Positions 1-64,000 of a DNA stretch of 64,000 bases are shown one piece after another. Origin of the DNA: Rhodococcus sp. IEGM 1379 (GTDB lineage: Bacteria; Actinomycetota; Actinomycetes; Mycobacteriales; Mycobacteriaceae); NCBI RefSeq assembly GCF_030056815.1, contig NZ_JASHKR010000019.1, positions 1 through 64,000 on the forward strand, in the 5' to 3' direction. How positions within the stretch are numbered: position 1 is the stretch's first letter; the number at the start of each line of letters is the position of its first letter. Both the position numbers and the translations under genes were made by a program. The notes beneath the pieces are model-generated. The model was not told the DNA's origin and searched no databases. It worked only from the letters and a program-made list of their open reading frames with translations.

Positions 1-1
1 C

Positions 2-52
2 GGCGTCTCTTCTGCTGTCGTGGACATCAAGGTAGAGGTTACCTGGGAGTAG
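2..52 (+). CDS. C-terminal tail of an unidentified upstream gene (partial)
   Basis: The first bases of the window are open in one frame and read GVSSAVVDIKVEVTWE followed by TAG at 50-52. The stop shares its last base with the GTG start of the next gene (TAGTG), the usual spacing of translationally coupled actinobacterial genes, which is the reason for believing the tail is real. Too little is visible to name the protein. Confidence 0.4.
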   Translation, partial: GVSSAVVDIKVEVTWE

Positions 53-567
53 TGCGGATGGCTTCGGCTCGAGTGGTTACTCTCGTCGTCGTGCCTGAAA
101 CGCCTGCGAACCACCAGCACGAACCCCATGTCCCGTTGCCGGTGGAGATACCCGTCACGACGGACCTCGCCGATGACGCACTTGACCTGAAAACGCAGAT
201 CATCCGGTTCCTTGTCACCGGTGGGCTATCGGCGATCGTGGACTTCGGGCTGTACGTCTTCCTGTTCACAGTGGTCGGACTCGATTTGAGTGTGGCGAAG
301 GCGATCAGTTTTGTCGTCGGAACTACGACGGCCTATCTGATCAACCGGCGGTGGACGTTCAAGGCCGAGCCTTCGCGTGCCCGATTCGTGGCTGTTGTAG
401 CGCTGTACGGCGTGACTTTCGGGATCCAGGTCGGGCTCAATGCCGCGATGAACCACATTTTCGACGACCAGTGGTGGCGTCTGCCCTTGGCCTTCGTCAT
501 TGCGCAGGGCACCGCGACGGTCATCAACTTCGTTGTTCAGCGGACTGTGATCTTTAAAATCAAGTAA
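52..567 (+). CDS. GtrA-family membrane protein (putative polyprenyl-phosphate-sugar flippase)
   Basis: A 171-residue protein. About 45 hydrophilic residues precede a GtrA domain with four membrane segments: FLVTGGLSAIVDFGLYVFLF, then a segment ending in the family-typical TAYLINRRWTF, then two more up to VINFVVQRTVIF. GtrA proteins are thought to flip undecaprenyl-phosphate-linked sugars to the outer face for GT-C transferases; mycobacterial members (for example Rv3789) act in arabinan assembly. The start may be GTG 52 (coupled to the upstream stop) or ATG 58. No glycosyltransferase is adjacent on the visible side, but a GT2 and a YfhO-like transferase lie 12-14 kb downstream. The family call is firm; the substrate is unknown. 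Confidence 0.85.
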   Translation: MRMASARVVTLVVVPETPANHQHEPHVPLPVEIPVTTDLADDALDLKTQIIRFLVTGGLSAIVDFGLYVFLFTVVGLDLSVAKAISFVVGTTTAYLINRRWTFKAEPSRARFVAVVALYGVTFGIQVGLNAAMNHIFDDQWWRLPLAFVIAQGTATVINFVVQRTVIFKIK

Positions 568-621
568 CGGTTCGGGGTGAATTAGCGTATTCGTCCGGTT
601 CCTCGAGAGAGAATCGAGACC

Positions 622-1560
622 ATGATCATCGTCCTCGATTCCTCCGCCCTGTCTCGGGGTGCGCGGTTCGACAATTCCATTGCCGACGCCAAGGCCCGCG
701 GACTCCGCGTAGTCGTACCCCACCTGGTAGTTCTCGACGTAGCCAACCGCTACCGCGCGGAATCCGCAGAGATGATCGCCGCGCTGAGTGCGTCGGCACG
801 GATGTACGACCGACTCGGCCTACGCCGAGACCTCACTCGATTCATCGACGCCGCCCACGACAGAGCCGACGGGTATGTCCAAGACGTTGTGGACGATCTT
901 CGGCAGATCGGAGTCGAGGTTGTCGATCCAGTCGAGGTGTCGCACATCGAGATCGCCGAACGGGCAATCGCGATGCGCAGGCCGTACGTCGACAAGAAAA
1001 AGCGCGACGGCTATCCCGCGACACTGAACTGGCTGACAGTGCTCGATCTTGCCGACCGGAACCCGGGCGTCGAAGTGCTCTGGGTGAGTGACGATGCGCG
1101 CGCGTTCGGGGACTCCAGCGATGCATCGTGGCACGAAGATCTTGTTCACGAACTCGAATCGCGTGGACTTGCCAGTCACGTCCGGTGGGCGCAGGAGTTC
1201 CCCGCATTCGACGGGCCGGCGCAGATCGAGGAGTTTGTCGAGGCTGAAGTTGTCACGCCGGAACCGGTTGCGCCGGTGACAATTGCGACTGACGTCGTTG
1301 CGGTGGAAGTTGTCGAGGAGTTCGTCGAAGAGCGTGTGGTTGCTGTGGCGCCGGCGCCTGTTGCACGGGTTGTTGCTGCTGCACCTGCCCCTAAGCCTGT
1401 GCAGCGGGCTGCTCGGACCCGAGTCGCACCGCAGCGCATTCCACCCGCTCCGAAAGCATCGACCGGTGGTTTACGCAATCTCGGCAAGGTCATCGGCGGA
1501 CGGAAAAGGAAAATGACGATCGTCGAGGATCTTGACGAAGTCGACCTCTTCGGAAGCTGA
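622..1560 (+). CDS. PIN-like domain protein (DUF4935 type) with Ala/Pro/Val-rich tail
   Basis: A 312-residue protein. Residues 1-195 resemble the DUF4935/PIN_16 nuclease-like fold: an N-terminal VLDSSALSRG with the first acidic residue, the central KKRDGYPATLNWLTVLDLA, and the late acidic motif VLWVSDDARAFGD. PIN domains are Mg-dependent RNases, often toxins, but no antitoxin-sized gene adjoins it. Residues about 205-285 are low-complexity Val/Glu then Ala/Pro, and the protein ends in a basic-then-acidic tail (GGRKRKMTIVEDLDEVDLF). The ATG start at 622 follows a GAGAGAATCGAGACC stretch. Nuclease activity is inferred from the fold only. Confidence 0.65.
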   Translation: MIIVLDSSALSRGARFDNSIADAKARGLRVVVPHLVVLDVANRYRAESAEMIAALSASARMYDRLGLRRDLTRFIDAAHDRADGYVQDVVDDLRQIGVEVVDPVEVSHIEIAERAIAMRRPYVDKKKRDGYPATLNWLTVLDLADRNPGVEVLWVSDDARAFGDSSDASWHEDLVHELESRGLASHVRWAQEFPAFDGPAQIEEFVEAEVVTPEPVAPVTIATDVVAVEVVEEFVEERVVAVAPAPVARVVAAAPAPKPVQRAARTRVAPQRIPPAPKASTGGLRNLGKVIGGRKRKMTIVEDLDEVDLFGS

Positions 1561-1579
1561 TTGCTTCTAACCTCAACGG

Positions 1580-2521
1580 ATGTCTCTGACGCCGATAGTC
1601 ACTCGCCGGACCGGTATGCGGTACGGCAGGCCCAGTCTCGAATCGCAGGTTCTGTATAACGCCTGCCGCTGGATGGTTCGTCCGGTGGTGGGAGTTGCAC
1701 CGCTGACGCTCGGCGCTATTCGACGTGCTTCGGTTCTGGATACTGCGGCAGGGGTGCGGATTCCGTCAGGCATTGATCGAGAAGTCGTGCGCTTCCCGGG
1801 TTTCGACGGTGAATTGGTGCGTATCGCCGGCTCGACCGCCGATATTCGTGACGGTGTTGTCCTGTACCTGCACGGCGGTGGGTTCATGTGTTGCGGCCTC
1901 AACACACATCGTCCGGTGGTTGCGAGTATTGCCAAGCGAACAGGCCTGCCGGTATTGCATCTCGCGTATCGGCAGTTGCCGACTACGTCCATCAGTGGGT
2001 CGGTCGACGATTGCCTCAGTGCCTATCGATGGCTGCTGGCGCAGGGTGCTTTGCCGAAAAAGACGGTATTCGTGGGTGATTCGGCGGGTGGATTCCTGGT
2101 GTTCGCAACGGCATTGGCGGCCGCTGCTGCCGGACTCGCAGTTCCGGCCGGGTTGGTCGGGCTGTCGCCGCTCCTCGATCTGGATTGCACCACCAAAGCT
2201 GTTCACGCCAATGCCCGACGCGATGTCATTGCTCCGGTGTCGGCCTTGGCGGCCATCGGAAAATTGGGCGGTGAGGCGTTGTCGCCCATCGACGGCGATC
2301 TCGCCAGCCTGCCGCCGTCGCTGCTGATCGCGGCCGAATCCGAAGTGCTCCGAGTCGATTCGGAACTGATGGCGAGGCGGCTTTCAGCAGCTGGAGTCGA
2401 GTGTTCGCTGCAGATTTGGAATGGTCAGATTCATGCATTTCCGGCGGTGTTGCCGAGCCTGCCGGAAAGTCGGGCAGCGCTTCGCGACGTTGCGAGATTC
2501 ATCTCGATTCGCATCGCCTGA
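1580..2521 (+). CDS. Alpha/beta hydrolase, hormone-sensitive-lipase (HSL) type esterase
   Basis: A 313-residue cytosolic hydrolase. It carries the HSL oxyanion-hole motif HGGGF, the nucleophile elbow GDSAGG, an acid-residue region (ESEVLRVDSELMARRL) and the catalytic histidine in GQIHAFP. HSL-type esterases hydrolyse short- to medium-chain esters. The N-terminus (about 45 residues before the core) could form a cap. It begins 19 bp after the PIN gene on the same strand, and the 13E12 gene follows. The natural substrate cannot be read from the sequence. Confidence 0.85.
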   Translation: MSLTPIVTRRTGMRYGRPSLESQVLYNACRWMVRPVVGVAPLTLGAIRRASVLDTAAGVRIPSGIDREVVRFPGFDGELVRIAGSTADIRDGVVLYLHGGGFMCCGLNTHRPVVASIAKRTGLPVLHLAYRQLPTTSISGSVDDCLSAYRWLLAQGALPKKTVFVGDSAGGFLVFATALAAAAAGLAVPAGLVGLSPLLDLDCTTKAVHANARRDVIAPVSALAAIGKLGGEALSPIDGDLASLPPSLLIAAESEVLRVDSELMARRLSAAGVECSLQIWNGQIHAFPAVLPSLPESRAALRDVARFISIRIA

Positions 2522-2577
2522 GTTTCTTGTCGGACCCCGGGTTTAGGGTTTGGAGCAAGTTCGGACCGGGGGGTTCT

Positions 2578-4080
2578 GTGGAAGACATACGGCCAGATGA
2601 CGGGGGTCATGGCGACCTGATCGATGTGTTGGTTTGTGCTGCCGAGGAAATGGCGCAATGTCCTGTTTCTGCGCTCACGGAGGATGCAGTTCTCGAGTCT
2701 CTACGACGGTTAGAGAGAGTCGTTCGGTTTCTGGATGCCAGTGCATACCAGCTTATTTCGGAATGCCTGAGCCGGAGTCTGCACGTCCGTCACGGACTGC
2801 GCTCACCCCATCAGCTGCTCATCCAGGCGCTGAGAATTTCCGCGACTGACGCGTCGCGGCGAGTGCGGGCGGCAAAGTCTGTGGTGCAGCGGGTTTCACC
2901 CCTGGGGGAGCCACTTCCGGCGGTACTGGCAGAAACGGGAGAAGGAGTGCGGGACGGCGATATCGGGCGTGACCATATTTCGTCCATTGCTGACGTAATG
3001 CACAAGGTTCCGAACGCCGTCGACTTCGAAGACCGCCAGAGCCTCGAGATGATCCTGGCCGAGTATGCGCGAACCGGGACTCCCGAGGGAGTCACTGCTG
3101 CTGGGGTCGAGGCACTGGCGTGGCTCAATCCCGATGGTGCCTTGACCGACGACAGAGATCGTCGGCGCCGACGGTATCTCAACGTCCGGCACCAAGATGT
3201 GGATCTGATGTCGCGCATCTCTGGCGAACTGGATCCGGTGGCGCGTGCACAACTCGATGTGGTGCTGGCCAAGTGGGCGAGGCCCGGCATGAACAACCCG
3301 GACGATCCGGAATCGCCGACCGGAGACAGTAGTGAAGTGCGCGAGTCCGACATCGTTGCGGCTGCAGCACGAGACGCCCGCTCCGCAGGTCAACGGAACC
3401 ACGACGCGTTTTCGGCACTACTCAAATGTGTGCTCGAGGACGGCGTATTGGGCAAGCACCGGGGCCTCCCGGCAACCGTGATCATCACAATGACGTTGGC
3501 GCAGTTAGAAGAATCGATCGGTGGTGTGGCAACCACCGCGACCGGCGGTATTCTTCCCATTCACGAGGCGCTGGCGATGTCTGAAAAAGCGCACCCGGTG
3601 CTGGTCCTCTTCGATCACAACGGCCGACCACTACATTTCGGTAGAGGAAAACGGTTGGCCACCGTCGACCAGAGATTGGCTCTCATCGCTGCAGATCGGG
3701 GGTGCACCAGACCGGATTGTGATGCGCCGCCATCGCGATGCGCCGTGCACCACATGACCGAATGGAATGACAAAGGGCACACCGATATCGATAACCTCAC
3801 ACTTGCTTGCGACAGTTGTCATGGTTCGGTGAAGAAGGGCCGCGACGGCTGGAAAACCAATCCTCGGACCGGCGATGACGCCTATGCCGGCAGAACCGAG
3901 TGGACTCCGCCCGCGCACATCGATCCGGAACGACGCCCGCGGGTCAACTTTCGGCACCATCCGCGCGAGCTGCTGGATCGTGCCTACGCAATTATCCGGC
4001 GTCGCAATCACACTCAGCGCCGCGAGAAAGAGGGTCGGCAGCATCCATCCGGTGACGACGCAGATCCCGGAGCGACCTGA
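2578..4080 (+). CDS. 13E12-repeat family HNH endonuclease-like protein (DUF222 + HNH)
   Basis: About 500 residues. The N-terminal two thirds match the DUF222 region of the actinobacterial 13E12 family (SLRRLERVVRFLDASAYQL, GLRSPHQLLIQAL, DRRRRRYLNVRHQ). A C-terminal HNH domain reads CTRPDCDAPPSRCAVHHMTE, followed by WNDKGHTDIDNLTLACDSCH with its zinc-type cysteines and HNH residues. I chose GTG 2578, preceded by a G-rich ribosome site; the open frame runs back to 2401 but would overlap the esterase by 120 bp. It ends 1 bp from the convergent protease gene. 13E12 members are often multicopy and considered mobile; no terminal repeats were seen here. Confidence 0.8.
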   Translation: MEDIRPDDGGHGDLIDVLVCAAEEMAQCPVSALTEDAVLESLRRLERVVRFLDASAYQLISECLSRSLHVRHGLRSPHQLLIQALRISATDASRRVRAAKSVVQRVSPLGEPLPAVLAETGEGVRDGDIGRDHISSIADVMHKVPNAVDFEDRQSLEMILAEYARTGTPEGVTAAGVEALAWLNPDGALTDDRDRRRRRYLNVRHQDVDLMSRISGELDPVARAQLDVVLAKWARPGMNNPDDPESPTGDSSEVRESDIVAAAARDARSAGQRNHDAFSALLKCVLEDGVLGKHRGLPATVIITMTLAQLEESIGGVATTATGGILPIHEALAMSEKAHPVLVLFDHNGRPLHFGRGKRLATVDQRLALIAADRGCTRPDCDAPPSRCAVHHMTEWNDKGHTDIDNLTLACDSCHGSVKKGRDGWKTNPRTGDDAYAGRTEWTPPAHIDPERRPRVNFRHHPRELLDRAYAIIRRRNHTQRREKEGRQHPSGDDADPGAT

Positions 4081-4081
4081 A

Positions 4082-5299
4082 CTACCGCGGCGGGCCCTCG
4101 TCCAGGACGAGGGAACCGGCGGCCGGCTGACCCTGTGCGTCGATCCACTTCACATCGATGGCGTCTCCGGGTTTTCGTGAGCTCATTGCCGAGTTGAGAT
4201 CTGCGGACGTAGTAATGGGGGTGCCGCCGAATTCGGTGATTACGGTGCCCTTGGTGAGGCCTGCCTTCTCGGCGGGTGAATCAAAGCTCACAGCAACAAC
4301 TTCCGCTCCGGGCGGGGCGTCGCGGTGATCCTTGACAGCTACGCCGAGAATTGGTGTCGGGCCGACACGAACCGTCTCGGAGGAGAGTCCACTGAGTACT
4401 TGGTCGACAACAGGAAGGGCGGTGTCAATTGGTATGGCATACGACTGTGGGGCGGGCGAGGTTTCGGTTCGATCAGCGATGGCATTGCCGGCGCTGCTGA
4501 TGCCGATCAATTCGCCGGCGGCGTTCACCAGAGGGCCGCCGGAATCGCCGGGCCTGATGTCGGCGTCCACTTCGATGAGGCCCTTCAACTGGTTTCGTGA
4601 TCCGTCCGTCGAATTGCGGGTATTGACGGTGACGCCCAGATTGGTGATGACTCCGGGCGCGGGCAGTGGAACCCCTTCGCCTTCAGCGTTTCCGATGGCG
4701 GTGACCGGATCGCCTCGCGTGGCGTTTTCGGCCGTGCCCACAGTCGCGCTGGGCAGATTGGATGCGCCGGCCAGTCGAAGCACCGCGAGATCTTGGCCGC
4801 TGTCGTAGCCGAGTACTTCGACGTCGTAGACCAGGCCGGTGGACATACTTGTCGCGGTTATCTCGGAACCTCCGCTGATGACGTGATGGTTGGTTACCAC
4901 CACCCCGTCAGGAGAGAGAACGATGCCAGTTCCGGCGGTGGTTGTGAATCCTGCGGACGAAGTGATGGTTACGATGCTCGGGATTACGCGTGCCGCGAGT
5001 TCTTCGGGTGTGAGAGAGACGATGGGTGACGGCGGGGCGGTGGTGATGACCGTGACGGGCGCAGATTCTGTGGTGCCGGGATACGTTCCGGGAGTCAGTG
5101 GCGGAGCGGCCAGTGCCAGCCCACCCAATCCGAGTATGAGGAGTGCGGCGACCCAGAGACTGCGGCGTCGTCTGCTGTGTTGTTGACCGCTGTGTTGTTG
5201 ACCGCTGCGGCGTTCGCTCCCCTGTGTCCCCATGCTCACTGGTGTACCCATACTCCCCTGTGTGCCCATGATCCCCGGTATACTCAGGTTCCCGCACAT
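4082..5299 (-). CDS. Secreted/membrane-anchored trypsin-like serine protease with PDZ domain (HtrA-like)
   Basis: About 405 residues. A Gly/Thr/Gln-rich cytoplasmic N-terminus (MGTQGS repeats) and a basic patch (RRRR) precede one membrane segment (SLWVAALLILGLGGLALAAP), then a Thr/Pro linker. The protease domain shows the triad: His in VTNHHVISGG, Asp in YDSGQDLAVLRL and Ser in GDSGGPLVNAAG. A C-terminal PDZ domain follows (ILGVAVKDH, SPAEKAGLTKGTVITEFGG). It resembles mycobacterial HtrA/PepD proteins that handle misfolded envelope proteins. The start could be ATG 5299 or ATG 5269; a longer frame to 5416 would overlap rmlC. It is the last gene of the rmlA-rmlC-protease run. Confidence 0.85.
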   Translation of the reverse strand: MCGNLSIPGIMGTQGSMGTPVSMGTQGSERRSGQQHSGQQHSRRRRSLWVAALLILGLGGLALAAPPLTPGTYPGTTESAPVTVITTAPPSPIVSLTPEELAARVIPSIVTITSSAGFTTTAGTGIVLSPDGVVVTNHHVISGGSEITATSMSTGLVYDVEVLGYDSGQDLAVLRLAGASNLPSATVGTAENATRGDPVTAIGNAEGEGVPLPAPGVITNLGVTVNTRNSTDGSRNQLKGLIEVDADIRPGDSGGPLVNAAGELIGISSAGNAIADRTETSPAPQSYAIPIDTALPVVDQVLSGLSSETVRVGPTPILGVAVKDHRDAPPGAEVVAVSFDSPAEKAGLTKGTVITEFGGTPITTSADLNSAMSSRKPGDAIDVKWIDAQGQPAAGSLVLDEGPPR

Positions 5300-5333
5300 A
5301 CCCCGCGGATCGTTCGATTTCGAAATGTGAAGA

Positions 5334-5939
5334 TTACCGACTCGAGGGGGACGGGACTGTAGAACGAGGCAACAATCCTTGGGTTCGAAGCGCGTGGAGT
5401 GACGGTGCTGCCGCATCTTTTGTCGAGAGTTCGTAAGTCAGGGGGTTGCCCGCGCGGTCCGTCGTCGGCCAGGTGATGTTGAGTTCCGGGTCGAAGGGAT
5501 CGAGGTCGCGGTCGAACTCGGGGGAGTATTCGATGCTGCAGAGGTACATGACGGTCGATCCGTCTTCGAGAGACAAGATCGCATGTCCGAGTCCTTCGGA
5601 CAGGTAGACAGCTTTGCGGTCGACGTCGTCGATCAGTACCGAATCCCATTCGCCGAAGGTCGGAGACCCGACGCGTAAATCGACGACGACGTCGAGGAAT
5701 GCTCCTTTGACGCAGGTGACGTATTTAGCCTGCCCGGGTGGGTTGTCGGTGAAATGGATTCCGCGCAGGCTGCCGGCTGCGGAAACGGAGCAATTGGCTT
5801 GTGCCAGTTCGAGGGTTCGGCCGGTTACAGCGGTGAAGGCGGAGCTTTTGAACCATTCGAGGAAGACGCCGCGGTTGTCGCCGAACTGTTTGGGCGTGAT
5901 TTCCCAGGCTCCGGCGATTTTCAGTGCACGGATATCCAT
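5334..5939 (-). CDS. rmlC: dTDP-4-dehydrorhamnose 3,5-epimerase
   Basis: A 201-residue protein, the family's normal length. RmlC epimerises C3 and C5 of dTDP-4-keto-6-deoxyglucose, the third step of dTDP-L-rhamnose synthesis; rhamnose forms the linker between peptidoglycan and galactan. The catalytic His is residue 62 in SLRGIHF, and the cupin core continues through FLDVVVDLRVGSPTFGEW and EGLGHAILSLEDGSTVMYL. The ATG at 5939 lies 1 bp after the rmlA stop, so the two are coupled. rmlD is not in the window. Confidence 0.95.
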   Translation of the reverse strand: MDIRALKIAGAWEITPKQFGDNRGVFLEWFKSSAFTAVTGRTLELAQANCSVSAAGSLRGIHFTDNPPGQAKYVTCVKGAFLDVVVDLRVGSPTFGEWDSVLIDDVDRKAVYLSEGLGHAILSLEDGSTVMYLCSIEYSPEFDRDLDPFDPELNITWPTTDRAGNPLTYELSTKDAAAPSLHALRTQGLLPRSTVPSPSSR

Positions 5940-5940
5940 G

Positions 5941-7932
<1,992 letters not shown>

Positions 7933-7936
7933 CTGC

Positions 7937-9001
7937 TCAGGACTTGCTTGGATCGGGTACGCGGGAATGTTCGTGCACGAGGGCGTTCCGAAGAACTCGT
8001 GAACCGGCCAGTGCCGCTACTGCGCCTGCAAATACTTCGCAGAGGGTGAAGAGCAGCCTCGACGCCAGCGCGAGGCCGAGGGCGACGCCGGCATCCATGA
8101 AGGGCGACAGCGCTGCGACGATGACGGCTTCGCGGACGCCGATTCCGGATGGGACGACAAATACGAGGACACCCGCGCACATGCCGAGGGCGAGAGCGCC
8201 GATGCATTGGACGAGTCCGCGAATTTCGAAGCCGGCTGAACTCGACGCGAGTAGCCACAGTTGGATGCCGTAAAGCACCCAACTTGCTGCGCACCAGCCC
8301 AAGGCCAAGGCGATCTTGTGCATTGTCAGCGGCTTCTGGAGGGGTTCGCGACGCAGTAGTCGTAGTGCGAGGTTGACCAACCGAGTGAGCACCGGTGGGT
8401 AGGCGCAGAACAGCGCAATCGGTACCAGGATTATGACGCCGATGGCCGCTACCGTGCTGACCTCGAACAGAGCCGGTAAGCCGAACAATCCGACAACCAG
8501 TGCGGATGTGGTGCTCAATCCCACTGTGACCAGTACTGCGACAAATCCTGCCGCGCGGGAGACACCCGCGCGGCGTACCAGTTCGGTTTGAAGCACAAAG
8601 GCCCAGACACTGCCGGGAAGGTATTTACCCAGTTGGCCGACCAGATAACAGCGGGCGGCGTCGAAGGCAGGGATGGGTTGTTCGAGGGCGCCGAGTGCGT
8701 GTTGCCAGGACCGCACCGCGGCGCCCATGCCGAGGAAGATGAACAGCGAAGACGCGGCCAGTGTCCACCAGTTCAGTTCGGTGATCGTGCTCTTGACCTC
8801 GGACCATTGGGATTTCACGGCGAAGATGATCGCGATGATTATCCCAAGGGTGACGAGGACTTTGAATCCGTTGGCGAGGAGGCCGCGCAGAGCGTTCGGC
8901 TTGGCATCTGCGTCGTGTGCCTCGGCGCCCGCTTCGTTCGGCAAGGTGACTGCGTCGTCTGGCTTCTCGGGAAGGTCAGATTCGGGGAGGTTATTACTCA
9001 C
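7937..9001 (-). CDS. UPF0104 / LPG-synthase-flippase-like integral membrane protein
   Basis: About 354 residues. Some 45 acidic hydrophilic residues are followed by eight or so membrane segments typical of the lysyl-phosphatidylglycerol synthase TM region family (UPF0104). Visible motifs are GQLGKYLPGSVWAFVLQTEL, PSGIGVREAVIVAAL and ALASRLLFTLCEVFAG. Members without the synthase domain are membrane proteins found in envelope-glycan loci and suspected of lipid-linked-substrate transport. GTG 9001 was chosen because the longer frame overlaps the upstream lpxA-like gene, whose stop is 62 bp away on the same strand. The two are probably co-transcribed. No catalytic function can be read. Confidence 0.75.
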   Translation of the reverse strand: MSNNLPESDLPEKPDDAVTLPNEAGAEAHDADAKPNALRGLLANGFKVLVTLGIIIAIIFAVKSQWSEVKSTITELNWWTLAASSLFIFLGMGAAVRSWQHALGALEQPIPAFDAARCYLVGQLGKYLPGSVWAFVLQTELVRRAGVSRAAGFVAVLVTVGLSTTSALVVGLFGLPALFEVSTVAAIGVIILVPIALFCAYPPVLTRLVNLALRLLRREPLQKPLTMHKIALALGWCAASWVLYGIQLWLLASSSAGFEIRGLVQCIGALALGMCAGVLVFVVPSGIGVREAVIVAALSPFMDAGVALGLALASRLLFTLCEVFAGAVAALAGSRVLRNALVHEHSRVPDPSKS

Positions 9002-9063
9002 GTGCTTACAACTTCCCGCCCGTACGTCATTATGCAGACGATACCAACCGCCGCCGCCGATCC

Positions 9064-9780
9064 TTACGAGACCAGTGGCTTGTCTGCCCGTTCTCGCCAC
9101 CAGGTGAAGGCTTCCTGCAGAGATGCCGGAATTGTCGACAGTCCCTCAAAGGTTCCGGCAGCGTAGATGGCGGCGACCGCAGAGATGTCTTCCTCGGAGA
9201 TACCCGAGCGACTCATTCCGATCCGGTTGACGCCCTGCAGTGACACCGGATTGCCGAACGCCTTGGAGAAGGGCGGAACATCTTTGACCACGACTGTTCC
9301 CATACCGATCATGGACCCGGAGCCGATGACGCGTCGCTGGTGGGCGACGGTATGCATACCCAGGTTGACACCGTCTCCGACGCTGACGTGCCCGGCGAGC
9401 GTCGTTCCGGACGAGACGACGCATCGGTTACCGACCTGCACGTCGTGTTCGATTCCGACGCGGTTCATCAGGAAGCATTCGTCGCCGATTTCGGTGCGTC
9501 GTTCGCTGCCTTGATGAACAGTGCTCAGTTCACGGATTGTGGTTCGGGCACCGATCCGGATTCCCAGGCCGGCGCTGACGGACCATGAGATGGGGTGCAG
9601 GGCTCCGAGGATTTCCGGGGGCGCTCCCAGTACTACACCCGCGCCGATCCAGCAGTCGTCGCCGATTTCGAGTGGGCCGGTCAGAACCGCATTCGGACCG
9701 ATCGTGACACTGGTCCCGATTGAGACATCCGCACCTATCAGGGCGGTGGGGTGGATCTGGCAGTTCTTTCCGATAGGCAT
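9064..9780 (-). CDS. LpxA-like left-handed beta-helix acyltransferase (UDP-amino-sugar N/O-acyltransferase)
   Basis: A 238-residue hexapeptide-repeat acyltransferase that follows E. coli LpxA closely: PTALIGADVSIGTSVTIGPN, the RELSTVHQGS region, VGNRCVVSSGTTLAGHVSVG, and DVPPFSKAFGNPVSLQGVNR. The general-base His of LpxA (His125) is H112 in GIEHDV; His144 and His160 correspond to H131 and H147. LpxA His122 is Gly here, and the hydrocarbon-ruler position G173 is Met160. LpxA transfers a beta-hydroxyacyl chain from ACP to UDP-GlcNAc (or to the 3-amine of UDP-GlcNAc3N) in lipid A synthesis. Divergent from the aminotransferase and oxidoreductase genes, 108 bp away. The acyl donor and acceptor here are not known. 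Confidence 0.8.
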   Translation of the reverse strand: MPIGKNCQIHPTALIGADVSIGTSVTIGPNAVLTGPLEIGDDCWIGAGVVLGAPPEILGALHPISWSVSAGLGIRIGARTTIRELSTVHQGSERRTEIGDECFLMNRVGIEHDVQVGNRCVVSSGTTLAGHVSVGDGVNLGMHTVAHQRRVIGSGSMIGMGTVVVKDVPPFSKAFGNPVSLQGVNRIGMSRSGISEEDISAVAAIYAAGTFEGLSTIPASLQEAFTWWRERADKPLVS

Positions 9781-9888
9781 GTTGTTCGGGAATCCTCTCG
9801 CGGGGCTTTCGACGGCTTCGTTACCCTCAGTTGAATTGATACGGGAACTGTCGGTTCTCGATGCTTGCAACCTATCGGAGGTAACTCA

Positions 9889-10989
9889 GTGATCGCGATA
9901 TCCAGTATCTCGTTCGGAGAAGACGTCGAGCGCGAGGTGCTGGACACTCTGCGGTCCGGGATTGTCGCGCAGGGACCCAAGGTGAAGCGACTCGAGGACG
10001 AGTTCGCCGCTTTGGTGGGGACCGAGCACGCGGTGGCGGTGAACAACGGAACCACGGCTCTGATCGCTGCGCTCCAGGTGCAGGACTTGCAGCCGGGCGA
10101 TGAGGTTCTGACAACTCCGTTCACATTTGTCGCGACTTTGAATGCGATTCTGGAGGCCGGGGCGACGGCTAGGTTCGCCGATATCACCGAGGCTGATTTC
10201 AATCTTGATGCGGCGGCGGCAGCTGCGCGGATCAATGATCGTACGAAGGTTCTGATGCCGGTGCATCTGTACGGTCAGGCCGCCGATATGGGCGCGTTGA
10301 TGCCGTTGGCGGGCGAACATGGACTGTCTGTCGTCGAGGACGCTGCGCAGGCGCACGGTGCCACGTTCGACGGTCAGGGTGCCGGCAGTTTCGGGTTGGG
10401 ATGTTTTTCGTTCTACGCGACGAAGAATCTTACGACCGCCGAGGGCGGGATGATCACGACCAACGATGCTGTGACCGCCGATCGACTTCGGGTACTTCGT
10501 AACCAGGGTATGCGGGCGCGTTACCAGTACGAGATGGTCGGCCAGAACTATCGGATGACGGACCTGCAGGCGAGTTTGGCTCTGCCGCAGATGGGTTCGT
10601 ATATGCAGCAGGTCGAATCGCGTCGACGCAATGCGGAAGCTCTTCGCGCTGGTTTGAAAGACATTGCCGGACTGATTCTTCCGAGTGAACTGGCCGGACG
10701 AGGTCACGTGTGGCACCAGTTCACGCTGTTGCTGGCGGAGGATGCGCCCATCACGCGAGATCAGTTGAGTGAGCGTCTTGCCGCCAAGGACATCGGTAGC
10801 GGAATCTACTATCCGAAGGCGGTGTACGACTACGAGTGCTACCGGGAACATCCGCGGGTAATCATTGAGGAAACGCCGGTTGCCACGTCGGTAGCGGCGC
10901 GATGCCTGAGCATTCCGGTCCATGCAGCGTTGTCCGCAAGTGATGTCGATCAGATCGTTGCCGCAGTTCGCGGCGCTATGGAGGCCTGA
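9889..10989 (+). CDS. DegT/DnrJ/EryC1/StrS-family PLP sugar aminotransferase (GnnB-like)
   Basis: A 366-residue PLP-dependent nucleotide-sugar aminotransferase. The internal-aldimine Lys179 lies in FYATKNLTTAEGG and the pyridine-binding Asp151 in VEDAAQAHGA; HVWHQFTLLL and the C-terminal SIPVHAALSASDVDQI complete the family pattern. GTG 9889 has a strong CGGAGG site seven bases upstream, so the frame back to 9865 is not used. The stop is 2 bp before the Gfo/Idh oxidoreductase. The oxidoreductase-plus-aminotransferase pair is the arrangement of GnnA/GnnB (UDP-GlcNAc to UDP-GlcNAc3N) and also of WbpB/WbpE and other 3-amino-sugar pathways. Which sugar is made is inferred only. Confidence 0.9.
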   Translation: MIAISSISFGEDVEREVLDTLRSGIVAQGPKVKRLEDEFAALVGTEHAVAVNNGTTALIAALQVQDLQPGDEVLTTPFTFVATLNAILEAGATARFADITEADFNLDAAAAAARINDRTKVLMPVHLYGQAADMGALMPLAGEHGLSVVEDAAQAHGATFDGQGAGSFGLGCFSFYATKNLTTAEGGMITTNDAVTADRLRVLRNQGMRARYQYEMVGQNYRMTDLQASLALPQMGSYMQQVESRRRNAEALRAGLKDIAGLILPSELAGRGHVWHQFTLLLAEDAPITRDQLSERLAAKDIGSGIYYPKAVYDYECYREHPRVIIEETPVATSVAARCLSIPVHAALSASDVDQIVAAVRGAMEA

Positions 10990-10991
10990 AA

Positions 10992-11972
10992 ATGTCTGTG
11001 AGCAAGCCACGTATTGCACTTGTCGGCTCCGGCCAGATGGGTTCGCTGCACGCGCGCGTCATCGCGCAATCGGCATTGTGCGAGTTGGATCTGCTGATCG
11101 AGCCGCGTGAGGAGCAGGGCAAAGCCGTTGCCGAGCGGTTCAATACGCGCTGGGCTGCAGATTTCGACGACCTCGACGGTATCGATGCCGTGGTGATCGC
11201 CGCTGCGACTCCCGCGCACTACGAATTGGCCGGTCGGGTACTCGATCTGGGCAAGCCGGTTCTGGTGGAGAAGCCGCTGGCTGCGACGTACGAGCAGAGC
11301 GTTGATCTGGTGGAGCGTTCCCAGGCATCGGGTGTTCCGCTGATGTGTGGTCTGCTCGAGCGCTTCAACCCGGCCGTTCGCACGGCGCGGGAGTTCTCCG
11401 GTGATGTGTGGCAGGTCAACGGCATTCGTCATTCCCCGTTCGTATCGCGTATTCCGACGGGCGTTGCGACGGACCTGTTGATTCACGATATCGACTTGGC
11501 GATCGGCTTTGTGGGTTCCGAACCGAGTTTGGCGAAGGGGGAGTTCGGTTACTTCCATCCGACGTCTGTGCAGAACCGTTCGGAGGATTGCGCGGATACC
11601 GTTCTGCGATTCAATTCTGGTGCGGTTGCCACGATTTCGGCCAGCCGGATCAGCCATCGCAAGATTCGTCAGTTGTCGCTGCTCGAGGCTGATCGACTGA
11701 TCGAGATCGATCTGCTTCGTCGAGGCATCACGATCTACCGTCACATCGACGACAACATGCCTACCGATCGGGACGGCTACCAGCAGCAGACGGTCATCGA
11801 GATTCCGACGATCCGCTACAGCGATGAGCCCCTCGCGGCGCAGCTGACGCACTTCCTCGGATTAGTGCAGGGCACGGGTGACGCCGATGGTGAGCGGGCT
11901 TCGATTCTGCCCGCTCACCGTGCGGTTCACGAGGTTACGGAGTCTGCACTCGCAGCTGCAGTTTCTTCTTGA
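10992..11972 (+). CDS. Gfo/Idh/MocA-family NAD(P)-dependent sugar oxidoreductase (GnnA-like)
   Basis: A 326-residue dehydrogenase. The Rossmann fold starts with IALVGSGQMGSLHARVI, the family's EKP motif is at residues 93-95 (VLVEKPLAATYE), and the active-site stretch is TDLLIHDIDLAIGFVG. It probably oxidises the C3 hydroxyl of a UDP-sugar so that the preceding aminotransferase can install an amine. Its start is 2 bp after that gene's stop. It converges with the YfhO-like gene and overlaps its 3' end by 46 bp, an unusually long convergent overlap. Confidence 0.9.
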   Translation: MSVSKPRIALVGSGQMGSLHARVIAQSALCELDLLIEPREEQGKAVAERFNTRWAADFDDLDGIDAVVIAAATPAHYELAGRVLDLGKPVLVEKPLAATYEQSVDLVERSQASGVPLMCGLLERFNPAVRTAREFSGDVWQVNGIRHSPFVSRIPTGVATDLLIHDIDLAIGFVGSEPSLAKGEFGYFHPTSVQNRSEDCADTVLRFNSGAVATISASRISHRKIRQLSLLEADRLIEIDLLRRGITIYRHIDDNMPTDRDGYQQQTVIEIPTIRYSDEPLAAQLTHFLGLVQGTGDADGERASILPAHRAVHEVTESALAAAVSS

Positions 11973-14137
11973 TCAGCGCGCCGGTGTCGGTATGCCCAGA
12001 CGCCTTGGGACAAGGCTACGAGCAACCCGACGCCGGCGACGGTCCATCCGAATGAGCTTCCGGGGGGACTGAATTCGATGGTGAGGGTGGAGCCGTCGGC
12101 GGCGCTCGGCGGTAGGTTCACCTGTAGTAATCCACCGGGGCTGGCTTGGGTTTCCACTGTTTCTCCGTCGACGGTGGCGCTCCATCCGGGCCACGCGAGC
12201 AGCGCGAAGGTGATGGTGCCGGATCCGGTGTACTCGACGCTTTCTCGGGTATCCGTTGCGGCGCTGTCGCTTCGGATGTCGAGTCCTTCAGTGGCTGCGG
12301 ATACCCGTCCTTCGGGCCATTGGTGCCCGGCCTCGCGGTGACCGACCGTGACAAGGCGATCCGGTGCGACGGTCCAATCGCTCTCGGGGAGGGCGTCGAG
12401 TGCGTGCTTGCCGCCGTACGGTCCGGAGTTCTGAACGACGACGGTGTCGACGCGCATCGCGTCGAGCCACGACACTCCGGTTCCGGGTGATTCTGCGAGT
12501 AGTCGATCGACGGCGTCGGGGCATTTGACGCCGCCGTAGTAGTTGATGCACAACTCTTGGACGAAGTCGTTGTAGCTGATTCCGGCGTAGCTGTTGACTG
12601 CGTCGACACCGGCGGGCTGCCAGGCGTTTCCGAAGAGAAGGTCACCCCAGTGGCCGGTCGGGTTGTCGGTGGGGATGAACTCCGGGTCTGCGATCGCGAA
12701 TGTGGTTCCCTGGTAGCGATCTTCGAATTTCGATTCGAGAAAGGCGACTTGCCGCGGGAATTTCCAGGGGGTCACGTTGTAGTTGCCGGTAAACCAGAAG
12801 TTGGTCTGGGCGCTGAGAACGACGATGATTCCGGCAGCGAGGACGCCGGCGAGGAATCGTGGTTTCCGGTAGGCCACGATCAGCGCGATGGCGGTCAAGG
12901 CTACGGTGATGACGAGCGATGCGAAGTGAATGCCGATGTCCTCGGGGACATTCGACCACGCGAGGTAGAACTGGAGTGCGAGTAGTCCCGCAGTGATGAC
13001 GGCTCTCGGCCGGATGCGGTCACGGTGCAGACCTGCGGACAGTGCTACGGCAACAGCCACGATGACAGGTAGTTGCCCGTACTCGAGCAGGCGCGCCGGC
13101 CACCGGAACAGCCAGAGGTTGGACGGACCCAGCAGCAGTACGACGTAGATTCCGCCGAATGCGAGTAGTGAAACACTGTGGCGGCCGAGCTTTTTCAGCG
13201 AGTTCCACTGTATCCAGGGCGCAAGGGGGATCAGGAACCAAGCGAGGTACACCAGCGGAATTGTCATCGCCGGCACGCTGAATGCGGTTACGTACGGTTG
13301 GTTGGACGGACCCGACAGGTTGATCAGATCGCCGAGATCGGGGCGCAGTGACCCGTCGTTCGATATTCCTGACTGGGTACGAACGGATACACCGGTCGTG
13401 AAGAGCAGTGGTAGGTAGACGATCAGCGACATCATGATGATTGCCGTCGCGCTGACGAGCAAGGACTTGATGCTGCGCCCGCGCTTGACGGCGATGCATT
13501 CCGCGATGACCGCGACGTAGACGACCGCGACACCGACTGCTCCGTACGGATTGCCGGTAGTCATGGCGAGGTACCCGAACAGGATCGGTACTAACGGGTT
13601 CACACGTCCGAGCGCACTGGCGCGGGTAGACCACCACACGTGCGGGATCCAGGCGAACGCGATCAGTCCGGACGCCCAACTGGAGGCGTCGAAGTACAAG
13701 GTGTATCCGGCAAACGGCATTGCCAAGCCGGCGATGAATGCCATTGACCTGTTGGCGCCGTATTGCCGCGCGACGAGGTAGACGCCCACTGCAAGAATCG
13801 CCATGAATTGCATTTTGACAAGAGTGATTCCGATGGCGAGATTCGGAATGAGTGCGATGGCAACGGAATCCAGCAGGATCACGGGATTGTATGTTCCGTA
13901 GAGGGCTTCGGCGGTGACGTTTCCGCCGGCCCACAGTTCGGGAATCAGCGTCGGCCAAGAACCGGAGAGGATGCGCTCGCCGATCGTGTGCCAGCCGGGT
14001 GTGAATGCAGCAGCGCTGTCGTCCCAGTAGTAGAACCACTTGTTGGAGATCAGTGGGATCGCCGCGACGACGGACACAAGGGCGGCCAGAAGTATCGGTG
14101 GTACTACACGGTGGGCAAGCGGCAGGTCAGATTTCAC
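11927..14137 (-). CDS. Large multi-spanning membrane protein, YfhO/GT-C-like (putative polyprenyl-phosphate-sugar-dependent glycosyltransferase)
   Basis: About 736 residues. Twelve or so membrane segments are followed, from about residue 480, by an extracytoplasmic region of about 230 residues and a last membrane helix (FGWTVAGVGLLVALSQGVWA). The first extracellular loop has the paired acidic residues of GT-C folds (YYWDDSAAAFTPGWHT) and then GGNVTAEALYGTYNPVILL, as in YfhO-type proteins. The late domain carries LLAWPGWSATVDGE, common in YfhO-like transferases. B. subtilis YfhO, with a GT2 and a GtrA-like flippase, adds GlcNAc to lipoteichoic acid. The GTG at 14137 is tentative. Divergent from the GT2 gene at 104 bp. 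The function is inferred. Confidence 0.65.
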   Translation of the reverse strand: MKSDLPLAHRVVPPILLAALVSVVAAIPLISNKWFYYWDDSAAAFTPGWHTIGERILSGSWPTLIPELWAGGNVTAEALYGTYNPVILLDSVAIALIPNLAIGITLVKMQFMAILAVGVYLVARQYGANRSMAFIAGLAMPFAGYTLYFDASSWASGLIAFAWIPHVWWSTRASALGRVNPLVPILFGYLAMTTGNPYGAVGVAVVYVAVIAECIAVKRGRSIKSLLVSATAIIMMSLIVYLPLLFTTGVSVRTQSGISNDGSLRPDLGDLINLSGPSNQPYVTAFSVPAMTIPLVYLAWFLIPLAPWIQWNSLKKLGRHSVSLLAFGGIYVVLLLGPSNLWLFRWPARLLEYGQLPVIVAVAVALSAGLHRDRIRPRAVITAGLLALQFYLAWSNVPEDIGIHFASLVITVALTAIALIVAYRKPRFLAGVLAAGIIVVLSAQTNFWFTGNYNVTPWKFPRQVAFLESKFEDRYQGTTFAIADPEFIPTDNPTGHWGDLLFGNAWQPAGVDAVNSYAGISYNDFVQELCINYYGGVKCPDAVDRLLAESPGTGVSWLDAMRVDTVVVQNSGPYGGKHALDALPESDWTVAPDRLVTVGHREAGHQWPEGRVSAATEGLDIRSDSAATDTRESVEYTGSGTITFALLAWPGWSATVDGETVETQASPGGLLQVNLPPSAADGSTLTIEFSPPGSSFGWTVAGVGLLVALSQGVWAYRHRRADQEETAAASADSVTS

Positions 14138-14241
14138 TATGTGCTTTCGTCGTCGAGTAGGTGGCTGGGCCGTGGCCTGTTGCTCGGAGCGTAGTATTCC
14201 GACGAGTTCGAACTGCAGTCGGGGAAGAAGGAGATCGGTAC

Positions 14242-15036
14242 GTGGTGACATCGCGGACGGAACCTGTTCGCGGGGAATCAGCTGCTCCGGAACTGTCGGT
14301 AATCATTCCTGCGTACAACTCGGGAGCGGTACTGGAGTCGACGGTCAAGCAGTTTGCCGAGTACTTCAGTGGCCGTCAGGTCGAGATCATCGTTGTAGAG
14401 AACGGTTCCACCGACAACACCGCAGATGTGTGCGGTGCGTTGTCGAAGGCATGGGCGTGGCCGGGTGTGACGTTCCATCCGATGAGCAGCGACAAGGGGA
14501 TGGGCGCGGCCTTGCGGGCCGGAACCCTCGCCTCCCGCGGACAGCGGGTATTGCTCACCGCTGACGATCTGCCGTTCGGTTTCGGTGACATCGAAGGCGC
14601 CGACCGCGTCATGGCGGAGCTCGGATCCATTCCCCCGGCGGTCATCGGCTCGAAGGCGCATGCGCAGTCCGAGGTGGAACGTGGTCTCCTGCGTGTCGTG
14701 ATGACCGGCGGATTCGCGACCCTTCGACGGGTGGTTCTGGGTACCCGGACCGGCGATCCGCAGGGAACGTTCATCGTCGACGGAACTTTGCTGCGTCGTA
14801 TCGCGTCGGGACTGTCGGAACAGGGATTCCTGTTCACGACAGAACTGGACTACGCGCTCGAATTGGCGGGAATCCGTCCTGTCGAGGTACCGATTCGGTT
14901 GAGTGACGACCACCTTGCTCATGCGAGCCGTATTTCACCGAAGGACGTTCTTCAGATGGCGAAGGGCTTGGTGTCCCTTCGCCGACGTAAGGCCGAGCTT
15001 CGAGATGCGGCGACGCGAGCAGCATCTGCCGGCTGA
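14242..15036 (+). CDS. GT2 family glycosyltransferase, polyprenyl-phosphate-sugar-synthase-like
   Basis: A 264-residue GT-A transferase of the dolichyl-phosphate-mannose/glucose synthase type: ELSVIIPAYNSG at the N-terminus, VVENGSTDNTADVC, KGMGAALRAGTLASRG, then TADDLPF at the metal-binding DXD position. The stretch TGDPQGTFIVDG parallels the GDxQCGFK region of Dol-P-sugar synthases. No C-terminal membrane helices are present, so it would be a soluble or peripheral enzyme. GTG 14242 follows AAGGAG by nine bases. Its partner may be the divergent YfhO-like protein; glfT2 follows at 61 bp on the same strand. The sugar donor is unknown. Confidence 0.75.
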   Translation: MVTSRTEPVRGESAAPELSVIIPAYNSGAVLESTVKQFAEYFSGRQVEIIVVENGSTDNTADVCGALSKAWAWPGVTFHPMSSDKGMGAALRAGTLASRGQRVLLTADDLPFGFGDIEGADRVMAELGSIPPAVIGSKAHAQSEVERGLLRVVMTGGFATLRRVVLGTRTGDPQGTFIVDGTLLRRIASGLSEQGFLFTTELDYALELAGIRPVEVPIRLSDDHLAHASRISPKDVLQMAKGLVSLRRRKAELRDAATRAASAG

Positions 15037-15097
15037 GTAAGTCTCACTGACCAGCGCAGACACCATTTCTTCGTTGTTTCGCGATACCCTGCGGGGC

Positions 15098-16972
15098 GTG
15101 GATACCGTGAATGAGACCGAAAACCAGTCCAATCCTGGAGTCGAGTTGATTTCCCACCGCGCGACGTCGGATCGACTCCTCGTGCAGCGTGGGCTATTCA
15201 CCGGAACGTCGCCGGTAGCCAGCGACGAGTTGTATGCCGTGACTAAGGTGGGAATGGTGACGCGGACGCGCTTCGAGTTGCGTCTTCAGCCCGGAGCCGT
15301 TGCGCATACCAACACATTCTTCGGAAGATTCCCGGCCAGCTACTGGCAGCGCTGGACCAACGTCACCGAGGTTACTGTTACCGCGCGTGTCGTGGCCGAG
15401 ACCACCTGCCGCATCCAGCTCCAGGCCTCCGATATCGGCGGGCATCGGCGCATCGTGACCAATGTCGTTGCTACGGGTAGCGAGACTGTCTCTTTGACCG
15501 CGCCGCTCGACACTTTTGTCGACGGTGGTGCCCTGTGGCTGCAGTTCGAGGCTCAGGGCGGCAATGCCGTGGTCGACGAAGTCGAGTGGACGGTGGCGTC
15601 GCCAGAAACGATTCGGCCGGTGGCGATTGCCATCTGCACGTTCAATCGCGCTGATGATTGTGCGCGCACTGTTGCTGCGCTGGCTTCGGACGATCGTGTC
15701 CTGGCCTTGCTCGACGCCTTGTACGTGGTTGATCAGGGAACTGATCCGGTCGAGTCGCGTGAGCTGTTCCAGGACGTGTCGAAGAAGTTCGGTTCGCGGT
15801 TGCATTACCTGCGCCAGGCGAACCTCGGCGGAGCCGGTGGTTTCACGAGGGGCCTGTACGAGGCTTCGGAAGCCGGACCGAATGCCGATGTGATCCTGAT
15901 GGACGACGACATTCTCTGTGAGCCCGAGTCGGTTCTGCGGTTGAGCGCGTTTTCGAACATGACGACGGAACCGGCGCTGATCGGCGCGCAGATGCTGTTC
16001 CTGTTCAATCCGGACTATCTGCTGGCATCGGGCGAACGCGTTGATTTGGGCACACTTCAGCGTGGTGTACCGACGGACGAGCACGGTGTCCGCAACACCA
16101 GTGTTCTCGAGAAGCTTCCGGAGCGTCGCGTCGACGCCGAATACAACGGTTGGTGGACGTGCCTGATCCCTGCCGAGGCCATTGAACGCATCGGTTTGCC
16201 GTTGCCGGTGTTTTTCCAGTGGGATGACGTCGAGTACAGCTTGCGGGCGGGCCGGGCGGGCATTCCCACCATCACGCTGCCCTCGGCTGCCGTCTGGCAT
16301 GCGGACTTCTACTGGAAGGACGTCGACGGGTTCGCCCATTACTTCAGTACTCGCAACGGTTTGATTACTGCTTCACTCGACCCCGGATTTGCGCCGAAGA
16401 CGTTGGCCAAGCAGTTGGCCCGCGACATTTCACATTCGATAGTCGGTTTGCAGTACGGTCTCGCGCACACACAGATTCGGGCTATCGAGGGATTCCTCGA
16501 AGGTCCCGCCGGATTGGCGGATGGTGGCCAGAAGGCGCTGGCTGCGATCAATCAGGAGCGAAAGCGGTTCCCGGAGACAGTGACTCGTCCGGCGTCCGAG
16601 TTGCCGAGCAGGTTGCCGATCCGCCGGGTGGCGCCAAGCCCGAAGCCGGGCCTGTGGACTGATCTTGTTCTCGCGAAACGTGCTGTGACACAGGCGCGTA
16701 ACCAGCTCGAGCGGGGTCCTGTCGCGATCTCGTACGAGGACGCACAGTGGTGGCATGTGGGCCGGTTCGATCATGTTTTTGTCACCGATGCGTCACAGGG
16801 CGGAGTGCGTGAGCGCCGGTTCGACAGCGAGAAGGCCGCTGAGATGAGCGGCCGTCTCGCCGGCGTGATCAAGCGCTTTTATGCCGAGGCGCCGAGTGTT
16901 GCTCAGGCGTTCATCAACGAGTTCCCGCAGCTCACCAGCCGCGAGAACTGGGCCCGCCTGTACGAGAAGTGA
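15098..16972 (+). CDS. glfT2: Galactofuranosyltransferase GlfT2 family
   Basis: About 624 residues, close to the 637 of M. tuberculosis GlfT2. An N-terminal beta-sandwich domain (FFGRFPASYWQRWTNVTEV) precedes the GT-A domain: VAIAICTFNRADDCARTV, ANLGGAGGFTRGLYEA, the metal site ILMDDDILCEPES, DAEYNGWWTCLIP, and FQWDDVEYSLRAGRAGIPT with the WDD acceptor-site acid, then AVWHADFYWKD. GlfT2 polymerises the galactan with alternating beta-1,5 and beta-1,6 Galf. The start could be GTG 15098 or GTG 15107. The usual neighbour glf is not in the window, so a paralogue with another Galf role cannot be excluded. Confidence 0.85.
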   Translation: MDTVNETENQSNPGVELISHRATSDRLLVQRGLFTGTSPVASDELYAVTKVGMVTRTRFELRLQPGAVAHTNTFFGRFPASYWQRWTNVTEVTVTARVVAETTCRIQLQASDIGGHRRIVTNVVATGSETVSLTAPLDTFVDGGALWLQFEAQGGNAVVDEVEWTVASPETIRPVAIAICTFNRADDCARTVAALASDDRVLALLDALYVVDQGTDPVESRELFQDVSKKFGSRLHYLRQANLGGAGGFTRGLYEASEAGPNADVILMDDDILCEPESVLRLSAFSNMTTEPALIGAQMLFLFNPDYLLASGERVDLGTLQRGVPTDEHGVRNTSVLEKLPERRVDAEYNGWWTCLIPAEAIERIGLPLPVFFQWDDVEYSLRAGRAGIPTITLPSAAVWHADFYWKDVDGFAHYFSTRNGLITASLDPGFAPKTLAKQLARDISHSIVGLQYGLAHTQIRAIEGFLEGPAGLADGGQKALAAINQERKRFPETVTRPASELPSRLPIRRVAPSPKPGLWTDLVLAKRAVTQARNQLERGPVAISYEDAQWWHVGRFDHVFVTDASQGGVRERRFDSEKAAEMSGRLAGVIKRFYAEAPSVAQAFINEFPQLTSRENWARLYEK

Positions 16973-16975
16973 TTC

Positions 16976-17803
16976 TCACCGGATTGCTCTGGCAATGACC
17001 TGCTCGTTGTCGACGGTGTATCCGACGTACTCGAACGAGATGCCGGTGCGTGTGACGAATTCCGTCCACGCCCGGTACTCGTGGTGTTGCCATCCGGGGT
17101 AGTTGAAGAACTCGTCGAATACCACGATCGACCCGGGAACGAGACGGTCACCGAGCAGATCGAGCACGGTTTTGGTGGACGAGTAGAGGTCCGCGTCGAG
17201 GTGAAGGAACGCGACGGGGCCGGTTTCCTGTTCGAGGAACGACGGCAGTGTTTCTTCGAACAGTCCTGGAACAAGTTGCGCCCCTGGCACTTCGGGAATC
17301 GAGTCCTGGGCGAATTCGCCCACCGGGAATCCGGTACGCCAAGTTTCGGGTAAGCCGGAGAACACGTCGAAGCCCGCGACGGTTCCTTCGCGTTCGCGAA
17401 ACTCGTCGGCGATGATCTTTAGCGTTGTTCCGCTGGCGACACCGAACTCTAGGGCCATGCCCGGAGTCTCGACCAAATTCAATGCGTGCCGCAGTGTGTC
17501 GTGCGGATGCCCGAACGTCTCGACTACACGCATGTTCTCCAGGATGAACGCCGCGCTCGACGCCGTTGCTTCCAGATCGACCGCGTAGGCGAGATCGCGG
17601 CGTTGACGAAATTCCAGCTCGTCGATCCTGGATCTGAGGCCCGCAATGTCCTTGCGGGCCTCAGCGACTTCATCGCGTGAGTGTGTCAGTGCATCGAGCA
17701 CCCGATGGAAGCGGTCGTCATTGCGCTTGTCAACGTCCTCCACCACCTCGGATACTGCACGTTGAACCTTGGTCCTGGCATTGGAGCGGAACTGCTCGAA
17801 CAT
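16976..17803 (-). CDS. SAM-dependent methyltransferase with N-terminal coiled coil
   Basis: A 275-residue protein. Residues about 1-75 are charged and helical (coiled-coil-like, with repeated Arg/Asp/Glu). A class I methyltransferase domain follows: the SAM-binding ALEFGVASGTTLKIIADEF, VAGFDVFSGLPETWR, and the TylF/macrocin-type metal-binding region HLDADLYSSTKTVLDLL with FDEFFNYPGW. Proteins of this type O-methylate sugars. It converges with glfT2 (3 bp apart) and sits in the envelope-glycan region, so a glycan or glycolipid substrate is likely but not shown. Confidence 0.75.
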   Translation of the reverse strand: MFEQFRSNARTKVQRAVSEVVEDVDKRNDDRFHRVLDALTHSRDEVAEARKDIAGLRSRIDELEFRQRRDLAYAVDLEATASSAAFILENMRVVETFGHPHDTLRHALNLVETPGMALEFGVASGTTLKIIADEFREREGTVAGFDVFSGLPETWRTGFPVGEFAQDSIPEVPGAQLVPGLFEETLPSFLEQETGPVAFLHLDADLYSSTKTVLDLLGDRLVPGSIVVFDEFFNYPGWQHHEYRAWTEFVTRTGISFEYVGYTVDNEQVIARAIR

Positions 17804-17848
17804 GGCAACCTCTCGTCGGGACTGCCTCCATGGTGCCAGGACCGCCGG

Positions 17849-18907
17849 CTACTGTCCCCGCGCCCAGTAGCGGGCCTTCAACTGCCGCGACCGCACCTTC
17901 ATCTCGCGAGTGTGTTCTGCCTGCAGGCGAGCGTTGTTGCGTGAGTCGTTCCAGGCGTTTTCTTTCTGCAGTTTGCGGTAACTTGCCAGTCTTCTTTCCT
18001 GGATCTCGCCGCACTCCACGGCATTCCGAACGGCGCAATCCGGCTCCGATGTATGTGAACAGTCGGAGAACCGGCAGATCGAGATCAGTTCTTCGATTTC
18101 GGGGAAGGTCTTGTCGATACCTTCGCCGGCGTTCCACATGCCGACTCCTCGTAGGCCTGGTGTATCGATCAGGGTCCGTCCACCGGAGAGTGGAATCAGT
18201 TCCCTCGTGACGGTGGTGTGTCGGCCTTTGCCGTCTCCTGTTCGGACGGCGCCGGTGTCGAGGGAGCTATGGCCGGGGAGTGCGTTGGCGAGGGTTGATT
18301 TGCCGGCCCCGGATGGACCGAGTATCGCCACGGTGCCGTCCAGAACTGCATTGAGTACGTCCATTCCTTCGTGAGTTTCGGCGCTGACCGCCAGGACGGT
18401 AGCGCCAGGTGCGACTACGGAGACCGCGGCGAGAGCGTCGTAAATGTTTTGAGCTGCATCAGCTTTGGTGAGTGCGACGACGGGAGTTGCGCCGCTTTCC
18501 CAGGTGAGTGCAAGTAGTCGTTCGATGCGACCCAGATCGACATCACCGTCAGCAGCAGTGGCAACGACGACTGTGTCGACATTCGCGGCGAGAAGCTGAC
18601 CCTCGGATTTTCCCGAGGCGGAGGATCGAATGATACTGCTCGATCGGGGGAGTATCGAAGTGACCGTGTATGTTTCGGTCCAGTCGGTCTGGAAGCCGCC
18701 GGCAAGTGTCACCCAGTCTCCGGTGCACAGCGGTTCATTGCCGCTGACGGCGCGGGAGATTCCTGTGGCGGCGGCGATATCACATTGGCCGCGGTCGACG
18801 CGAAGGACGCGTCCGAGCTTGTCGCCGGCCGGTGTCAGTGCGTCAAATTTCTCTGAAAGTATTGTGTTCCAGCCGTATTCGGTCAGGAAAGAGCTATTTT
18901 CTGGCAT
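17849..18907 (-). CDS. rsgA: Ribosome small-subunit-dependent GTPase A
   Basis: About 352 residues with the circularly permuted GTPase order of RsgA/YjeQ. An OB-fold N-terminus (GRVLRVDRGQCDIAAA) is followed by G4 (ALTKAD), G5-like AVSAETHEG, G1 (GPSGAGKST), G2-region TTVTRELIPL and G3 (DTPGLRGVGMW). The zinc finger FSDCSHTSEPDCAVRNAVECG follows, with its Cys/His ligands. RsgA checks 30S maturation. ATG 18907 fits the family start. A downstream basic tail (KVRSRQLKARYWARGQ) is typical. Its presence in a glycan locus seems incidental. Confidence 0.9.
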   Translation of the reverse strand: MPENSSFLTEYGWNTILSEKFDALTPAGDKLGRVLRVDRGQCDIAAATGISRAVSGNEPLCTGDWVTLAGGFQTDWTETYTVTSILPRSSSIIRSSASGKSEGQLLAANVDTVVVATAADGDVDLGRIERLLALTWESGATPVVALTKADAAQNIYDALAAVSVVAPGATVLAVSAETHEGMDVLNAVLDGTVAILGPSGAGKSTLANALPGHSSLDTGAVRTGDGKGRHTTVTRELIPLSGGRTLIDTPGLRGVGMWNAGEGIDKTFPEIEELISICRFSDCSHTSEPDCAVRNAVECGEIQERRLASYRKLQKENAWNDSRNNARLQAEHTREMKVRSRQLKARYWARGQ

Positions 18908-19062
18908 GGTGAGTGTGTCCTCGAGGGCGAAGAAGTGAGTGTGTTGACGGTGTTGAAAGTGCGGAACACGACAGTCATCAGTACTCACTCCTCGTTTAAC
19001 TCAGGACGCACCATGCGTCAGTGCGGAATCGTCTCAGGCAGTGATTGGTTTGCGCAACCGAA

Positions 19063-19959
19063 TTAACTCGGACGTTCGAATCGCTCTTGTCGGCCGAGTT
19101 TGCGTAGGCGCATCCACTCGCGGAGGCCGGCGGGGTCGCGGCGAGTGATCAGGAAGTACCAGCCGAACCGAATCCATTCCTGCGGAAGCAGTTTGCGCAT
19201 TCCGGGTTGGGAGAGGATGTATCCGCGGTTGCGGTAAGTGAAGTAGCGCTTCGTCTCGTTGTCCGGGTACTGGGTGTGCATCCGGCCACCGAGGATCGGC
19301 TTGAATTCGTCGGCGCCGTTTGGATGGACGTAGGCGGTCTGCAAGCAGGTGCCGAATTTCAGGCCGGACCGCACGAGGCGACGATGCACTTCCACTTCGT
19401 CGCCGCGGACGAACAGGCGGAGATCCGGGACGCCGACGGCGTCGATCGCGTCGGCAGTGAACAGCGCGCCGTTGAAGAGGGATGCGATTCCGGGCAAGAG
19501 GTCTTCGGAGCCCAGTTCGCTACGCAGACGCCGCCATTCCACGCCGCGGCGTAGTGGGAACGCGAGGCGGTCGGGGTTGTCGATGTCGCAGACGACGGGT
19601 GAGACCTCGGCGAGATTGTGCCGAATCGCGCAGTCGAGAAGGGTTTCCAGGACGTCCGGACCCTCGGGACGACCGTCGTCATCGGCGAGCCATACCCGAT
19701 CTGCGCCCAGTGACAGTGCGTACAAAATGCCCAGGGCAAATCCTCCGGCACCGCCGAGGTTGTGCTTGGAACCGATGTAACTTGTGGGCAGCGCGGCATT
19801 CTCGACGAGTTCGCGAACTGCGTCTTCGTCGGCGTTGTCGATGACGACGAGGTGATCGAGCGGCCGAGACTGGGTGCTGAGAACCTTCAAGGATTCGGCC
19901 AGCAGTTCACGACGCTTGTGCGTGACGACAACCCCGATAATTTTTTCGGGCGCGCTCAC
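19063..19959 (-). CDS. glfT1: Galactofuranosyltransferase GlfT1 (galactan initiation)
   Basis: A 298-residue GT2 enzyme corresponding to M. tuberculosis Rv3782 in sequence and position. Motifs are IGVVVTHKRRELLAESL, HNLGGAGGFALGILYAL, the metal site WLADDDGRPEGPD, and the acceptor-side VRGDEVEVHRRLVRSG. GlfT1 adds the first two galactofuranose units to the rhamnose-containing decaprenyl linker. Its start overlaps the 3' end of wzt by four bases (ATGA), so it is the last gene of a wzm-wzt-glfT1 operon. Confidence 0.92.
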   Translation of the reverse strand: MSAPEKIIGVVVTHKRRELLAESLKVLSTQSRPLDHLVVIDNADEDAVRELVENAALPTSYIGSKHNLGGAGGFALGILYALSLGADRVWLADDDGRPEGPDVLETLLDCAIRHNLAEVSPVVCDIDNPDRLAFPLRRGVEWRRLRSELGSEDLLPGIASLFNGALFTADAIDAVGVPDLRLFVRGDEVEVHRRLVRSGLKFGTCLQTAYVHPNGADEFKPILGGRMHTQYPDNETKRYFTYRNRGYILSQPGMRKLLPQEWIRFGWYFLITRRDPAGLREWMRLRKLGRQERFERPS

Positions 19960-20762
19960 GGGTTGTTCTCCCGGGCCATGTCCCGAATGACGTGGCGCAC
20001 GTGGTCGGCAGCGTCGTCACCTTCGTAGGCGCGGACGACGTCTTCGATGTCGCCTTGCATGCGGATCTGGCCGTGGTCGACCCACATCGCGCTGTTGCAG
20101 AGTTGGGCCAGGAACTCGTTGGAGTGGCTCGCGAAAACCAGGATGCCGGAGCGTTCCACCAGCTTCTGCAGGCGGATGCGGGCTTTCTTCATGAATTCTG
20201 CGTCGACGGCGCCGATACCTTCGTCGAGCAGCAGGATCTCGGGATCGATGCTGGTGACGACGCCCATGGCGACGCGTACGCGCATGCCGGTGGAGTAGGT
20301 GCGCAGCGGCATCGAGAGGTATTCGCCGAGTTCGGTGAAGTCGGCGATCTCATCCATTTTTGCGAGCATCTGCTTGCGGGTCTGGCCGAGGAACAGGCCG
20401 CGGATGATGATGTTCTCGTAGCCGGAGATTTCAGGGTCCATGCCGACGCCGAGGTCGAAGACGGGGGCGACACGTCCGCGGATGCTGGCCGTTCCGCGGG
20501 TCGGTTCGTAGATGCCGGAGAGCAAGCGCAGCAGCGTGGATTTGCCAGCGCCGTTGTGGCCGACCAGTCCGATGCGGTCGCCTTCTTTCAGCGTCATCGT
20601 GATGTCGCGGAGTGCTTCGACGACGACGACGTCGGAGTCGTTGCGGCCGATGGATCCGCCGGCTTTGCCGAGGAATGCCTTCTTGAGTGAACGCGATTTG
20701 GCGTCGAAGATCGGGAAGTCGACGCACGCGTTCTGCGTGTGGATGCTGACTGGCTGACTCAT
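19956..20762 (-). CDS. wzt: Galactan ABC exporter, ATP-binding subunit
   Basis: A 268-residue ABC ATPase like M. tuberculosis Rv3781. Walker A is GHNGAGKST, the Q-loop region follows, the signature is TYSTGMRVRVAMGV, and Walker B is EILLLDEGIGAVD. The long insertion before Walker A (SRSLKKAFLGKAGGSIG) is typical of O-antigen-type ATPases (Wzt). With Wzm it moves the lipid-linked galactan precursor across the membrane before arabinosylation. Overlaps glfT1 by 4 bp and follows wzm at 9 bp. Confidence 0.93.
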   Translation of the reverse strand: MSQPVSIHTQNACVDFPIFDAKSRSLKKAFLGKAGGSIGRNDSDVVVVEALRDITMTLKEGDRIGLVGHNGAGKSTLLRLLSGIYEPTRGTASIRGRVAPVFDLGVGMDPEISGYENIIIRGLFLGQTRKQMLAKMDEIADFTELGEYLSMPLRTYSTGMRVRVAMGVVTSIDPEILLLDEGIGAVDAEFMKKARIRLQKLVERSGILVFASHSNEFLAQLCNSAMWVDHGQIRMQGDIEDVVRAYEGDDAADHVRHVIRDMARENNP

Positions 20763-20771
20763 GTGTTTCCT

Positions 20772-21644
20772 CTAGACCCAGTAGGGCACGCGTGCCCGGT
20801 ACTTGCGGAGTGCCAGGATCGCGACGGCCCAGCCGACGACGGTGATGGCGATGACGATGTACCAGTGGTAGGCCTGCTGGTCTGTTCCGATAAGTGGCGC
20901 TCGGATGATCTCGAGGTAGTGGTAGAGCGGGTTGAGTTCGGCAAGCTTCACTCGTTCTGCGGCTTGTCCGGCCTGGTCCTTGAGCGACTGCGTCGTCCAC
21001 ATGATGGGCGTCAGCACGAACAGCAGGAGGGTGAGGCTGCCGAGGATCGGTGCGATGTCGCGGTATCGGGTGGAGAAGATGCCGAACACGATGGACACCC
21101 ACAGGGCGTTGGCCACGATCAGAACGAATGCCGGTATTGCCGCAAGTGCCGTCCAGGTCAGGTTCTGCCAGATGCTGAATGCGAACAGGAGGACCACGTA
21201 GATCACGATGTTGTGCGCGAAGAACAGCACCTGACGCCACACCAGACGATAAACGTGCACGCTGAGCGCCGACGGCAGCTGTTTGATCAGGCCTTCGTTG
21301 GCGATGAAAACTTCGGAGCCCTCGAGGATGCTGGCGCTGATCAGGTTCCAGACGATCAGTCCGACGGTGACGTACGGCAGGAATTCCTTGAGCGGAATAT
21401 TGAGCAGAGCGGAGTACAGGAGGCCCATTGCCGCAGCCTGGACACCGGTGGCGATGGTGATCCAGAAGGGGCCGATGACCGACCGGCGGTAACGCTGTTT
21501 GATGTCCTGCCAGCCGAGGCTCAGCCACAACTCGCGCTGCCGCAGACCATCGCGCAGGTCTTTGAAGGCGCGATGGAATGTCTGGGAGTCGGACACGGGC
21601 ATGGGTTGCTCCGACGTCTCTGATTCGGTTGCGGATGCTGACAC
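20772..21644 (-). CDS. wzm: Galactan ABC exporter, permease subunit
   Basis: A 290-residue ABC-2 type permease like Rv3783. A cytoplasmic amphipathic N-terminus (DLRDGLRQRELWLSLGWQDI, then KQRYRRSVIGPFW) leads into six membrane segments. FSTRYRDIAPILGSL is the conserved cytoplasmic loop of polysaccharide-export permeases, and LNPLYHYLEIIRAPLIG is the late signature. It starts the wzm-wzt-glfT1 operon. The bpa gene lies upstream at 54 bp on the same strand. Confidence 0.93.
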   Translation of the reverse strand: MSASATESETSEQPMPVSDSQTFHRAFKDLRDGLRQRELWLSLGWQDIKQRYRRSVIGPFWITIATGVQAAAMGLLYSALLNIPLKEFLPYVTVGLIVWNLISASILEGSEVFIANEGLIKQLPSALSVHVYRLVWRQVLFFAHNIVIYVVLLFAFSIWQNLTWTALAAIPAFVLIVANALWVSIVFGIFSTRYRDIAPILGSLTLLLFVLTPIMWTTQSLKDQAGQAAERVKLAELNPLYHYLEIIRAPLIGTDQQAYHWYIVIAITVVGWAVAILALRKYRARVPYWV

Positions 21645-21698
21645 GGAGGTCGAGCCTACCGGCCTCGGCGCGGCACCGACTTTCTGTGGTGACCGTGG

Positions 21699-22253
21699 TT
21701 ACAGATACTGGCCTGTTCCGCCCCCTTGTTGGTCCGGGTGCGTGGCGGAATGGGGGACTCCCATGCTCATGCCCGGAGGTAGTGCTCCTTGTCTCATTTG
21801 TTCGAGTTGAGCACGCGCTGCCATCTGCTGGGCGAACAGCGCGGTCTGGATGCCGTGGAAGAGACCTTCGAGCCATCCCACCAACTGGGCCTGTGCGATG
21901 CGCAGTTCGGCGTCGGACGGGATGGAGTCGTCGGTGAAGGGGAGGGTCAGGCGTTCGAGTTCTTCGCGCAACTCGGGGGCCAGCCCCTGTTCTAGTTCAC
22001 GGATCGAAGATCGGTGGATTTCCTTGAGTCGGACCCGGCTGGCGTCGTCGAGCGGTGCGGCGCGCACTTCTTCGAGGAGCTGTTTGATCATGGTGCCGAT
22101 CCGCATAACCTTGGCGGGTTGCTCGACCATGTCGGCGATGGATTCGCCCTCGGGGTCCTTGCCGTCCGGGGTATCGGCGCCCTGCTGATCGGTGTTTGCC
22201 TCGGTGCCATCGGGGCCGATGACAACTACCTGTTCTTCGCCTGAGTTCTCCAT
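21699..22253 (-). CDS. bpa: Bacterial proteasome activator Bpa (Rv3780 family)
   Basis: A 184-residue protein. An acidic disordered N-terminus precedes a helical core (SIADMVEQPAKVMRIGTMIK, HRSSIRELEQGLAPELREEL, AQAQLVGWLEGLFHGIQTAL), and the C-terminus is GGGTGQYL. The terminal GQYL docks into the 20S proteasome alpha-ring pockets, allowing ATP-independent degradation of unfolded proteins by a dodecameric Bpa ring. Its position between wzm and the class V aminotransferase matches M. tuberculosis, except that no Rv3779-like gene sits beside it. Confidence 0.93.
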   Translation of the reverse strand: MENSGEEQVVVIGPDGTEANTDQQGADTPDGKDPEGESIADMVEQPAKVMRIGTMIKQLLEEVRAAPLDDASRVRLKEIHRSSIRELEQGLAPELREELERLTLPFTDDSIPSDAELRIAQAQLVGWLEGLFHGIQTALFAQQMAARAQLEQMRQGALPPGMSMGVPHSATHPDQQGGGTGQYL

Positions 22254-22289
22254 GTCTCCATCTTGTCGTGTCGGGCCGACAAACTACGC

Positions 22290-22320
22290 GTAACCCCCAA
22301 TATGGTAACTAAAAAGTAAC
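22290..22320. promoter_or_regulatory. GTAAC repeats in the bpa / aminotransferase divergent region (possible GlnR-type box)
   Basis: Three GTAAC elements occur at 22290-22294, 22305-22309 and 22316-22320. The last two are separated by six bases (GTAAC-TAAAAA-GTAAC), which fits one half of the actinobacterial GlnR consensus gTnAC-n6-GnAAC and also places them one helical turn apart. They lie in a 132-bp AT-richer divergent promoter region. Binding is not shown; the match is short. Confidence 0.3.
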
Positions 22321-22385
22321 TGTAATGATGCGCATTTAGGTGTCTGCCTTCGACTAAGAAGCGCCGTGCCCCTAGAGTGTCGAGC

Positions 22386-23588
22386 ATGGCTTACGACGTT
22401 GCCCGTGTACGGGGATTGATTCCCTCACTCGGCGACGGTTGGATCCACCTCGACCCGCAAGCGGGTATGCAGATTCCCGACGCGGTCTCGCGGACGGTGT
22501 CCACCGCATTCCGGGCGGCTGCATCGTCGTCGTCGGGTCGACACGTCTCGAACCGTCGCAGTGCGGCAATTCTCGACAGTGCGCGTTCCGCCGTTGCAGA
22601 CCTTGTCGGTGGCGACCCTGCTGGGGTCGTCTTGGGTGCAGACAGAGCTGTACTGCTTGCCTGGCTGGCGGAATCTCTGAGCTCTCGGCTGGGGCTCGGT
22701 ACCGGCCTGGTTCTCTCGAGGCTCGATGAGGAAGCGAACGTGGCGCCCTGGCTGCGCGTCGCCAGCCGTTACGGCGCTCAGGTGCGCTGGGCCGAGGTTG
22801 AGATCGAGACGTGCGAGCTTCCGAGTTGGCAGTTCAACGAGCTCATTACTTCGACAACCAGGCTTGTGGCGTTGACTGCTGCTTCTCCGATCGTCGGCTC
22901 GGCGCCCAACGTGCGCGCCGCCGCGGATCGACTGCACGAATTCGGCGGACTCATGGTGGTCGACGCCGTCGGCGCTGCTCCCTATGCACATTTGGATATG
23001 GCCGAGCTCGGGGCGGACATTGTCGCGGTGAGCGCGCCGTCTTGGGGTGGGCCGCAGGTCGGCGCCTTGGTGTTCCGCGATCCGGGTCTGCTGGATCGAA
23101 TTCCGGCAGTGTCACTGAACCCGTACGCACGCGGTGCCGAGCGGTTGGAGGTGGGTGGACACCAGTTCGCTCTACTCTCGGGTCTCACGTCGTCGATCGA
23201 CTTCCTTGCCGGCCTCGACGAATCGGCAACGGGCACTCGCCGCGAGCGTCTCGAAACGTCGATCAGCTCTCTGCAGAACTATCAGGACGGCCTTTTCGAC
23301 CACCTGTTGCGTTCGCTGTCTTCGCTACCCAACGTCATGGTCATCGGCCACGCACCGACACGTGTTCCGACGCTCAGTTTCACTCTCGAGGGTATGGCTG
23401 CCGACAAGGTGGCAGCGCATCTCGCAGACAAGCGCATTGCCGTGGTGAGTGGTACGCACGGCAACTCACGACTGCTCGACGCGTTGGGTGTCAATGACGA
23501 GGGTGGCGCTGTCACGGTCGGGTTGGCGCCCTATACGACGCGGTACGAGATCAACCAGTTGGTCGCCGAACTCGGCACTCTGGGTTGA
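22386..23588 (+). CDS. Class V aminotransferase / cysteine-desulfurase-like protein (Rv3778c type), PLP lysine absent
   Basis: A 400-residue fold-type I protein in the same position as M. tuberculosis Rv3778c. The cofactor-binding Asp region is visible (MVVDAVGAAPYAHLDMAELG). The strand that should carry the Schiff-base lysine reads VAVSAPSWGGPQVGALVFRD, where catalytic homologues have Lys two residues before the GGP. ATG 22386 is preferred over GTG 22377. Either this is a non-catalytic or repurposed member, or another lysine serves. It converges with the quinone oxidoreductase gene (15 bp). Confidence 0.75.
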   Translation: MAYDVARVRGLIPSLGDGWIHLDPQAGMQIPDAVSRTVSTAFRAAASSSSGRHVSNRRSAAILDSARSAVADLVGGDPAGVVLGADRAVLLAWLAESLSSRLGLGTGLVLSRLDEEANVAPWLRVASRYGAQVRWAEVEIETCELPSWQFNELITSTTRLVALTAASPIVGSAPNVRAAADRLHEFGGLMVVDAVGAAPYAHLDMAELGADIVAVSAPSWGGPQVGALVFRDPGLLDRIPAVSLNPYARGAERLEVGGHQFALLSGLTSSIDFLAGLDESATGTRRERLETSISSLQNYQDGLFDHLLRSLSSLPNVMVIGHAPTRVPTLSFTLEGMAADKVAAHLADKRIAVVSGTHGNSRLLDALGVNDEGGAVTVGLAPYTTRYEINQLVAELGTLG

Positions 23589-23603
23589 TCTCGCACCGGT
23601 AAG

Positions 23604-24593
23604 TCAGTTCACCGTGAGAATCACTTTGCCCACAGTTTCCGGCGAATCCAGCAACTGATGAGCTAACGCTGCTTCGGTGATCGGAAGTTCGGTGGAAACG
23701 ATCGGGTGAACGGCCCCGTCGGCAATCAGCGGCCACAGTTTCGCTCGGACGTCGGCGACGATCTCCGCCTTCCCTCCCGGTCCGGTGATCGGGCGACCGC
23801 GCAGGCCCGTCGATGTTATGTTTCCGCGCTTGCCCATCAGCTTGCTGATGTCTACTTCACCCGTGCGCCCGCCCTGCATTCCGATGATTACGACGTGGCC
23901 GTCCATTGCGAGGGCGTCGACGTTCCGTCCCAGGTACGACGCTCCCATGTTGTCGAGAATGACGTCGGCGCCGTGCCCGTCGGTGGCGTCGGCGAGTGCG
24001 GCGACGAAGTCCTGTTCGTGGTAGTTGATCGTGATGTCGGCGCCCAGTTCACGGCAGCGATTCAGCTTGTCCTCGGATCCGGCTGTGACGGCCACGCGGG
24101 CGCCGAGGGCTTTGCCGACCTGGATGGCGTGAGTACCGATCCCGCCCCCGCCCCCGTGTATCAAGAGGGTATGTCCGCGGCGCAGTCCGGCGCGCATGAC
24201 GACGTTGGACCACACTGTGCAGGCGACTTCCGGCAAGGATGCAGCGACTCGCAGATCTACGCCCTTGGGGATCGGCAGGAGTTGCGCTGCGGGTACCGCA
24301 ACTTTCTCGGCGTAGCCGCCTCCGGCGAGCAGGGCGCACACTTCGTCGCCGACGGCCCATCCGCTCACACCCTCGCCGAGTTCACTGATGACACCAGAAC
24401 ATTCGAGGCCTAAAAAGTTGCTCGCGCCGGGCGGCGGCGGATAGAAGCCCTGGCGTTGGAGGAGGTCGGCGCGGTTGACGGCAGTGGCGGCGACGTCGAT
24501 CAGAACGTGCCCGCGAGGCACTTCGGGATCGGGTTGCTGTGCCCAGACCATGACTTCGGGACCGCCGGGCTGATCGATCGTGATGGCGTACAT
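23604..24593 (-). CDS. NAD(P)H:quinone oxidoreductase, zinc-free MDR family (Rv3777 type)
   Basis: A 329-residue medium-chain reductase of the PIG3/quinone-oxidoreductase branch. The N-terminal substrate domain has NRADLLQRQGFYPPPPGAS and LGLECSGVI. The nucleotide-binding domain has TLLIHGGGGGIGTHAIQVGK, and it ends PETVGKVILTVN. No structural or catalytic zinc ligands are present. These enzymes reduce quinones or enones with NADPH. Position next to the Rv3778c-like gene matches mycobacteria. Confidence 0.9.
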   Translation of the reverse strand: MYAITIDQPGGPEVMVWAQQPDPEVPRGHVLIDVAATAVNRADLLQRQGFYPPPPGASNFLGLECSGVISELGEGVSGWAVGDEVCALLAGGGYAEKVAVPAAQLLPIPKGVDLRVAASLPEVACTVWSNVVMRAGLRRGHTLLIHGGGGGIGTHAIQVGKALGARVAVTAGSEDKLNRCRELGADITINYHEQDFVAALADATDGHGADVILDNMGASYLGRNVDALAMDGHVVIIGMQGGRTGEVDISKLMGKRGNITSTGLRGRPITGPGGKAEIVADVRAKLWPLIADGAVHPIVSTELPITEAALAHQLLDSPETVGKVILTVN

Positions 24594-24650
24594 GGATACG
24601 ACGCTATCGAATCTCCGCGCGCGATGGGTTTTGCCGCTACCGTCGCGGTG

Positions 24651-25829
24651 GTGACTTACTTCGGGAACATGCAGAACGAGATTTATCTGACCGGGCTAGG
24701 CGGCACCAAACCGTCGCTGCCGATGACGGCTGCGGGGTTGGAAGTTGCCGCGCGTGAGCAACTCTCGCCCGAGGCCTTCGGGTATATCGCAGGCAGTGCT
24801 TCGACGGAACGCACCGCCGTTTCGAATCTTCGTGCATTCGAGAAACACGCGATAGTGCCGCGCATGTTTCGAGGCACCGCAGCCCCCGATGCCCGTGACC
24901 TGAGCGTCGAGGTGCTCGGCACACGTTTGGCTGCGCCGATCCTGACCGCGCCGGTTGGTGTACTCGGTCTGGTTCACGAGGATGCGGAGGTCGCGGTCGG
25001 AGCGGTGACGGCGGAGTTGGGGATCGGCTCCGTGTTGTCGACGGCGGCGTCGTCGACCATCGAAGATGTAGCTGCCGTGTCGGGAGACAACTGGTGGTAT
25101 CAGCTGTACTGGCCGGCGGACGACGAGCTGGCCGAGTCCTTTGTCCGCCGCGCCGAGAAAGCCGGCGCCAAGGCTATCGTTCTCACTGCGGATACTCCGG
25201 GCATGGGTTGGCGTCCAAGAGATTTGGAGTTGGGTCACCTGCCGTTCCTGCAGGCCAAGGGGATCGCCAACTATCTCTCCGATCCGGTCTTCCGGGCCAA
25301 GTTGGCGACGCCTCCCGAGGAGAGCGCCGAGGCACTGCAGATTGCGGTGTTGACGTGGGTTTCACTGTTCGGCAATCATTCCGTTCGGATGACGGATATT
25401 GCGAAACTTCGCCGGTGGACGTCACTTCCGATCGCGGTCAAGGGAATTGTGCATCCCGACGATGCCCGCGGCGCGGTCGCTGCGGGTGCGGACGGCATCA
25501 TCGTGAGCAATCACGGCGGACGCCAAGTCGACGGCGCGATTTCGGCCTTGGATGCGTTGGGGCCCATAGTGTCGGCGGTTGGCCATGAGGCAGACATTCT
25601 GATGGATTCGGGTATTCGTTGTGGCGCTGATGTGATCACCGCGCTGGCTCTCGGCGCCGATGCAGTCCTGTACGGACGCCCCTGGGTGTACGGATTGGGG
25701 CTCGCTGGTGCCGATGGTGTGCGTCACGCATTGCGGATCCTGCTCGCAGATCTGGACTTGACGATGGGGCTTGCCGGGTTGGCTTCGGTTGCGGAGATCG
25801 ACCGATCCGTGTTGCTGTCTGGTTCGTAA
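24651..25829 (+). CDS. FMN-dependent alpha-hydroxy-acid oxidase, lactate 2-monooxygenase type
   Basis: A 392-residue (beta/alpha)8 flavoenzyme very like M. smegmatis lactate 2-monooxygenase, which converts L-lactate and O2 to acetate, CO2 and water. GTG 24651 gives an N-terminus (VTYFGNMQNEIY) that lines up with MSNWGDYENEIY of that enzyme, so the longer frame to 24456 is rejected. Visible sites: PVGVLGLVHEDAEV, YQLYWPADDELAESFVRRAE, WRPRDLELGHLPFL, the catalytic His-Arg in SNHGGRQVDG, and FMN-phosphate binding in LMDSGIRCGADVI plus GADAVLYGRPW. A close lactate-oxidase activity (release of pyruvate and H2O2) cannot be excluded. Confidence 0.85.
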   Translation: MTYFGNMQNEIYLTGLGGTKPSLPMTAAGLEVAAREQLSPEAFGYIAGSASTERTAVSNLRAFEKHAIVPRMFRGTAAPDARDLSVEVLGTRLAAPILTAPVGVLGLVHEDAEVAVGAVTAELGIGSVLSTAASSTIEDVAAVSGDNWWYQLYWPADDELAESFVRRAEKAGAKAIVLTADTPGMGWRPRDLELGHLPFLQAKGIANYLSDPVFRAKLATPPEESAEALQIAVLTWVSLFGNHSVRMTDIAKLRRWTSLPIAVKGIVHPDDARGAVAAGADGIIVSNHGGRQVDGAISALDALGPIVSAVGHEADILMDSGIRCGADVITALALGADAVLYGRPWVYGLGLAGADGVRHALRILLADLDLTMGLAGLASVAEIDRSVLLSGS

Positions 25830-25882
25830 CCTTTGTCCGGGGTCGGCTGCCGGTGTTGGTTGCGGGTCTAAGCTTGGACCCT

Positions 25883-26383
25883 GTGACAGCAGAAATAACC
25901 ACTGAACAGACGGCCCAATCGGAGCCGGAGCAGACGCCCTGGCTCACTCCCGCCGAAATGCGTGCTTGGCGCGGCTACATGGACGGCAATCAGCGTCTGA
26001 TGGAAGTGCTCAACCGAGAACTTCAGGACGAGCATGACCTGTCGTTGGCTGACTATCGCATCCTGGTCATGCTGTCGGAGTCCCCGGACGGTTCGCTGCG
26101 GATGAGCGATCTCGCGGACGGCGTTCTGTCGTCACGTAGCCGCCTGACGCATCAAATCCGTCGGATGGAATCGCAGGGCATCGTTATACGCGATACCTGC
26201 GCCGAGGACGGCCGTGGAGTACTTGCCCGGATCACCGAGGAGGGTCGGCAGAGGCTTGCTGCTGCGGCTCCCACTCACGTCGCGGGTGTACGCCGGAATT
26301 TGGTGGACTTGCTGACTCCCAAGGAGTTGGAAGTGCTGGCTACCGTCTTCGCGAAGGTGGACAAAGCTGTCGGAGATCGCTGA
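25883..26383 (+). CDS. MarR-family transcriptional regulator
   Basis: About 166 residues. A flexible acidic N-terminus is followed by the winged helix-turn-helix: SLADYRILVMLSESPDGSLR, MSDLADGVLSSRSRLTHQIR (recognition helix) and GVLARITEEGRQRL (wing and following helix). MarR dimers usually repress nearby efflux or degradation genes and respond to small aromatics. No target operator was recognised. The start is uncertain: GTG 25883 has a weak ribosome site and an in-frame codon at 25853 is possible. The tRNA-Ser gene follows. Confidence 0.85.
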   Translation: MTAEITTEQTAQSEPEQTPWLTPAEMRAWRGYMDGNQRLMEVLNRELQDEHDLSLADYRILVMLSESPDGSLRMSDLADGVLSSRSRLTHQIRRMESQGIVIRDTCAEDGRGVLARITEEGRQRLAAAAPTHVAGVRRNLVDLLTPKELEVLATVFAKVDKAVGDR

Positions 26384-26433
26384 GAAGGGGAGCCGTTTCA
26401 CGGCGCTCGAGTGCACCGGATAGGATCGCCCAC

Positions 26434-26523
26434 GGAAGCGTGGCAGAGCGGCCGAATGCACTCGCCTTGAAAGCGAGCGTGGCGTTAAACCCACCGGGGG
26501 TTCAAATCCCTCCGCTTCCGCCA
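26434..26523 (+). tRNA. tRNA-Ser (anticodon TGA)
   Basis: An acceptor stem GGAAGCG/CGCTTCC, an anticodon loop CTTGAAA between CTCGC and GCGAG arms (anticodon TGA), a long class II variable arm, and a TPsiC loop GGTTCAAATCC. The 3' CCA is encoded. Reads UCA and related serine codons. Confidence 0.97.
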
Positions 26524-26526
26524 CTA

Positions 26527-26562
26527 GTCCCTCACCTGCTGATGCAGGTGGGGGACTTTTTT
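26527..26562 (+). terminator. Rho-independent terminator after tRNA-Ser(TGA)
   Basis: Arms 26527-26539 and 26544-26556 pair with one mismatch around a TGAT loop (core CACCTGC/GCAGGTG, closed by GTCC/GGAC) and are followed by TTTTTT. An almost identical hairpin follows the tRNA-Ser(CGA) gene at 43565. Confidence 0.9.
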
Positions 26563-26594
26563 ATGCAAACTCCACGAATATCGAACTACCTCGA

Positions 26595-26825
26595 TCAGTT
26601 CCAGTCGATCTCGACCGTGGACAACATCGAACGCAGCATCTCGGGCAGTCGCACGAGCATTCCCTGCTCGGTGATCCGTCGCGAGACCGGGGTCGAGAGT
26701 GTAGTCCGCCACAACGCGGGCTGATTGTTCATCAGATCGTTGTACATGGTCGGCAATTGGGTGGTGATGTACGTCCAGCGTTCCTCTCGTTCTGCCCAGT
26801 TGAAGTCGGGAAGTGGGGTCTTCAT
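26595..26825 (-). CDS. Small hypothetical protein
   Basis: A 76-residue frame starting MKTPLPDFNWAEREERWTYI, preceded by an AGGTCGGG stretch about seven bases upstream. It is hydrophilic, with several Met and Arg residues, and has no membrane segment, cysteine motif or recognised domain. It sits between the tRNA terminator and the DUF4259 gene on the same strand as the latter, 116 bp downstream. Composition is protein-like rather than the Arg/Ser-rich look of shadow frames, but function is unknown. Confidence 0.5.
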   Translation of the reverse strand: MKTPLPDFNWAEREERWTYITTQLPTMYNDLMNNQPALWRTTLSTPVSRRITEQGMLVRLPEMLRSMLSTVEIDWN

Positions 26826-26941
26826 TTTCGCCCGACCTACATCGAGTGCAAGTGAATTGGACTCGCGTGGTGGTTCCACCCCGGGCATGGAATCAAGGGC
26901 GGTGCCGCAGAAGGCAAGGATTCAATCGCCAAGGCAAATGG

Positions 26942-27346
26942 CTAGACCGACAACACCCGCAGATCCTCGAGGCCGTCGACGATCGGGATGCGCCACGCGG
27001 CAAGTTCTTCGGGACCCCGCTCGTCCCACAGTTCGAACAGTTCCGAATCGGTCGACGCGATGGTGCGTTCCACCATGTCGATCAGCCAGGTGAGGCGCTC
27101 ACTGGTCAATGCGTCGGCAAAGTCGTCGAGATCAAGTTCTTCGACAGCAGGATCGCGCTTGCGGTCTGCGCGCACGATCAGCACCAATTCGAGTAGTGCA
27201 ACGGCGATCTGGCCGCCGTCCACTTCCAGATAGTCGTCTTCGAATGCCCACTCCACCGATGCGAAGGTGAAATCACGGTGCCCGATGGATGCAACTAAAT
27301 CTCCGGCACCGTCGTTCTCGAACGGTCCTGATCCCCACGCGCCCAC
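26942..27346 (-). CDS. DUF4259 domain protein
   Basis: A 134-residue acidic protein. The N-terminus MGAWGSGPFENDGAGDLVAS is the diagnostic start of DUF4259, a family of small proteins with no established role. The rest is helical and rich in Asp, Glu and Leu; no catalytic motif is seen. Some homologues occur near toxin-immunity genes, but nothing here suggests that. LysE-type gene upstream on the same strand, 81 bp away. Confidence 0.85.
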   Translation of the reverse strand: MGAWGSGPFENDGAGDLVASIGHRDFTFASVEWAFEDDYLEVDGGQIAVALLELVLIVRADRKRDPAVEELDLDDFADALTSERLTWLIDMVERTIASTDSELFELWDERGPEELAAWRIPIVDGLEDLRVLSV

Positions 27347-27401
27347 TGTCGACTCTTTCCTACTGTTGTATTGGTTCTAGCTGTATGGGTTCAAGCGTTT
27401 T

Positions 27402-27446
27402 GTCAGCGCGCCTGCTGCGCAGTTTGGTCAGCGCGCTTCCAGCGCA
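27402..27446. repeat. Imperfect 25-bp tandem duplication spanning the LysE-type stop codon
   Basis: GTCAGCGCGC occurs at 27402-27411 and 27427-27436, exactly 25 bp apart, and 7 of the next 10 bases also match (ending GCGCA in both). The copy at 27427 contains the TGA stop (TCA on the plus strand at 27428); the other lies just downstream of the gene. Confidence 0.6.
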
Positions 27447-28048
27447 ATCTTCGCCCCGAATCCTAGAAGTACCGTTCCGGTGACGCGTTCGAGCATCTGC
27501 CGCACCTTCGGCTTCTCGAAGGTGCTACGTGCCCGTGAGAGCAGTACGACGTACGTGGCGAGCCAGGCGATGGAGATCGCGACGTGGATGAGGACCAACA
27601 ATGCGAGGGACGGTCCTGTCGGCCATCCCGCCGGGACGAGTTGGGGCAACAGTCCGGTGTAGAAGACGGCGATCTTGGGGTTGAGCAGGTTGGTCGTGAA
27701 TCCGGTCTTCCACGTTCCGGCTTTGTGCAAGACCGAAGCGTTCGGTCCGTGAACCGAGGCGGAAGCGCGACTCTGCCAGAGCGCCCGCACCCCGAGATAG
27801 ATGAGATAGGCGGCGCCGGCCAGTTTGACGGCGGTGTAGGCCTCTGCGGACGCGGCGAGAATCGCAGACAGTCCCAGAACGGTCAGGAGGCCCCACACGA
27901 GTAGGCCGCTGACGATGCCGACCGATACCCGAAATCCGGCGGATCGTCCGCCGGTGAGCGCCGCCTGTGTCACGACGGCCATATCCGGTCCGGGTACCAG
28001 CGTGAGTAGTGCGAGGACGGCGGCAGCCGCCAGCAGCGCGGAAATCAT
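27428..28048 (-). CDS. LysE-family amino-acid/metabolite exporter (RhtB type)
   Basis: A 206-residue inner-membrane protein with about six membrane segments. The LysE/RhtB signatures are LTLVPGPDMAVVTQAALTGG at residues 15-34, LAGAAYLIYLGVRALWQSR, and TGFTTNLLNPKIAVFYTGLL. Such carriers export amino acids or homoserine-like compounds. The start ATG 28048 faces a 396-bp non-coding stretch with the DnaA-box cluster. Substrate unknown. Confidence 0.9.
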   Translation of the reverse strand: MISALLAAAAVLALLTLVPGPDMAVVTQAALTGGRSAGFRVSVGIVSGLLVWGLLTVLGLSAILAASAEAYTAVKLAGAAYLIYLGVRALWQSRASASVHGPNASVLHKAGTWKTGFTTNLLNPKIAVFYTGLLPQLVPAGWPTGPSLALLVLIHVAISIAWLATYVVLLSRARSTFEKPKVRQMLERVTGTVLLGFGAKIALEAR

Positions 28049-28156
28049 GCACTAAGTATGGAGAGGTTGCTTGCTTGTGAACAAATCGTGGACCGTTGGT
28101 GCGGAACTGCGTGGACACGCCCGAAAGAGACAAGGTGACAATATTTTGCGCCGAAG

Positions 28157-28275
28157 TTATCCACACTGTGGATAACTTCATCGCTGCAGGTAGGTAGAAT
28201 AACCTTCGTGTAATTCATGTAGTTGTCCACAGGTTATGCACAGACTCGGGTGGGATGTGAATTAAGTTATCCACA
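28157..28275. other. Cluster of DnaA-box-like 9-mers, including a perfect 27-nt palindrome
   Basis: Within the 396-bp gap between the LysE-type gene and the esterase there are four DnaA-box sequences and one near match: TTATCCACA at 28157-28165, its inverse at 28167-28175, TTGTCCACA at 28223-28231, TTATGCACA (one mismatch) at 28234-28242, and TTATCCACA at 28267-28275. The first two form a perfect palindrome with 13-base arms around one central base (28153-28179). No dnaA, dnaN or parAB is near and no long AT-rich unwinding element is seen, so a DnaA titration or regulatory site is likelier than an origin. Confidence 0.65.
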
Positions 28276-28315
28276 CCTGTGTGTGCATCGGTGGAGAACG
28301 TGCCGAACTTGCAAG

Positions 28316-28364
28316 CCCCCCGGGGGTATACCCGGCGGCAGTCAACCCCAAACGAAGGGTTGAC
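28316..28364. promoter_or_regulatory. Palindromic elements upstream of the antigen-85-like esterase
   Basis: CCCCCGGGGG (28317-28326) overlaps GGGTATACCC (28324-28333), and an 8-bp inverted repeat GTCAACCC/GGGTTGAC lies at 28341-28348 and 28357-28364 with an 8-base loop. They are 80-130 bp ahead of the esterase start and could be operators or a leader hairpin. The C/G run ending in GTATA is loosely like CsoR-type copper operators; that match is weak. Confidence 0.35.
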
Positions 28365-28444
28365 CTCGCAGCATTCGTGCTGTCGAATCGTGAGTTACGA
28401 CCGATCAGTCGGGGATGATTGCATGTGAGAAGGGGTGCTCACGG

Positions 28445-29431
28445 ATGCGGAGAAAACGGCAGAAGGCTGGGGTGCTCGGGGTGGCCTTGGCAGTATTTGC
28501 ACTCAGTTGCAGCAACCTTGCTCAGGCGGAACCGCAAGTGCGCGCTCATATCGATCGGATCGACCAACTGACCCCCACTCGGAGTGCGGTGTTCGTCGAT
28601 TCCCCGTCGATGCGACGGGAAATACAGGTTCAGGTGTTGCATCCCGCGGACGGAAACGGCAGTCGGCCGACGTTCTATCTCCTCGACGGGGTGAGTGCCG
28701 GCTCCGAATCCGGATACACCGAAAGTACGTGGACTCAGAAGACCGACATCGAAACATTTTTCGCAGACAAAGACGTCAATGTTGTTCTGCCTGTGGGCGG
28801 CACCGGAAGCTATTACACCGACTGGCGTGCCGATGATCCGAATCTCGGTGTGAACAAATGGGAATCATTTCTTGCCGACGAACTACCGCCCCTGATCGAC
28901 GAGGCCTTCCGTGGCAATGGAACCAACGCGGTGGGCGGAGTGTCCATGGGCGCGCTCGGGGCCGGAAACTTGATCACGCGCCACCCGGACTTGTATACGG
29001 GATTGGCTTCGTACAGTGGGTGTCTCGACAATTCTGCATCGTCGCAGGATTCCGTGCGTGTCACGGTCGCCAGCAAGAACGGCGATGCCACCAACATGTG
29101 GGGACCGGTCTCGGATCCGGCGTGGCGCGAGCATGATCCGTCCTACAATGCAGAGACGTTGCGCGGCAAGGCGATCTATATTTCTTCGAGCACTGGCTTG
29201 CCCGGAGTGTACGACGACCTGTTCACTCCGGACGGGCGTCTGATTGCCGTCGTGGGCGGACCGCTGGAAGCGCTCGCTCATACCTGTACTCAACTATTCG
29301 AGAACAGGCTTGACGGACTCGCAATCCCAGCGGTAGTCGCTTACCGGGACGGCGGAACCCATTCGTGGCCGTATTGGCAAGATGCACTGCATGATTCCTG
29401 GCCGACGCTGCAATCGGCACTAGGCCTCTGA
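28445..29431 (+). CDS. Secreted antigen-85-like esterase / mycolyltransferase family protein
   Basis: About 328 residues. A signal peptide (basic MRRKRQK, hydrophobic GVLGVALAVFAL, likely cut after LAQA) precedes an antigen-85/esterase D fold: PTFYLLDGVSAGSESGY, VNVVLPVGGTGSYYTDW and the nucleophile elbow VGGVSMGALGAGN. The acid residue is probably in YDDLF..DGR and the histidine in DGGTHSWPYWQ. Mycolyltransferases move mycolate between trehalose monomycolate and arabinogalactan; corynebacterial-type genomes carry several. ATG 28445 is favoured over the codon at 28415 because it gives a proper signal peptide. Mycolyl transfer itself is inferred. Confidence 0.85.
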   Translation: MRRKRQKAGVLGVALAVFALSCSNLAQAEPQVRAHIDRIDQLTPTRSAVFVDSPSMRREIQVQVLHPADGNGSRPTFYLLDGVSAGSESGYTESTWTQKTDIETFFADKDVNVVLPVGGTGSYYTDWRADDPNLGVNKWESFLADELPPLIDEAFRGNGTNAVGGVSMGALGAGNLITRHPDLYTGLASYSGCLDNSASSQDSVRVTVASKNGDATNMWGPVSDPAWREHDPSYNAETLRGKAIYISSSTGLPGVYDDLFTPDGRLIAVVGGPLEALAHTCTQLFENRLDGLAIPAVVAYRDGGTHSWPYWQDALHDSWPTLQSALGL

Positions 29432-29524
29432 AGTTCTACAACCCTGAAGTTCTACAACCCTGAAGTTCTACAACCCTGAAGTTCTACAACCCTGAAGTTC
29501 TACAACCCTGAATATCTGCAGCGC
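29429..29524. repeat. 16-bp tandem repeat array starting at the esterase stop codon
   Basis: TGAAGTTCTACAACCC is repeated five times without change at 29429, 29445, 29461, 29477 and 29493, followed by a decayed unit at 29509. The first TGA is the stop codon of the esterase gene. The array fills the space to the convergent MYG1-type gene. There are no spacers, so it is not CRISPR-like. A slippage-prone minisatellite is the simplest reading. Confidence 0.95.
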
Positions 29525-29531
29525 TGAAGTT

Positions 29532-30401
29532 TTACTCTGCGAGAGCGAGTTCCAGCAGCTTCATCGCGTCGTCGCGAGTTTGTGCGGCAGCGATGAATCC
29601 GGCCTTGTGGCAGAACACCGAAGTGTCGACGCCGGTTTCGGCTGCCATGTCCTTGCCGTTGAGGCCGCGCCACAGTTCCGGCAACAGCTTTCGTGAACCG
29701 AACTTCGAGTCGGCCGGCTTGACGGTCTGAATCGACCAGCCGCCGTTGGTGTTCGGGAAGATCGTGAACAGAAGTTCCGGCTGAGCCGACGCTGCACGGC
29801 CGTGCGGAATGAATCGTTCCAGGACGACAAACCGCGGATCCGACGCCTTGGCGTAGGTATCGGCAAATTCGCGTTCGGCTGCTGCGTCGCCGGCGTACTT
29901 GGCGCGCAGGCGAATCAGGACCTGTGTCGCCAGAACCACTGCGAGCTCGAACTGCGTATCGAACTCTTCGTCACTGGACGAGATGGGATTGAACAGGTCC
30001 AGTACCGAAGACAGGTCGAATGGCTTGGTGCCGAACTCGTTGAGGGTGTAGATCTCCTGGCCGTTGTCGACGGCGTCGATGCCTTCGACCAAGCGGCTGT
30101 CGATCCGGCGGCACACGGACTCGTCGCCACCACAGAACTGCAGGCCGAATTCTTGCCACAGCAGACCGAATGCCGAGTAAAGAATGCCGTTGCTGCGCTC
30201 ACCCGCACCGCGCTGATGATGATCGAAGCGTCCGGCTGCGGGTTCGTAGCGGCCGCCGACGTCGAGCACGATGTCTGCGCTGTTCAGGACGTCCTCGTCG
30301 CGGCTGCGAACGACTGTGGCGTCGGGGTACAGCTGCTTGAGCAGCGATACGCCGAAGACGTCGTCTGCGTGGAATTTGCCGTTATGGGTCGCGATGATCA
30401 C
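29532..30401 (-). CDS. MYG1/UPF0160-family putative metal-dependent exonuclease
   Basis: A 289-residue DHH-like protein. The family motifs are present: ATHNGKFHADDVFGVSLLKQ at the N-terminus, DIVLDVGGRYEP, FDHHQRGAGER and DAVDNGQEIY. The C-terminal half contains SKFGSRKLLPELWRGLNG and VFCHKAGFIAAAQTRDDAM. Eukaryotic MYG1 is a 3'-5' RNA exonuclease; bacterial roles are poorly defined. Its 3' end adjoins the 16-bp repeats, and its start faces the 5'-nucleotidase stop at 37 bp on the same strand. Confidence 0.9.
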   Translation of the reverse strand: MIIATHNGKFHADDVFGVSLLKQLYPDATVVRSRDEDVLNSADIVLDVGGRYEPAAGRFDHHQRGAGERSNGILYSAFGLLWQEFGLQFCGGDESVCRRIDSRLVEGIDAVDNGQEIYTLNEFGTKPFDLSSVLDLFNPISSSDEEFDTQFELAVVLATQVLIRLRAKYAGDAAAEREFADTYAKASDPRFVVLERFIPHGRAASAQPELLFTIFPNTNGGWSIQTVKPADSKFGSRKLLPELWRGLNGKDMAAETGVDTSVFCHKAGFIAAAQTRDDAMKLLELALAE

Positions 30402-30438
30402 GTGTCGAGACTAGGCAATCTTGACCGCCGATGCCTAT

Positions 30439-32124
30439 TCAGTCGATGACGTGGATTCGATCGGTGGGCGGCGGGGAGACCGGTGAACCGGCTGTGAAGA
30501 GCGCGGCCAAGGCGTCCAGATCAGTGCCCGCACCGGTTGTTTCCGTCGACTGCTTCAGTGCGGTGAAGCCGTCGCCGCCGTCGGCGAGGAACTTGTTGAC
30601 GGCCACGCGATAGACCACGTCCGGGCCGATATTCTGGCCGTTCAGGCGCATTTCCGAGATCCGGGAACCCGGGGGTGCTTTGCGATCGAGGGTGTAGGTA
30701 AAGCCGTTCGACGGTGCGAGAATCCGTTCGAGGGTGCTGCCTTCGATCGAGTACTGAAACTGCTGCTCCAGGGCTTCTTTCAATACCGACCCTGTGACGG
30801 AGAGCACTTCGAGGCTGTTGCCGAACGGCTGGACCGCGTGAGCTTGGCGGTACGTCACCACGCCCGGACTGAGGTCTTCGCGGATCCCGCCGGGGTTGGT
30901 GAGCGCGATTTGAGCTCCGCGAGCACCTCCAGCGGCCAATTGGCCGTCGGCAACCAGGTTGCCGAGCGTTGATTCGGCGCCGACGATGTGGTCTCGGGTG
31001 AGTGCGGCGGTGAGTGTCCCGACCGGGCGCTGCGCTACTTCCGCGGCTGCCTTCCAGGCGCGATCCGATAGTGCCTGAATCTCGGAATCCGGCGAAATAT
31101 CGTGTGTCACTATCTGATTGAATGCCGATGTCTGGTCCCGCACCACGTCGCGAGTGTTTCGGTCGATGGTTACGTCCGCAACGGAGACGATCCGGCCGTG
31201 CGAGGCGCCCTGCATCACAACTCGGGGATTTCCGGCCGGATCCGGGAATTCGCAGTTGTACTGCTGATGGCTGTCCGCGGTGAAGATGACATCGACCTTG
31301 GGTGAAGCGCGCAATGCGATATCGCGTGCCGGCCCGGACGTGATGTTGCAATCGTTGGGTCCGCCGGCCCGGTCCGGTTCGTCTCCGCGGTGCAGCAGCA
31401 CGGTGATGGCCTTGACACCGAAGAAGTCGAGAATGTCGGCAGTGCGATCGATCGCCTCGACCTCGTCGCCGAATCTCAGATCCGCGATTCCGTCGGGTGA
31501 GACGATCTGCGCCGTGTTGCTCGGGGCAATCGCGATCACTCCGAACGGGATTCCGTCCACCATGTTGACGGTGAAGGGGAGTGTCGCAGGTGTGCCGTCG
31601 GCGTAGGTCATGTTGGCGGCCATCAGCGGAAAGTTGGTACCGCTGAACGACGGACTCAATGTGCACGCATTGGCGGCGGAGCATCCACCCGATTCCAGGC
31701 GATGAAACTCGGCCAGACCCTTGTCCAGTTCGTGATTACCGATCGCCGACGCATTGATCTGCATGCGATTGAGCAGTTCGACGGTTGGTTCGTCGTTGAA
31801 CATCGAAGATTCCAGCGCCGACGCGCCCCAGTTGTCGCCTACCGAGTAGAGCAGCGAATTTGTGGCTTGGCTGCGCAGTTGCGAGACATAGGCCGCGAGG
31901 TATGCCGCCCCGCCGGCTGGTGTGAAGGAACCGTCGGCCTGCATGATCTCGCTGCGTTCGCCTTCCGGGGGCAGCAAGCTGCCGTGGAGATCGTTGAACG
32001 CAAGTAGGCGGACCGAGAGGGTGTTGACGGATTGGGCCGTCGCGACAGCACTCAGGGAGGTTGCGGTGATGGCGAGAAGGGAAGCTGCGAGCACAGCACA
32101 AGCGCGCGTGATGCGTCGCGTCAT
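30439..32124 (-). CDS. Secreted bifunctional UDP-sugar hydrolase / 5'-nucleotidase family protein
   Basis: A 561-residue exported enzyme. The signal peptide (MTRRITRACAVLAASLLAIT, cut near AVATAQS) is followed by a metallophosphoesterase domain: LLAFNDLHGSLLPP, GDNWGASALES, IGNHELDKG, LLHRGDEPD and FTADSHQQYN. The C-terminal 5_nucleotid_C domain (about 345-530) has GNLVADGQLAAGG, NPGGIREDL and DRKAPPGSRI. Such enzymes dephosphorylate extracellular nucleotides for phosphate and nucleoside scavenging. No TM or sortase anchor is seen at the C-terminus. Confidence 0.9.
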   Translation of the reverse strand: MTRRITRACAVLAASLLAITATSLSAVATAQSVNTLSVRLLAFNDLHGSLLPPEGERSEIMQADGSFTPAGGAAYLAAYVSQLRSQATNSLLYSVGDNWGASALESSMFNDEPTVELLNRMQINASAIGNHELDKGLAEFHRLESGGCSAANACTLSPSFSGTNFPLMAANMTYADGTPATLPFTVNMVDGIPFGVIAIAPSNTAQIVSPDGIADLRFGDEVEAIDRTADILDFFGVKAITVLLHRGDEPDRAGGPNDCNITSGPARDIALRASPKVDVIFTADSHQQYNCEFPDPAGNPRVVMQGASHGRIVSVADVTIDRNTRDVVRDQTSAFNQIVTHDISPDSEIQALSDRAWKAAAEVAQRPVGTLTAALTRDHIVGAESTLGNLVADGQLAAGGARGAQIALTNPGGIREDLSPGVVTYRQAHAVQPFGNSLEVLSVTGSVLKEALEQQFQYSIEGSTLERILAPSNGFTYTLDRKAPPGSRISEMRLNGQNIGPDVVYRVAVNKFLADGGDGFTALKQSTETTGAGTDLDALAALFTAGSPVSPPPTDRIHVID

Positions 32125-32242
32125 ACGTCAGGCTCCCTTGCTCGGACCGATCTCGAACCTTCCTGAGTGTGCCTGGCCGCGATAACGAATTCTAGCTCTG
32201 CGCGTAACAGTTAGGTATCAAGTGTCACGCCGGCATCAACTT

Positions 32243-33319
32243 TTACGCACTGATGCCGATGCCGGCCAAGCGTCGGGCAGCGTCGGTTCGGGCGAAAGCG
32301 AGGAATGCGTCGTTCTCTTCTGGATCGCCGATGGTCATCCGGACGCCCTCGGTGCCGTACTGGCGAATCAGGATCCCAGCTTCGGTACTTGCCTCGGCAA
32401 AGCCGGGGGAGAGCTCGCCGAGGGGGAGGTAGACGAAGTTCGCCGACGATTTCGGGACCGTGTAGCCGGCGTCGATCAACGCTGACCGAACGCGCGCCCG
32501 CTCCGCGATGACGCCCTCGGTGCGAGCGAGGAGTTCGTCAGCCGCAGCCAGAGAAGCGATTGCGGCGGCCTGTGCGACGACGCTGACCGTGAACGGCGTG
32601 TGGACTTTGCCGAGCGCGGTAATGATCTCCGGATCAGCCACCGCGTAACCCACGCGAATGCCGGCCAATCCGTACGCTTTGGAGAACGTGCGCAGAACAA
32701 CCACGTTGGGGCGGCTGCGGAACAGTTCGATTCCGTCCGAATCGGAGCGGGAGTACTCGTAGTACGCCTCGTCCAGAGCTACGACGATGTGCGTCGGCAC
32801 CGCGTCGAGGAAGCTCTCGAGTTCCGCCTTCGAGAGGGCGTTGCCGGTCGGGTTGTTGGGGTTGCAGATGAAGATCAGTCGGGTGCGATCGGTGATCGCG
32901 GCCAACATCGCATCGAGATCGTGGCCGAACTCTTCGGTCAGCGGAACCTTCACGGAAACTGCGTGGCCGACCTGGGCGACCACCGGGTACGCCTCGAAGG
33001 AACGCCACGCGAAGATGACCTCGTCACCCTGGTCGCACGTGATCTGAACCAATTCCTGGCACAGCGTCACCGAACCGCAGCCGGCGGCGACATTCGCGGG
33101 TTCGACGTTCAGGAACGCGGCGAGTGCCGCGATGAGGGCGACGGCGGCGTTGTCGGGGTAGCGATTCGCGTTCGCAACAGCGTCGGCGACGGCATCGCGA
33201 ACCCCGGGAAGTGGGCCGATCGTCGTTTCGTTACTCGCCAGCTTGATGGCGCCGGGAAAATTGCGTCCGGGAACGTAGGCGGGAATCGAGGCGAGGTCAG
33301 GCCGAATGCGAGGAGTCAC
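32243..33319 (-). CDS. pat: Aromatic amino acid aminotransferase (HisC2/Pat, Rv3772 type)
   Basis: A 358-residue fold-type I aminotransferase. IKLASNETTIGPLPGVRDAV is the N-terminal signature, FICNPNNPTGNALS and VALDEAYYEYS flank the PLP site, and the Schiff-base Lys is in RTFSKAYGLAGIRVGY. The GTG 33319 start (VTPRIRPDLASIPAYVPG) lines up with the mycobacterial Rv3772 N-terminus; the longer frame to 33364 is not used. Sequence alone hardly separates histidinol-phosphate from phenylalanine/tyrosine aminotransferase activity; position in the Rv37xx block favours Pat. Confidence 0.88.
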   Translation of the reverse strand: MTPRIRPDLASIPAYVPGRNFPGAIKLASNETTIGPLPGVRDAVADAVANANRYPDNAAVALIAALAAFLNVEPANVAAGCGSVTLCQELVQITCDQGDEVIFAWRSFEAYPVVAQVGHAVSVKVPLTEEFGHDLDAMLAAITDRTRLIFICNPNNPTGNALSKAELESFLDAVPTHIVVALDEAYYEYSRSDSDGIELFRSRPNVVVLRTFSKAYGLAGIRVGYAVADPEIITALGKVHTPFTVSVVAQAAAIASLAAADELLARTEGVIAERARVRSALIDAGYTVPKSSANFVYLPLGELSPGFAEASTEAGILIRQYGTEGVRMTIGDPEENDAFLAFARTDAARRLAGIGISA

Positions 33320-33381
33320 TCCCTGATTATGCGCTGCCTGATTCGGTGCGCTCGAGGCGTCCACGTGTCAGAGTAGGAGGT

Positions 33382-34107
33382 ATGTCGGGAATGTTCCGGG
33401 ACACCGCGTATTTGCATTTGCCGGGGGCCGACGGTGACGTCGCCATCGCTGTGCCGCTCACCGTGGTGGAACCTGACGGCCCGACGCGTGGTGCCATCGT
33501 CGTTCTGCACGAGGCGAGGCAATTCGGTGAGGCGCTCCTGGAGTTGATGTCAGCCCTCGCGCTGGAAGGTTGGGTGACCGTCGCACCGCATCTCTTCCAT
33601 CGGGAACCCGAGCAGATGCACGGTGACATTTTCGGTGACAACCTTTTTACCGACTTCGACGCCACCCTCGATTGGCTGACGGTCCGAGATGTTCGGGTCG
33701 ACACCATCGGCGTCCTCGGCTTCGATGCCGCCGGTACAGCCGCAATGCTCGTCGCCACCAGTCGCCCTGTTGGTGCTGCTGTCAGCGTCGCCGCCCGCGG
33801 GATCGTCGACGCGTTGTCCGTCGACGCGCAGGCGCTCATGGAGGCCGCCGTGTCATTACAAGCTCCCTGGCTCGGTTTGTACGGCGACGACGATCCTGCA
33901 ACTCCACTCGAACACGTCAACCAACTTCGGGAGGCGACGGCCAAGGCTGACGTCGCCACCTTGGTGGTGAGCTACTCCGGCTTGGCGCATCGCGCCGACG
34001 AACCACCGCAGGTCCCCGACGGTCAGGACGAGGACGATCCGAATACGGCCTCGATCATCGATGCTCGAACCAGAATTTTCGACTGGTTCGACAGCAACCT
34101 GCGATAA
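33382..34107 (+). CDS. Dienelactone-hydrolase-like alpha/beta hydrolase with altered nucleophile position
   Basis: A 241-residue protein starting at ATG 33382 behind TAGGAGGT. It follows the DLH fold: GAIVVLHEARQFGEALLELM, GWVTVAPHLFHR, DATLDWLTVRDVRVDTIGV, LYGDDDPATPLEHV (acid residue), and a late His in SGLAHRADEP. The elbow that usually reads GxCxGG is GFDAAG, so Asp replaces the catalytic Cys. It may use Asp, or be inactive as a hydrolase. It is divergent from pat, with 62 bp between starts. Confidence 0.75.
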   Translation: MSGMFRDTAYLHLPGADGDVAIAVPLTVVEPDGPTRGAIVVLHEARQFGEALLELMSALALEGWVTVAPHLFHREPEQMHGDIFGDNLFTDFDATLDWLTVRDVRVDTIGVLGFDAAGTAAMLVATSRPVGAAVSVAARGIVDALSVDAQALMEAAVSLQAPWLGLYGDDDPATPLEHVNQLREATAKADVATLVVSYSGLAHRADEPPQVPDGQDEDDPNTASIIDARTRIFDWFDSNLR

Positions 34108-34137
34108 GTGCATGAATTGGGCCGCTGACCACTCGTT

Positions 34138-34167
34138 TTGCCTTTGGTGGTGAGACATGTGTAATCT
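34138..34167 (+). promoter_or_regulatory. Probable promoter of tRNA-Ser(GCT)
   Basis: A -35 like TTGCCT at 34138-34143 and a -10 TAATCT at 34162-34167 are spaced by 18 bp, with the tRNA beginning 37 bp downstream. Confidence 0.5.
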
Positions 34168-34203
34168 TTCATCCCGGCGGTCCGAAAGGATCGGAACCCC
34201 CAG

Positions 34204-34295
34204 GGAGGCGTGCCAGAGCGGCCGAATGGGACTCACTGCTAATGAGTTGTCCCTTTTACGAGGGACCGGAGGTTCAAATCCTCTCGCCTCCGCCA
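34204..34295 (+). tRNA. tRNA-Ser (anticodon GCT)
   Basis: An acceptor stem GGAGGCG/CGCCTCC, an anticodon loop CTGCTAA between CTCA and TGAG (anticodon GCT, reading AGC/AGU), a long variable arm and a TPsiC loop GGTTCAAATCC. CCA is encoded at 34293-34295. Confidence 0.97.
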
Positions 34296-34306
34296 CGCCG
34301 GTGATT

Positions 34307-34335
34307 TTGACCGGCGGGTTTGAAATGATAGAAAT
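34307..34335 (+). promoter_or_regulatory. Possible promoter of tRNA-Arg(ACG)
   Basis: TTGACC at 34307-34312 and an A/T-rich TAGAAA at 34329-34334 are 16 bp apart, and the tRNA starts 34 bp after the latter. The -35 is strong and the -10 is approximate. Confidence 0.4.
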
Positions 34336-34368
34336 TACGACAGCAAGACAAGCAGTACAACAGAACAT

Positions 34369-34441
34369 GCGCCCGTAGCTCAACGGATAGAGCACCTGAC
34401 TACGGATCAGGAGGTTAGGGGTTCGAATCCCTTCGGGCGCA
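34369..34441 (+). tRNA. tRNA-Arg (anticodon ACG)
   Basis: A 73-nt cloverleaf: acceptor stem GCGCCCG/CGGGCGC, anticodon loop CTACGGA between CCTGA and TCAGG (ACG), TPsiC GGTTCGAATCC, discriminator A. CCA is not encoded. A34 of this tRNA is the substrate for the TadA encoded at 42620. Confidence 0.97.
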
Positions 34442-34449
34442 CAAACAGA

Positions 34450-34482
34450 AAACCCCGCCACTTAACAGTGGCGGGGTTTTCT
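34450..34482 (+). terminator. Rho-independent terminator after tRNA-Arg
   Basis: AACCCCGCCACT pairs with AGTGGCGGGGTT around a TAAC loop and runs into TTTT. Confidence 0.92.
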
Positions 34483-34586
34483 GCGTTATGCACGTGCTTG
34501 CGTGACTGTGATCATCACCTCACGGGCGTTCGACGCGCCCAATCGTGACTACCTCCACACCTGTCGCAAATGCCCCATAATAATCC

Positions 34587-35774
34587 GTGCCCTCAATTGC
34601 CTCGTCGCTGTTCTGGATCGCGTTGATCGCTGCGCTCGCGCCCATTGTCGCGGGCCTGTTCCCGCGGCGACTGGTGCCCGAAGTGGTGCTGCTGCTGGTT
34701 GCCGGAGCCGCCGTCGGCCCGTTCGCTCTCAATATCGCGGTCGAGAGTGAAGCGATCGGGCTCCTGCGGGAACTGGGCCTCGGGATGCTTTTCCTGCTTG
34801 CAGGTTATGAGATCGACCGCAGTGAACTCAGCGGCAAGGGTGGCCGACGAGCGCTGTATACGTGGCTGTTCTGCCTCGCTCTGGCTTTCGGAGTAGTTGC
34901 CCTGTTGGGCATCCGAAACGTGATCTCCGCCGAGGCTGCGGTTGCCATCGCGATGACGTCGACTGCTCTGGGTACGTTGCTGCCGATTCTCAAGGACAAC
35001 AAACTCCTCGGCACCCGTTTGGGTAAAACTGTTCTCAATCACGGTGCGGTCGGCGAACTGGGGCCCGTGGTTGCGATGGCCGTATTACTCAGCGCGCGTG
35101 GCGCTTTCCTGTCGTTGGTAGTGCTTGCGACCTTTGCGCTGATCGCTGTGCTTGTTGCCGTATTGCCGACGAAGCTTGTGGCGCAAGGATCATGGACGCA
35201 TCGACTCGTCCGCTCGGGTGCGGATACAACTGCGCAGACGACGGTCCGTCTGACGGTGCTGCTGCTGGTCGGTCTTGGCGTGCTGTCGGCCGTATTCTCT
35301 CTCGACGTCATTCTCGGCGCCTTTGCGGCAGGATTCATCCTGCGGCGCTTGATGCCTGAGGGTGATGAGCGTTTGGAGATCAAACTCGAAGGCATTGCTT
35401 TCGGATTCCTTATTCCAATCTTCTTCATCACATCCGGAATGGCAATCGACGTTTCGGCCGTGGCTGCCAATCCTGTTGTCCTGCTAGCGTTCTTGCTCCT
35501 CATTATCGTGGTCCGCGGTGTGCCTATGTTCATGGCAACAAAGTTCGAGAAGATCGAACCGCCTTTCAGTACCCGCGAGAGTGCGCAGGTGGCGCTGTAC
35601 GGCGCTACCGGATTGCCGATGATCGTGGCTGTTACCGGCGCAGCCGTCAGCGCGGGTCAGATGTCGTCGGACAATGCGTCGATTCTGGTGGCAGCGGGTG
35701 CAATTACCGTTCTGCTCCTGCCGATGTGTGCGACGCTGCTGAACCGACAGGAGAAGTCCAGAACAGAGAGTTAG
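34587..35774 (+). CDS. Cation:proton antiporter, CPA2/Kef family
   Basis: A 395-residue membrane protein with about twelve segments and no C-terminal RCK/TrkA domain. Recognisable stretches are LVAGAAVGPFALNIAVESEA, LRELGLGMLFLLAGYEIDRS, AMTSTALGTLLPILKDNKLL, VLNHGAVGELGPVVAMAVLL, and LDVILGAFAAGFILRRLMPE with LKLEGIAFGFLIPIFFITSG-like text just after it. Kef-type carriers exchange Na+ or K+ for H+. It starts at GTG 34587 and ends 4 bp inside the convergent hydrolase gene. Confidence 0.9.
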   Translation: MPSIASSLFWIALIAALAPIVAGLFPRRLVPEVVLLLVAGAAVGPFALNIAVESEAIGLLRELGLGMLFLLAGYEIDRSELSGKGGRRALYTWLFCLALAFGVVALLGIRNVISAEAAVAIAMTSTALGTLLPILKDNKLLGTRLGKTVLNHGAVGELGPVVAMAVLLSARGAFLSLVVLATFALIAVLVAVLPTKLVAQGSWTHRLVRSGADTTAQTTVRLTVLLLVGLGVLSAVFSLDVILGAFAAGFILRRLMPEGDERLEIKLEGIAFGFLIPIFFITSGMAIDVSAVAANPVVLLAFLLLIIVVRGVPMFMATKFEKIEPPFSTRESAQVALYGATGLPMIVAVTGAAVSAGQMSSDNASILVAAGAITVLLLPMCATLLNRQEKSRTES

Positions 35775-37009
35775 AGCCCCAATTGTTCGTCGAGCCAGTC
35801 GAACATTCGCTGATCGGTGAGGCGTCGGGCCATCGGCTGGCAGTGAAGGTTTGCGCCCTCGGCGGCCGTGAAAGGAACAACGGTGGTGGATCCACCGGAC
35901 AGTTCGGCGAGGCGAGACGATTGCCCCGGCCAGAACTGTTCGCCTTCGGGATCGGTGATCAGCATGGGCGTGGTGATGGAGCCGGCCACATGCTCGAGGC
36001 GGTACTTCCGGACCTCGGCGAGAGTGTTGTAGTAACCCTCCGTCAGATACGGCCGGGAGCGAAACCGCCAGGTGCGAGCAGTATCTTTCGACGCCCTCAT
36101 CCCCATCGCCATCTCGCGGTCGAAAGCATCGGCTTTGCCCTCGTCCAGCAGATTCTGCATTCCCCGCGGTATGTGCTTGAGCCACGACGCCGACACATCG
36201 ACTACGCCGGGATCGGCGACAGCGGCGGCGATCCGATGCTCGAACGCCAATGCCTGTGGAACCCAGTAACCGCCCTGGCTTATCCCGTAGATCGCCAACT
36301 TCGACGCGTCGACGTCCGGGCGGTTGACGAGAAAATCGACGACGGGAGTGATTACCGTTTCCCAATCGTGGCGGAACGGAACATTGTGCTCGAAGAGCAT
36401 GGACTGCTGGCCGGGTCCGTCGAACATCAGGACGTTGTAGCCGCGCTCCAGAGCGCCGCTGCCGCCGCTGACCCACATCGAACTGATGGGACCGTCGCTG
36501 CCGTTCACCATGATGAGCGTCGGCCGTCGTACATCTCCGGGTGGGCGGAAGAAGTAGCCCGGCAGCGTGATGTCCTCGTACGGAATCCGGACGCGCTCGA
36601 CGGGTTGCGCCGTGGTGTCGACAAAACGATCCCAAGCCTGCCGGTGGTGCCTGAATGTGGGGACCAGGACCGAGTCGTCGCGCAGGCCGTCGACGGCATT
36701 GACTGCGACGCCGAAGTACGACGCTGCCCGCAGGTACCCATTCGATGCACTGCGCAGGTGCCCGGCGTGCGCAGACGCTTCGGCTTGCTCGAAGATTCGT
36801 GATCCGAGATCGAACCAGGCCTCGTACCAACCTTCGTGGTCTTTGTCGCCGATGTTGGTGATGGCCGAGAGTACTTCTCCGGTATCAGTGGCGCCATACG
36901 TGGCTTGTCCGAGCAGTATTCGCAGTTCGTAGTCGAAAGACTCGTTGCGATAGAACCCGGTGGTAAACGCCTGATGGGGGTGGGAGAAGAGCGACGACGC
37001 AAGAGACAT
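35771..37009 (-). CDS. Alpha/beta hydrolase, FrsA / 2,6-dihydroxypseudooxynicotine-hydrolase-like
   Basis: About 412 residues. A helical N-terminal domain (residues about 1-140: GWYEAWFDLGSRIFEQAEAS, RAASYFGVAVNAVD) precedes the hydrolase core: IPYEDITLPGYFFRP, LIMVNGSDGPISSMW, nucleophile elbow IYGISQGGYWVP, Asp in LITDPEGEQFWPGQ and His in AEGANLHCQPM. This architecture is shared with C-C bond hydrolases of pseudooxynicotine degradation and with FrsA. ATG 37009, with AAAGGTG just upstream, is preferred to GTG 37015. Substrate unknown. Confidence 0.8.
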   Translation of the reverse strand: MSLASSLFSHPHQAFTTGFYRNESFDYELRILLGQATYGATDTGEVLSAITNIGDKDHEGWYEAWFDLGSRIFEQAEASAHAGHLRSASNGYLRAASYFGVAVNAVDGLRDDSVLVPTFRHHRQAWDRFVDTTAQPVERVRIPYEDITLPGYFFRPPGDVRRPTLIMVNGSDGPISSMWVSGGSGALERGYNVLMFDGPGQQSMLFEHNVPFRHDWETVITPVVDFLVNRPDVDASKLAIYGISQGGYWVPQALAFEHRIAAAVADPGVVDVSASWLKHIPRGMQNLLDEGKADAFDREMAMGMRASKDTARTWRFRSRPYLTEGYYNTLAEVRKYRLEHVAGSITTPMLITDPEGEQFWPGQSSRLAELSGGSTTVVPFTAAEGANLHCQPMARRLTDQRMFDWLDEQLGL

Positions 37010-37081
37010 GGGCACACCTTTGGTAGGTCCGTCTATTCCAGGATCGCCCGAAACCGCTGTGTCAAAACCTTTTCTATCGCT

Positions 37082-37129
37082 GTGACCCTTTCCTAACGCC
37101 GTGACCCTTTCCTAACGCCGTGACACTGC
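37082..37129. repeat. 19-bp tandem repeat spanning the DUF998 gene stop codon
   Basis: GTGACCCTTTCCTAACGCC occurs at 37082-37100 and, unchanged, at 37101-37119, with a partial third GTGAC at 37120. The CTA at 37112-37114 is the (minus-strand) TAG stop of the DUF998 gene, so one unit covers the stop and the other duplicates it downstream. Confidence 0.9.
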
Positions 37130-37771
37130 AAACCCCAGCGTGCATAGCCACAACGACATACCCAGAACCTGTGCGCGTTGAGCAATTCCCAAGCCCAGGT
37201 TACCGCCGCCGGCTAGTTCTATCCCGTTGGTTGTCAACATCCATACCGTCGCAAGGGAAGTCGCGATCAAGATGCCCAGCCCGAACGTGCGCAGCGACGG
37301 GTATTCGCGGTAACGGAATGCGCCAACCGTAAAGGCGATCATTGCGATAAAGATCGCGAAAACCGCTACGCTGCTGGTCAACGCATGAATGTGATGCAAT
37401 TGGGGGAGTAGTCCGCCCGGTGCGCTTGCCTCACAACTCGCCCCGGAACACTCCAGTGGAAACGAGGCGTCGGCGACGGTGGCAATGCCGAACACTGCCA
37501 GCGCTACCCATCCCGTGACGTATAGCTTGCGCCGTGGAGTCGTGAGTAGTCCCAGCGCCGCTGCCACCAACATCAAACAGGCAGACAGGATGTCGGCGTT
37601 GCTGAATACGTCGCGATACTTCTGATTTGCGGCATCGAGTTCACTGAGAAATGACGTCACGGGATCAAGTCCGGTCGGGAGGAAGAATTCGAGAATCCAC
37701 GACGAATAGACAATTCCACCGAGTGCCAGCGCGACCGCCAAACCCCATCGCGCCCCGTTGCGTTGCTTCAC
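37112..37771 (-). CDS. DUF998 integral membrane protein
   Basis: A 219-residue protein with about six membrane segments. The N-terminal SSWILEFFLPTGLDPVTSFL plus SELDAANQKYRDVFSNADIL is typical of DUF998. An extracytoplasmic loop has two cysteines (FPLECSGASCEAS) that could form a disulfide, followed by LHHIHALTSS. No catalytic role is known for the family. It lies 9 bp downstream of the vsr stop on the same strand, so it might be read from the restriction-cassette promoter. Confidence 0.8.
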   Translation of the reverse strand: MKQRNGARWGLAVALALGGIVYSSWILEFFLPTGLDPVTSFLSELDAANQKYRDVFSNADILSACLMLVAAALGLLTTPRRKLYVTGWVALAVFGIATVADASFPLECSGASCEASAPGGLLPQLHHIHALTSSVAVFAIFIAMIAFTVGAFRYREYPSLRTFGLGILIATSLATVWMLTTNGIELAGGGNLGLGIAQRAQVLGMSLWLCTLGFAVSRR

Positions 37772-37780
37772 ACTGCGAGC

Positions 37781-38185
37781 TTACGGACTGGTCAATGCAT
37801 TCTGGACGCGATCGGCCGCAGTCAATGGGTCTTCGTGTTCCCAAATTCGGATCACGGTCCAGCCCAGTTCGCCCAGTCGCGCATCGGTATCACGGTCCCG
37901 AACAACGTTGGCTGCCAACTTGTCCGCCCACCACTGCGCATTGTTCTTCGGGAACGTCGCGTGCTGCGGGCAGCAGTGCCAGAAGCAGCCGTCCACGAAC
38001 ACTGCCACTTTGCGACGCGGAAAAACCAGATCGGCCCGTCGGCGAATGCCTTTGGCGGGAGCTCGATCCACGAAGTACCGAAGGCCGCGCCGGTGGAGTT
38101 CGCGTCGCAGTGCGAGTTCGGGTTTGGTGTCGCGGCGACGCTGCACGCTCATTCGAGCGCTGGTCACAGGATCTGTCGCAGGCAC
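37781..38185 (-). CDS. vsr: Very short patch repair endonuclease
   Basis: A 134-residue Vsr protein. It nicks 5' of the T in T:G mismatches that arise when 5-methylcytosine deaminates in the partner methylase's site. Family motifs: VQRRRDTKPELALRRELHRR, RADLVFPRRKVAVFVDGCFW followed by HCCPQHATFPKNN (the metal/catalytic Asp and zinc Cys/His residues), and LGELGWTVIRIWEHE. It is last in a methylase-endonuclease-vsr run, 9 bp after the endonuclease stop. Confidence 0.93.
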   Translation of the reverse strand: MPATDPVTSARMSVQRRRDTKPELALRRELHRRGLRYFVDRAPAKGIRRRADLVFPRRKVAVFVDGCFWHCCPQHATFPKNNAQWWADKLAANVVRDRDTDARLGELGWTVIRIWEHEDPLTAADRVQNALTSP

Positions 38186-38194
38186 CGCCGTACC

Positions 38195-39052
38195 TCAACC
38201 GTCGGAGTCTTCGCTGTCGTCCGGGTCTGACCACGTCGGTGCAAACCTGTTGCGACGCTCCACTTCACCGTGAACGACGGTCACAAAATCGTTGAACGAC
38301 AACGTTTGGCTTTCCGTCGGGCGGCCGTTCCGTGGAGGCGGCTCGTCGACGTCGAAAAACCTTACTGCGCCATCGCTTTCGTACAGGCCGATGTAGACCT
38401 TTTCGAAGAGGTCGTAGCGGGTGTCCTCGGCGCCGAGATCGACCCACGCCTTCCCCGGGACGCCGACAACGGCACGCTTGCCGCGTCCGGAACGCTTCGA
38501 CAGTGTGGTGACGTGGTGGGCAAACGAGGATTTTCCGGTGTCGCTGGTCTTGGTGGGATCGCCGTCATCGCACGTGGCATACGGTTCGAACATGACGGCC
38601 ACCAGCACGCTGTACGGCTGACGTTGATGCAAAACCATTGCCTCGCCGCGCAATTCGTGATCGTTGCGGACGATGTTCTTGGTCCATCGGCCCAGCTTCT
38701 TGCTACCGGGACTGTAATCCTGGAAGTTGTACGTCTTGATCGACACGCACAGAATTAGACCGAGGGTGGGGTCGAGTGCCTTGACGTCCAAGCGCTTTCG
38801 GCCTTTGGCGACGTCGACCGTCGCTTCCTGGCCTTCGCCCGACGCGGTCGGAGTGATGTTGGGGTACAGCGGCCGCAGGGCATCGGCGACGGTCTGTGCC
38901 AACTGGTTGGATAACCGCTGTGCGTAGTTTTTCTTTTCGCCGCGATCGGCATCGGCGGCAGGTTTGTCGCCGGCGAGTTGCAGTGCGTCCCAGAGGGGTT
39001 CGTGTTCCGGTGTGGAAAACAGAGTGTCAGGCTCGGGAAACAATTCGTTCAT
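38195..39052 (-). CDS. Putative type II restriction endonuclease
   Basis: A 285-residue protein whose ATG overlaps the methylase stop by four bases (ATGA). It resembles no common housekeeping family. The stretch GRKRLDVKALDPTLGLILCV followed by SIKTYNF is compatible with a PD-(D/E)xK nuclease core (Asp, then a strand with Ser-Ile-Lys), and ELFPEPDTLFSTPEHEPLWD is the N-terminus. The acidic C-terminus ends DDSEDSDG. Its place between a cytosine methylase and vsr is the main reason for the call; the recognition site is unknown. The frame upstream to 39238 lies inside the methylase and is not used. Confidence 0.7.
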   Translation of the reverse strand: MNELFPEPDTLFSTPEHEPLWDALQLAGDKPAADADRGEKKNYAQRLSNQLAQTVADALRPLYPNITPTASGEGQEATVDVAKGRKRLDVKALDPTLGLILCVSIKTYNFQDYSPGSKKLGRWTKNIVRNDHELRGEAMVLHQRQPYSVLVAVMFEPYATCDDGDPTKTSDTGKSSFAHHVTTLSKRSGRGKRAVVGVPGKAWVDLGAEDTRYDLFEKVYIGLYESDGAVRFFDVDEPPPRNGRPTESQTLSFNDFVTVVHGEVERRNRFAPTWSDPDDSEDSDG

Positions 39053-40227
39053 GCGACGGCCTCGGGGTATCCGCCCATCCGTTCGAGGTGACTTTCGACG
39101 TCCTCGATGAATCCGGGAATGAAGCGGAGGTTGCCCATCCGGGCGCGCTTGAGGAAACCGGCGGTAGCCCGAGCAGAGAGCAAACGTGTGTCTTCGAGGA
39201 AACCGCTCAGATCTTCGTACTCGTCCTGGACCGGCCAAGTCGAGGTATGGACGCGGAAGGCTTGACGGTTGCGGCCCCAGGCGGCACTGGGCCAGGCATC
39301 GCCGGGTTCCAGGGGGGTCTCGCTACTGGCGTCGTACTGGATGGGATCGTTCAACCGGCTGCCTACCCACGACGCCATCCGCACACTCACGGCATTGCCG
39401 ACGAGCTTCCAACGGTGACTGTGGCGCAGACCAGGGACGTCGACCGACGGCAGCGTCCAGTCGGGATCAAAACCTTGCAGACGCTCGGCGTCGACGAGAC
39501 CTGGCGTGACGATTTCACCCGAAGGCAATCGGACGGCGGGCTGGCTGGGAATTCCGATGGACGATCCGCCCTTGAGCGTTGGGACGGCATTGACGGCCCA
39601 GCCGAGGCCGCGGGTGCCTTCAGTCCAGTAGAAACCGCACGGGAAGTCGGCGGGATCGCCGCCGAGTCGCTCACCAGCGTCCTGGCCGAAGAGGATTTCA
39701 CGAGGGTCTTCGGTGCGTGAGGCAATCATGATCACGCGCTGGCGGCGCTGTGGCAGGCCGAATGCCCGGGCGTCGACAACCCGGTAGGCCCACGTGTAAC
39801 CGAGGTCTTCGAGGGCGTCGGTGATGTGACGCATGGCAGCGCCCTTGCTGAGCTGCAGCATGAAGGGAACGTTTTCGATGACCAGCCATCGCGGGCCCTT
39901 TTTACGTTTGACCAGTCGAAATACTTCGTCGACCAGGCCGGAACGGGCGCCCGTGATTCCTGCCGTCTTGCCGGCTTGGGAGAGGTCCTGGCAGGGGAAG
40001 CCTGCGGCAACTAGGTCGATGTTCGCGGGGAGCGCACGGAGTTTCGTGACATCACCGTGCAAGGGGACATCCGAGAAACGGGAGCGGAGAACCGCCTGGG
40101 CGCCGGGATCGATTTCACACAGCAGTTCGGTGTTCCACCCATGTTCCGACAGGCCCAACTCGAGCCCGCCGATACCGGCAAACAACCCCACCATGCTTCG
40201 CGACGACGTCACAGCACCCTTCCTCAC
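39049..40227 (-). CDS. DNA (cytosine-5)-methyltransferase of a type II R-M system
   Basis: A 392-residue m5C methylase. Motif I is VGLFAGIGGLELGLSEHGWN, motif IV carries the catalytic Cys in AAGFPCQDLSQAG, motif VI is WLVIENVPFML, motif VIII is GLPQRRQRVIMIAS, and motif X is WKLVGNAVSVRMASWVG. It is first in the cassette, protecting DNA before the endonuclease is made by translational coupling. A C-terminal extension of about 75 residues follows motif X (ARATAGFLKRARMGNLRFIP). About 215 bp upstream separate it from the next gene and must hold its promoter. Confidence 0.93.
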   Translation of the reverse strand: MRKGAVTSSRSMVGLFAGIGGLELGLSEHGWNTELLCEIDPGAQAVLRSRFSDVPLHGDVTKLRALPANIDLVAAGFPCQDLSQAGKTAGITGARSGLVDEVFRLVKRKKGPRWLVIENVPFMLQLSKGAAMRHITDALEDLGYTWAYRVVDARAFGLPQRRQRVIMIASRTEDPREILFGQDAGERLGGDPADFPCGFYWTEGTRGLGWAVNAVPTLKGGSSIGIPSQPAVRLPSGEIVTPGLVDAERLQGFDPDWTLPSVDVPGLRHSHRWKLVGNAVSVRMASWVGSRLNDPIQYDASSETPLEPGDAWPSAAWGRNRQAFRVHTSTWPVQDEYEDLSGFLEDTRLLSARATAGFLKRARMGNLRFIPGFIEDVESHLERMGGYPEAVA

Positions 40228-40442
40228 GAACCGACCTTAAGCACGTTACTCGAGAAGTCCGACAGCTTTTGCCAAAGGTTTTCCCGATCAGGCGTTCAGC
40301 CCCTCTCGGAAGCCGAATCGGGCTGTGAATCGGCTTACATACGTGGTCGTTGTTCACCGATCGCATCGGAAAAGGTCCCTGATCCTCGGCAATAATCCAC
40401 ACCAGCAGTGCTCTGTGGGCCTTCGTCCATTACCGTGGTCGG

Positions 40443-41030
40443 GTGAGCATCCAACCTTCCGGTAGCGCGTCCTGGCCTGCGGTATTGACCTGGCAGGCCC
40501 ACAATGCTCCGCGTATGGAGTCGGTTCGTGTGCAGTTGAACGGCAACCGCATCAAGGCCTCGGGCCGGATTATCGGGGGCGCTTGCAGCGAACATCCCGC
40601 GTTCAGTGCGTCATATGACCTGGTCACAGACGAAGCTGGTGTCACGCGCAGGCTCTCGGTGCGCACGGCTCTCGCGGCCGGTGAGCGTCAGATGTCGATC
40701 AGTCGCGACGAAGAAGGCACCTGGATGGTGGAGAACGGCGCCCACCATCAGCGGTCGTCATTCGACGGCGCGCTTGATGTCGACGTGATCCTCAGCCCGT
40801 TCTTCAACACCCTCCCCATCCGCCGCTTCGGTTTGCAGAACAACACCGACGACGTGGAGGTTCCGGTTGTGTACGTCAACCTGCTGGATCTGCGTGTCGA
40901 GGGCGCCACCATCACCTACAGCAGTGGCGTCGACGGCATCAGCGTCATGTCCCCGGTGTCCAGTTCCACAGTGTCCGTGGACCATGACGGTTTCATCCTC
41001 GACTATCCGGGTCTGGCTGCTCGGATCTAA
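40443..41030 (+). CDS. Putative glycolipid-binding domain protein (PF06475 type)
   Basis: A 195-residue beta-rich soluble protein. VLTWQAHNAPRMESVRVQLN at the start, then SYDLVTDEAGVTRRLSVRTA, DVDVILSPFFNTLPIRRFGL and VPVVYVNLLDLRVEG, are typical of the DUF1089/putative glycolipid-binding family; no enzymatic residues are known. It corresponds in position to Rv3755c beside tyrA. The start codon is GTG at 40443. It converges with tyrA, whose stop is 7 bp away. Confidence 0.8.
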   Translation: MSIQPSGSASWPAVLTWQAHNAPRMESVRVQLNGNRIKASGRIIGGACSEHPAFSASYDLVTDEAGVTRRLSVRTALAAGERQMSISRDEEGTWMVENGAHHQRSSFDGALDVDVILSPFFNTLPIRRFGLQNNTDDVEVPVVYVNLLDLRVEGATITYSSGVDGISVMSPVSSSTVSVDHDGFILDYPGLAARI

Positions 41031-41036
41031 ACGGAG

Positions 41037-41990
41037 CTAGTGGCTCCGACGGATAACGCCACCACGACGTCCGGCGTCGCGCATCCCATCGATCCAACCG
41101 GGTTCTCCGACGCTTACGTCGGTGATGTCCCAGCGTTCCTGCGATTCGTAGGCTCCTCGCGCAGCAAATCCCGCGTCGACGAGTTCTGCCGTCGAGCCAT
41201 TTTCGTGGAGATCGATTCGCGCGCGCTGCAGTAGTTCGAGTGCTTCGTCCAGTGCGATCAGCAGGGCGTCGCGGTTGCCCTCGCACATCGCACGCACCAG
41301 TCCCGGTGCGCTGCCGGCCACACGGGTGCCGTCGCGGAACGATCCGGCGGCCAGTCCGAGAGCGAGTTCACCGCCTGCTGCGCCGGTGATCGCCAAGGTT
41401 TCGGCCAGCAGATGTGGCAGATGCGAAATCCGTGCCACAGCCCGGTCATGTTCGAGGGACTCGGCTGGAACGACCACCGAACCGCAATCGAGAGCCAGGT
41501 CCGCAACCTGTGTCCACACGTCGGCGTCGACGCCTTCGTCGGTTGCCACGACCCAGACGGCGTCGGTGAAGAGGTCCGCATCGCCCACTGCCCAGCCTGA
41601 GGCCGAGGTTCCGGTCATGGGATGGCCGCCCACAAAACGCGCACCCAGACCACGGCGCTCGACGGCAGCCTTCACCTCACCTTTCACGCTGACGACGTCG
41701 GTGATCGGGTTGTTCGGGGCGTGCGACGCAATGGCTTCGAGGGTGGCGTCGACCGCCGGCATCGGGACGGCGATCACGATGATCGCACTGGTAGCGTGCG
41801 CTTTCCGAAGAACGGCAGTCAGATCGGTTTGGGCGTCGAAACCGTCCGCACGGGCGGCTTCAGCCGACTCGGCAGAACGGTTGTAGCCCCACACCTGGCG
41901 ACCTGAGCGCGCAGCGGCCCGCAGCAGCGAACCACCGATCAAACCGAGGCCGAGAACGCAGACGGGAGGGGCGGAAACTGTCGCAGGCAC
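41037..41990 (-). CDS. tyrA: Prephenate dehydrogenase
   Basis: A 317-residue enzyme oxidising prephenate to 4-hydroxyphenylpyruvate with NAD(P), on the tyrosine pathway. The Rossmann motif is VLGLGLIGGSLLRAAARSG. TDVVSVKGEV and VGGHPMTGTSASGW (catalytic His) follow, then HDRAVARISHLPHLLAETLA. No ACT regulatory domain is attached. The position beside the tRNA deaminase pair matches Rv3754. With pat at 32 kb it completes the last two steps to tyrosine. Confidence 0.93.
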   Translation of the reverse strand: MPATVSAPPVCVLGLGLIGGSLLRAAARSGRQVWGYNRSAESAEAARADGFDAQTDLTAVLRKAHATSAIIVIAVPMPAVDATLEAIASHAPNNPITDVVSVKGEVKAAVERRGLGARFVGGHPMTGTSASGWAVGDADLFTDAVWVVATDEGVDADVWTQVADLALDCGSVVVPAESLEHDRAVARISHLPHLLAETLAITGAAGGELALGLAAGSFRDGTRVAGSAPGLVRAMCEGNRDALLIALDEALELLQRARIDLHENGSTAELVDAGFAARGAYESQERWDITDVSVGEPGWIDGMRDAGRRGGVIRRSH

Positions 41991-42079
41991 TCGTTCAGGT
42001 TGGCATATCCGGACTGGAACTTCGCTACCTGGCAGGTACGGACTTCACTACCTCGCACTTGCCGGGCTACCGTTGCGCC

Positions 42080-42619
42080 ATGGGTGCACAGCGCGCGAGT
42101 AACAAGAGCGCCTCCTCGAATCAGTCGGAGGAGTTCGAAGGCTTCGGGTTGGCGGTGGTAAGTGAAGAAGGAAAGTGGACGGTCAAGCCGTTGACTTCCG
42201 CAGCCTTGACGTCACTGGCGACTGCCGAAACCGAACTCCGCGAGCTTCGTAGCTCCGGTGCAGTCTTCGGTCTTCTCGACGTCGACGACGAGTTCTTCAT
42301 CATTTTGCGTCCCGCGCCGACGGGTACGCATCTGTTGATTTCCGATGCGACCGCAGCCATCGACTACGACATTGCGGCCGACGTACTCGACGCACTCAAC
42401 GTCGAGATCCCCGATATCGATCCGGACGAGCTCGACAGCGTGGAACCCTGGGCAGAAGGGGATTTGTCGGTTCTGGCTGATCTGGGATTGCCGGAACCCG
42501 TCCTCTCAATTATCTCGGCCGACACCGATCTGTACCCCGACGAGCAGTTGACGATGATCGCTCAGCGACTCGGATTCGAATCCGAATTCTCAGCTGCGCT
42601 CGACAAACTTCCTCGGTAG
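42080..42619 (+). CDS. tRNA adenosine deaminase-associated protein (Rv3753c type)
   Basis: A 179-residue acidic protein of an actinobacterial family always found before tadA. The N-terminal segment FEGFGLAVVSEEGKWTVKPL, the middle FGLLDVDDEFFIILRPAPTG, and the Asp/Glu-rich EIPDIDPDELDSVEPWAEGD are visible. No catalytic motif is known. ATG 42080 was chosen over an in-frame codon at 42059 because family members begin with a short polar segment. Its TAG abuts the ATG of tadA with no gap, indicating coupling. Confidence 0.85.
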   Translation: MGAQRASNKSASSNQSEEFEGFGLAVVSEEGKWTVKPLTSAALTSLATAETELRELRSSGAVFGLLDVDDEFFIILRPAPTGTHLLISDATAAIDYDIAADVLDALNVEIPDIDPDELDSVEPWAEGDLSVLADLGLPEPVLSIISADTDLYPDEQLTMIAQRLGFESEFSAALDKLPR

Positions 42620-43081
42620 ATGTCTCTCGCTGACGATCAGCGCATGATCCGTGTGGCCATCGATGCCGCACTCGGTGCGTCGGACGCCGATGTTCCCGTG
42701 GGCGCCGTGGTCTTCGATGCCGACGGCGTCGAGGTTGCTCGCGCGGCCAATGCGCGTGAAGCGTCGTCCGATCCCACCGCGCATGCCGAGATTCTGGCTT
42801 TGCGGGCTGCCGCACGCGTGTACGGCGACGGCTGGCGTCTGGAAGGTGCGACGCTCGCCGTCACACTCGAACCCTGCACGATGTGTGCCGGAGCCTTGGT
42901 ACTTGCTCGTGTTTCTCGCGTCGTTTTCGGTGCGTGGGAACCCAAAACCGGGGCCGTCGGGTCGCTGTGGGACGTGGTTCGGGACAGAAGATTGACCTAC
43001 CGTCCGCAGGTGCGCGGCGGGGTCCTCGAGGACGAATGCGCTGGGCTTTTGGAGGATTTTTTCCGCGAGCATCGGTCCTGA
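42620..43081 (+). CDS. tadA: tRNA(adenosine34) deaminase
   Basis: A 153-residue zinc deaminase that converts A34 of tRNA-Arg(ACG) to inosine. The zinc His and catalytic Glu are in TAHAEILALR, the two zinc cysteines in LEPCTMCAGAL, and ARVSRVVFGAWEPKTGAVGS follows. Its substrate tRNA is encoded 8 kb upstream at 34369. Confidence 0.93.
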   Translation: MSLADDQRMIRVAIDAALGASDADVPVGAVVFDADGVEVARAANAREASSDPTAHAEILALRAAARVYGDGWRLEGATLAVTLEPCTMCAGALVLARVSRVVFGAWEPKTGAVGSLWDVVRDRRLTYRPQVRGGVLEDECAGLLEDFFREHRS

Positions 43082-43222
43082 CACCGGTATTCCCGACGGA
43101 GATCAATTCCACATCGGGGTAGCCGGAACCGGATATCGAGGGCATGGTGGAGGCAGATGCTGTCACGGCATCGGCGAATTGCCGGAAGGTGATTTGTTCG
43201 CGTTCATTCGATGGGAGCACTC

Positions 43223-43414
43223 ATGGGAATCGCAGACAAAGCTCAGAACAAGGCAGAAGACCTCGGGGGCAAGGCCAAGGAAGCTGCAGGCGGTGCCACC
43301 GGAAACAAAGACCTCGAAAACGAAGGCAAGGCCGACCAGGTGAAATCCGCGGTCAAGGATGCTGGTGAGAAGGCCAAGGATGCTGCTTCCAGCATCAAGG
43401 ACAAGCTGACGTAA
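43223..43414 (+). CDS. CsbD-family stress-response protein
   Basis: A 63-residue hydrophilic protein, almost all Ala, Lys, Glu, Asp and Gly: MGIADKAQNKAEDLGGKAKE, then GNKDLENEGKADQVKSAVKD. This is the CsbD pattern, a general-stress family of unknown mechanism. ATG 43223 has a GGGAG site seven to eight bases upstream, so the in-frame ATG at 43211 is not needed. Confidence 0.88.
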   Translation: MGIADKAQNKAEDLGGKAKEAAGGATGNKDLENEGKADQVKSAVKDAGEKAKDAASSIKDKLT

Positions 43415-43470
43415 AGCCGCGTCACCTGGCGATTTTTATTCTCGGGGACACGTCCGGTAAAGTAACCAAC

Positions 43471-43561
43471 GGTGGCGTGTCCGAGCGGCCTAAGGAGCAC
43501 GCCTCGAAAGCGTGTGACGGGTAACCCCCGTCCGAGAGTTCAAATCTCTCCGCCACCGCCA
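43471..43561 (+). tRNA. tRNA-Ser (anticodon CGA)
   Basis: An acceptor stem GGTGGCG/CGCCACC, an anticodon loop CTCGAAA between CACGC and GCGTG (CGA), a class II variable arm, TPsiC AGTTCAAATCT, and encoded CCA. Confidence 0.97.
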
Positions 43562-43564
43562 AGA

Positions 43565-43600
43565 GTCCCCCGCCTGCTTATGCAGGTGGGGGACTTTTTT
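43565..43600 (+). terminator. Rho-independent terminator after tRNA-Ser(CGA)
   Basis: GTCCCCCGCCTGC pairs with GCAGGTGGGGGAC (one G-T wobble) around TTAT and is followed by TTTTTT. Nearly the same hairpin follows tRNA-Ser(TGA) at 26527. Confidence 0.93.
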
Positions 43601-43754
43601 GTGCGTTTTGTGCGCCCCCCTGATGGTGCGAACGACGCTTTCGTCGCCTCAGATGCGCCGAACGTACCGTTCGCTCGAGTTCGGAGGCACTTCACAGCGC
43701 TTTCCCAGCTAGGAACTCCTGACAATAGTTGAAGCTGCAACTAGCCTTGGGGTC

Positions 43755-44438
43755 ATGAAAAAAATATGGTGGATCGGCGGAGCTGTCGTCCTGATCGTGC
43801 TCGGCTTGCTCGTAGGGCCGTGGGCGTACGGAAAGTTCGTCGCCGAGGACGACGCCCCAGCTGCAGTGGTGTCCACTCAGGGGGCAGAAGCGGCGTCCGG
43901 ATCGATCGACGGCACATGGACGGTGGCGGCCGGTCAGGGTGACAACCAGACTTCTGCCGGATACACGGTGCACGAAGTGCTCAACGGGGCAAGTGTGACG
44001 GTTGTGGGTACCACCGGTGACGTGAGTGGCAACGCGACGATCGCGGGCGAGAAGCTCACCGCCGGAGAAATAACGGTGCAGGTCGCGACCATAGCGACGG
44101 ATTCGGGACGTCGCGACAGTCAGTTCACCGGCAATGTGATGGAAACCAGCACTTATCCCACCGCGACATTCACGATCAACTCGCCCGTCGACCTCTCTTC
44201 GGTGCCGACGGACGGAACGACCGCGACGGTGACTGTGCTGGGCACATTGACGCTCAAAGGAGTGTCCAAGCCCGTTTCCGTGGACATGACCGTTCTGCAT
44301 TCGGGTGACGCGCTGATCGCATCGGGCTCGATTCCGGTCACCTGGACGGATTTCGGTGTCGAGCCGCCTTCGCTCGGATTCGTCACGGTTGACGGCAGTG
44401 GCTCGGTGGATTTCCTGGTATCGCTCGCGGTGTCCTGA
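43755..44438 (+). CDS. YceI-family lipocalin-like protein, membrane-anchored
   Basis: A 227-residue protein. An N-terminal signal anchor (MKKIWWIGGAVVLIVLGLLV) puts the YceI beta-barrel outside the membrane: IDGTWTVAAGQGDNQTSAGY, DSRRDSQF-like region at 115-122, YPTATFTINSPVDLSS and TLTLKGVSKPVSVDM, ending WTDFGVEPPSLGFVTVDGS. YceI domains bind isoprenoid-like lipids. Role here unknown; it stands alone after the tRNA-Ser terminator. Confidence 0.88.
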   Translation: MKKIWWIGGAVVLIVLGLLVGPWAYGKFVAEDDAPAAVVSTQGAEAASGSIDGTWTVAAGQGDNQTSAGYTVHEVLNGASVTVVGTTGDVSGNATIAGEKLTAGEITVQVATIATDSGRRDSQFTGNVMETSTYPTATFTINSPVDLSSVPTDGTTATVTVLGTLTLKGVSKPVSVDMTVLHSGDALIASGSIPVTWTDFGVEPPSLGFVTVDGSGSVDFLVSLAVS

Positions 44439-44548
44439 TCCGGCCCGAGTGTGGGCGCGGAGGAGTCGCCAGGGAAGATTAAGGACATGTACTTGTTTCT
44501 TAACCGCTCGCGCGGATACGAGTGTTGTCGCTACGGGCAGCAGTTGTG

Positions 44549-44899
44549 ATGGTCAGGTGGCGGCCATTCAAGTCGGGTGAAGACCCGGATCCGCGATTCA
44601 CACTCGCAAACGAGCGGACATATCTCGCCTGGATTCGTACCGCGACGGCATTTGTGGCGTCGGGAGTCGGACTCGAAGCCTTTGGTGGCGACATTCTGTC
44701 CGCGACGGTCCGTGCTGCTTTGGCTGCATTACTTCTTGTCGGTGGCGCGCTGATCGCCATCACGTCGTTCATTCACTGGATCAGTGCGGAACGCGCATTG
44801 CGGGCGGAACGCTCACTACCGGTTCCGTTGATGGCACCAGCGGTGGGCATTGTTCTGGTGATCTGCGCGACGGTCCTGGTGATCGAGGTTGTGAGCTGA
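44549..44899 (+). CDS. DUF202 (YidH-type) small membrane protein
   Basis: About 116 residues. RFTLANERTYLAWIRTATAF is the DUF202 signature, followed by three membrane segments. The start is uncertain between ATG 44549 and GTG 44522, neither with a convincing ribosome site. A second DUF202 gene starts one base after its stop, so the two are probably made together as partners. Function unknown for the family. Confidence 0.8.
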   Translation: MVRWRPFKSGEDPDPRFTLANERTYLAWIRTATAFVASGVGLEAFGGDILSATVRAALAALLLVGGALIAITSFIHWISAERALRAERSLPVPLMAPAVGIVLVICATVLVIEVVS

Positions 44900-44900
44900 C

Positions 44901-45239
44901 GTGACGTCGGTCCGATCTGAAGACGCACCGAAGCCTCCGGACAAGGGATTACAGTCCGAACGTACGTCGCTTTCGTTCGTTCGGACGAGCCTGTCAATTC
45001 TCGGTTTGGCTGTGGCGTGTTTGCGATGGCTGCCGCCGTTCGGAGCGGTGGCTTTGATCGGCCCCGCGCTCGCCGCGCTGCTGATCGTCGGAGTGACTGT
45101 TCACGAACGTCGTTCGAGGCCGGCACGATTGGCGCAGTTCGCGACCGAAAAGGCCGCGCCCGCACTGGGCATGGGGGCCGTGCTTGCGGTGAGCCTGCTT
45201 CTCCTCAGTGCTTCGGGGCTGTGGATTCTGCTGAAGTGA
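44901..45239 (+). CDS. DUF202 small membrane protein, second of a pair
   Basis: A 112-residue protein. GLQSERTSLSFVRTSLSILG is a variant of the DUF202 motif and three membrane segments follow. It starts at GTG 44901 directly after the first DUF202 gene. Its 3' end overlaps the convergent sterol-desaturase-like gene by 35 bp. Confidence 0.78.
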   Translation: MTSVRSEDAPKPPDKGLQSERTSLSFVRTSLSILGLAVACLRWLPPFGAVALIGPALAALLIVGVTVHERRSRPARLAQFATEKAAPALGMGAVLAVSLLLLSASGLWILLK

Positions 45240-46146
45240 GTTCGGATTTCGGTGCCCAGCCGGGCGGGCCGAAGGTGTAGCCGAGTTTGTCTCGCCAGGT
45301 TGCTGCGCCGCGCCAATCACGGGCGATGGCAGCGTATTCGTGGGTCTGCAGTTTCCAGATGTTGTAGGTTCCGACCGGCGTCGTGAGTCCGTAGGTGGGC
45401 CTGTGGGTTTCAGGTTCGAAGGTGCCGAACAAGCGGTCCCAGATGATCAGGATTCCGGCGTAGTTGCGGTCTAGATATTCGGCATCGGACCCGTGATGGA
45501 CACGATGATGTGACGGTGTGTTGAAGATGAATTCGATAGGCCGCCAGAGTTTTCCAACTCGTTCCGTATGAACGAAGAACTGGTAGATCAGGCTGACCGA
45601 GACTCCGACGAAGATCATCCACGGTGGCATTCCGAGAAACGCCAACGGAAGCCACATGATGATTTCGACGCTTTGGTTCCACTTCTGGCGAAGTGCCGTG
45701 CTGAAGTTGAAGTATTCGCTCGAATGGTGTGCTTGATGAGTTGCCCAGATAGCCCGAACTCTGTGTGCCATACGGTGATACGTGTAGTAGAGGACATCGA
45801 TTCCGAGTAGGAGAATCGCCCAGGTGTACCAGGCGTTCGGCGGCAGATGCCACGGCGCGACGTACACCCAGACCGCGGCGTAGCCGATCAGTGCGAGTAC
45901 TTGCCAGAAGGCGCTTGTTGCCAGGGAGACCAACCCGAGAAGGATGCTGGTTCGGGCATCGACCAGGTGGTAACCGCCCACTGCGGGTCGTGCTCGACCG
46001 TCCGCGTCGTCAGGCTGATTTTCGAGTGTTCGCGCTGCGATCCATTCGATCACCAGGAAGAGGACAAACGCGGGGATGGCCAGCGTTACCGGATCATGAA
46101 GCGGTTCGAGTAACGACTTCCAGGATTGGAGAAGGGTCTCCCACAT
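45205..46146 (-). CDS. Sterol desaturase / fatty acid hydroxylase superfamily membrane protein
   Basis: A 313-residue diiron membrane oxygenase. The histidine clusters that bind the two irons are HRMAH, HQAHHSSEYFN and HRVHHGSDAEYLDRN, between membrane segments. Such enzymes hydroxylate or desaturate sterols, carotenoids or fatty acids. The Rrf2 gene is divergent 125 bp away and an inverted repeat lies between them. Substrate cannot be assigned. Confidence 0.9.
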   Translation of the reverse strand: MWETLLQSWKSLLEPLHDPVTLAIPAFVLFLVIEWIAARTLENQPDDADGRARPAVGGYHLVDARTSILLGLVSLATSAFWQVLALIGYAAVWVYVAPWHLPPNAWYTWAILLLGIDVLYYTYHRMAHRVRAIWATHQAHHSSEYFNFSTALRQKWNQSVEIIMWLPLAFLGMPPWMIFVGVSVSLIYQFFVHTERVGKLWRPIEFIFNTPSHHRVHHGSDAEYLDRNYAGILIIWDRLFGTFEPETHRPTYGLTTPVGTYNIWKLQTHEYAAIARDWRGAATWRDKLGYTFGPPGWAPKSELTSAESTAPKH

Positions 46147-46175
46147 GCACTTTGTCCTGTTCTCTCCATTGAGTC

Positions 46176-46201
46176 GTTACATCATGCACCAGGGATGTAA
46201 C
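46176..46201. promoter_or_regulatory. Candidate operator between sterol-desaturase-like and rrf2 genes
   Basis: GTTACATC (46176-46183) and GATGTAAC (46194-46201) form a perfect 8-bp inverted repeat around ten bases in the 125-bp divergent region. A smaller palindrome TTCCA-TAG-TGGAA is at 46244-46256, close to the Rrf2 start. Rrf2 regulators bind such dyads, so autoregulation and control of the divergent gene are plausible. Confidence 0.45.
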
Positions 46202-46271
46202 TGTATGGAAGAGAATGGCCCTTGTGCCTTTCCCCTTGCGCCTTTCCATAGTGGAATGGTAGGAATTCCCG

Positions 46272-46727
46272 GTGCACATCACCGCAAAGGTTGACTACGC
46301 CGTGCGGACTTTGGCTGAACTCGCGGCAGTCGGCCCAGGACCGGCCAAAGCTGAATTTCTCGCCACGTCACAGGTGATTCCCCACAAATTTCTCGAGGCC
46401 GTGCTGTCAGATCTACGACACGGCGGACTCGTCAGCAGCAAGCGCGGACCGGAGGGCGGGTACTGGCTTGCCCGGCCGGCGTCGGAGATCACCATTGCCG
46501 ACGTCATCCGCGCAGTGGAGGGGCCGTTGGCGTCGATTCGCGGTCAACGACCGGAGGATGTCGACTACAGCGGCCCGGCGACGCCCCTCAAAGAAGTATG
46601 GATCGCGGTTCGGGTGAACCTCCGCGCGGTACTCGAAAACGTCACGATTGCGGACGTCGCAGTCGACGGACTCCCGGAATTCGTTCACGAGTTGACGGCG
46701 GATCCGGGGGCCTGGAAGCGGCGCTGA
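46272..46727 (+). CDS. Rrf2-family transcriptional regulator without cysteines
   Basis: A 151-residue winged-helix protein: HITAKVDYAVRTLAELAAVG at the N-terminus, SQVIPHKFLEAVLSDLRHGG (recognition region), SKRGPEGGYWLARPASEITI and ADVIRAVEGPLASIRGQRPE. The three cysteines that ligate Fe-S in IscR/NsrR/RsrR are absent, indeed the protein has none, so it probably senses something other than through an Fe-S cluster. GTG start. Its stop codon lies inside the 24-bp repeat array. Confidence 0.9.
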   Translation: MHITAKVDYAVRTLAELAAVGPGPAKAEFLATSQVIPHKFLEAVLSDLRHGGLVSSKRGPEGGYWLARPASEITIADVIRAVEGPLASIRGQRPEDVDYSGPATPLKEVWIAVRVNLRAVLENVTIADVAVDGLPEFVHELTADPGAWKRR

Positions 46728-46799
46728 CGTTTGCTGCAGTAGCGGCGCTGACGTTTGCTGCAGTAGCGGCGCTGACGTTTGCTGTAGTAGCGGCGCTGA
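46718..46799. repeat. 24-bp tandem repeats beginning at the rrf2 stop codon
   Basis: A 24-bp unit starting GCGGCGCTGACGTTTGCTGC occurs at 46718, 46742 and 46766 (one C-to-T change in the third), with a fourth partial unit at 46790. The first contains the rrf2 TGA. Because 24 is divisible by three, the same TGA and a TAG recur in frame in every unit. Confidence 0.95.
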
Positions 46800-47915
46800 T
46801 TACGACTCGGTTTGATTGAACCGCGTCATGTCGAGTGGGGCTGTGTTTGCAGAGTTTCCGCCGGCCGACTTTGCTTGGTACATCAGATAATCCGCATGCA
46901 CGATTGCGCGTGAGAAGGCGTTGTAGTCGAACTGTTCCAATTGCGGAATGAACGGCATTGTGGCGGCGCCGACACTGACGGTCGCAAGGGGAGCGTCGGT
47001 GGGTTCGATGGCGGCGCGGGGGAGCGTCGCGATGCGTTTGCGCAATCCGTAGGGCGTTCCGATCATGACGATCGTGAATTCTTCTCCGCCGGTGCGCGCG
47101 ACGTAGCCGAAGCCGTTGACGTGTTGTTGGAGTCGGTTGGCGGTTCTGATGATGACTGTGTCGCCGACTTCGTGGCCGTAGGCGTCGTTGACGGATTTGA
47201 ATTTGTCGATGTCAACGACCGCGACGGCGATGTCGGCTCGGTTGGCGTGGGCGATCGACCAGACGCGTTCCGACATGTCCCACAGTCCTCGACGGTTGAG
47301 CAGTCCGGTCAGTGCGTCGATTTTCGAGCCCGTCGCGCGGGCCAGGAGTTGGCGCCAGGCGAACTGAATGGTGGCTGGAATGAAGATGACGGCGCACAGT
47401 ACGACGTCGGTGCGCGCGATAATGCCGGCACTGGACGAGGTTCCGTCGGCTATGGCGAGGATCGCGAGGGAGATGATGAAAGTGCAGGAAAAGGCCAGGT
47501 GGAAGGCGAGCCATCGAAAGTTGAGAAAGTAGGTGAAATAGGCGCCGGAGGCCACGAAGAGCGCGGCGGCGAAGAGCGCTGCATCGTGGTTGGTGAACGT
47601 GATGATGACGGACGCTGTCCCCAGATCCGCCCAGATTCCGAAGAGTTTGGTGGCTCGCGGTCCGCGAACCTTCCCCAGGAACCATGCAGCGGTGGGGAAG
47701 AGGTTGGCCGTCGCGAAGGTGATGAGCCAAGCGCGAGCAAAGGGTCCATCGGGGCCTTCGCCGCTGATCAGGAACAGATACGCGACGATGGAAAAGTTGA
47801 GCGAGCAGAACCCGATGGTGATGTTGACGAGTCTCAGCACTGATCCGGGACTGTTCTTCGTCCCCCACAGCATGGCCGAGGACGGCACCGGCCAGGTGTG
47901 TAGGAGTGAATCCAT
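46800..47915 (-). CDS. Membrane-bound diguanylate cyclase (GGDEF)
   Basis: A 371-residue protein. About six membrane segments (residues about 25-185) are followed by a GGDEF domain: IDALTGLLNRRGLWDM, VVDIDKFKSVNDAYGHEVGD and the active site ARTGGEEFTIVMIG (GGEEF variant, catalytically competent). The usual RxxD inhibitory site is not evident. It makes cyclic di-GMP. It converges with rrf2 across the 24-bp repeats. An EAL protein at 59.2 kb could be its counterpart. Confidence 0.92.
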   Translation of the reverse strand: MDSLLHTWPVPSSAMLWGTKNSPGSVLRLVNITIGFCSLNFSIVAYLFLISGEGPDGPFARAWLITFATANLFPTAAWFLGKVRGPRATKLFGIWADLGTASVIITFTNHDAALFAAALFVASGAYFTYFLNFRWLAFHLAFSCTFIISLAILAIADGTSSSAGIIARTDVVLCAVIFIPATIQFAWRQLLARATGSKIDALTGLLNRRGLWDMSERVWSIAHANRADIAVAVVDIDKFKSVNDAYGHEVGDTVIIRTANRLQQHVNGFGYVARTGGEEFTIVMIGTPYGLRKRIATLPRAAIEPTDAPLATVSVGAATMPFIPQLEQFDYNAFSRAIVHADYLMYQAKSAGGNSANTAPLDMTRFNQTES

Positions 47916-48093
47916 GGAGTTCCTTAGCGGTTCAAGGTGGCGATTCGACGCTGGGTAGTCGGTTGGTTAATCAATGGCAACCATATTGCGTAATTGTCTG
48001 GCGTGGGTGTGGGTTTGTCGAGAGCGTGCAATTTCTATCGACATGTGTGACTGGGGTTACAGCTGCCGTGCGGGTGTGCTCTAATCCACAATT

Positions 48094-48127
48094 TTGCAGT
48101 GCTCTGCAAAGTTGCAGATGTCTGCAA
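48094..48127. promoter_or_regulatory. Twin palindromic operator upstream of tetR-mmpL
   Basis: Two copies of TTGCAG-N4-CTGCAA lie in tandem at 48094-48109 (N4 TGCT) and 48112-48127 (N4 ATGT), centres 18 bp apart, just ahead of the TetR start at 48147. Paired 16-bp dyads of this kind bind two TetR dimers, so autoregulation of the tetR-mmpL pair is likely. Confidence 0.7.
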
Positions 48128-48146
48128 GTTCGGTAGCGTGGGCGGA

Positions 48147-48761
48147 GTGATATTCGAGCCAGGCCTTCGTGACCGCAAGAAGGCAGCAACCCGTTCCGCG
48201 CTCAGCGATGCGGCGGCAAGGCTTGCTCGTGCACTCGGAATCGAATGCGTCACTGCCGACGCGATCGCTTCCGAAGCAGGAGTGTCGACGAGGACTTTCC
48301 ACAACTACTTCTCCAGCAAGGAGGAGGCGGTACTCGCGCACTTCGAAGAATCTGTCCACGAGTGGCTCGAGATGCTTGCGGCGCGGCCGGCAGACGAGCC
48401 GATTCTCGATTCGCTCGAGGCTTTGGTGATCGGGATCGTGAACGACCCCAGTAGGCCTCTCGAAGAGTCCGCCAAAGTGGGCGTCCTGCTGGATGGCAGT
48501 CCAGCGTTGTATCGCAAGGCTGCTGAAATGCACCAACGGATCGGCCGGGAAGTCGCCCAGGCATTGGCGGACCGCACCGGTACCGATGTCGACCGGGATC
48601 TCTATCCGACCCTCCTCCTCGCGGCGGTGGGAGGGGCATGTAAATCGGCGATCGACGTCTGGATCGGAGGGAAGTCGGAGGCTTCCGGCCCAGAGGAACT
48701 CGTTCGTGACGCCTTTCGCCAGATTCGGGCGGGGCTCCCGGCTCCACCACCACGTTCCTGA
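48147..48761 (+). CDS. TetR-family repressor, probable regulator of the MMPL transporter
   Basis: About 204 residues. The N-terminal helix-turn-helix is LRDRKKAATRSALSDAAARL, then VTADAIASEAGVSTRTFHNY followed by FSSKEEAVLAHF. The C-terminal ligand domain is helical (ESAKVGVLLDGSPALYRKAA). GTG 48147 is the likely start; the frame reaches 48099 but would run through the operator. The transporter starts 66 bp downstream on the same strand. Confidence 0.9.
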   Translation: MIFEPGLRDRKKAATRSALSDAAARLARALGIECVTADAIASEAGVSTRTFHNYFSSKEEAVLAHFEESVHEWLEMLAARPADEPILDSLEALVIGIVNDPSRPLEESAKVGVLLDGSPALYRKAAEMHQRIGREVAQALADRTGTDVDRDLYPTLLLAAVGGACKSAIDVWIGGKSEASGPEELVRDAFRQIRAGLPAPPPRS

Positions 48762-48827
48762 CGAGGATCTTCGGGTTACACATCACATCTGTCCACGTAC
48801 ACGCACCGAAACAGCAAGGAGCCCGTC

Positions 48828-51176
48828 GTGGCCACCTATCTCTATCGGATCGGCAAGTTCGCCTACCGGCGAAAAGGTGCGGTCCTCAGCCTCTGGTTGA
48901 TCATTCTTGTTCTCATGGGTATCGGGGCGGCGACTCTGTCCGGCCCCACCAAGGACTCGTTCTCCATTCCCGGTACGCCTGCCCAGCAGGCGCAGGATTT
49001 GATGGCCGAGCGGTTCCCGGGCGCTGCCAGTCCGATGGATGCTCTGAGCGCACGCTTTGTCATTGAGGCGCCCGCGGGCACGGTCTTGTCGGACCCGTCC
49101 AACGTCCAGGCGATGGACGAGATGCTCGCGAAGATTCGTGGCATCGACAAGATTGCGCCGGGCGCCAAGATCGATCCGGCGAACGCGACGCCGGAGCAGG
49201 CCGCAGAGACGATCAACAACCCTGTTGCCGTGAACGACTCGATGGTTGCGATGTTCAAGGAAAAGGCTGCGGCTGCAGGAACTTCCGAAGAACAAGCGCT
49301 GTCCGACGCAGCAGCGTTGTCGCCGCTCAGTCAGGACAGTCGGGTCGGCTACATCGAGGCACCCTTCACTGGCAGTGTCACTGATGCGGACCAGGCATTG
49401 CGTGATTCGATCAATGCTGCAGCCGACGTCGGACGAGCTGAGGGTCTCAACGTCCAGATCAGCGGTTCTGCGGTGCAGGAAGCCGGCATTCCCGGTGGCG
49501 CCACCGAACTGATCGGTATCGCCGTAGCTGCCGTCGTTCTTGCTATTACGTTCGGTTCGCTCGTGGCCGCCGGTCTTCCGTTGATTACGGCGATCATCGG
49601 CATCATGATCGGCAGCCTCGGAATTACCGTTGCCACGGGATTCATGGATCTCAGTTCCATGACCCCGACGCTGGCGATCATGATCGGTCTGGCGGTGGCG
49701 ATCGACTACTCGTTGTTCATCATGTCCAGGTTCCGGCACGAACTCACACTTACCGACGATCGTTCGGAAGCTGCCGGTCGTGCCGTCGGAACCGCTGGAT
49801 CCGCAGTGGTATTCGCAGGTTTGACGGTCATCATCGCCTTGGTGGCATTGCGTGTCGTCGGTATCCCGTTCCTCTCGGATATGGGTGCGGCGGCTGCATT
49901 TACGGTCTTGATCGCGGTTCTTATCGCGTTGACGCTTCTCCCCGCGATCCTGGGCATGTTCGGCCGCAAGGCTTTTGCCGGCAAGATTCCGTTCATCGGA
50001 AACAAGGCTCAGGACGCCGAGGATTCGGGCAAGCCGACATGGGCTCTTCGTTACATCAGTGCCATCGTGCGCCGACCGCTTGTCCCGCTGATCGGCGGCG
50101 TCGTACTTCTGGGCGCTTTGGCTTTGCCTGCAACGGGATTGAGCTTGGCACTGCCGTCGGAGGCGACGGGTGACCCGTCAACCAGTTCGCGTCAGGCCTA
50201 CGACTTGATCGGTGAGGGCTTCGGTGGTGGAAAGAATGGTCCGCTGATTGCTGTCATCGATGCGAAGGATGCAAACATTCCCGCAGGCGAAGCTTTCGAG
50301 AAGGTTATCTCCACCATCTCGGGCCTGGACGATGTATCGAATGCGCAGATTGTCAAGGTCAACACTGCAGGTGATACTGCACAGGCCCTCATCACTCCGA
50401 AGAGTGGCCCCACCGATCCGGCGACAATGGATCTGGTGAGCAGTATCCGCGGTGCCGAAGGGGCGCTGCATGATTCGATCGGCGTCAGCTACGGCATTAC
50501 CGGTCAGACTGCTCTCGAAGGTGATATCTCGGAAACACTCCAGGGCGCGCTGATTCCGTACCTCGCCGTAGTCGTTGGGTTGGCATTCATCCTGCTGCTC
50601 TTGGTGTTCCGTTCGATTCTGGTTCCCTTGACCGCAACGTTGGGCTTCCTGCTCAGTGTGCTGGCGACTTTCGGAGCCACCGTCGGAATCTTCCAGTACG
50701 GCTGGTTCGGCATCATCGCGAACCCGCAACCGCTCGTGAGTTTCATGCCGATCTTCCTGATCGGTGTTGTGTTCGGACTGGCGATGGACTACCAGGTATT
50801 CCTCGTGACGCGAATGCGTGAGGAATACGTCCACGGGGCCAACGCCAAGCAAGCCGTAACCATCGGCTTCAACCACGGTGCCCGGGTGGTCAGTGCCGCG
50901 GCGGTCATCATGATCTCCGTGTTCGGTGCCTTCATGGCCGAGCCGAACTCGTTCATCAAATCGATCGGGTTCGCGCTTGCGGCAGCGGTCTTCTTCGACG
51001 CCTTCATCGTGCGCATGCTGATCATCCCGTCCGTCATGGCTTTGCTCGGTGACAAGGCGTGGTGGCTGCCGAAGTGGCTCGACAAGATTCTGCCGAATGT
51101 CGACATCGAGGGTGAGAAGCTCAACCAAGCCCTCCTCGAAGACAAAGAAGCGGAACTAGCCGCAACATCTGCTTAG
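48828..51176 (+). CDS. MMPL-family RND-type transporter
   Basis: A 782-residue membrane protein in two similar halves, each with a large extracytoplasmic loop and about five to six membrane segments. Motifs include SFSIPGTPAQQAQDLMAERF, the TM4 signature MIGLAVAIDYSLFIMSRFRH and its repeat FGLAMDYQVFLVTRMREEYV; the two Asp-Tyr pairs form the proton relay. Mycobacterial MMPL proteins export envelope lipids; shorter drug-efflux types exist too. It starts at GTG 48828 and follows its TetR regulator. A terminator follows at 51192. Confidence 0.92.
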   Translation: MATYLYRIGKFAYRRKGAVLSLWLIILVLMGIGAATLSGPTKDSFSIPGTPAQQAQDLMAERFPGAASPMDALSARFVIEAPAGTVLSDPSNVQAMDEMLAKIRGIDKIAPGAKIDPANATPEQAAETINNPVAVNDSMVAMFKEKAAAAGTSEEQALSDAAALSPLSQDSRVGYIEAPFTGSVTDADQALRDSINAAADVGRAEGLNVQISGSAVQEAGIPGGATELIGIAVAAVVLAITFGSLVAAGLPLITAIIGIMIGSLGITVATGFMDLSSMTPTLAIMIGLAVAIDYSLFIMSRFRHELTLTDDRSEAAGRAVGTAGSAVVFAGLTVIIALVALRVVGIPFLSDMGAAAAFTVLIAVLIALTLLPAILGMFGRKAFAGKIPFIGNKAQDAEDSGKPTWALRYISAIVRRPLVPLIGGVVLLGALALPATGLSLALPSEATGDPSTSSRQAYDLIGEGFGGGKNGPLIAVIDAKDANIPAGEAFEKVISTISGLDDVSNAQIVKVNTAGDTAQALITPKSGPTDPATMDLVSSIRGAEGALHDSIGVSYGITGQTALEGDISETLQGALIPYLAVVVGLAFILLLLVFRSILVPLTATLGFLLSVLATFGATVGIFQYGWFGIIANPQPLVSFMPIFLIGVVFGLAMDYQVFLVTRMREEYVHGANAKQAVTIGFNHGARVVSAAAVIMISVFGAFMAEPNSFIKSIGFALAAAVFFDAFIVRMLIIPSVMALLGDKAWWLPKWLDKILPNVDIEGEKLNQALLEDKEAELAATSA

Positions 51177-51191
51177 TTCGGTTATCCGGAA

Positions 51192-51239
51192 GCGCGTGCC
51201 CCGATCGACACTTCAGTCGGTTGGGGCACGCGCATTTTT
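51192..51239 (+). terminator. Rho-independent terminator after the MMPL gene
   Basis: GCGCGTGCCCC (51192-51202) pairs with GGGGCACGCGC (51223-51233) around a 20-base loop, followed by ATTTTTC. Confidence 0.85.
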
Positions 51240-51300
51240 CGTCTGCTGAGTCGAATATTCGCGGGCAGTTGTCGGTGACGCTTGGTAGCCTTCGCTCACT

Positions 51301-53034
51301 ATGCTGATCAGGCTGCTACGCACTTACCTCGAGCCGTACCGCGGCGAACTCACGGGCGTTGTTGTCCTGCAGTTCATTGCGACTATGGCTGCCCTTTACC
51401 TTCCGAGCCTCAACGCTGACATCATCGACAATGGTGTCACCAAAGGCGATACGGGATACATTCTGTCCACGGGCGGGATGATGCTCATAGTCACGCTGAC
51501 GCAAATCCTGTGCTCGGTGGGTGCGGTGTTCTTCGGAGCCCGCGTCGCCATGGGCATCGGGCGTGACCTGCGAGCCTCGGTGCTCCATCAAGTCGGAACA
51601 TTCTCGGCCCGCGAGGTCGGATATTTCGGTGCACCGTCACTGATCACGCGCAATACCAATGACGTCCAGCAGGTTCAGATGATGGTCGTGATGAGTTGCA
51701 CCATCCTCGTCATGGCTCCGATCATGTGTATCGGCGGGATCATCATGGCGGTGCGTCAGGACGTAAACCTGTCGTGGATTCTCGGCGTCAGCGTCCCACT
51801 GCTCGTGATTGCGATGAGCTTGATCATTGCCCGCATGGTCCCAGGTTTTCGTCTCATGCAGGGGCGCCTCGACGCAGTCAACCGTGTTCTCCGTGAACAG
51901 ATCACCGGTATTCGCGTAGTTCGAGCGTTTGTTCGCGAACCTTCCGAGGTCAAGCGCTTCGGTCAGGCCAACGACGAACTCACCGAGACTGCTCTCGGAG
52001 TCGGCAAGCTGATGGCGCTCATGTTCCCGTTGGTGATGCTGATCAGCAACGTCACCAGCGTGGCCGTGATCTGGTTCGGTGGGCATCAGATCGACAGCGG
52101 GTCCATGGAGATCGGCTCACTCACCGCGATGCTCAGCTACATCATGCAGATCCTGATGGCCGTCATGATGGCGACGTTCATGGCCGTCATGTTGCCACGC
52201 GCGTCGGTGTGCGCCGAACGTATTTCCGAGGTCCTCGACACCGACTCCTCAGTCATCCCGCCCAAGAATCCGATCCACGAACTTCGCACCCCCGGTGTCG
52301 TGGAACTTCGGGGAGCTCAGTTCCAGTTCCCCGGAGCCGAGGAACCGGTGCTGCGCGACATCACCTTCCGCGCTGAACCCGGCAAGACCACCGCAATCAT
52401 CGGTGGTACCGGATCGGGAAAGACGACGCTGCTCAATCTGATTCCGCGCCTCATCGATTCCACTTCCGGATCGGTATCGGTCGGTGGCGTCGACGTCCGC
52501 GAGATCGATACGGAACTGTTGTGTTCGGTCATCGGGTTGGTCCCGCAGAAGCCGTACCTGTTCTCCGGCACCATCGCATCCAACCTTCGCTACGGAAATC
52601 CCGACGCCACCGACGAGTGGTTGTGGGAGTGCCTCGAAATTGCGCAAGCCGCAGATTTTGTCCGGGACATGCCCGAAGGTTTGGACACCCCGGTCGCCCA
52701 GGGCGGTACGACGGTTTCCGGTGGTCAGCGTCAGCGACTCGCGATTGCCAGAGCTTTGGTGCGTAAGCCGCAGATTTACCTGTTCGACGATTCCTTCTCC
52801 GCCCTCGACCTCACCACGGACGCCCGCCTTCGTGCAGCGCTGCGGCCGGTCACCCAGGATGCGTGCATCATCGTTGTCGCGCAGCGTATTTCCACCATCG
52901 TCGAAGCCGATCAGATCATCGTGCTCGACGACGGTGCAATCGTCGGCGTCGGCACGCACGAAGAACTGCAAGTCACTTGTCCCACCTACGGCGAAATTGT
53001 CGCCTCTCAGCTAGCCGTACAGGACGCATCATGA
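51301..53034 (+). CDS. ABC exporter half-transporter with degenerate ATP site
   Basis: A 577-residue fused permease-ATPase. Six membrane segments (residues about 15-310) are followed by the ATPase: Walker A GGTGSGKTT, Q-loop GLVPQKPYLFSGT, signature VSGGQRQRLAIARAL, Walker B IYLFDDSFSALD. The catalytic glutamate after Walker B is Asp here, as in the non-hydrolysing site of heterodimeric exporters. It overlaps the second half-transporter gene by four bases (ATGA). Substrate class is multidrug/lipid-like by family only. Confidence 0.92.
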   Translation: MLIRLLRTYLEPYRGELTGVVVLQFIATMAALYLPSLNADIIDNGVTKGDTGYILSTGGMMLIVTLTQILCSVGAVFFGARVAMGIGRDLRASVLHQVGTFSAREVGYFGAPSLITRNTNDVQQVQMMVVMSCTILVMAPIMCIGGIIMAVRQDVNLSWILGVSVPLLVIAMSLIIARMVPGFRLMQGRLDAVNRVLREQITGIRVVRAFVREPSEVKRFGQANDELTETALGVGKLMALMFPLVMLISNVTSVAVIWFGGHQIDSGSMEIGSLTAMLSYIMQILMAVMMATFMAVMLPRASVCAERISEVLDTDSSVIPPKNPIHELRTPGVVELRGAQFQFPGAEEPVLRDITFRAEPGKTTAIIGGTGSGKTTLLNLIPRLIDSTSGSVSVGGVDVREIDTELLCSVIGLVPQKPYLFSGTIASNLRYGNPDATDEWLWECLEIAQAADFVRDMPEGLDTPVAQGGTTVSGGQRQRLAIARALVRKPQIYLFDDSFSALDLTTDARLRAALRPVTQDACIIVVAQRISTIVEADQIIVLDDGAIVGVGTHEELQVTCPTYGEIVASQLAVQDAS

Positions 53035-54962
53035 GTAATCGACCGAGTTCTTCGCCCCCGATCGGCCCGCCCGGTGGTGGCGATCCCACCAAGAAGGCCA
53101 TGAACTTCGGGCCTTCGCTCAAGCGTCTGCTCTCGCGGCTCAGTCCCGACAAGCCGATCGTCGTCCTGATTTTCGTTTTGGTGACGATCAGCGTGGTGCT
53201 GACATCGATTGCTCCGAAGATATTGGGTAACGCCACGAACCTCATTTTCGACGGGATTGTCGGCAAGCAACTTCCTGCCGGAGTCAGCAAGGAGCAAGCG
53301 GTCGAGGGCCTACGTGCGGACGGTCAGGGCCAGTTCGCCGACATGGTGTCCGGCATGAACGTCGTACCCGGAACCGGAATCGACTTCGACGAAGTCGGCC
53401 GAGTGCTGATGATTGTGCTGCTGCTGTTCGTCTGTGCGGCGCTGTTCAGTTGGTTGCAGTCGTACCTGCTCAACATCGTGGTTCAGCGCACCGTTCGCCG
53501 GTTGCGTGAGGACGTCGAGCAGAAGATCCATCGTCTTCCGTTGCGGTACTTCGATACTCATGCTCGTGGTGATGTTCTCTCGCGCGTCACCAACGACATC
53601 GACAATGTTGCGCAGAGCATGCAGCAGACACTGAGCCAGCTGGTGATGTCGGTGATGACGGTGATCGGCATTCTTGTCATGATGGTGTTCATTTCCCCGA
53701 TCCTGGCCTTGATTGCAATCGCGACTGTTCCCTTGTCGATCATCGTGACGGCCGTGATCGCGAAGCGTTCGCAGAAACACTTCGTGGCGCAGTGGAAGAG
53801 CACCGGCGGCATCAACGCACAGGTCGAAGAAGCTTTCAGTGGCCATGAGCTGGTCAAGGTGTTCGGCCGTCAGAACGAGGTCGAAGAGCGCTTCCGTAAG
53901 CAGAACGAAGATCTTTACCAGTCGAGTTTCAAGGCGCAGTTCATTTCCGGTCTGGTCATGCCGGCCGTCATGTTCCTCGGCAACCTCAACTACGTTGCCA
54001 TCGCTGTTGTCGGCGGCATGCGTGTTGCTTCGGGAACCATGACGCTCGGTGATGTGCAGGCTTTCATCCAGTACTCACGCCAGTTCACTCAGCCTCTGAC
54101 ACAGATCGCTTCGATGACGAATCTGCTCCAGTCCGGTGTTGCGTCGGCCGAGCGGGTGTTTGCTCTCCTCGATCAGGAAGAGCAGTCCACCGATCCCACG
54201 GATGCTCAGTCGCCCGCAACGTCCACGGGCCGCGTGGCTTTCGAGAACGTCACGTTCAGCTACAAGCCCGAACAGCCTCTTATCGAGGACCTGTCGTTGG
54301 TCGCCGAGCCCGGTCAGATGGTCGCCATCGTCGGCCCCACCGGCGCCGGCAAGACCACGCTCGTCAATCTGATTCTTCGGTTCTACGAACTCAATTCGGG
54401 TCGAATCACTCTCGACGGTATCGACATCTCAAAGATGACCCGCGATGATCTGCGTTCGCGTATCGGTATGGTCCTTCAGGATGCCTGGCTGTTCGGCGGC
54501 ACCATTCGCGAGAACATCGCCTACGGCAAACCTGATGCCACCGAAGAGGAAATTCAGCGCGCCGCGCAGATGAGTTACGTCGACAAGTTCGTGCATTCCC
54601 TGCCCGAGGGATACGACACCGTCATCGACGAAGAGGGCAACAACATCAGTGCGGGTGAGAAGCAGCTCATCACCATCGCGCGTGCATTCATCTCGCAGCC
54701 GTCCATACTGATCCTCGACGAGGCCACCAGTTCCGTGGATACCCGTACCGAACTCCTGGTACAGAGTGCTACTGCCGTGCTGCGCAGTGACCGCACCAGT
54801 TTTGTTATTGCGCACCGTCTTTCGACAATTCGTGATGCAAACCTGATTGTCGTGATGGAGGACGGTCGGATCGTGGAGCAAGGCAGCCATGACGCGTTGC
54901 TCGCGTCGCGGGGTGCGTACTTCCGCCTGTACAACAGTCAGTTCGTGGGGGCGGAAATCTAG
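53031..54962 (+). CDS. ABC exporter half-transporter, catalytically complete partner
   Basis: A 643-residue permease-ATPase. A Pro/Gly-rich N-terminus (SSSPPIGPPGGGDPTKKAM), six membrane segments with an enlarged first external loop (GIVGKQLPAGVSKEQAVEGL and on to PGTGIDFDEVG), then Walker A GPTGAGKTT, GMVLQDAWLFGGT, signature ISAGEKQLITIARAF and Walker B ILILDEATSSVD with the catalytic Glu. ATG 53031 overlaps the first gene's stop; the frame upstream is not used. A 34-base stretch of this gene (54596-54629) reappears inverted in the GPP34 remnant just downstream. Confidence 0.92.
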   Translation: MSNRPSSSPPIGPPGGGDPTKKAMNFGPSLKRLLSRLSPDKPIVVLIFVLVTISVVLTSIAPKILGNATNLIFDGIVGKQLPAGVSKEQAVEGLRADGQGQFADMVSGMNVVPGTGIDFDEVGRVLMIVLLLFVCAALFSWLQSYLLNIVVQRTVRRLREDVEQKIHRLPLRYFDTHARGDVLSRVTNDIDNVAQSMQQTLSQLVMSVMTVIGILVMMVFISPILALIAIATVPLSIIVTAVIAKRSQKHFVAQWKSTGGINAQVEEAFSGHELVKVFGRQNEVEERFRKQNEDLYQSSFKAQFISGLVMPAVMFLGNLNYVAIAVVGGMRVASGTMTLGDVQAFIQYSRQFTQPLTQIASMTNLLQSGVASAERVFALLDQEEQSTDPTDAQSPATSTGRVAFENVTFSYKPEQPLIEDLSLVAEPGQMVAIVGPTGAGKTTLVNLILRFYELNSGRITLDGIDISKMTRDDLRSRIGMVLQDAWLFGGTIRENIAYGKPDATEEEIQRAAQMSYVDKFVHSLPEGYDTVIDEEGNNISAGEKQLITIARAFISQPSILILDEATSSVDTRTELLVQSATAVLRSDRTSFVIAHRLSTIRDANLIVVMEDGRIVEQGSHDALLASRGAYFRLYNSQFVGAEI

Positions 54963-54975
54963 TCGGACATTTACG

Positions 54976-55305
54976 GTGGCGAGCACGCTGATCGCTGAGG
55001 ATCTACTGTTGCTCGCCACCGACGACATCAGTGGGAAACTACTGCGCTCGTCGACATATGTCGACGCCGCACTGGGTGGTGCGCTGTTGGTCGATGACGG
55101 TGTCGTATCCCTCGGGCAGGGAAGGCACCGATCAGGCCGGTTTCAGCAGTCAATCGTCTGGCGAAAGGCACCCGCAAGGCGCTCTATGCGAGTTTGCAGG
55201 ACCGGGGGAGTCAATCCATCGCAGCAACTCCGGTCTCTACTACTGCGGCAATCGCTGCATCGCTTGGGGCATCGACTTCGCCAGGATCGTGACCAGGGAC
55301 TATGA
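54976..55305 (+). pseudogene. GPP34 (GOLPH3-like) family gene remnant, internally deleted and frameshifted
   Basis: From GTG 54976 the frame reads ASTLIAEDLLLLATDDISGK followed by LLRSSTYVDAALGGALLVD, the N-terminus of actinobacterial GPP34 proteins, which normally run to 200 residues or more. At 55090 this gives way to a 34-base inverted copy of the ABC exporter gene. Past it, another frame resumes from 55137 (RLAKGTRKALYASLQDRG, then an Ala/Ser/Thr-rich end stopping near 55278), plausibly the GPP34 C-terminus. About 100 residues of the middle are gone. GPP34 proteins bind phosphoinositide-like lipids in eukaryotes; the bacterial role is unknown. Confidence 0.75.
55090..55123 (-). repeat. 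34-nt inverted copy of ABC exporter sequence (from 54596-54629)
   Basis: Bases 55090-55123 are the exact reverse complement of 54596-54629 (34 of 34), followed after one mismatch by four more matching bases. The source lies in the coding region for SLPEGYDTVID of the second half-transporter. Confidence 0.97.
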
Positions 55306-55325
55306 AGATGTTCGTACAGCTGTGA

Positions 55326-57343
<2,018 letters not shown>

Positions 57344-57411
57344 GTCAGCAATCCAAGCACCTCAGGGTGCCTGGAGGCGAGTTGGCGACCGTCCAGTTGT
57401 CGAGAACACAC

Positions 57412-57452
57412 TGAAGGCCCGGCAGTTTCACGGGGAAACTGCCGGGCCTTCA
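57412..57452 (-). terminator. Strong hairpin downstream of the Pro-rich membrane protein gene
   Basis: An 18-bp perfect stem (57412-57429 with 57435-57452) around a 5-base loop, 16 bp past the stop of the minus-strand gene at 57468. No T-run follows, so it may be an intrinsic actinobacterial terminator without a U-tract or an mRNA-stabilising hairpin. Confidence 0.75.
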
Positions 57453-57467
57453 GGTGTGAAGAACGGA

Positions 57468-58451
57468 TCAGATGGCAGCGACGAACCGGCCGGTGAGGAC
57501 GCGGTACGCGTAGGTCGACGCGATCAACGAGATCGGTAGGGTCACGAGCAATCCGACGAGCAACAGGATTGCTCCGACGATGTTGATGCCGATCAGTGCC
57601 AGCGCCAGAAGGAGCAGTGGCCCCACGTTCTTAGATGTGAGGGCAAAGCTGGACTTGATGCCGCTGATTGCATCCTGATTCTGATCGACCACAAATGTGA
57701 GCGTGTAGTACGTCAGGAAGATGACGACCAGGCCGGGGATGACACACAGGACCAGGCCGATTCCCGACGCGATACTGATGATCACGCTGGCGAGAACAAT
57801 TGCTCCGACATTCGTGAGCTGGACGAACGAACCGAATACGGGCTTGTTGCCGTCGACCTCGTGCAAGGCTCCACGAATGAAGGCCGCCTGAATGAGAAAG
57901 CCGACGATTGCCGAGACGAGGCTGCCTATGAGAGCGAGAGCCGAAATTTCGCCAGGACTGGAAGCACTGCCGAAGACGAGTTGGATAAGGCCGCTGATGA
58001 CGACTGCGGCCAGTGTCACTCCGATCCACACCAGAGCATTGTTCTTGAACCGCTCCCAGCCGTAGGTCAGTGCCGCGCCTACAGAAAGTTGGGGCCCGAA
58101 TCCTGCGCCGTAGTTGTTCGCAGGCGGCGGCGGAAAGTTACCGCCCTGGGGCGGTGGCGGGTATCCACCAGGCGGCGGGTAGTTCCCCGGAGGGGGCGGG
58201 TTTCCACCAGGCGGCGGGTAATTGCCTTGCGGCGGCGGATAGTTTCCACCAGGCGGCGGGTAGTTCCCGGGAGGGGGCGGGTAGTTCCCGGGCGGCGGGC
58301 CTGCGGGTGGCTGAAATCCGCCACCCGGAGGGGGAGTTACCGGCGGCGGGTAACTACCAGGCGGCGGTGTTTGAGGCCGACTGTAGGGATCTTGTGGTGG
58401 TTGCTTTCCCTCGTCTGGATTTTTGTTGGGGTCGTACCCGCCGGTCGTCAT
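57468..58451 (-). CDS. Integral membrane protein with Pro/Gly-repeat N-terminus
   Basis: A 327-residue protein. Residues about 15-115 are repeats of the kind PPPGNYPPPPGNYPPPGG, a flexible cytoplasmic arm. From about 125 there are six or so membrane segments (LVWIGVTLAAVVISGLIQLV, IVLASVIISIASGIGLVLCV, GPLLLLALALIGINIVGAIL). The overall plan resembles glycerophosphodiester-phosphodiesterase-membrane-domain-like proteins of actinobacteria, with no enzymatic part. FKNNALVWIGV and ISGIKSSFALTSKNVGPLLL are typical. Function unknown. Confidence 0.8.
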   Translation of the reverse strand: MTTGGYDPNKNPDEGKQPPQDPYSRPQTPPPGSYPPPVTPPPGGGFQPPAGPPPGNYPPPPGNYPPPGGNYPPPQGNYPPPGGNPPPPGNYPPPGGYPPPPQGGNFPPPPANNYGAGFGPQLSVGAALTYGWERFKNNALVWIGVTLAAVVISGLIQLVFGSASSPGEISALALIGSLVSAIVGFLIQAAFIRGALHEVDGNKPVFGSFVQLTNVGAIVLASVIISIASGIGLVLCVIPGLVVIFLTYYTLTFVVDQNQDAISGIKSSFALTSKNVGPLLLLALALIGINIVGAILLLVGLLVTLPISLIASTYAYRVLTGRFVAAI

Positions 58452-58579
58452 TGTTTCCCCTCATCGTGAAAGCTCGCTCGAGTTTGACAGTAGATATGAC
58501 ACTAACTGTTGTAGCGCGCAGATGTGGACGGCATTTGCGCGCCAGACGCCGGATGTCGTCGGTGGTTTAGGCTGCGTCC

Positions 58580-59197
58580 ATGACGAGTTCCGGGGGCAAC
58601 GGCGAGAATTCTCCAGATGATTACCTGGCAAAACCTGGATACGGCGAGGTTCCGAGCCTTCCGGCGGAGGGAGTCGGACATTCGTCGGAAATAACGGAGT
58701 CATATTGGGAGATTCCGGGATATTCAGCTGCCACTGAGCAGTATCCGGGCTATCCGCCGCCGACGTATACCCCGGCATCAGATCATCCTGTCCCGTTCCC
58801 GCCACCAGCCCAGTATCAACAGCCGGCGCAGTATCAACAGCCGGCGCAGTATCAACAGCCGGCGCAATTTCAACGGCCGGCCCAGTACCAACAACCAGTT
58901 CCCTATCAGCAGCCGATGCAATACGGAGCTTTCGGCCAATACGGCGGAGGCTATGCGCCGCCGGTGGGGACTAATGGCCTGGCGATTGCAGCGCTGGTGA
59001 CGTCGATCGTGGGAGGGTGCACCTACGGGCTCGGGTCGGTTATCGGAATCATTCTGGGTATTGTTGCACTCGGCCAGATAAAGAGCACTGGTCAGCAGGG
59101 GCGCGGTTTGGCAATCGCTGGTATCGCTATCGGTGCCGCGATGATCGCAGTATTGGTGGCTTTCCTTATTATTTTTCTGGTAGTCGGTTCCGGTTAG
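58580..59197 (+). CDS. DUF4190 membrane protein with Gln/Pro-repeat N-terminus
   Basis: A 205-residue protein. After an acidic start come PAQYQQ-type repeats (residues about 75-110, five near-copies), then a DUF4190 region with two membrane segments: TNGLAIAALVTSIVGGCTYG, then LGIVALGQIKSTGQQGRGLA followed by IAGIAIGAAMIAVLVAFLII. It is divergent from the Pro-rich membrane protein gene, so the pair share a 128-bp promoter region. Function unknown; the repeats may bind other envelope-associated proteins. Confidence 0.85.
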   Translation: MTSSGGNGENSPDDYLAKPGYGEVPSLPAEGVGHSSEITESYWEIPGYSAATEQYPGYPPPTYTPASDHPVPFPPPAQYQQPAQYQQPAQYQQPAQFQRPAQYQQPVPYQQPMQYGAFGQYGGGYAPPVGTNGLAIAALVTSIVGGCTYGLGSVIGIILGIVALGQIKSTGQQGRGLAIAGIAIGAAMIAVLVAFLIIFLVVGSG

Positions 59198-59213
59198 CTG
59201 CGAGTTTCTGCAC

Positions 59214-59993
59214 TTACATAGCTGTGATGTGTGCGTCCGTCGGAAGTGGTTTCCCGAAGTAGTAGCCTTGCCCGGTATTGTATCCAGCACGAACCACGGC
59301 ATCAGCTTGATCAGCGGTTTCGATGCCCTCGGCGATGGATTCCATCCCCAGTTTTTTAGCGATTTCGGCGATGGATTCCATGACGATGAACGCTCGCTCG
59401 CGGGGGTGATTCGATTCGCTGAGCGCCCATGTCAAGGTCTGGTCGACTTTGAGAATGTCGATTGGTAGCTCCGACAGTGCAGCAAACGAGGCGAATCCAG
59501 CTCCGAAATCGTCGAGCGCAATGCGAATGCCCTCGTCGTGGAGAGTGTGCAGAGTGGCGGCAGCCCCTCGGCCTACGACGCCGAGTTCGGTGACTTCCAC
59601 GATGAATTTATCGTGAGGTGTATCGGATCTACGCAGGGTGTCGAGTATTTCGCGCGCCGCATTCTTTGTGGACAGTTGTCGAGGTGAAAAATTGACGGCG
59701 ATATTCAAGGCGTCGTCCCAGCCTGCGATTTGTGCGCAGATAAGGTCGAGTGCCTGTAAGCCGATCGGGATAATTAAACCGGACAATTCGGCAGATCTCA
59801 TGAAGTCTTGTGGCTCGATCAATCCTCGGAGTGGATGTCTCCACCGGAGGAGTGCTTCGTAACCGGTGATAACCGAGGATTTCAGGCTTACCTGGGGTTG
59901 GTACAAAACCTCGAATTGATGGTCGTCGAGTGCCTCGCGAAGCTCGCGAACCATGCGGATTTCCTTTTCGTCCTGTTCCCGTTCCTGCCGCAC
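59214..59993 (-). CDS. Stand-alone EAL-domain cyclic-di-GMP phosphodiesterase
   Basis: A 259-residue protein that is all EAL domain: LYQPQVSLKSSVITGYEALL with the EAL signature, then RWRHPLRGLIEPQDF, NFSPRQLS, EVTELGV, ALDDFGAGFASFAAL, LKVDQTL, and AEGIETADQADAVV. The metal-binding residues look complete, so activity is likely. It has no sensor or GGDEF part; the roughly 25 residues before the domain are highly charged. The start may be ATG 59993 or a nearby in-frame codon. Regulation is unknown. Confidence 0.9.
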   Translation of the reverse strand: MRQEREQDEKEIRMVRELREALDDHQFEVLYQPQVSLKSSVITGYEALLRWRHPLRGLIEPQDFMRSAELSGLIIPIGLQALDLICAQIAGWDDALNIAVNFSPRQLSTKNAAREILDTLRRSDTPHDKFIVEVTELGVVGRGAAATLHTLHDEGIRIALDDFGAGFASFAALSELPIDILKVDQTLTWALSESNHPRERAFIVMESIAEIAKKLGMESIAEGIETADQADAVVRAGYNTGQGYYFGKPLPTDAHITAM

Positions 59994-60152
59994 TGCAGCG
60001 CAGTGCGGTTGTCCCCAGCGGGTGCGTGGTCATTCGAGGGTTTGGCCCTCGGTTGTAACCTGCCCAGGACTGCATGTCCTGTGTGCCTTCACTTATGTCG
60101 AAGGTACTTCACTAAACGGAAATTGCCAATGATTAGCTGTTATTTCCGTCAG

Positions 60153-61076
60153 TTACGGCAACTCGGGTGGGTCTACGGGATCATCGACCGTCACGATCCA
60201 CGGTTCGTGCGGAATTTTCTGTGCATCGAACCGTTCGGCTAATTGCATTGGTGTGATTAGTTCTCCGGGTTCGGCCAATCCGATGCTCGACGCAATCATT
60301 GTCAGCACCTCGTCGGAACTGCGGCCGAGTGCGCGTTGATCGGAGAGTGTGACCGCACCGTCCCGCTTTGCCAGGCGCTTGCCGGCGGTGTTCAGGGCGA
60401 GAGGAACGTGAGCGTAAACCGGCGGCGTGATTTCGAGGAGCGTCGCCAAATACGCCTGGCGTGGGGCGGAACTCAACAGGTCGTCTCCGCGTACAACTTG
60501 GTCGATGTTCTGGGCGCCGTCGTCGACGACGACGGCCAGGTTGTATGCGGGGACTCCGTCGCCGCGAAGCAGGACGACGTCGTCAACGGCACCGGTGACG
60601 TTGCCCCGCAGTGTGTCTGTGACCGTGAACGAATCGGTATCGGACCGTAACCGAAGGGCAGAGTTTCGGCCGGTCGCGAGTTTTTCGGCTTGCTCGGAGA
60701 CCGAGAGATTCCGGCACGTTCCCGGGTACGCCCCGTCGGGAGCGTGAGGCGCAGACGGTGCTTGCAGGATTTCCTTGCGAGTGCAGAAACAGGGGTACGT
60801 GAGTCCCCGACCGCTCAGTGTCTCGATGGCTTCCGCATACAGCGGCAGTCGATCCGATTGTTTGACGACCTCGCCGTCCCACCCCAGACCGAGAGCGCGG
60901 AGGTCGTCGAGTTGACGGTCCATGGCACCGGGCCGGACTCGGTCCAGATCTTCGACACGAATGAGGAACTCGCGGCCGGTGGTGCGGGCAAACAGCCAGG
61001 CCAGGAGGGCGGTGCGCAGGTTTCCCACATGCAGATCACCGGAAGGGCTCGGTGCAAAACGTCCTGCTCCCACCAC
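60153..61076 (-). CDS. gluQ: Glutamyl-Q tRNA(Asp) synthetase
   Basis: A 307-residue class I synthetase fragment that glutamylates queuosine on tRNA-Asp. It has the HIGH-like GRFAPSPSGDLHVGN, LIRVEDLDRVRPGA, zinc-type cysteines in YPCFCTRKEILQ and YPGTCR, VVRGDDLLSSAPRQAYL, and the KMSKS-like GKRLAKRDGAVTL. It lacks the anticodon-binding domain of GluRS, as expected for YadB. GTG start at 61076, 1 bp from the TetR stop upstream. Together with tgt and yhhQ it points to queuosine-modified tRNA in this organism. Confidence 0.93.
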   Translation of the reverse strand: MVGAGRFAPSPSGDLHVGNLRTALLAWLFARTTGREFLIRVEDLDRVRPGAMDRQLDDLRALGLGWDGEVVKQSDRLPLYAEAIETLSGRGLTYPCFCTRKEILQAPSAPHAPDGAYPGTCRNLSVSEQAEKLATGRNSALRLRSDTDSFTVTDTLRGNVTGAVDDVVLLRGDGVPAYNLAVVVDDGAQNIDQVVRGDDLLSSAPRQAYLATLLEITPPVYAHVPLALNTAGKRLAKRDGAVTLSDQRALGRSSDEVLTMIASSIGLAEPGELITPMQLAERFDAQKIPHEPWIVTVDDPVDPPELP

Positions 61077-61077
61077 G

Positions 61078-61677
61078 TCAGTCGGCCAATCCGGTCGACA
61101 CCTCGGCGTCGTGAAGGGTGAGGCGGATCTGACTTTCGAGGGCGTACTCGAGATAGTGCGCGGGATACAGGTCGGGATTGCCTATCGCATCGAGTGCCAA
61201 TCCGTTGACGGTCGCAAGGAGAAGCGCCGCTCGCGTTTCGGCTTCGGGCAGAGCGACCTGGATCAGAACGGCAGAAATGCCGGTGCGGACGGTGAACAGT
61301 GCGGTTCGCCGAATTTCTGCCAACGGTGCACTGGTCGCCGCCCGCACGGCAAAGGCGGCCAGGACGTGTGCTTCGCGGGTGCGCTGCTCGTCCAGGGGGA
61401 GTAGCTGTGACAAAGCGTGGAACAGTGCGACCTGCGGGGAGGTGCCCGGCGCAGATTCAGTGAGACGATTCAGCATTCGCTCGGTCAAGGTGCGTAGCGC
61501 GAACGTCAACATCTGTTCCTTGGTCGAGAAGTGATGTTGGACGGCCCCAATCGACACCTCAGCGCGCTTCGCGACCTCTCGGACGCTGGCATTTTCGAGC
61601 CCTGATTCGGCGGCAATGTCAAAAAGTGCCGCGGCCAGTAAATCCGGGTTCGTAGCTGATTTTCGACCTTCGCGCAT
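61078..61677 (-). CDS. TetR-family transcriptional regulator
   Basis: A 199-residue regulator with HTH GLENASVREVAKRAEVSIGA followed by VQHHFSTKEQMLTFALRTL. The C-terminal domain is a helical TetR_C type (ALSQLLPLDEQRTREAHVLA). It is followed by gluQ after one base, so the two may be co-transcribed, an odd pairing. No operator was recognised. Possible targets include the TIGR03086 gene upstream on the same strand. Confidence 0.9.
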   Translation of the reverse strand: MREGRKSATNPDLLAAALFDIAAESGLENASVREVAKRAEVSIGAVQHHFSTKEQMLTFALRTLTERMLNRLTESAPGTSPQVALFHALSQLLPLDEQRTREAHVLAAFAVRAATSAPLAEIRRTALFTVRTGISAVLIQVALPEAETRAALLLATVNGLALDAIGNPDLYPAHYLEYALESQIRLTLHDAEVSTGLAD

Positions 61678-61727
61678 GCTTGGACATTACAGGCGTATTG
61701 AAACAATCTGCACGTCAGGGGTGTTTT

Positions 61728-62288
61728 TCAGACGGCGCGGCCGAGATATGCGATAAGTCGGGTTGCTTTGTCCACGTCGCCGGAAACCGGCATCTCGGGG
61801 CCGCAGACGCCGTCCATTCGGATCGAATCGCCAAGGTTGTTAGCGATCTGCGACGCCCATTCCACGTCGTTGTCCGGAATCGACGTGTCGGTACCGGTTG
61901 CGACGGCGAGATCCCATCCGTGAACGACCAGATCGAAACACAGGAAACCTTCGACGGTGGCTCCGAGATTGGTTCGGCCGAAATGACCGTCGTACTCGAG
62001 GTTCGCCTGGGCCGGATCGTCGAGGATGGCCTGCATCGAATCGCGCACTGTAGCCCACGCGGCGGCCGGGTTTTCGTCGACGGACGGACCCGACGCCAGT
62101 TCGAGGCCGACGACCTTGACCATGTCGCGTTCACTGTCGATCACATGCCGCAGTACATCCCGCGCGGTCCAGCCGTCGCACGGAGAATTGTTGTCCCAGT
62201 TCTGCTCGGGTACTGCGGCGATCCGCTGGGTGAAATTGGCGGCCAGATTTCGGTAGCGCTGGGCGGGGGAGATATCAGCGGAAGTCAT
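61728..62288 (-). CDS. TIGR03086 / DinB-like metal-binding protein
   Basis: A 186-residue four-helix protein of the mycothiol-dependent maleylpyruvate isomerase-like superfamily. The metal histidines are probably in VLRHVIDSERDMV and DLVVHGWDLAVATG; PCDGWTARDVLRHV is the family hallmark. Members use or detoxify mycothiol conjugates in actinobacteria. It lies 50 bp upstream of the TetR gene on the same strand. Substrate unknown. Confidence 0.85.
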   Translation of the reverse strand: MTSADISPAQRYRNLAANFTQRIAAVPEQNWDNNSPCDGWTARDVLRHVIDSERDMVKVVGLELASGPSVDENPAAAWATVRDSMQAILDDPAQANLEYDGHFGRTNLGATVEGFLCFDLVVHGWDLAVATGTDTSIPDNDVEWASQIANNLGDSIRMDGVCGPEMPVSGDVDKATRLIAYLGRAV

Positions 62289-62416
62289 GGAGCTGATTCT
62301 TCAGGATCCGGTGCGAATCGGGATTGTTTCCTTCGAGGTATCTTCCGAGCTGCTAGTTTGTCGGCAGTGCTTAACAAAACTTGTCTGTGACCCAGACCTT
62401 CCGTAGTGATCGTGCG

Positions 62417-62477
62417 CCGCGCCTACGCGCGGTGGTGATTCCGTGTGCCCCGAGAGGGAACCCGATAGCGGGTTCCC
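62417..62477. other. Pair of tetraloop hairpins in the 228-bp gap before the pentapeptide-repeat gene
   Basis: CCGCGC-CTAC-GCGCGG (62417-62432) and GGGAACCCG-ATAG-CGGGTTCCC (62456-62477) form two compact hairpins with four-base loops, 23 bases apart. They lie 40-100 bp ahead of the TTG start. They could be a transcribed leader structure or a dispersed palindromic element. Confidence 0.5.
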
Positions 62478-62516
62478 GCCTCCCGTCCTGCATACAAATC
62501 GCTACTGGGAGCTCAC

Positions 62517-63380
62517 TTGATCATCTCGTCTACACCCACGTCCATACCGTCATCGCTGCGTCGCGAGGATCTGCGCGCCGACTGCGGGAGTTGTTTCGCT
62601 TTGTGCTGCACTGCCTTCGGATTTTCACGATCGGTAGATTTTGCCGAAGACAAGCCGGCAGGCTCGCCATGTCGGCATCTTACGTCGACGTTCTCCTGCA
62701 CCGTCCATGAAGGACTGCGTCCCCGCGGTTTTCGCGGTTGTACGGTCTTCGATTGCTTCGGCGCGGGTCAGGTCGTATCGCAGCGATTGTTCTCGGGTGT
62801 CAGCTGGCGCGAACGGCCGGATACACAACAGGACATGTTCGCGGCTTTCAAGATCGTGAAGCAGTTGCACGAGATGCTGTGGTATCTGGCCGAGGCCCGC
62901 GAACGCGCCTACGCTCCGGAGGCTGCACACGAAGCTCGTGAACTCGAATCAGCAATTGCCGCAGTGACTCACGGCAGTCTCGCCGAACTGTTTTCGGTAG
63001 ACGTCGGTGCACTGCACGGCGCGGTCAGAACAGTTCTGATGGACGTCAGTGAGGAAGTTCGGGCTTCCTACTTCGCTGAAGCCGGCCATCTGGACCCGAG
63101 CTTCACACCGGCGGCGGATCTTGCCGGGGCTGATCTGCGGGCACGCAGATTGTGTGGGGCGGACCTGCGCGGCGCCTGCCTGATTGCCGCGGATCTGCGG
63201 GAAAGTGATCTCGCTGCGGTAGACCTACTCGGCGCGGATCTGCGTGATGCACGGTTGGAGGGCGCGGATCTCTCAGCCGCGTTGTACATCACCCAGCCTC
63301 AGATCAACGCAGCCCGGGGTAATAGCAAAACACGTTTGCCGGCAAGCGTTTCCGCTCCCTCGCATTGGTTCGATAACTAG
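62517..63380 (+). CDS. Pentapeptide-repeat protein with N-terminal cysteine cluster
   Basis: A 287-residue protein. Residues about 20-90 hold eight or more cysteines (ADCGSCFALCCTAF, SPCRHL, FSCTVHE, GCTVFDCFGAGQ), reminiscent of YkgJ-type metal-binding clusters. A helical middle follows, then pentapeptide repeats from about residue 200 (ADLAGADLRARRLCGADLRG through LLGADLRDARLEGADLSA). The start is TTG 62517, backed by GGGAG six bases upstream; no in-frame ATG/GTG lies near. It ends before a 17-bp-stem hairpin. Function unknown; some pentapeptide proteins mimic DNA on gyrase. Confidence 0.8.
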   Translation: MIISSTPTSIPSSLRREDLRADCGSCFALCCTAFGFSRSVDFAEDKPAGSPCRHLTSTFSCTVHEGLRPRGFRGCTVFDCFGAGQVVSQRLFSGVSWRERPDTQQDMFAAFKIVKQLHEMLWYLAEARERAYAPEAAHEARELESAIAAVTHGSLAELFSVDVGALHGAVRTVLMDVSEEVRASYFAEAGHLDPSFTPAADLAGADLRARRLCGADLRGACLIAADLRESDLAAVDLLGADLRDARLEGADLSAALYITQPQINAARGNSKTRLPASVSAPSHWFDN

Positions 63381-63389
63381 CGAAGCGAG

Positions 63390-63428
63390 CCCCGCATCCT
63401 GGGCGAGAATATCGCCCAGGATGCGGGG
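63390..63428. terminator. Bidirectional hairpin between convergent genes
   Basis: A perfect 17-bp stem (63390-63406 with 63412-63428) and 5-base loop lies between the pentapeptide-repeat gene and the response-regulator gene. No T-run is present on either side. Confidence 0.8.
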
Positions 63429-63455
63429 ACCCGGCGGTGTCCTACAGGGCGGTGC

Positions 63456-64000
63456 TCAGTCGACTGGGCCGAAGCGGTAGCCGAATCCGCGCACCGTTTT
63501 GATGTAATGTGTTCGGGCAGAGTCGGATTCGATCTTTGCCCGCAGGCTCTGAATATTGGCGTCGACGGCTCGGGTCTTGGTGGAGGTCGATTCGCCCCAG
63601 ACATTCGCGAGAAGCTGATCCCGGGAGTAGACGTGGCCCGGGCGTCCCGACATTTCGAGAAGAACGCGCAATTCTGTTCGGGTCAAATCTAATTGGCGCC
63701 CGCGGACTGACGCGGTCATGGCGCGTCGGTCGATCTGCAACTCACCGTGGTGTTCGCGTTTGTCCGTGCGCGGCGCTGGCGTCGTCCGCAGCAGCGAGGT
63801 GACTCGTAAATCGAGATCCCGTGCGCTGACCGGGCTCACGGCAAAATCAGACGCCACTCGACTGGGTGCATCCTCGATGTCCTCTGATGATTCGACGACC
63901 ATGATGATCGGAATTTCACTGCGAAGCCGAATTTGACGCGCGACTTCGAAGCCGTCGATATCGGGGAGCGACAGGTCGAGTACAGCGACATCGAAGCTAT
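63456..64000 (-). CDS. OmpR-family response regulator (5' end beyond the window)
   Basis: The visible 181 codons hold the second half of a receiver domain and a complete winged helix. The phospho-acceptor Asp is in AVLDLSLPDIDGFEVARQIR, the next conserved strand is IPIIMVVESS, and the DNA-binding domain runs from REHHGELQIDRRAMTASVRG to LRAKIESDSARTHYIKTVRG, ending FGYRFGPVD. An internal ATG at 63902 is not the start, because the receiver reads on to the window edge. The sensor kinase is not visible. Confidence 0.92.
   Translation of the reverse strand, partial: SFDVAVLDLSLPDIDGFEVARQIRLRSEIPIIMVVESSEDIEDAPSRVASDFAVSPVSARDLDLRVTSLLRTTPAPRTDKREHHGELQIDRRAMTASVRGRQLDLTRTELRVLLEMSGRPGHVYSRDQLLANVWGESTSTKTRAVDANIQSLRAKIESDSARTHYIKTVRGFGYRFGPVD

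Follow-up and report, generated by a model that had tools for sequence, protein, structure and literature searches.

A candidate N-acylated amino sugar cassette with an LpxA-like acyltransferase in the arabinogalactan region of Rhodococcus

The window, i.e. the whole 64,000-nucleotide stretch of Rhodococcus DNA that was analysed, contains a cassette of six genes between rmlB and glfT2. Three of them form a trio of predicted sugar-nucleotide enzymes. LPXA, an LpxA-like left-handed beta-helix acyltransferase of 238 aa (9064..9780, minus strand; PF00132 and PF13720), shares a divergent intergenic region of 108 bp (9781..9888) with DEGT, a DegT/DnrJ/EryC1/StrS sugar aminotransferase of 366 aa with a putative GnnB-like role (9889..10989, plus strand; PF01041, 383 bits). 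Only 2 bp after DEGT begins GFO, a Gfo/Idh/MocA NAD-dependent sugar dehydrogenase of 326 aa with a putative GnnA-like role (10992..11972, plus strand; PF01408, 75 bits). This arrangement agrees with the original prediction for all three genes. The LPXA frame has its stop at 9064 and an ATG at 9778-9780; it is open up to a TTG at 9870, but conservation among relatives sets in near the ATG. DEGT starts with GTG at 9889, with GGAGG upstream, and stops at 10987-10989, while GFO starts with ATG at 10992. The cassette is completed by FLIP, a flippase-like membrane protein encoded as the 3' neighbour of LPXA on the same strand (7937..9100, minus; PF03706 (LPG_synthase_TM), 74.8 bits, cut-off 33.4), by GTC, a polytopic GT-C glycosyltransferase of 774 aa recognized from its predicted fold (11927..14251, minus), and by GT2, a family 2 glycosyltransferase and predicted polyprenyl-phosphate sugar synthase (14245..15036, plus; PF00535, 57 bits), whose frame is open from 14161 and whose start position is provisional.

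On one side, the cassette is flanked by the dTDP-rhamnose genes rmlC (5334-6059, minus), rmlA (5941-6879, minus) and rmlB (6649-7932, plus; true start probably later). The equivalog models for rmlA and rmlB score over cut-off (TIGR01207, 471 bits; TIGR01181, 459 bits), and the remaining gene is presumed to be rmlC from its position. On the other side are a GlfT2-like galactofuranosyltransferase (15074..16972, plus; PF19320 and PF17994 over cut-off), a GlfT1-like GT2 (19063..19959, minus; PF00535, 34 bits) and an ABC transporter pair, the presumed galactan exporter (19956..21644, minus; PF00005, PF01061), with a Wzt-like (19956-20762, minus) and a Wzm-like member (20772-21644, minus). The GlfT1 name is assumed from synteny, and the Wzt and Wzm names are likewise presumed; the GlfT1-like gene is 57-75% identical to its match in all seven other family genomes searched. 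The predicted setting in an arabinogalactan region is thereby confirmed, and the cassette extends beyond the trio. A mobile origin was rejected, since plasmid matches to LPXA (41 records; 11 of 15 among the matches listed are annotated lpxA) are all below 60% identity and the GC content of the six cassette genes, 0.60-0.62 as in GlfT2, is close to that of the window (0.61).

The 32 of 301 family genomes (source genome included) that contain LPXA are also those with GFO, and 20 of the 28 genomes of the genus have LPXA. The trio was found in all 31 fetched relatives, with LPXA divergent from DEGT and GFO on the DEGT strand in each. Conservation of the arrangement in 31/31 relatives, together with the joint presence of LPXA and GFO, argues against a chance arrangement. 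The gap between LPXA and DEGT is 104-191 bp across these relatives, with starts chosen by script. FLIP is kept in all of them (median identity 79%), and GTC and GT2 lie within the fetched stretch in 30; in L039, GTC is situated about 3 kb outside. Both rmlB and GlfT2 flank the cassette within the fetched stretch in 28 relatives, the fetched DNA of L039 and L040 being without GlfT2 and that of L054 without rmlB. Alignments comprised 27 of the 31 relatives for LPXA (near copies L034, L048, L051 and L057 were excluded), 20 of 31 plus L103 for GFO, and 21 of 31 plus 8 of 20 trio-less loci for GTC. For the tree, 13 of the 31 relatives were taken together with 11 other loci, 18 of the 26 from L108-L133, and 3 PDB pieces.

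Outside the family, all three trio genes were detected at 7 of 11 actinobacterial loci found via LPXA (L103, L162, L163, L172, L173, L174 and L175). In L103, a Bifidobacteriaceae MAG, a FLIP homologue with 35% identity adjoins the trio, and the trios of L103 and L173 are surrounded by other glycan genes. Behind the LPXA relative of L163 (40%) lie genes for a 79-aa carrier protein (PF00550, 22.8 bits, cut-off 20.8), for an AMP-binding enzyme and for a LuxE acyl-protein synthetase, which suggests that the acyl or aminoacyl group at this locus is carrier-bound. In the more distant LPXA relative L176, the neighbours are an FdtA fusion and a DegT gene, with no match to GFO; this is a setting for a dTDP-3-amino sugar. 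Within the phylum PF13720 is uncommon, with 5 of 396 genomes (source genome included) containing it. L164 shares 30% identity with LPXA and matches PF13720 nearly in full; its contig is 3.3 kb long and its genome 79% complete, and it could be either a genuine LpxA or contamination.

LPXA has the left-handed beta-helix hexapeptide repeats (PF00132, 91 bits, cut-off 27) and the sole PF13720 match in the source genome (40.6 bits, cut-off 24.5), which covers only positions 1-47 of 82. It stays under the LpxA equivalog cut-offs (TIGR01852, 167.5 vs 231; NF003657, 179.6 vs 226), and the NeuD model gives 116 bits compared with 167-180 bits for the LpxA models. When the LPXA profile was compared with PDB, the 18 best sequences, every one carrying the name LpxA or UDP-GlcNAc acyltransferase, scored 103-149 bits, LpxD 57-77 bits, and other acetyltransferases at most 60 bits, among them VioB (56.5), QdtC (54.1), 3mqg (52.7; presumably WlbB) and perosamine N-acetyltransferase (50.8). 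On these profile scores an ordinary WbpD/FdtC-type sugar acetyltransferase, a grouping that the original prediction had named as a refutation, was rejected, and the enzyme falls with LpxA.

The equivalents of E. coli H125, H144, H160, Q161, N198 and R204, mapped on 2jf2, are invariant in 28/28 LPXA rows. The part after residue 195 (E. coli numbering) comprises 52-60 residues in 14 Rhodococcus-family rows vs 68-82 in 18 rows of lipid-A-type LpxA, a label based on likely LpxD/LpxC-like neighbours judged by size in a few rows and on similarity in the rest. Around positions 207-227, 13 of the 14 family rows have 0-1 Lys/Arg and one has 3, compared with 2-5 in the lipid-A-type rows. The C-terminal part of LpxA serves in docking of acyl-ACP, and because it is shorter and has few basic residues in LPXA, this docking part looks lost. 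Position 173, the chain-length ruler of LpxA, is Met in 13 of the 14 family rows and Leu in one, and does not favour a long chain; P. aeruginosa LpxA has Met at this position, with a hydroxydecanoyl product according to the title of 5dg3. Lys76, Glu200 and Arg205, residues partly read by eye from the alignments, are missing in LPXA as in Leptospira LpxA (3hsq). Campylobacter LpxA (3r0s) is without Lys76 and Glu200 and has Arg205, all three are present in E. coli and Pseudomonas LpxA, and Helicobacter LpxA has Lys76. Leptospira and Campylobacter LpxA use UDP-GlcNAc3N. Lys76 occurs in 0/26 rows outside the lipid-A-type set, and its absence, as a tentative marker of action on UDP-GlcNAc3N, is drawn from two N-acylating LpxA. 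A search of 18 genomes, including L127 (152 bits), whose LpxA has no residue-76 reading, located GnnA-like genes (at least 140 bits) in 7 of 9 genomes with non-Lys76 and 4 of 8 with Lys76 LpxA, giving no clean separation, and no DEGT match was found beside the GnnA-like gene in any of 15 fetched stretches.

The predicted LPXA model is poor (pLDDT 74.2, pTM 0.66) and was set aside as evidence; nothing rests on it. Its 20 best structural matches are LpxA at an rmsd of 10-13 Å, and its winding is probably wrong, since right-handed solenoids (pectate lyases) fit far closer, at ~2.5 Å. Absence of WbpD/WlbB and 8e62 among the matches listed for this model says nothing either way. A relevant paper on the function of 8e62 was not found in the openly licensed literature; among plasmids, this protein matches three Sinorhizobium records (31%).

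The best PDB match of GFO is 7bvj (120 bits with the profile; next 97), which we take to be Acidithiobacillus GnnA, and for which no paper was found in the openly licensed literature. Its best NCBIfam model, NF040723 (UDP-GlcNAc 3-dehydrogenase, archaeal by name), gives 123 bits and misses the cut-off of 450. The EKP and HD motifs are invariant in 22/22 rows. The closest solved relatives of DEGT are perosamine synthases, not WbpE, and a lysine that is presumably the one of the PLP motif aligns with 3bn1.

At a simple threshold, 6 hydrophobic segments are seen in FLIP and none in GT2. The predicted model of GTC shows a GT-C fold in which the first membrane segment is followed by an acidic residue, D78, invariant in 30/30 rows. 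Compared with the GT-C enzymes AftD, ArnT, AftA and oligosaccharyltransferases, identity is 7-15% in the matched rows, and another donor is expected; similarity to YfhO is sub-threshold (21.2 bits, cut-off 28.5). GT2 weakly matches the PpgS model NF058614 (25 bits, cut-off 370). A GTC homologue exists in 77 of 269 trio-less family genomes, and GTC is absent from 192 of all 301. In 17 of the 20 trio-less loci fetched for this homologue it lies beside GlfT2; the five of these loci that were scanned carry other GT2 genes of the ArnC/PgfS kind, two of them with an epimerase-like gene.

As a tentative reading, to which we give slightly less than an even chance, the conserved cassette would use lipid-A-like enzymes to build an N-acylated amino sugar and add it to arabinogalactan outside the membrane; we infer all chemical steps, their order and the acceptor. 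GFO would oxidise C3 of UDP-GlcNAc, DEGT with PLP would add an amino group at C3, and LPXA would acylate this amine to yield UDP-2-acetamido-3-acylamido-2,3-dideoxy-hexose, with an acyl group that may be acetyl or larger, evidence on this point being divided. GT2 would move the sugar to polyprenyl phosphate, FLIP could aid its membrane crossing, and GTC might transfer it outside onto arabinogalactan as an arabinan or galactan side decoration. The proposal is favoured by the trio in 32/301 genomes with conserved FLIP, GTC and GT2, the distant actinobacterial trios, the LpxA kind of LPXA with its Lys76 loss as in Leptospira and Campylobacter, and the proximity of GFO to 7bvj. The GT-C fold, the position between rmlB and glfT2, and GTC beside GlfT2 in trio-less loci also count for it. 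Mycobacterial galactosamine (GalN) decoration via polyprenyl-P-GalNAc and Rv3779, as given in the accessible part of PMC9671496, offers a precedent. Against it count the missed LpxA and UDP-GlcNAc 3-dehydrogenase cut-offs, DEGT nearest to perosamine synthases, the weak PpgS match, the L176 setting, the lack of a clean Lys76 separation by GnnA-like genes and of DEGT matches in the 15 stretches, the failure to find a GTC-like protein by the GlfT1-like gene in six loci of presumed other genera, and the absence of GTC from 192 family genomes that should also make arabinogalactan.

The same trio could end in a sugar of a known kind, UDP-2,3-diacetamido-2,3-dideoxy-hexose, likewise put on arabinogalactan, if LPXA were an ordinary acetyl-CoA N-acetyltransferase. 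This agrees with the proposed pathway except for the acyl group, and we judge it quite plausible, just under evens: the short C-terminal part with few Lys/Arg and the Met or Leu at position 173 point to it, while the carrier protein, AMP-binding enzyme and LuxE at L163 and the hydroxydecanoyl product seen with Met173 in P. aeruginosa LpxA count against it. It is unlikely that the substrate is another nucleotide sugar (dTDP-, GDP-linked or UDP-glucose), in which case the product would be a 3-acylamino sugar lacking the 2-acetamido group. The adjoining rmlA and rmlB, the perosamine synthase relatives of DEGT and the FdtA fusion at L176 would fit such a substrate, and NtdC/NtdA, a Gfo/Idh and DegT pair acting on glucose 6-phosphate, is a parallel. 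However, linker rhamnose gives the rml genes a function of their own, GFO accompanies LPXA in 32/32 genomes of the family and is nearest to 7bvj, and no FdtA-type isomerase is among the six cassette genes.

Regarding the acceptor, lipoarabinomannan (LAM), a capsule or a glycolipid instead of arabinogalactan appears rather improbable, although the arabinan pathway uses its GT-C enzymes for arabinogalactan and LAM alike and the L103 and L173 trios lie among other glycan genes; the flanking rmlB and GlfT2 in 28/31 relatives and the GTC-GlfT2 adjacency in 17/20 trio-less loci favour arabinogalactan. The idea that these are leftover or contaminating lipid A genes, for which the rarity of PF13720 in the phylum might be cited, was rejected as extremely improbable. 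No match to LpxC (PF03331) or LpxB (PF02684) was found in the source genome, as anticipated for a bacterium in which no lipid A is expected, and LPXA is spread through the genus with conserved synteny and active-site residues.

In an extension of the proposed pathway that we regard as doubtful, the rmlB-glfT2 interval would be a variable arabinogalactan-decoration site swapping whole sugar modules. In the 32 genomes the module would be the opening steps of lipid A synthesis put to a new use. It would form a 2,3-diamino sugar whose N-acyl group is other than acetyl, and the wall polysaccharide would thereby carry acyl-amide-linked chains differing between species. If the pathway is true, an LpxA-type acyltransferase works in the envelope of bacteria without lipid A, and a new sugar joins the arabinogalactan decorations, the known one in the accessible part of PMC9671496 being galactosamine. 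The site appears to be open to exchange among species, and a C. glutamicum phage needs the genes of the corresponding modification system (PMC9671496, accessible part), which would make wall variation and phage receptors in Rhodococcus accessible to testing. A further proposal, so far weakly based, concerns LpxA residues separating amine from hydroxyl acceptors.

A lipid-A-like amino-sugar cassette in the arabinogalactan region was not found described in the openly licensed literature searched, where subscription journals are mostly missing. In this literature, no GnnA/GnnB paper concerned Actinobacteria by title, a search for Rhodococcus LpxA together with a diamino sugar gave only titles unrelated to the topic, and no paper was found on a dideoxy sugar in Rhodococcus arabinogalactan. 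The accessible part of PMC8040287 does not mention LpxA.

Among known systems, GnnA (Gfo/Idh), GnnB (DegT) and LpxA produce lipid A with GlcN3N in Acidithiobacillus and Leptospira. The original prediction had equated the trio with them, and the equation holds in part: the three enzyme classes, the LpxA kind of LPXA and the arabinogalactan setting stand, whereas the missed LpxA cut-off, the shortened C-terminal part and the perosamine synthase affinity of DEGT do not fit it. The Lys76 loss as in Leptospira and Campylobacter LpxA and the best solved match of GFO, 7bvj, are tentative points of likeness. The Rhodococcus genome is furthermore without LpxC and LpxB, and its trio shares an arabinogalactan locus with FLIP, GTC and GT2. 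The WbpB/WbpE/WbpD system consists of the same classes, Gfo/Idh, DegT and a hexapeptide acyltransferase. It leads to UDP-GlcNAc3NAcA by oxidising a UDP-sugar at C3, aminating it there and acetylating the amine (PMC10622841, accessible part), steps that the cassette would share up to the acyl group; in contrast, no WbpA-like 6-dehydrogenase is among the six cassette genes, and LPXA scores 149 bits on the best LpxA vs 52.7 on 3mqg.

Multi-component transmembrane glycosylation systems of the CsbB/GtcA/YfhO type combine a donor GT, a flippase and a GT-C, and Wzx-type flippases are also named for them (PMC8035078, accessible part), so GtrA is not required. A predicted donor GT (GT2), a predicted flippase (FLIP) and GTC, with its sub-threshold YfhO match, are likewise joined in one cassette in the window and in 30/31 relatives. 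However, FLIP is of PF03706 and not GtrA, GT2 is without a membrane segment, and the donor would come from a dedicated trio. GalN decoration of arabinogalactan involves PpgS, Rv3632 and Rv3779 in mycobacteria and ppgS and cgp_0658 in C. glutamicum, as far as the accessible part of PMC9671496 goes. The cassette, by its predicted roles, resembles it in the use of a UDP-amino sugar, transfer by a GT2 to polyprenyl phosphate, flipping, and outside transfer onto arabinogalactan, but the Rhodococcus sugar module differs. When six loci of presumed other family genera were compared with GTC around their GlfT1-like gene (339 frames of at least 150 residues), no GTC-like protein was found. One of these frames, in L209, weakly matches the LPXA profile (34 bits).

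The three genes of the original prediction all lie where it placed them. The LpxA-like acyltransferase gene (LPXA) runs on the minus strand from an ATG at 9780 to its end at 9064 and matches PF00132 and PF13720 above cut-off. After a gap of 108 bp it is followed on the plus strand by the DegT aminotransferase gene (DEGT, 9889-10989; PF01041), which starts with a GTG preceded by GGAGG, and, 2 bp behind it, by the Gfo/Idh oxidoreductase gene (GFO, 10992-11972, plus strand; PF01408). The match to PF13720 is the only one in the window's genome, and LpxC and LpxB are without a match there, in agreement with the assumption that lipid A is not expected. The cassette extends beyond this trio, and includes a flippase-like gene (FLIP, 7937-9100, minus strand), a GT-C glycosyltransferase gene (GTC, 11927-14251, minus strand) and a GT2 gene (14245-15036, plus strand). 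It is bordered by rmlC, rmlA and rmlB on one side and by a GlfT2-like galactofuranosyltransferase gene (15074-16972, plus strand) on the other.

The predicted module is real and conserved across relatives. LPXA was found in 20 of 28 genomes of the genus and in 32 of 301 genomes of the family Mycobacteriaceae (own genome included in both), distributed over 3 of 31 genera, and GFO was found in the identical 32 of the 301. FLIP, LPXA, DEGT and GFO are all present in the 31 fetched relatives, with LPXA divergent from DEGT and GFO on the strand of DEGT in every one. GTC and GT2 lie inside the fetched stretch in 30 of them; in the exception, L039, the stretch stops ~3 kb short of GTC, which was located by the family-wide GTC search. 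Both rmlB and GlfT2 flank the cassette in 28/31 relatives, while in the DNA fetched L039 and L040 are without GlfT2 and L054 is without rmlB. A scan of named genomes also disclosed DEGT, GFO, LPXA and FLIP together in all 21 Rhodococcus-group loci (L083-L102 and L106), from species including Rhodococcus opacus, jostii, wratislaviensis, qingshengii, globerulus and ruber, as well as Prescottella defluvii and two Rhodococcoides species. In one relative, sulfate permease-like and ricin-B-lectin-like genes are inserted between FLIP and LPXA (L044:5333-9168). Median identity to the window among relatives is 79% for FLIP, 81% for DEGT and 79% for GFO, whereas it is 59% for LPXA and GT2 and 49% for GTC; judged by these values, the sugar core seems to be fixed and the acyl and transfer steps variable.

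Outside the family the trio is rare: at phylum level 5 of 396 genomes have a PF13720 match, and at class level 7 of 394 match the LPXA profile (own included in both). Eleven actinobacterial loci were inspected (L103, L104, L135, L162, L163, L164 and L172-L176). LPXA, DEGT and GFO are all present in seven (L103, L162, L163, L172, L173, L174 and L175), and LPXA and DEGT are divergent also in L162, L172, L173 and L174. In L103, a Bifidobacteriaceae MAG, the order is DEGT-GFO-LPXA-FLIP in one direction, with DEGT truncated by the contig start. LPXA is without DEGT and GFO matches in L104, L135 (contig end) and L164 (3.3-kb contig). In L176 GFO is without a match, and LPXA and DEGT are accompanied by an FdtA fusion; the distant LPXA relative, FdtA fusion protein and DegT aminotransferase of this locus adjoin (8531-12722) and resemble dTDP-3-amino sugar pathways.

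The best NCBIfam match of GFO is UDP-GlcNAc 3-dehydrogenase (123 bits, against a cut-off of 450), and its best PDB match is 7bvj (120 bits; runner-up 97). A single-sequence search gave 23 bits with 3q2k (WlbA). The best PDB matches of DEGT are perosamine synthases (227 bits), with WbpE at 170; by homology its class is certain, and it is putative as to substrate. For LPXA, the best 18 PDB sequences for profile A1, built from the window and relatives, bear without exception the name LpxA or UDP-GlcNAc acyltransferase and score 103-149 bits, compared with 57-77 bits for LpxD and at most 60 bits for other acetyltransferases. The residues H125, H144, H160, Q161, N198 and R204 (E. coli LpxA numbering) are invariant in 28/28 rows of A1. 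The tree is split, with support of 96/97, into 24 rows comprising the window, the Rhodococcus family, other actinobacteria and 8e62, and 22 rows of lipid-A-type LpxA and two Eremiobacterota; the positions of L176 and 8e62 are unsure because of long branches. Lys76, Glu200 and Arg205 are lost in the 14 Rhodococcus-family rows of the tree alignment, position 76 being Gly in all of them, and Lys at this position is absent from all 26 rows that do not belong to the lipid-A-type set. Strictly speaking, the enzyme is no LpxA. The chemistry originally proposed is plausible.

LpxA of L. interrogans and C. jejuni uses UDP-GlcNAc3N. Among solved LpxA structures, position 76 is Lys in E. coli, P. aeruginosa and H. 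pylori, Gly in L. interrogans and Ser in C. jejuni, and the title of entry 3hsq mentions sugar nucleotide selectivity of the L. interrogans enzyme. Lipid-A-type loci carry Lys76 in 8/18 cases and another residue in 10/18, and presence of a GnnA-like gene, checked at the genome level, did not separate genomes with Lys76 LpxA from those with non-Lys LpxA. At L114:6876-8774, a Gfo/Idh gene (32% identical to GFO) directly precedes an LpxA that keeps Lys76; a DEGT match was sought at this locus and none was found. The C-terminal part of LPXA is short, and Lys/Arg-poor in 13/14 rows, which speaks against an acyl-ACP donor. The gene setting of L163 argues the opposite way: there (435-4715) genes for a carrier protein, an AMP-binding enzyme and a LuxE acyl-protein synthetase come after that of the LPXA relative, a possible acyl supply line for the acyltransferase, with DEGT-GFO opposite. 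An AlphaFold model of LPXA was set aside as not trustworthy.

GTC homologues are more widespread than the trio, occurring in 109 of 301 family genomes and 11 of 31 genera, that is, in all 32 trio genomes and in 77 of 269 trio-less ones (6/8 within the genus). In 17 of 20 trio-less loci fetched, selected for having a GTC homologue, this gene adjoins GlfT2. The five that were scanned (L063, L064, L065, L071 and L077) carry a different GT2, with ArnC or PgfS as best models, accompanied by an epimerase-like gene in L071 and L077 and a methyltransferase in L071. Because trio-less genomes carry a GTC homologue with other GT2 and sugar genes here, the rmlB-glfT2 site seems to hold one decoration module out of several, with sugar modules being exchanged. 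Trio-less L063 (5881-6561) and L064 (12584-13177) encode Pentapeptide_2 (PF01469) proteins in the interval bounded by rmlB and their GT2 gene. In seven loci of one genus (L055-L057 and L059-L062), GTC is 60-66% identical to that of the window in five and 36-37% in two, while DEGT and GFO remain steady at 75-82%, so GTC seems, on sequence comparison, to have been exchanged independently of the trio. Another contig of the window's genome (G000:C169:45846-47945) encodes a further GTC homologue with 31% identity.

Gene conservation, enzyme kinship and the exchangeable site together favour one pathway as the most likely. GFO would oxidize UDP-GlcNAc to UDP-3-keto-GlcNAc, DEGT would convert this into UDP-GlcNAc3N, and LPXA would form the 3-N-acyl derivative. 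GT2 would then transfer the acylated sugar to polyprenyl phosphate, FLIP would flip the product, and GTC would transfer the sugar on the outside to arabinogalactan. The trio very probably makes a 3-N-acylated amino-sugar nucleotide, and a polyprenyl route using GTC is nearly as well favoured; UDP-GlcNAc is the likely substrate, and arabinogalactan is the acceptor we lean towards with some reserve. The entire course from UDP-GlcNAc to decorated arabinogalactan is tentative, with slightly less than an even chance, the estimates for its steps not being independent. Parallels are offered by galactosamine decoration of mycobacterial arabinogalactan (PMC9671496) and by transmembrane glycosylation systems of other Gram-positives (PMC8035078).

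In addition, a TylF-like methyltransferase gene (16976-17803) adjoins GlfT2 in the window and has a match in 17/31 relatives, most other stretches stopping before its place. A wall sugar could be its methylation target.
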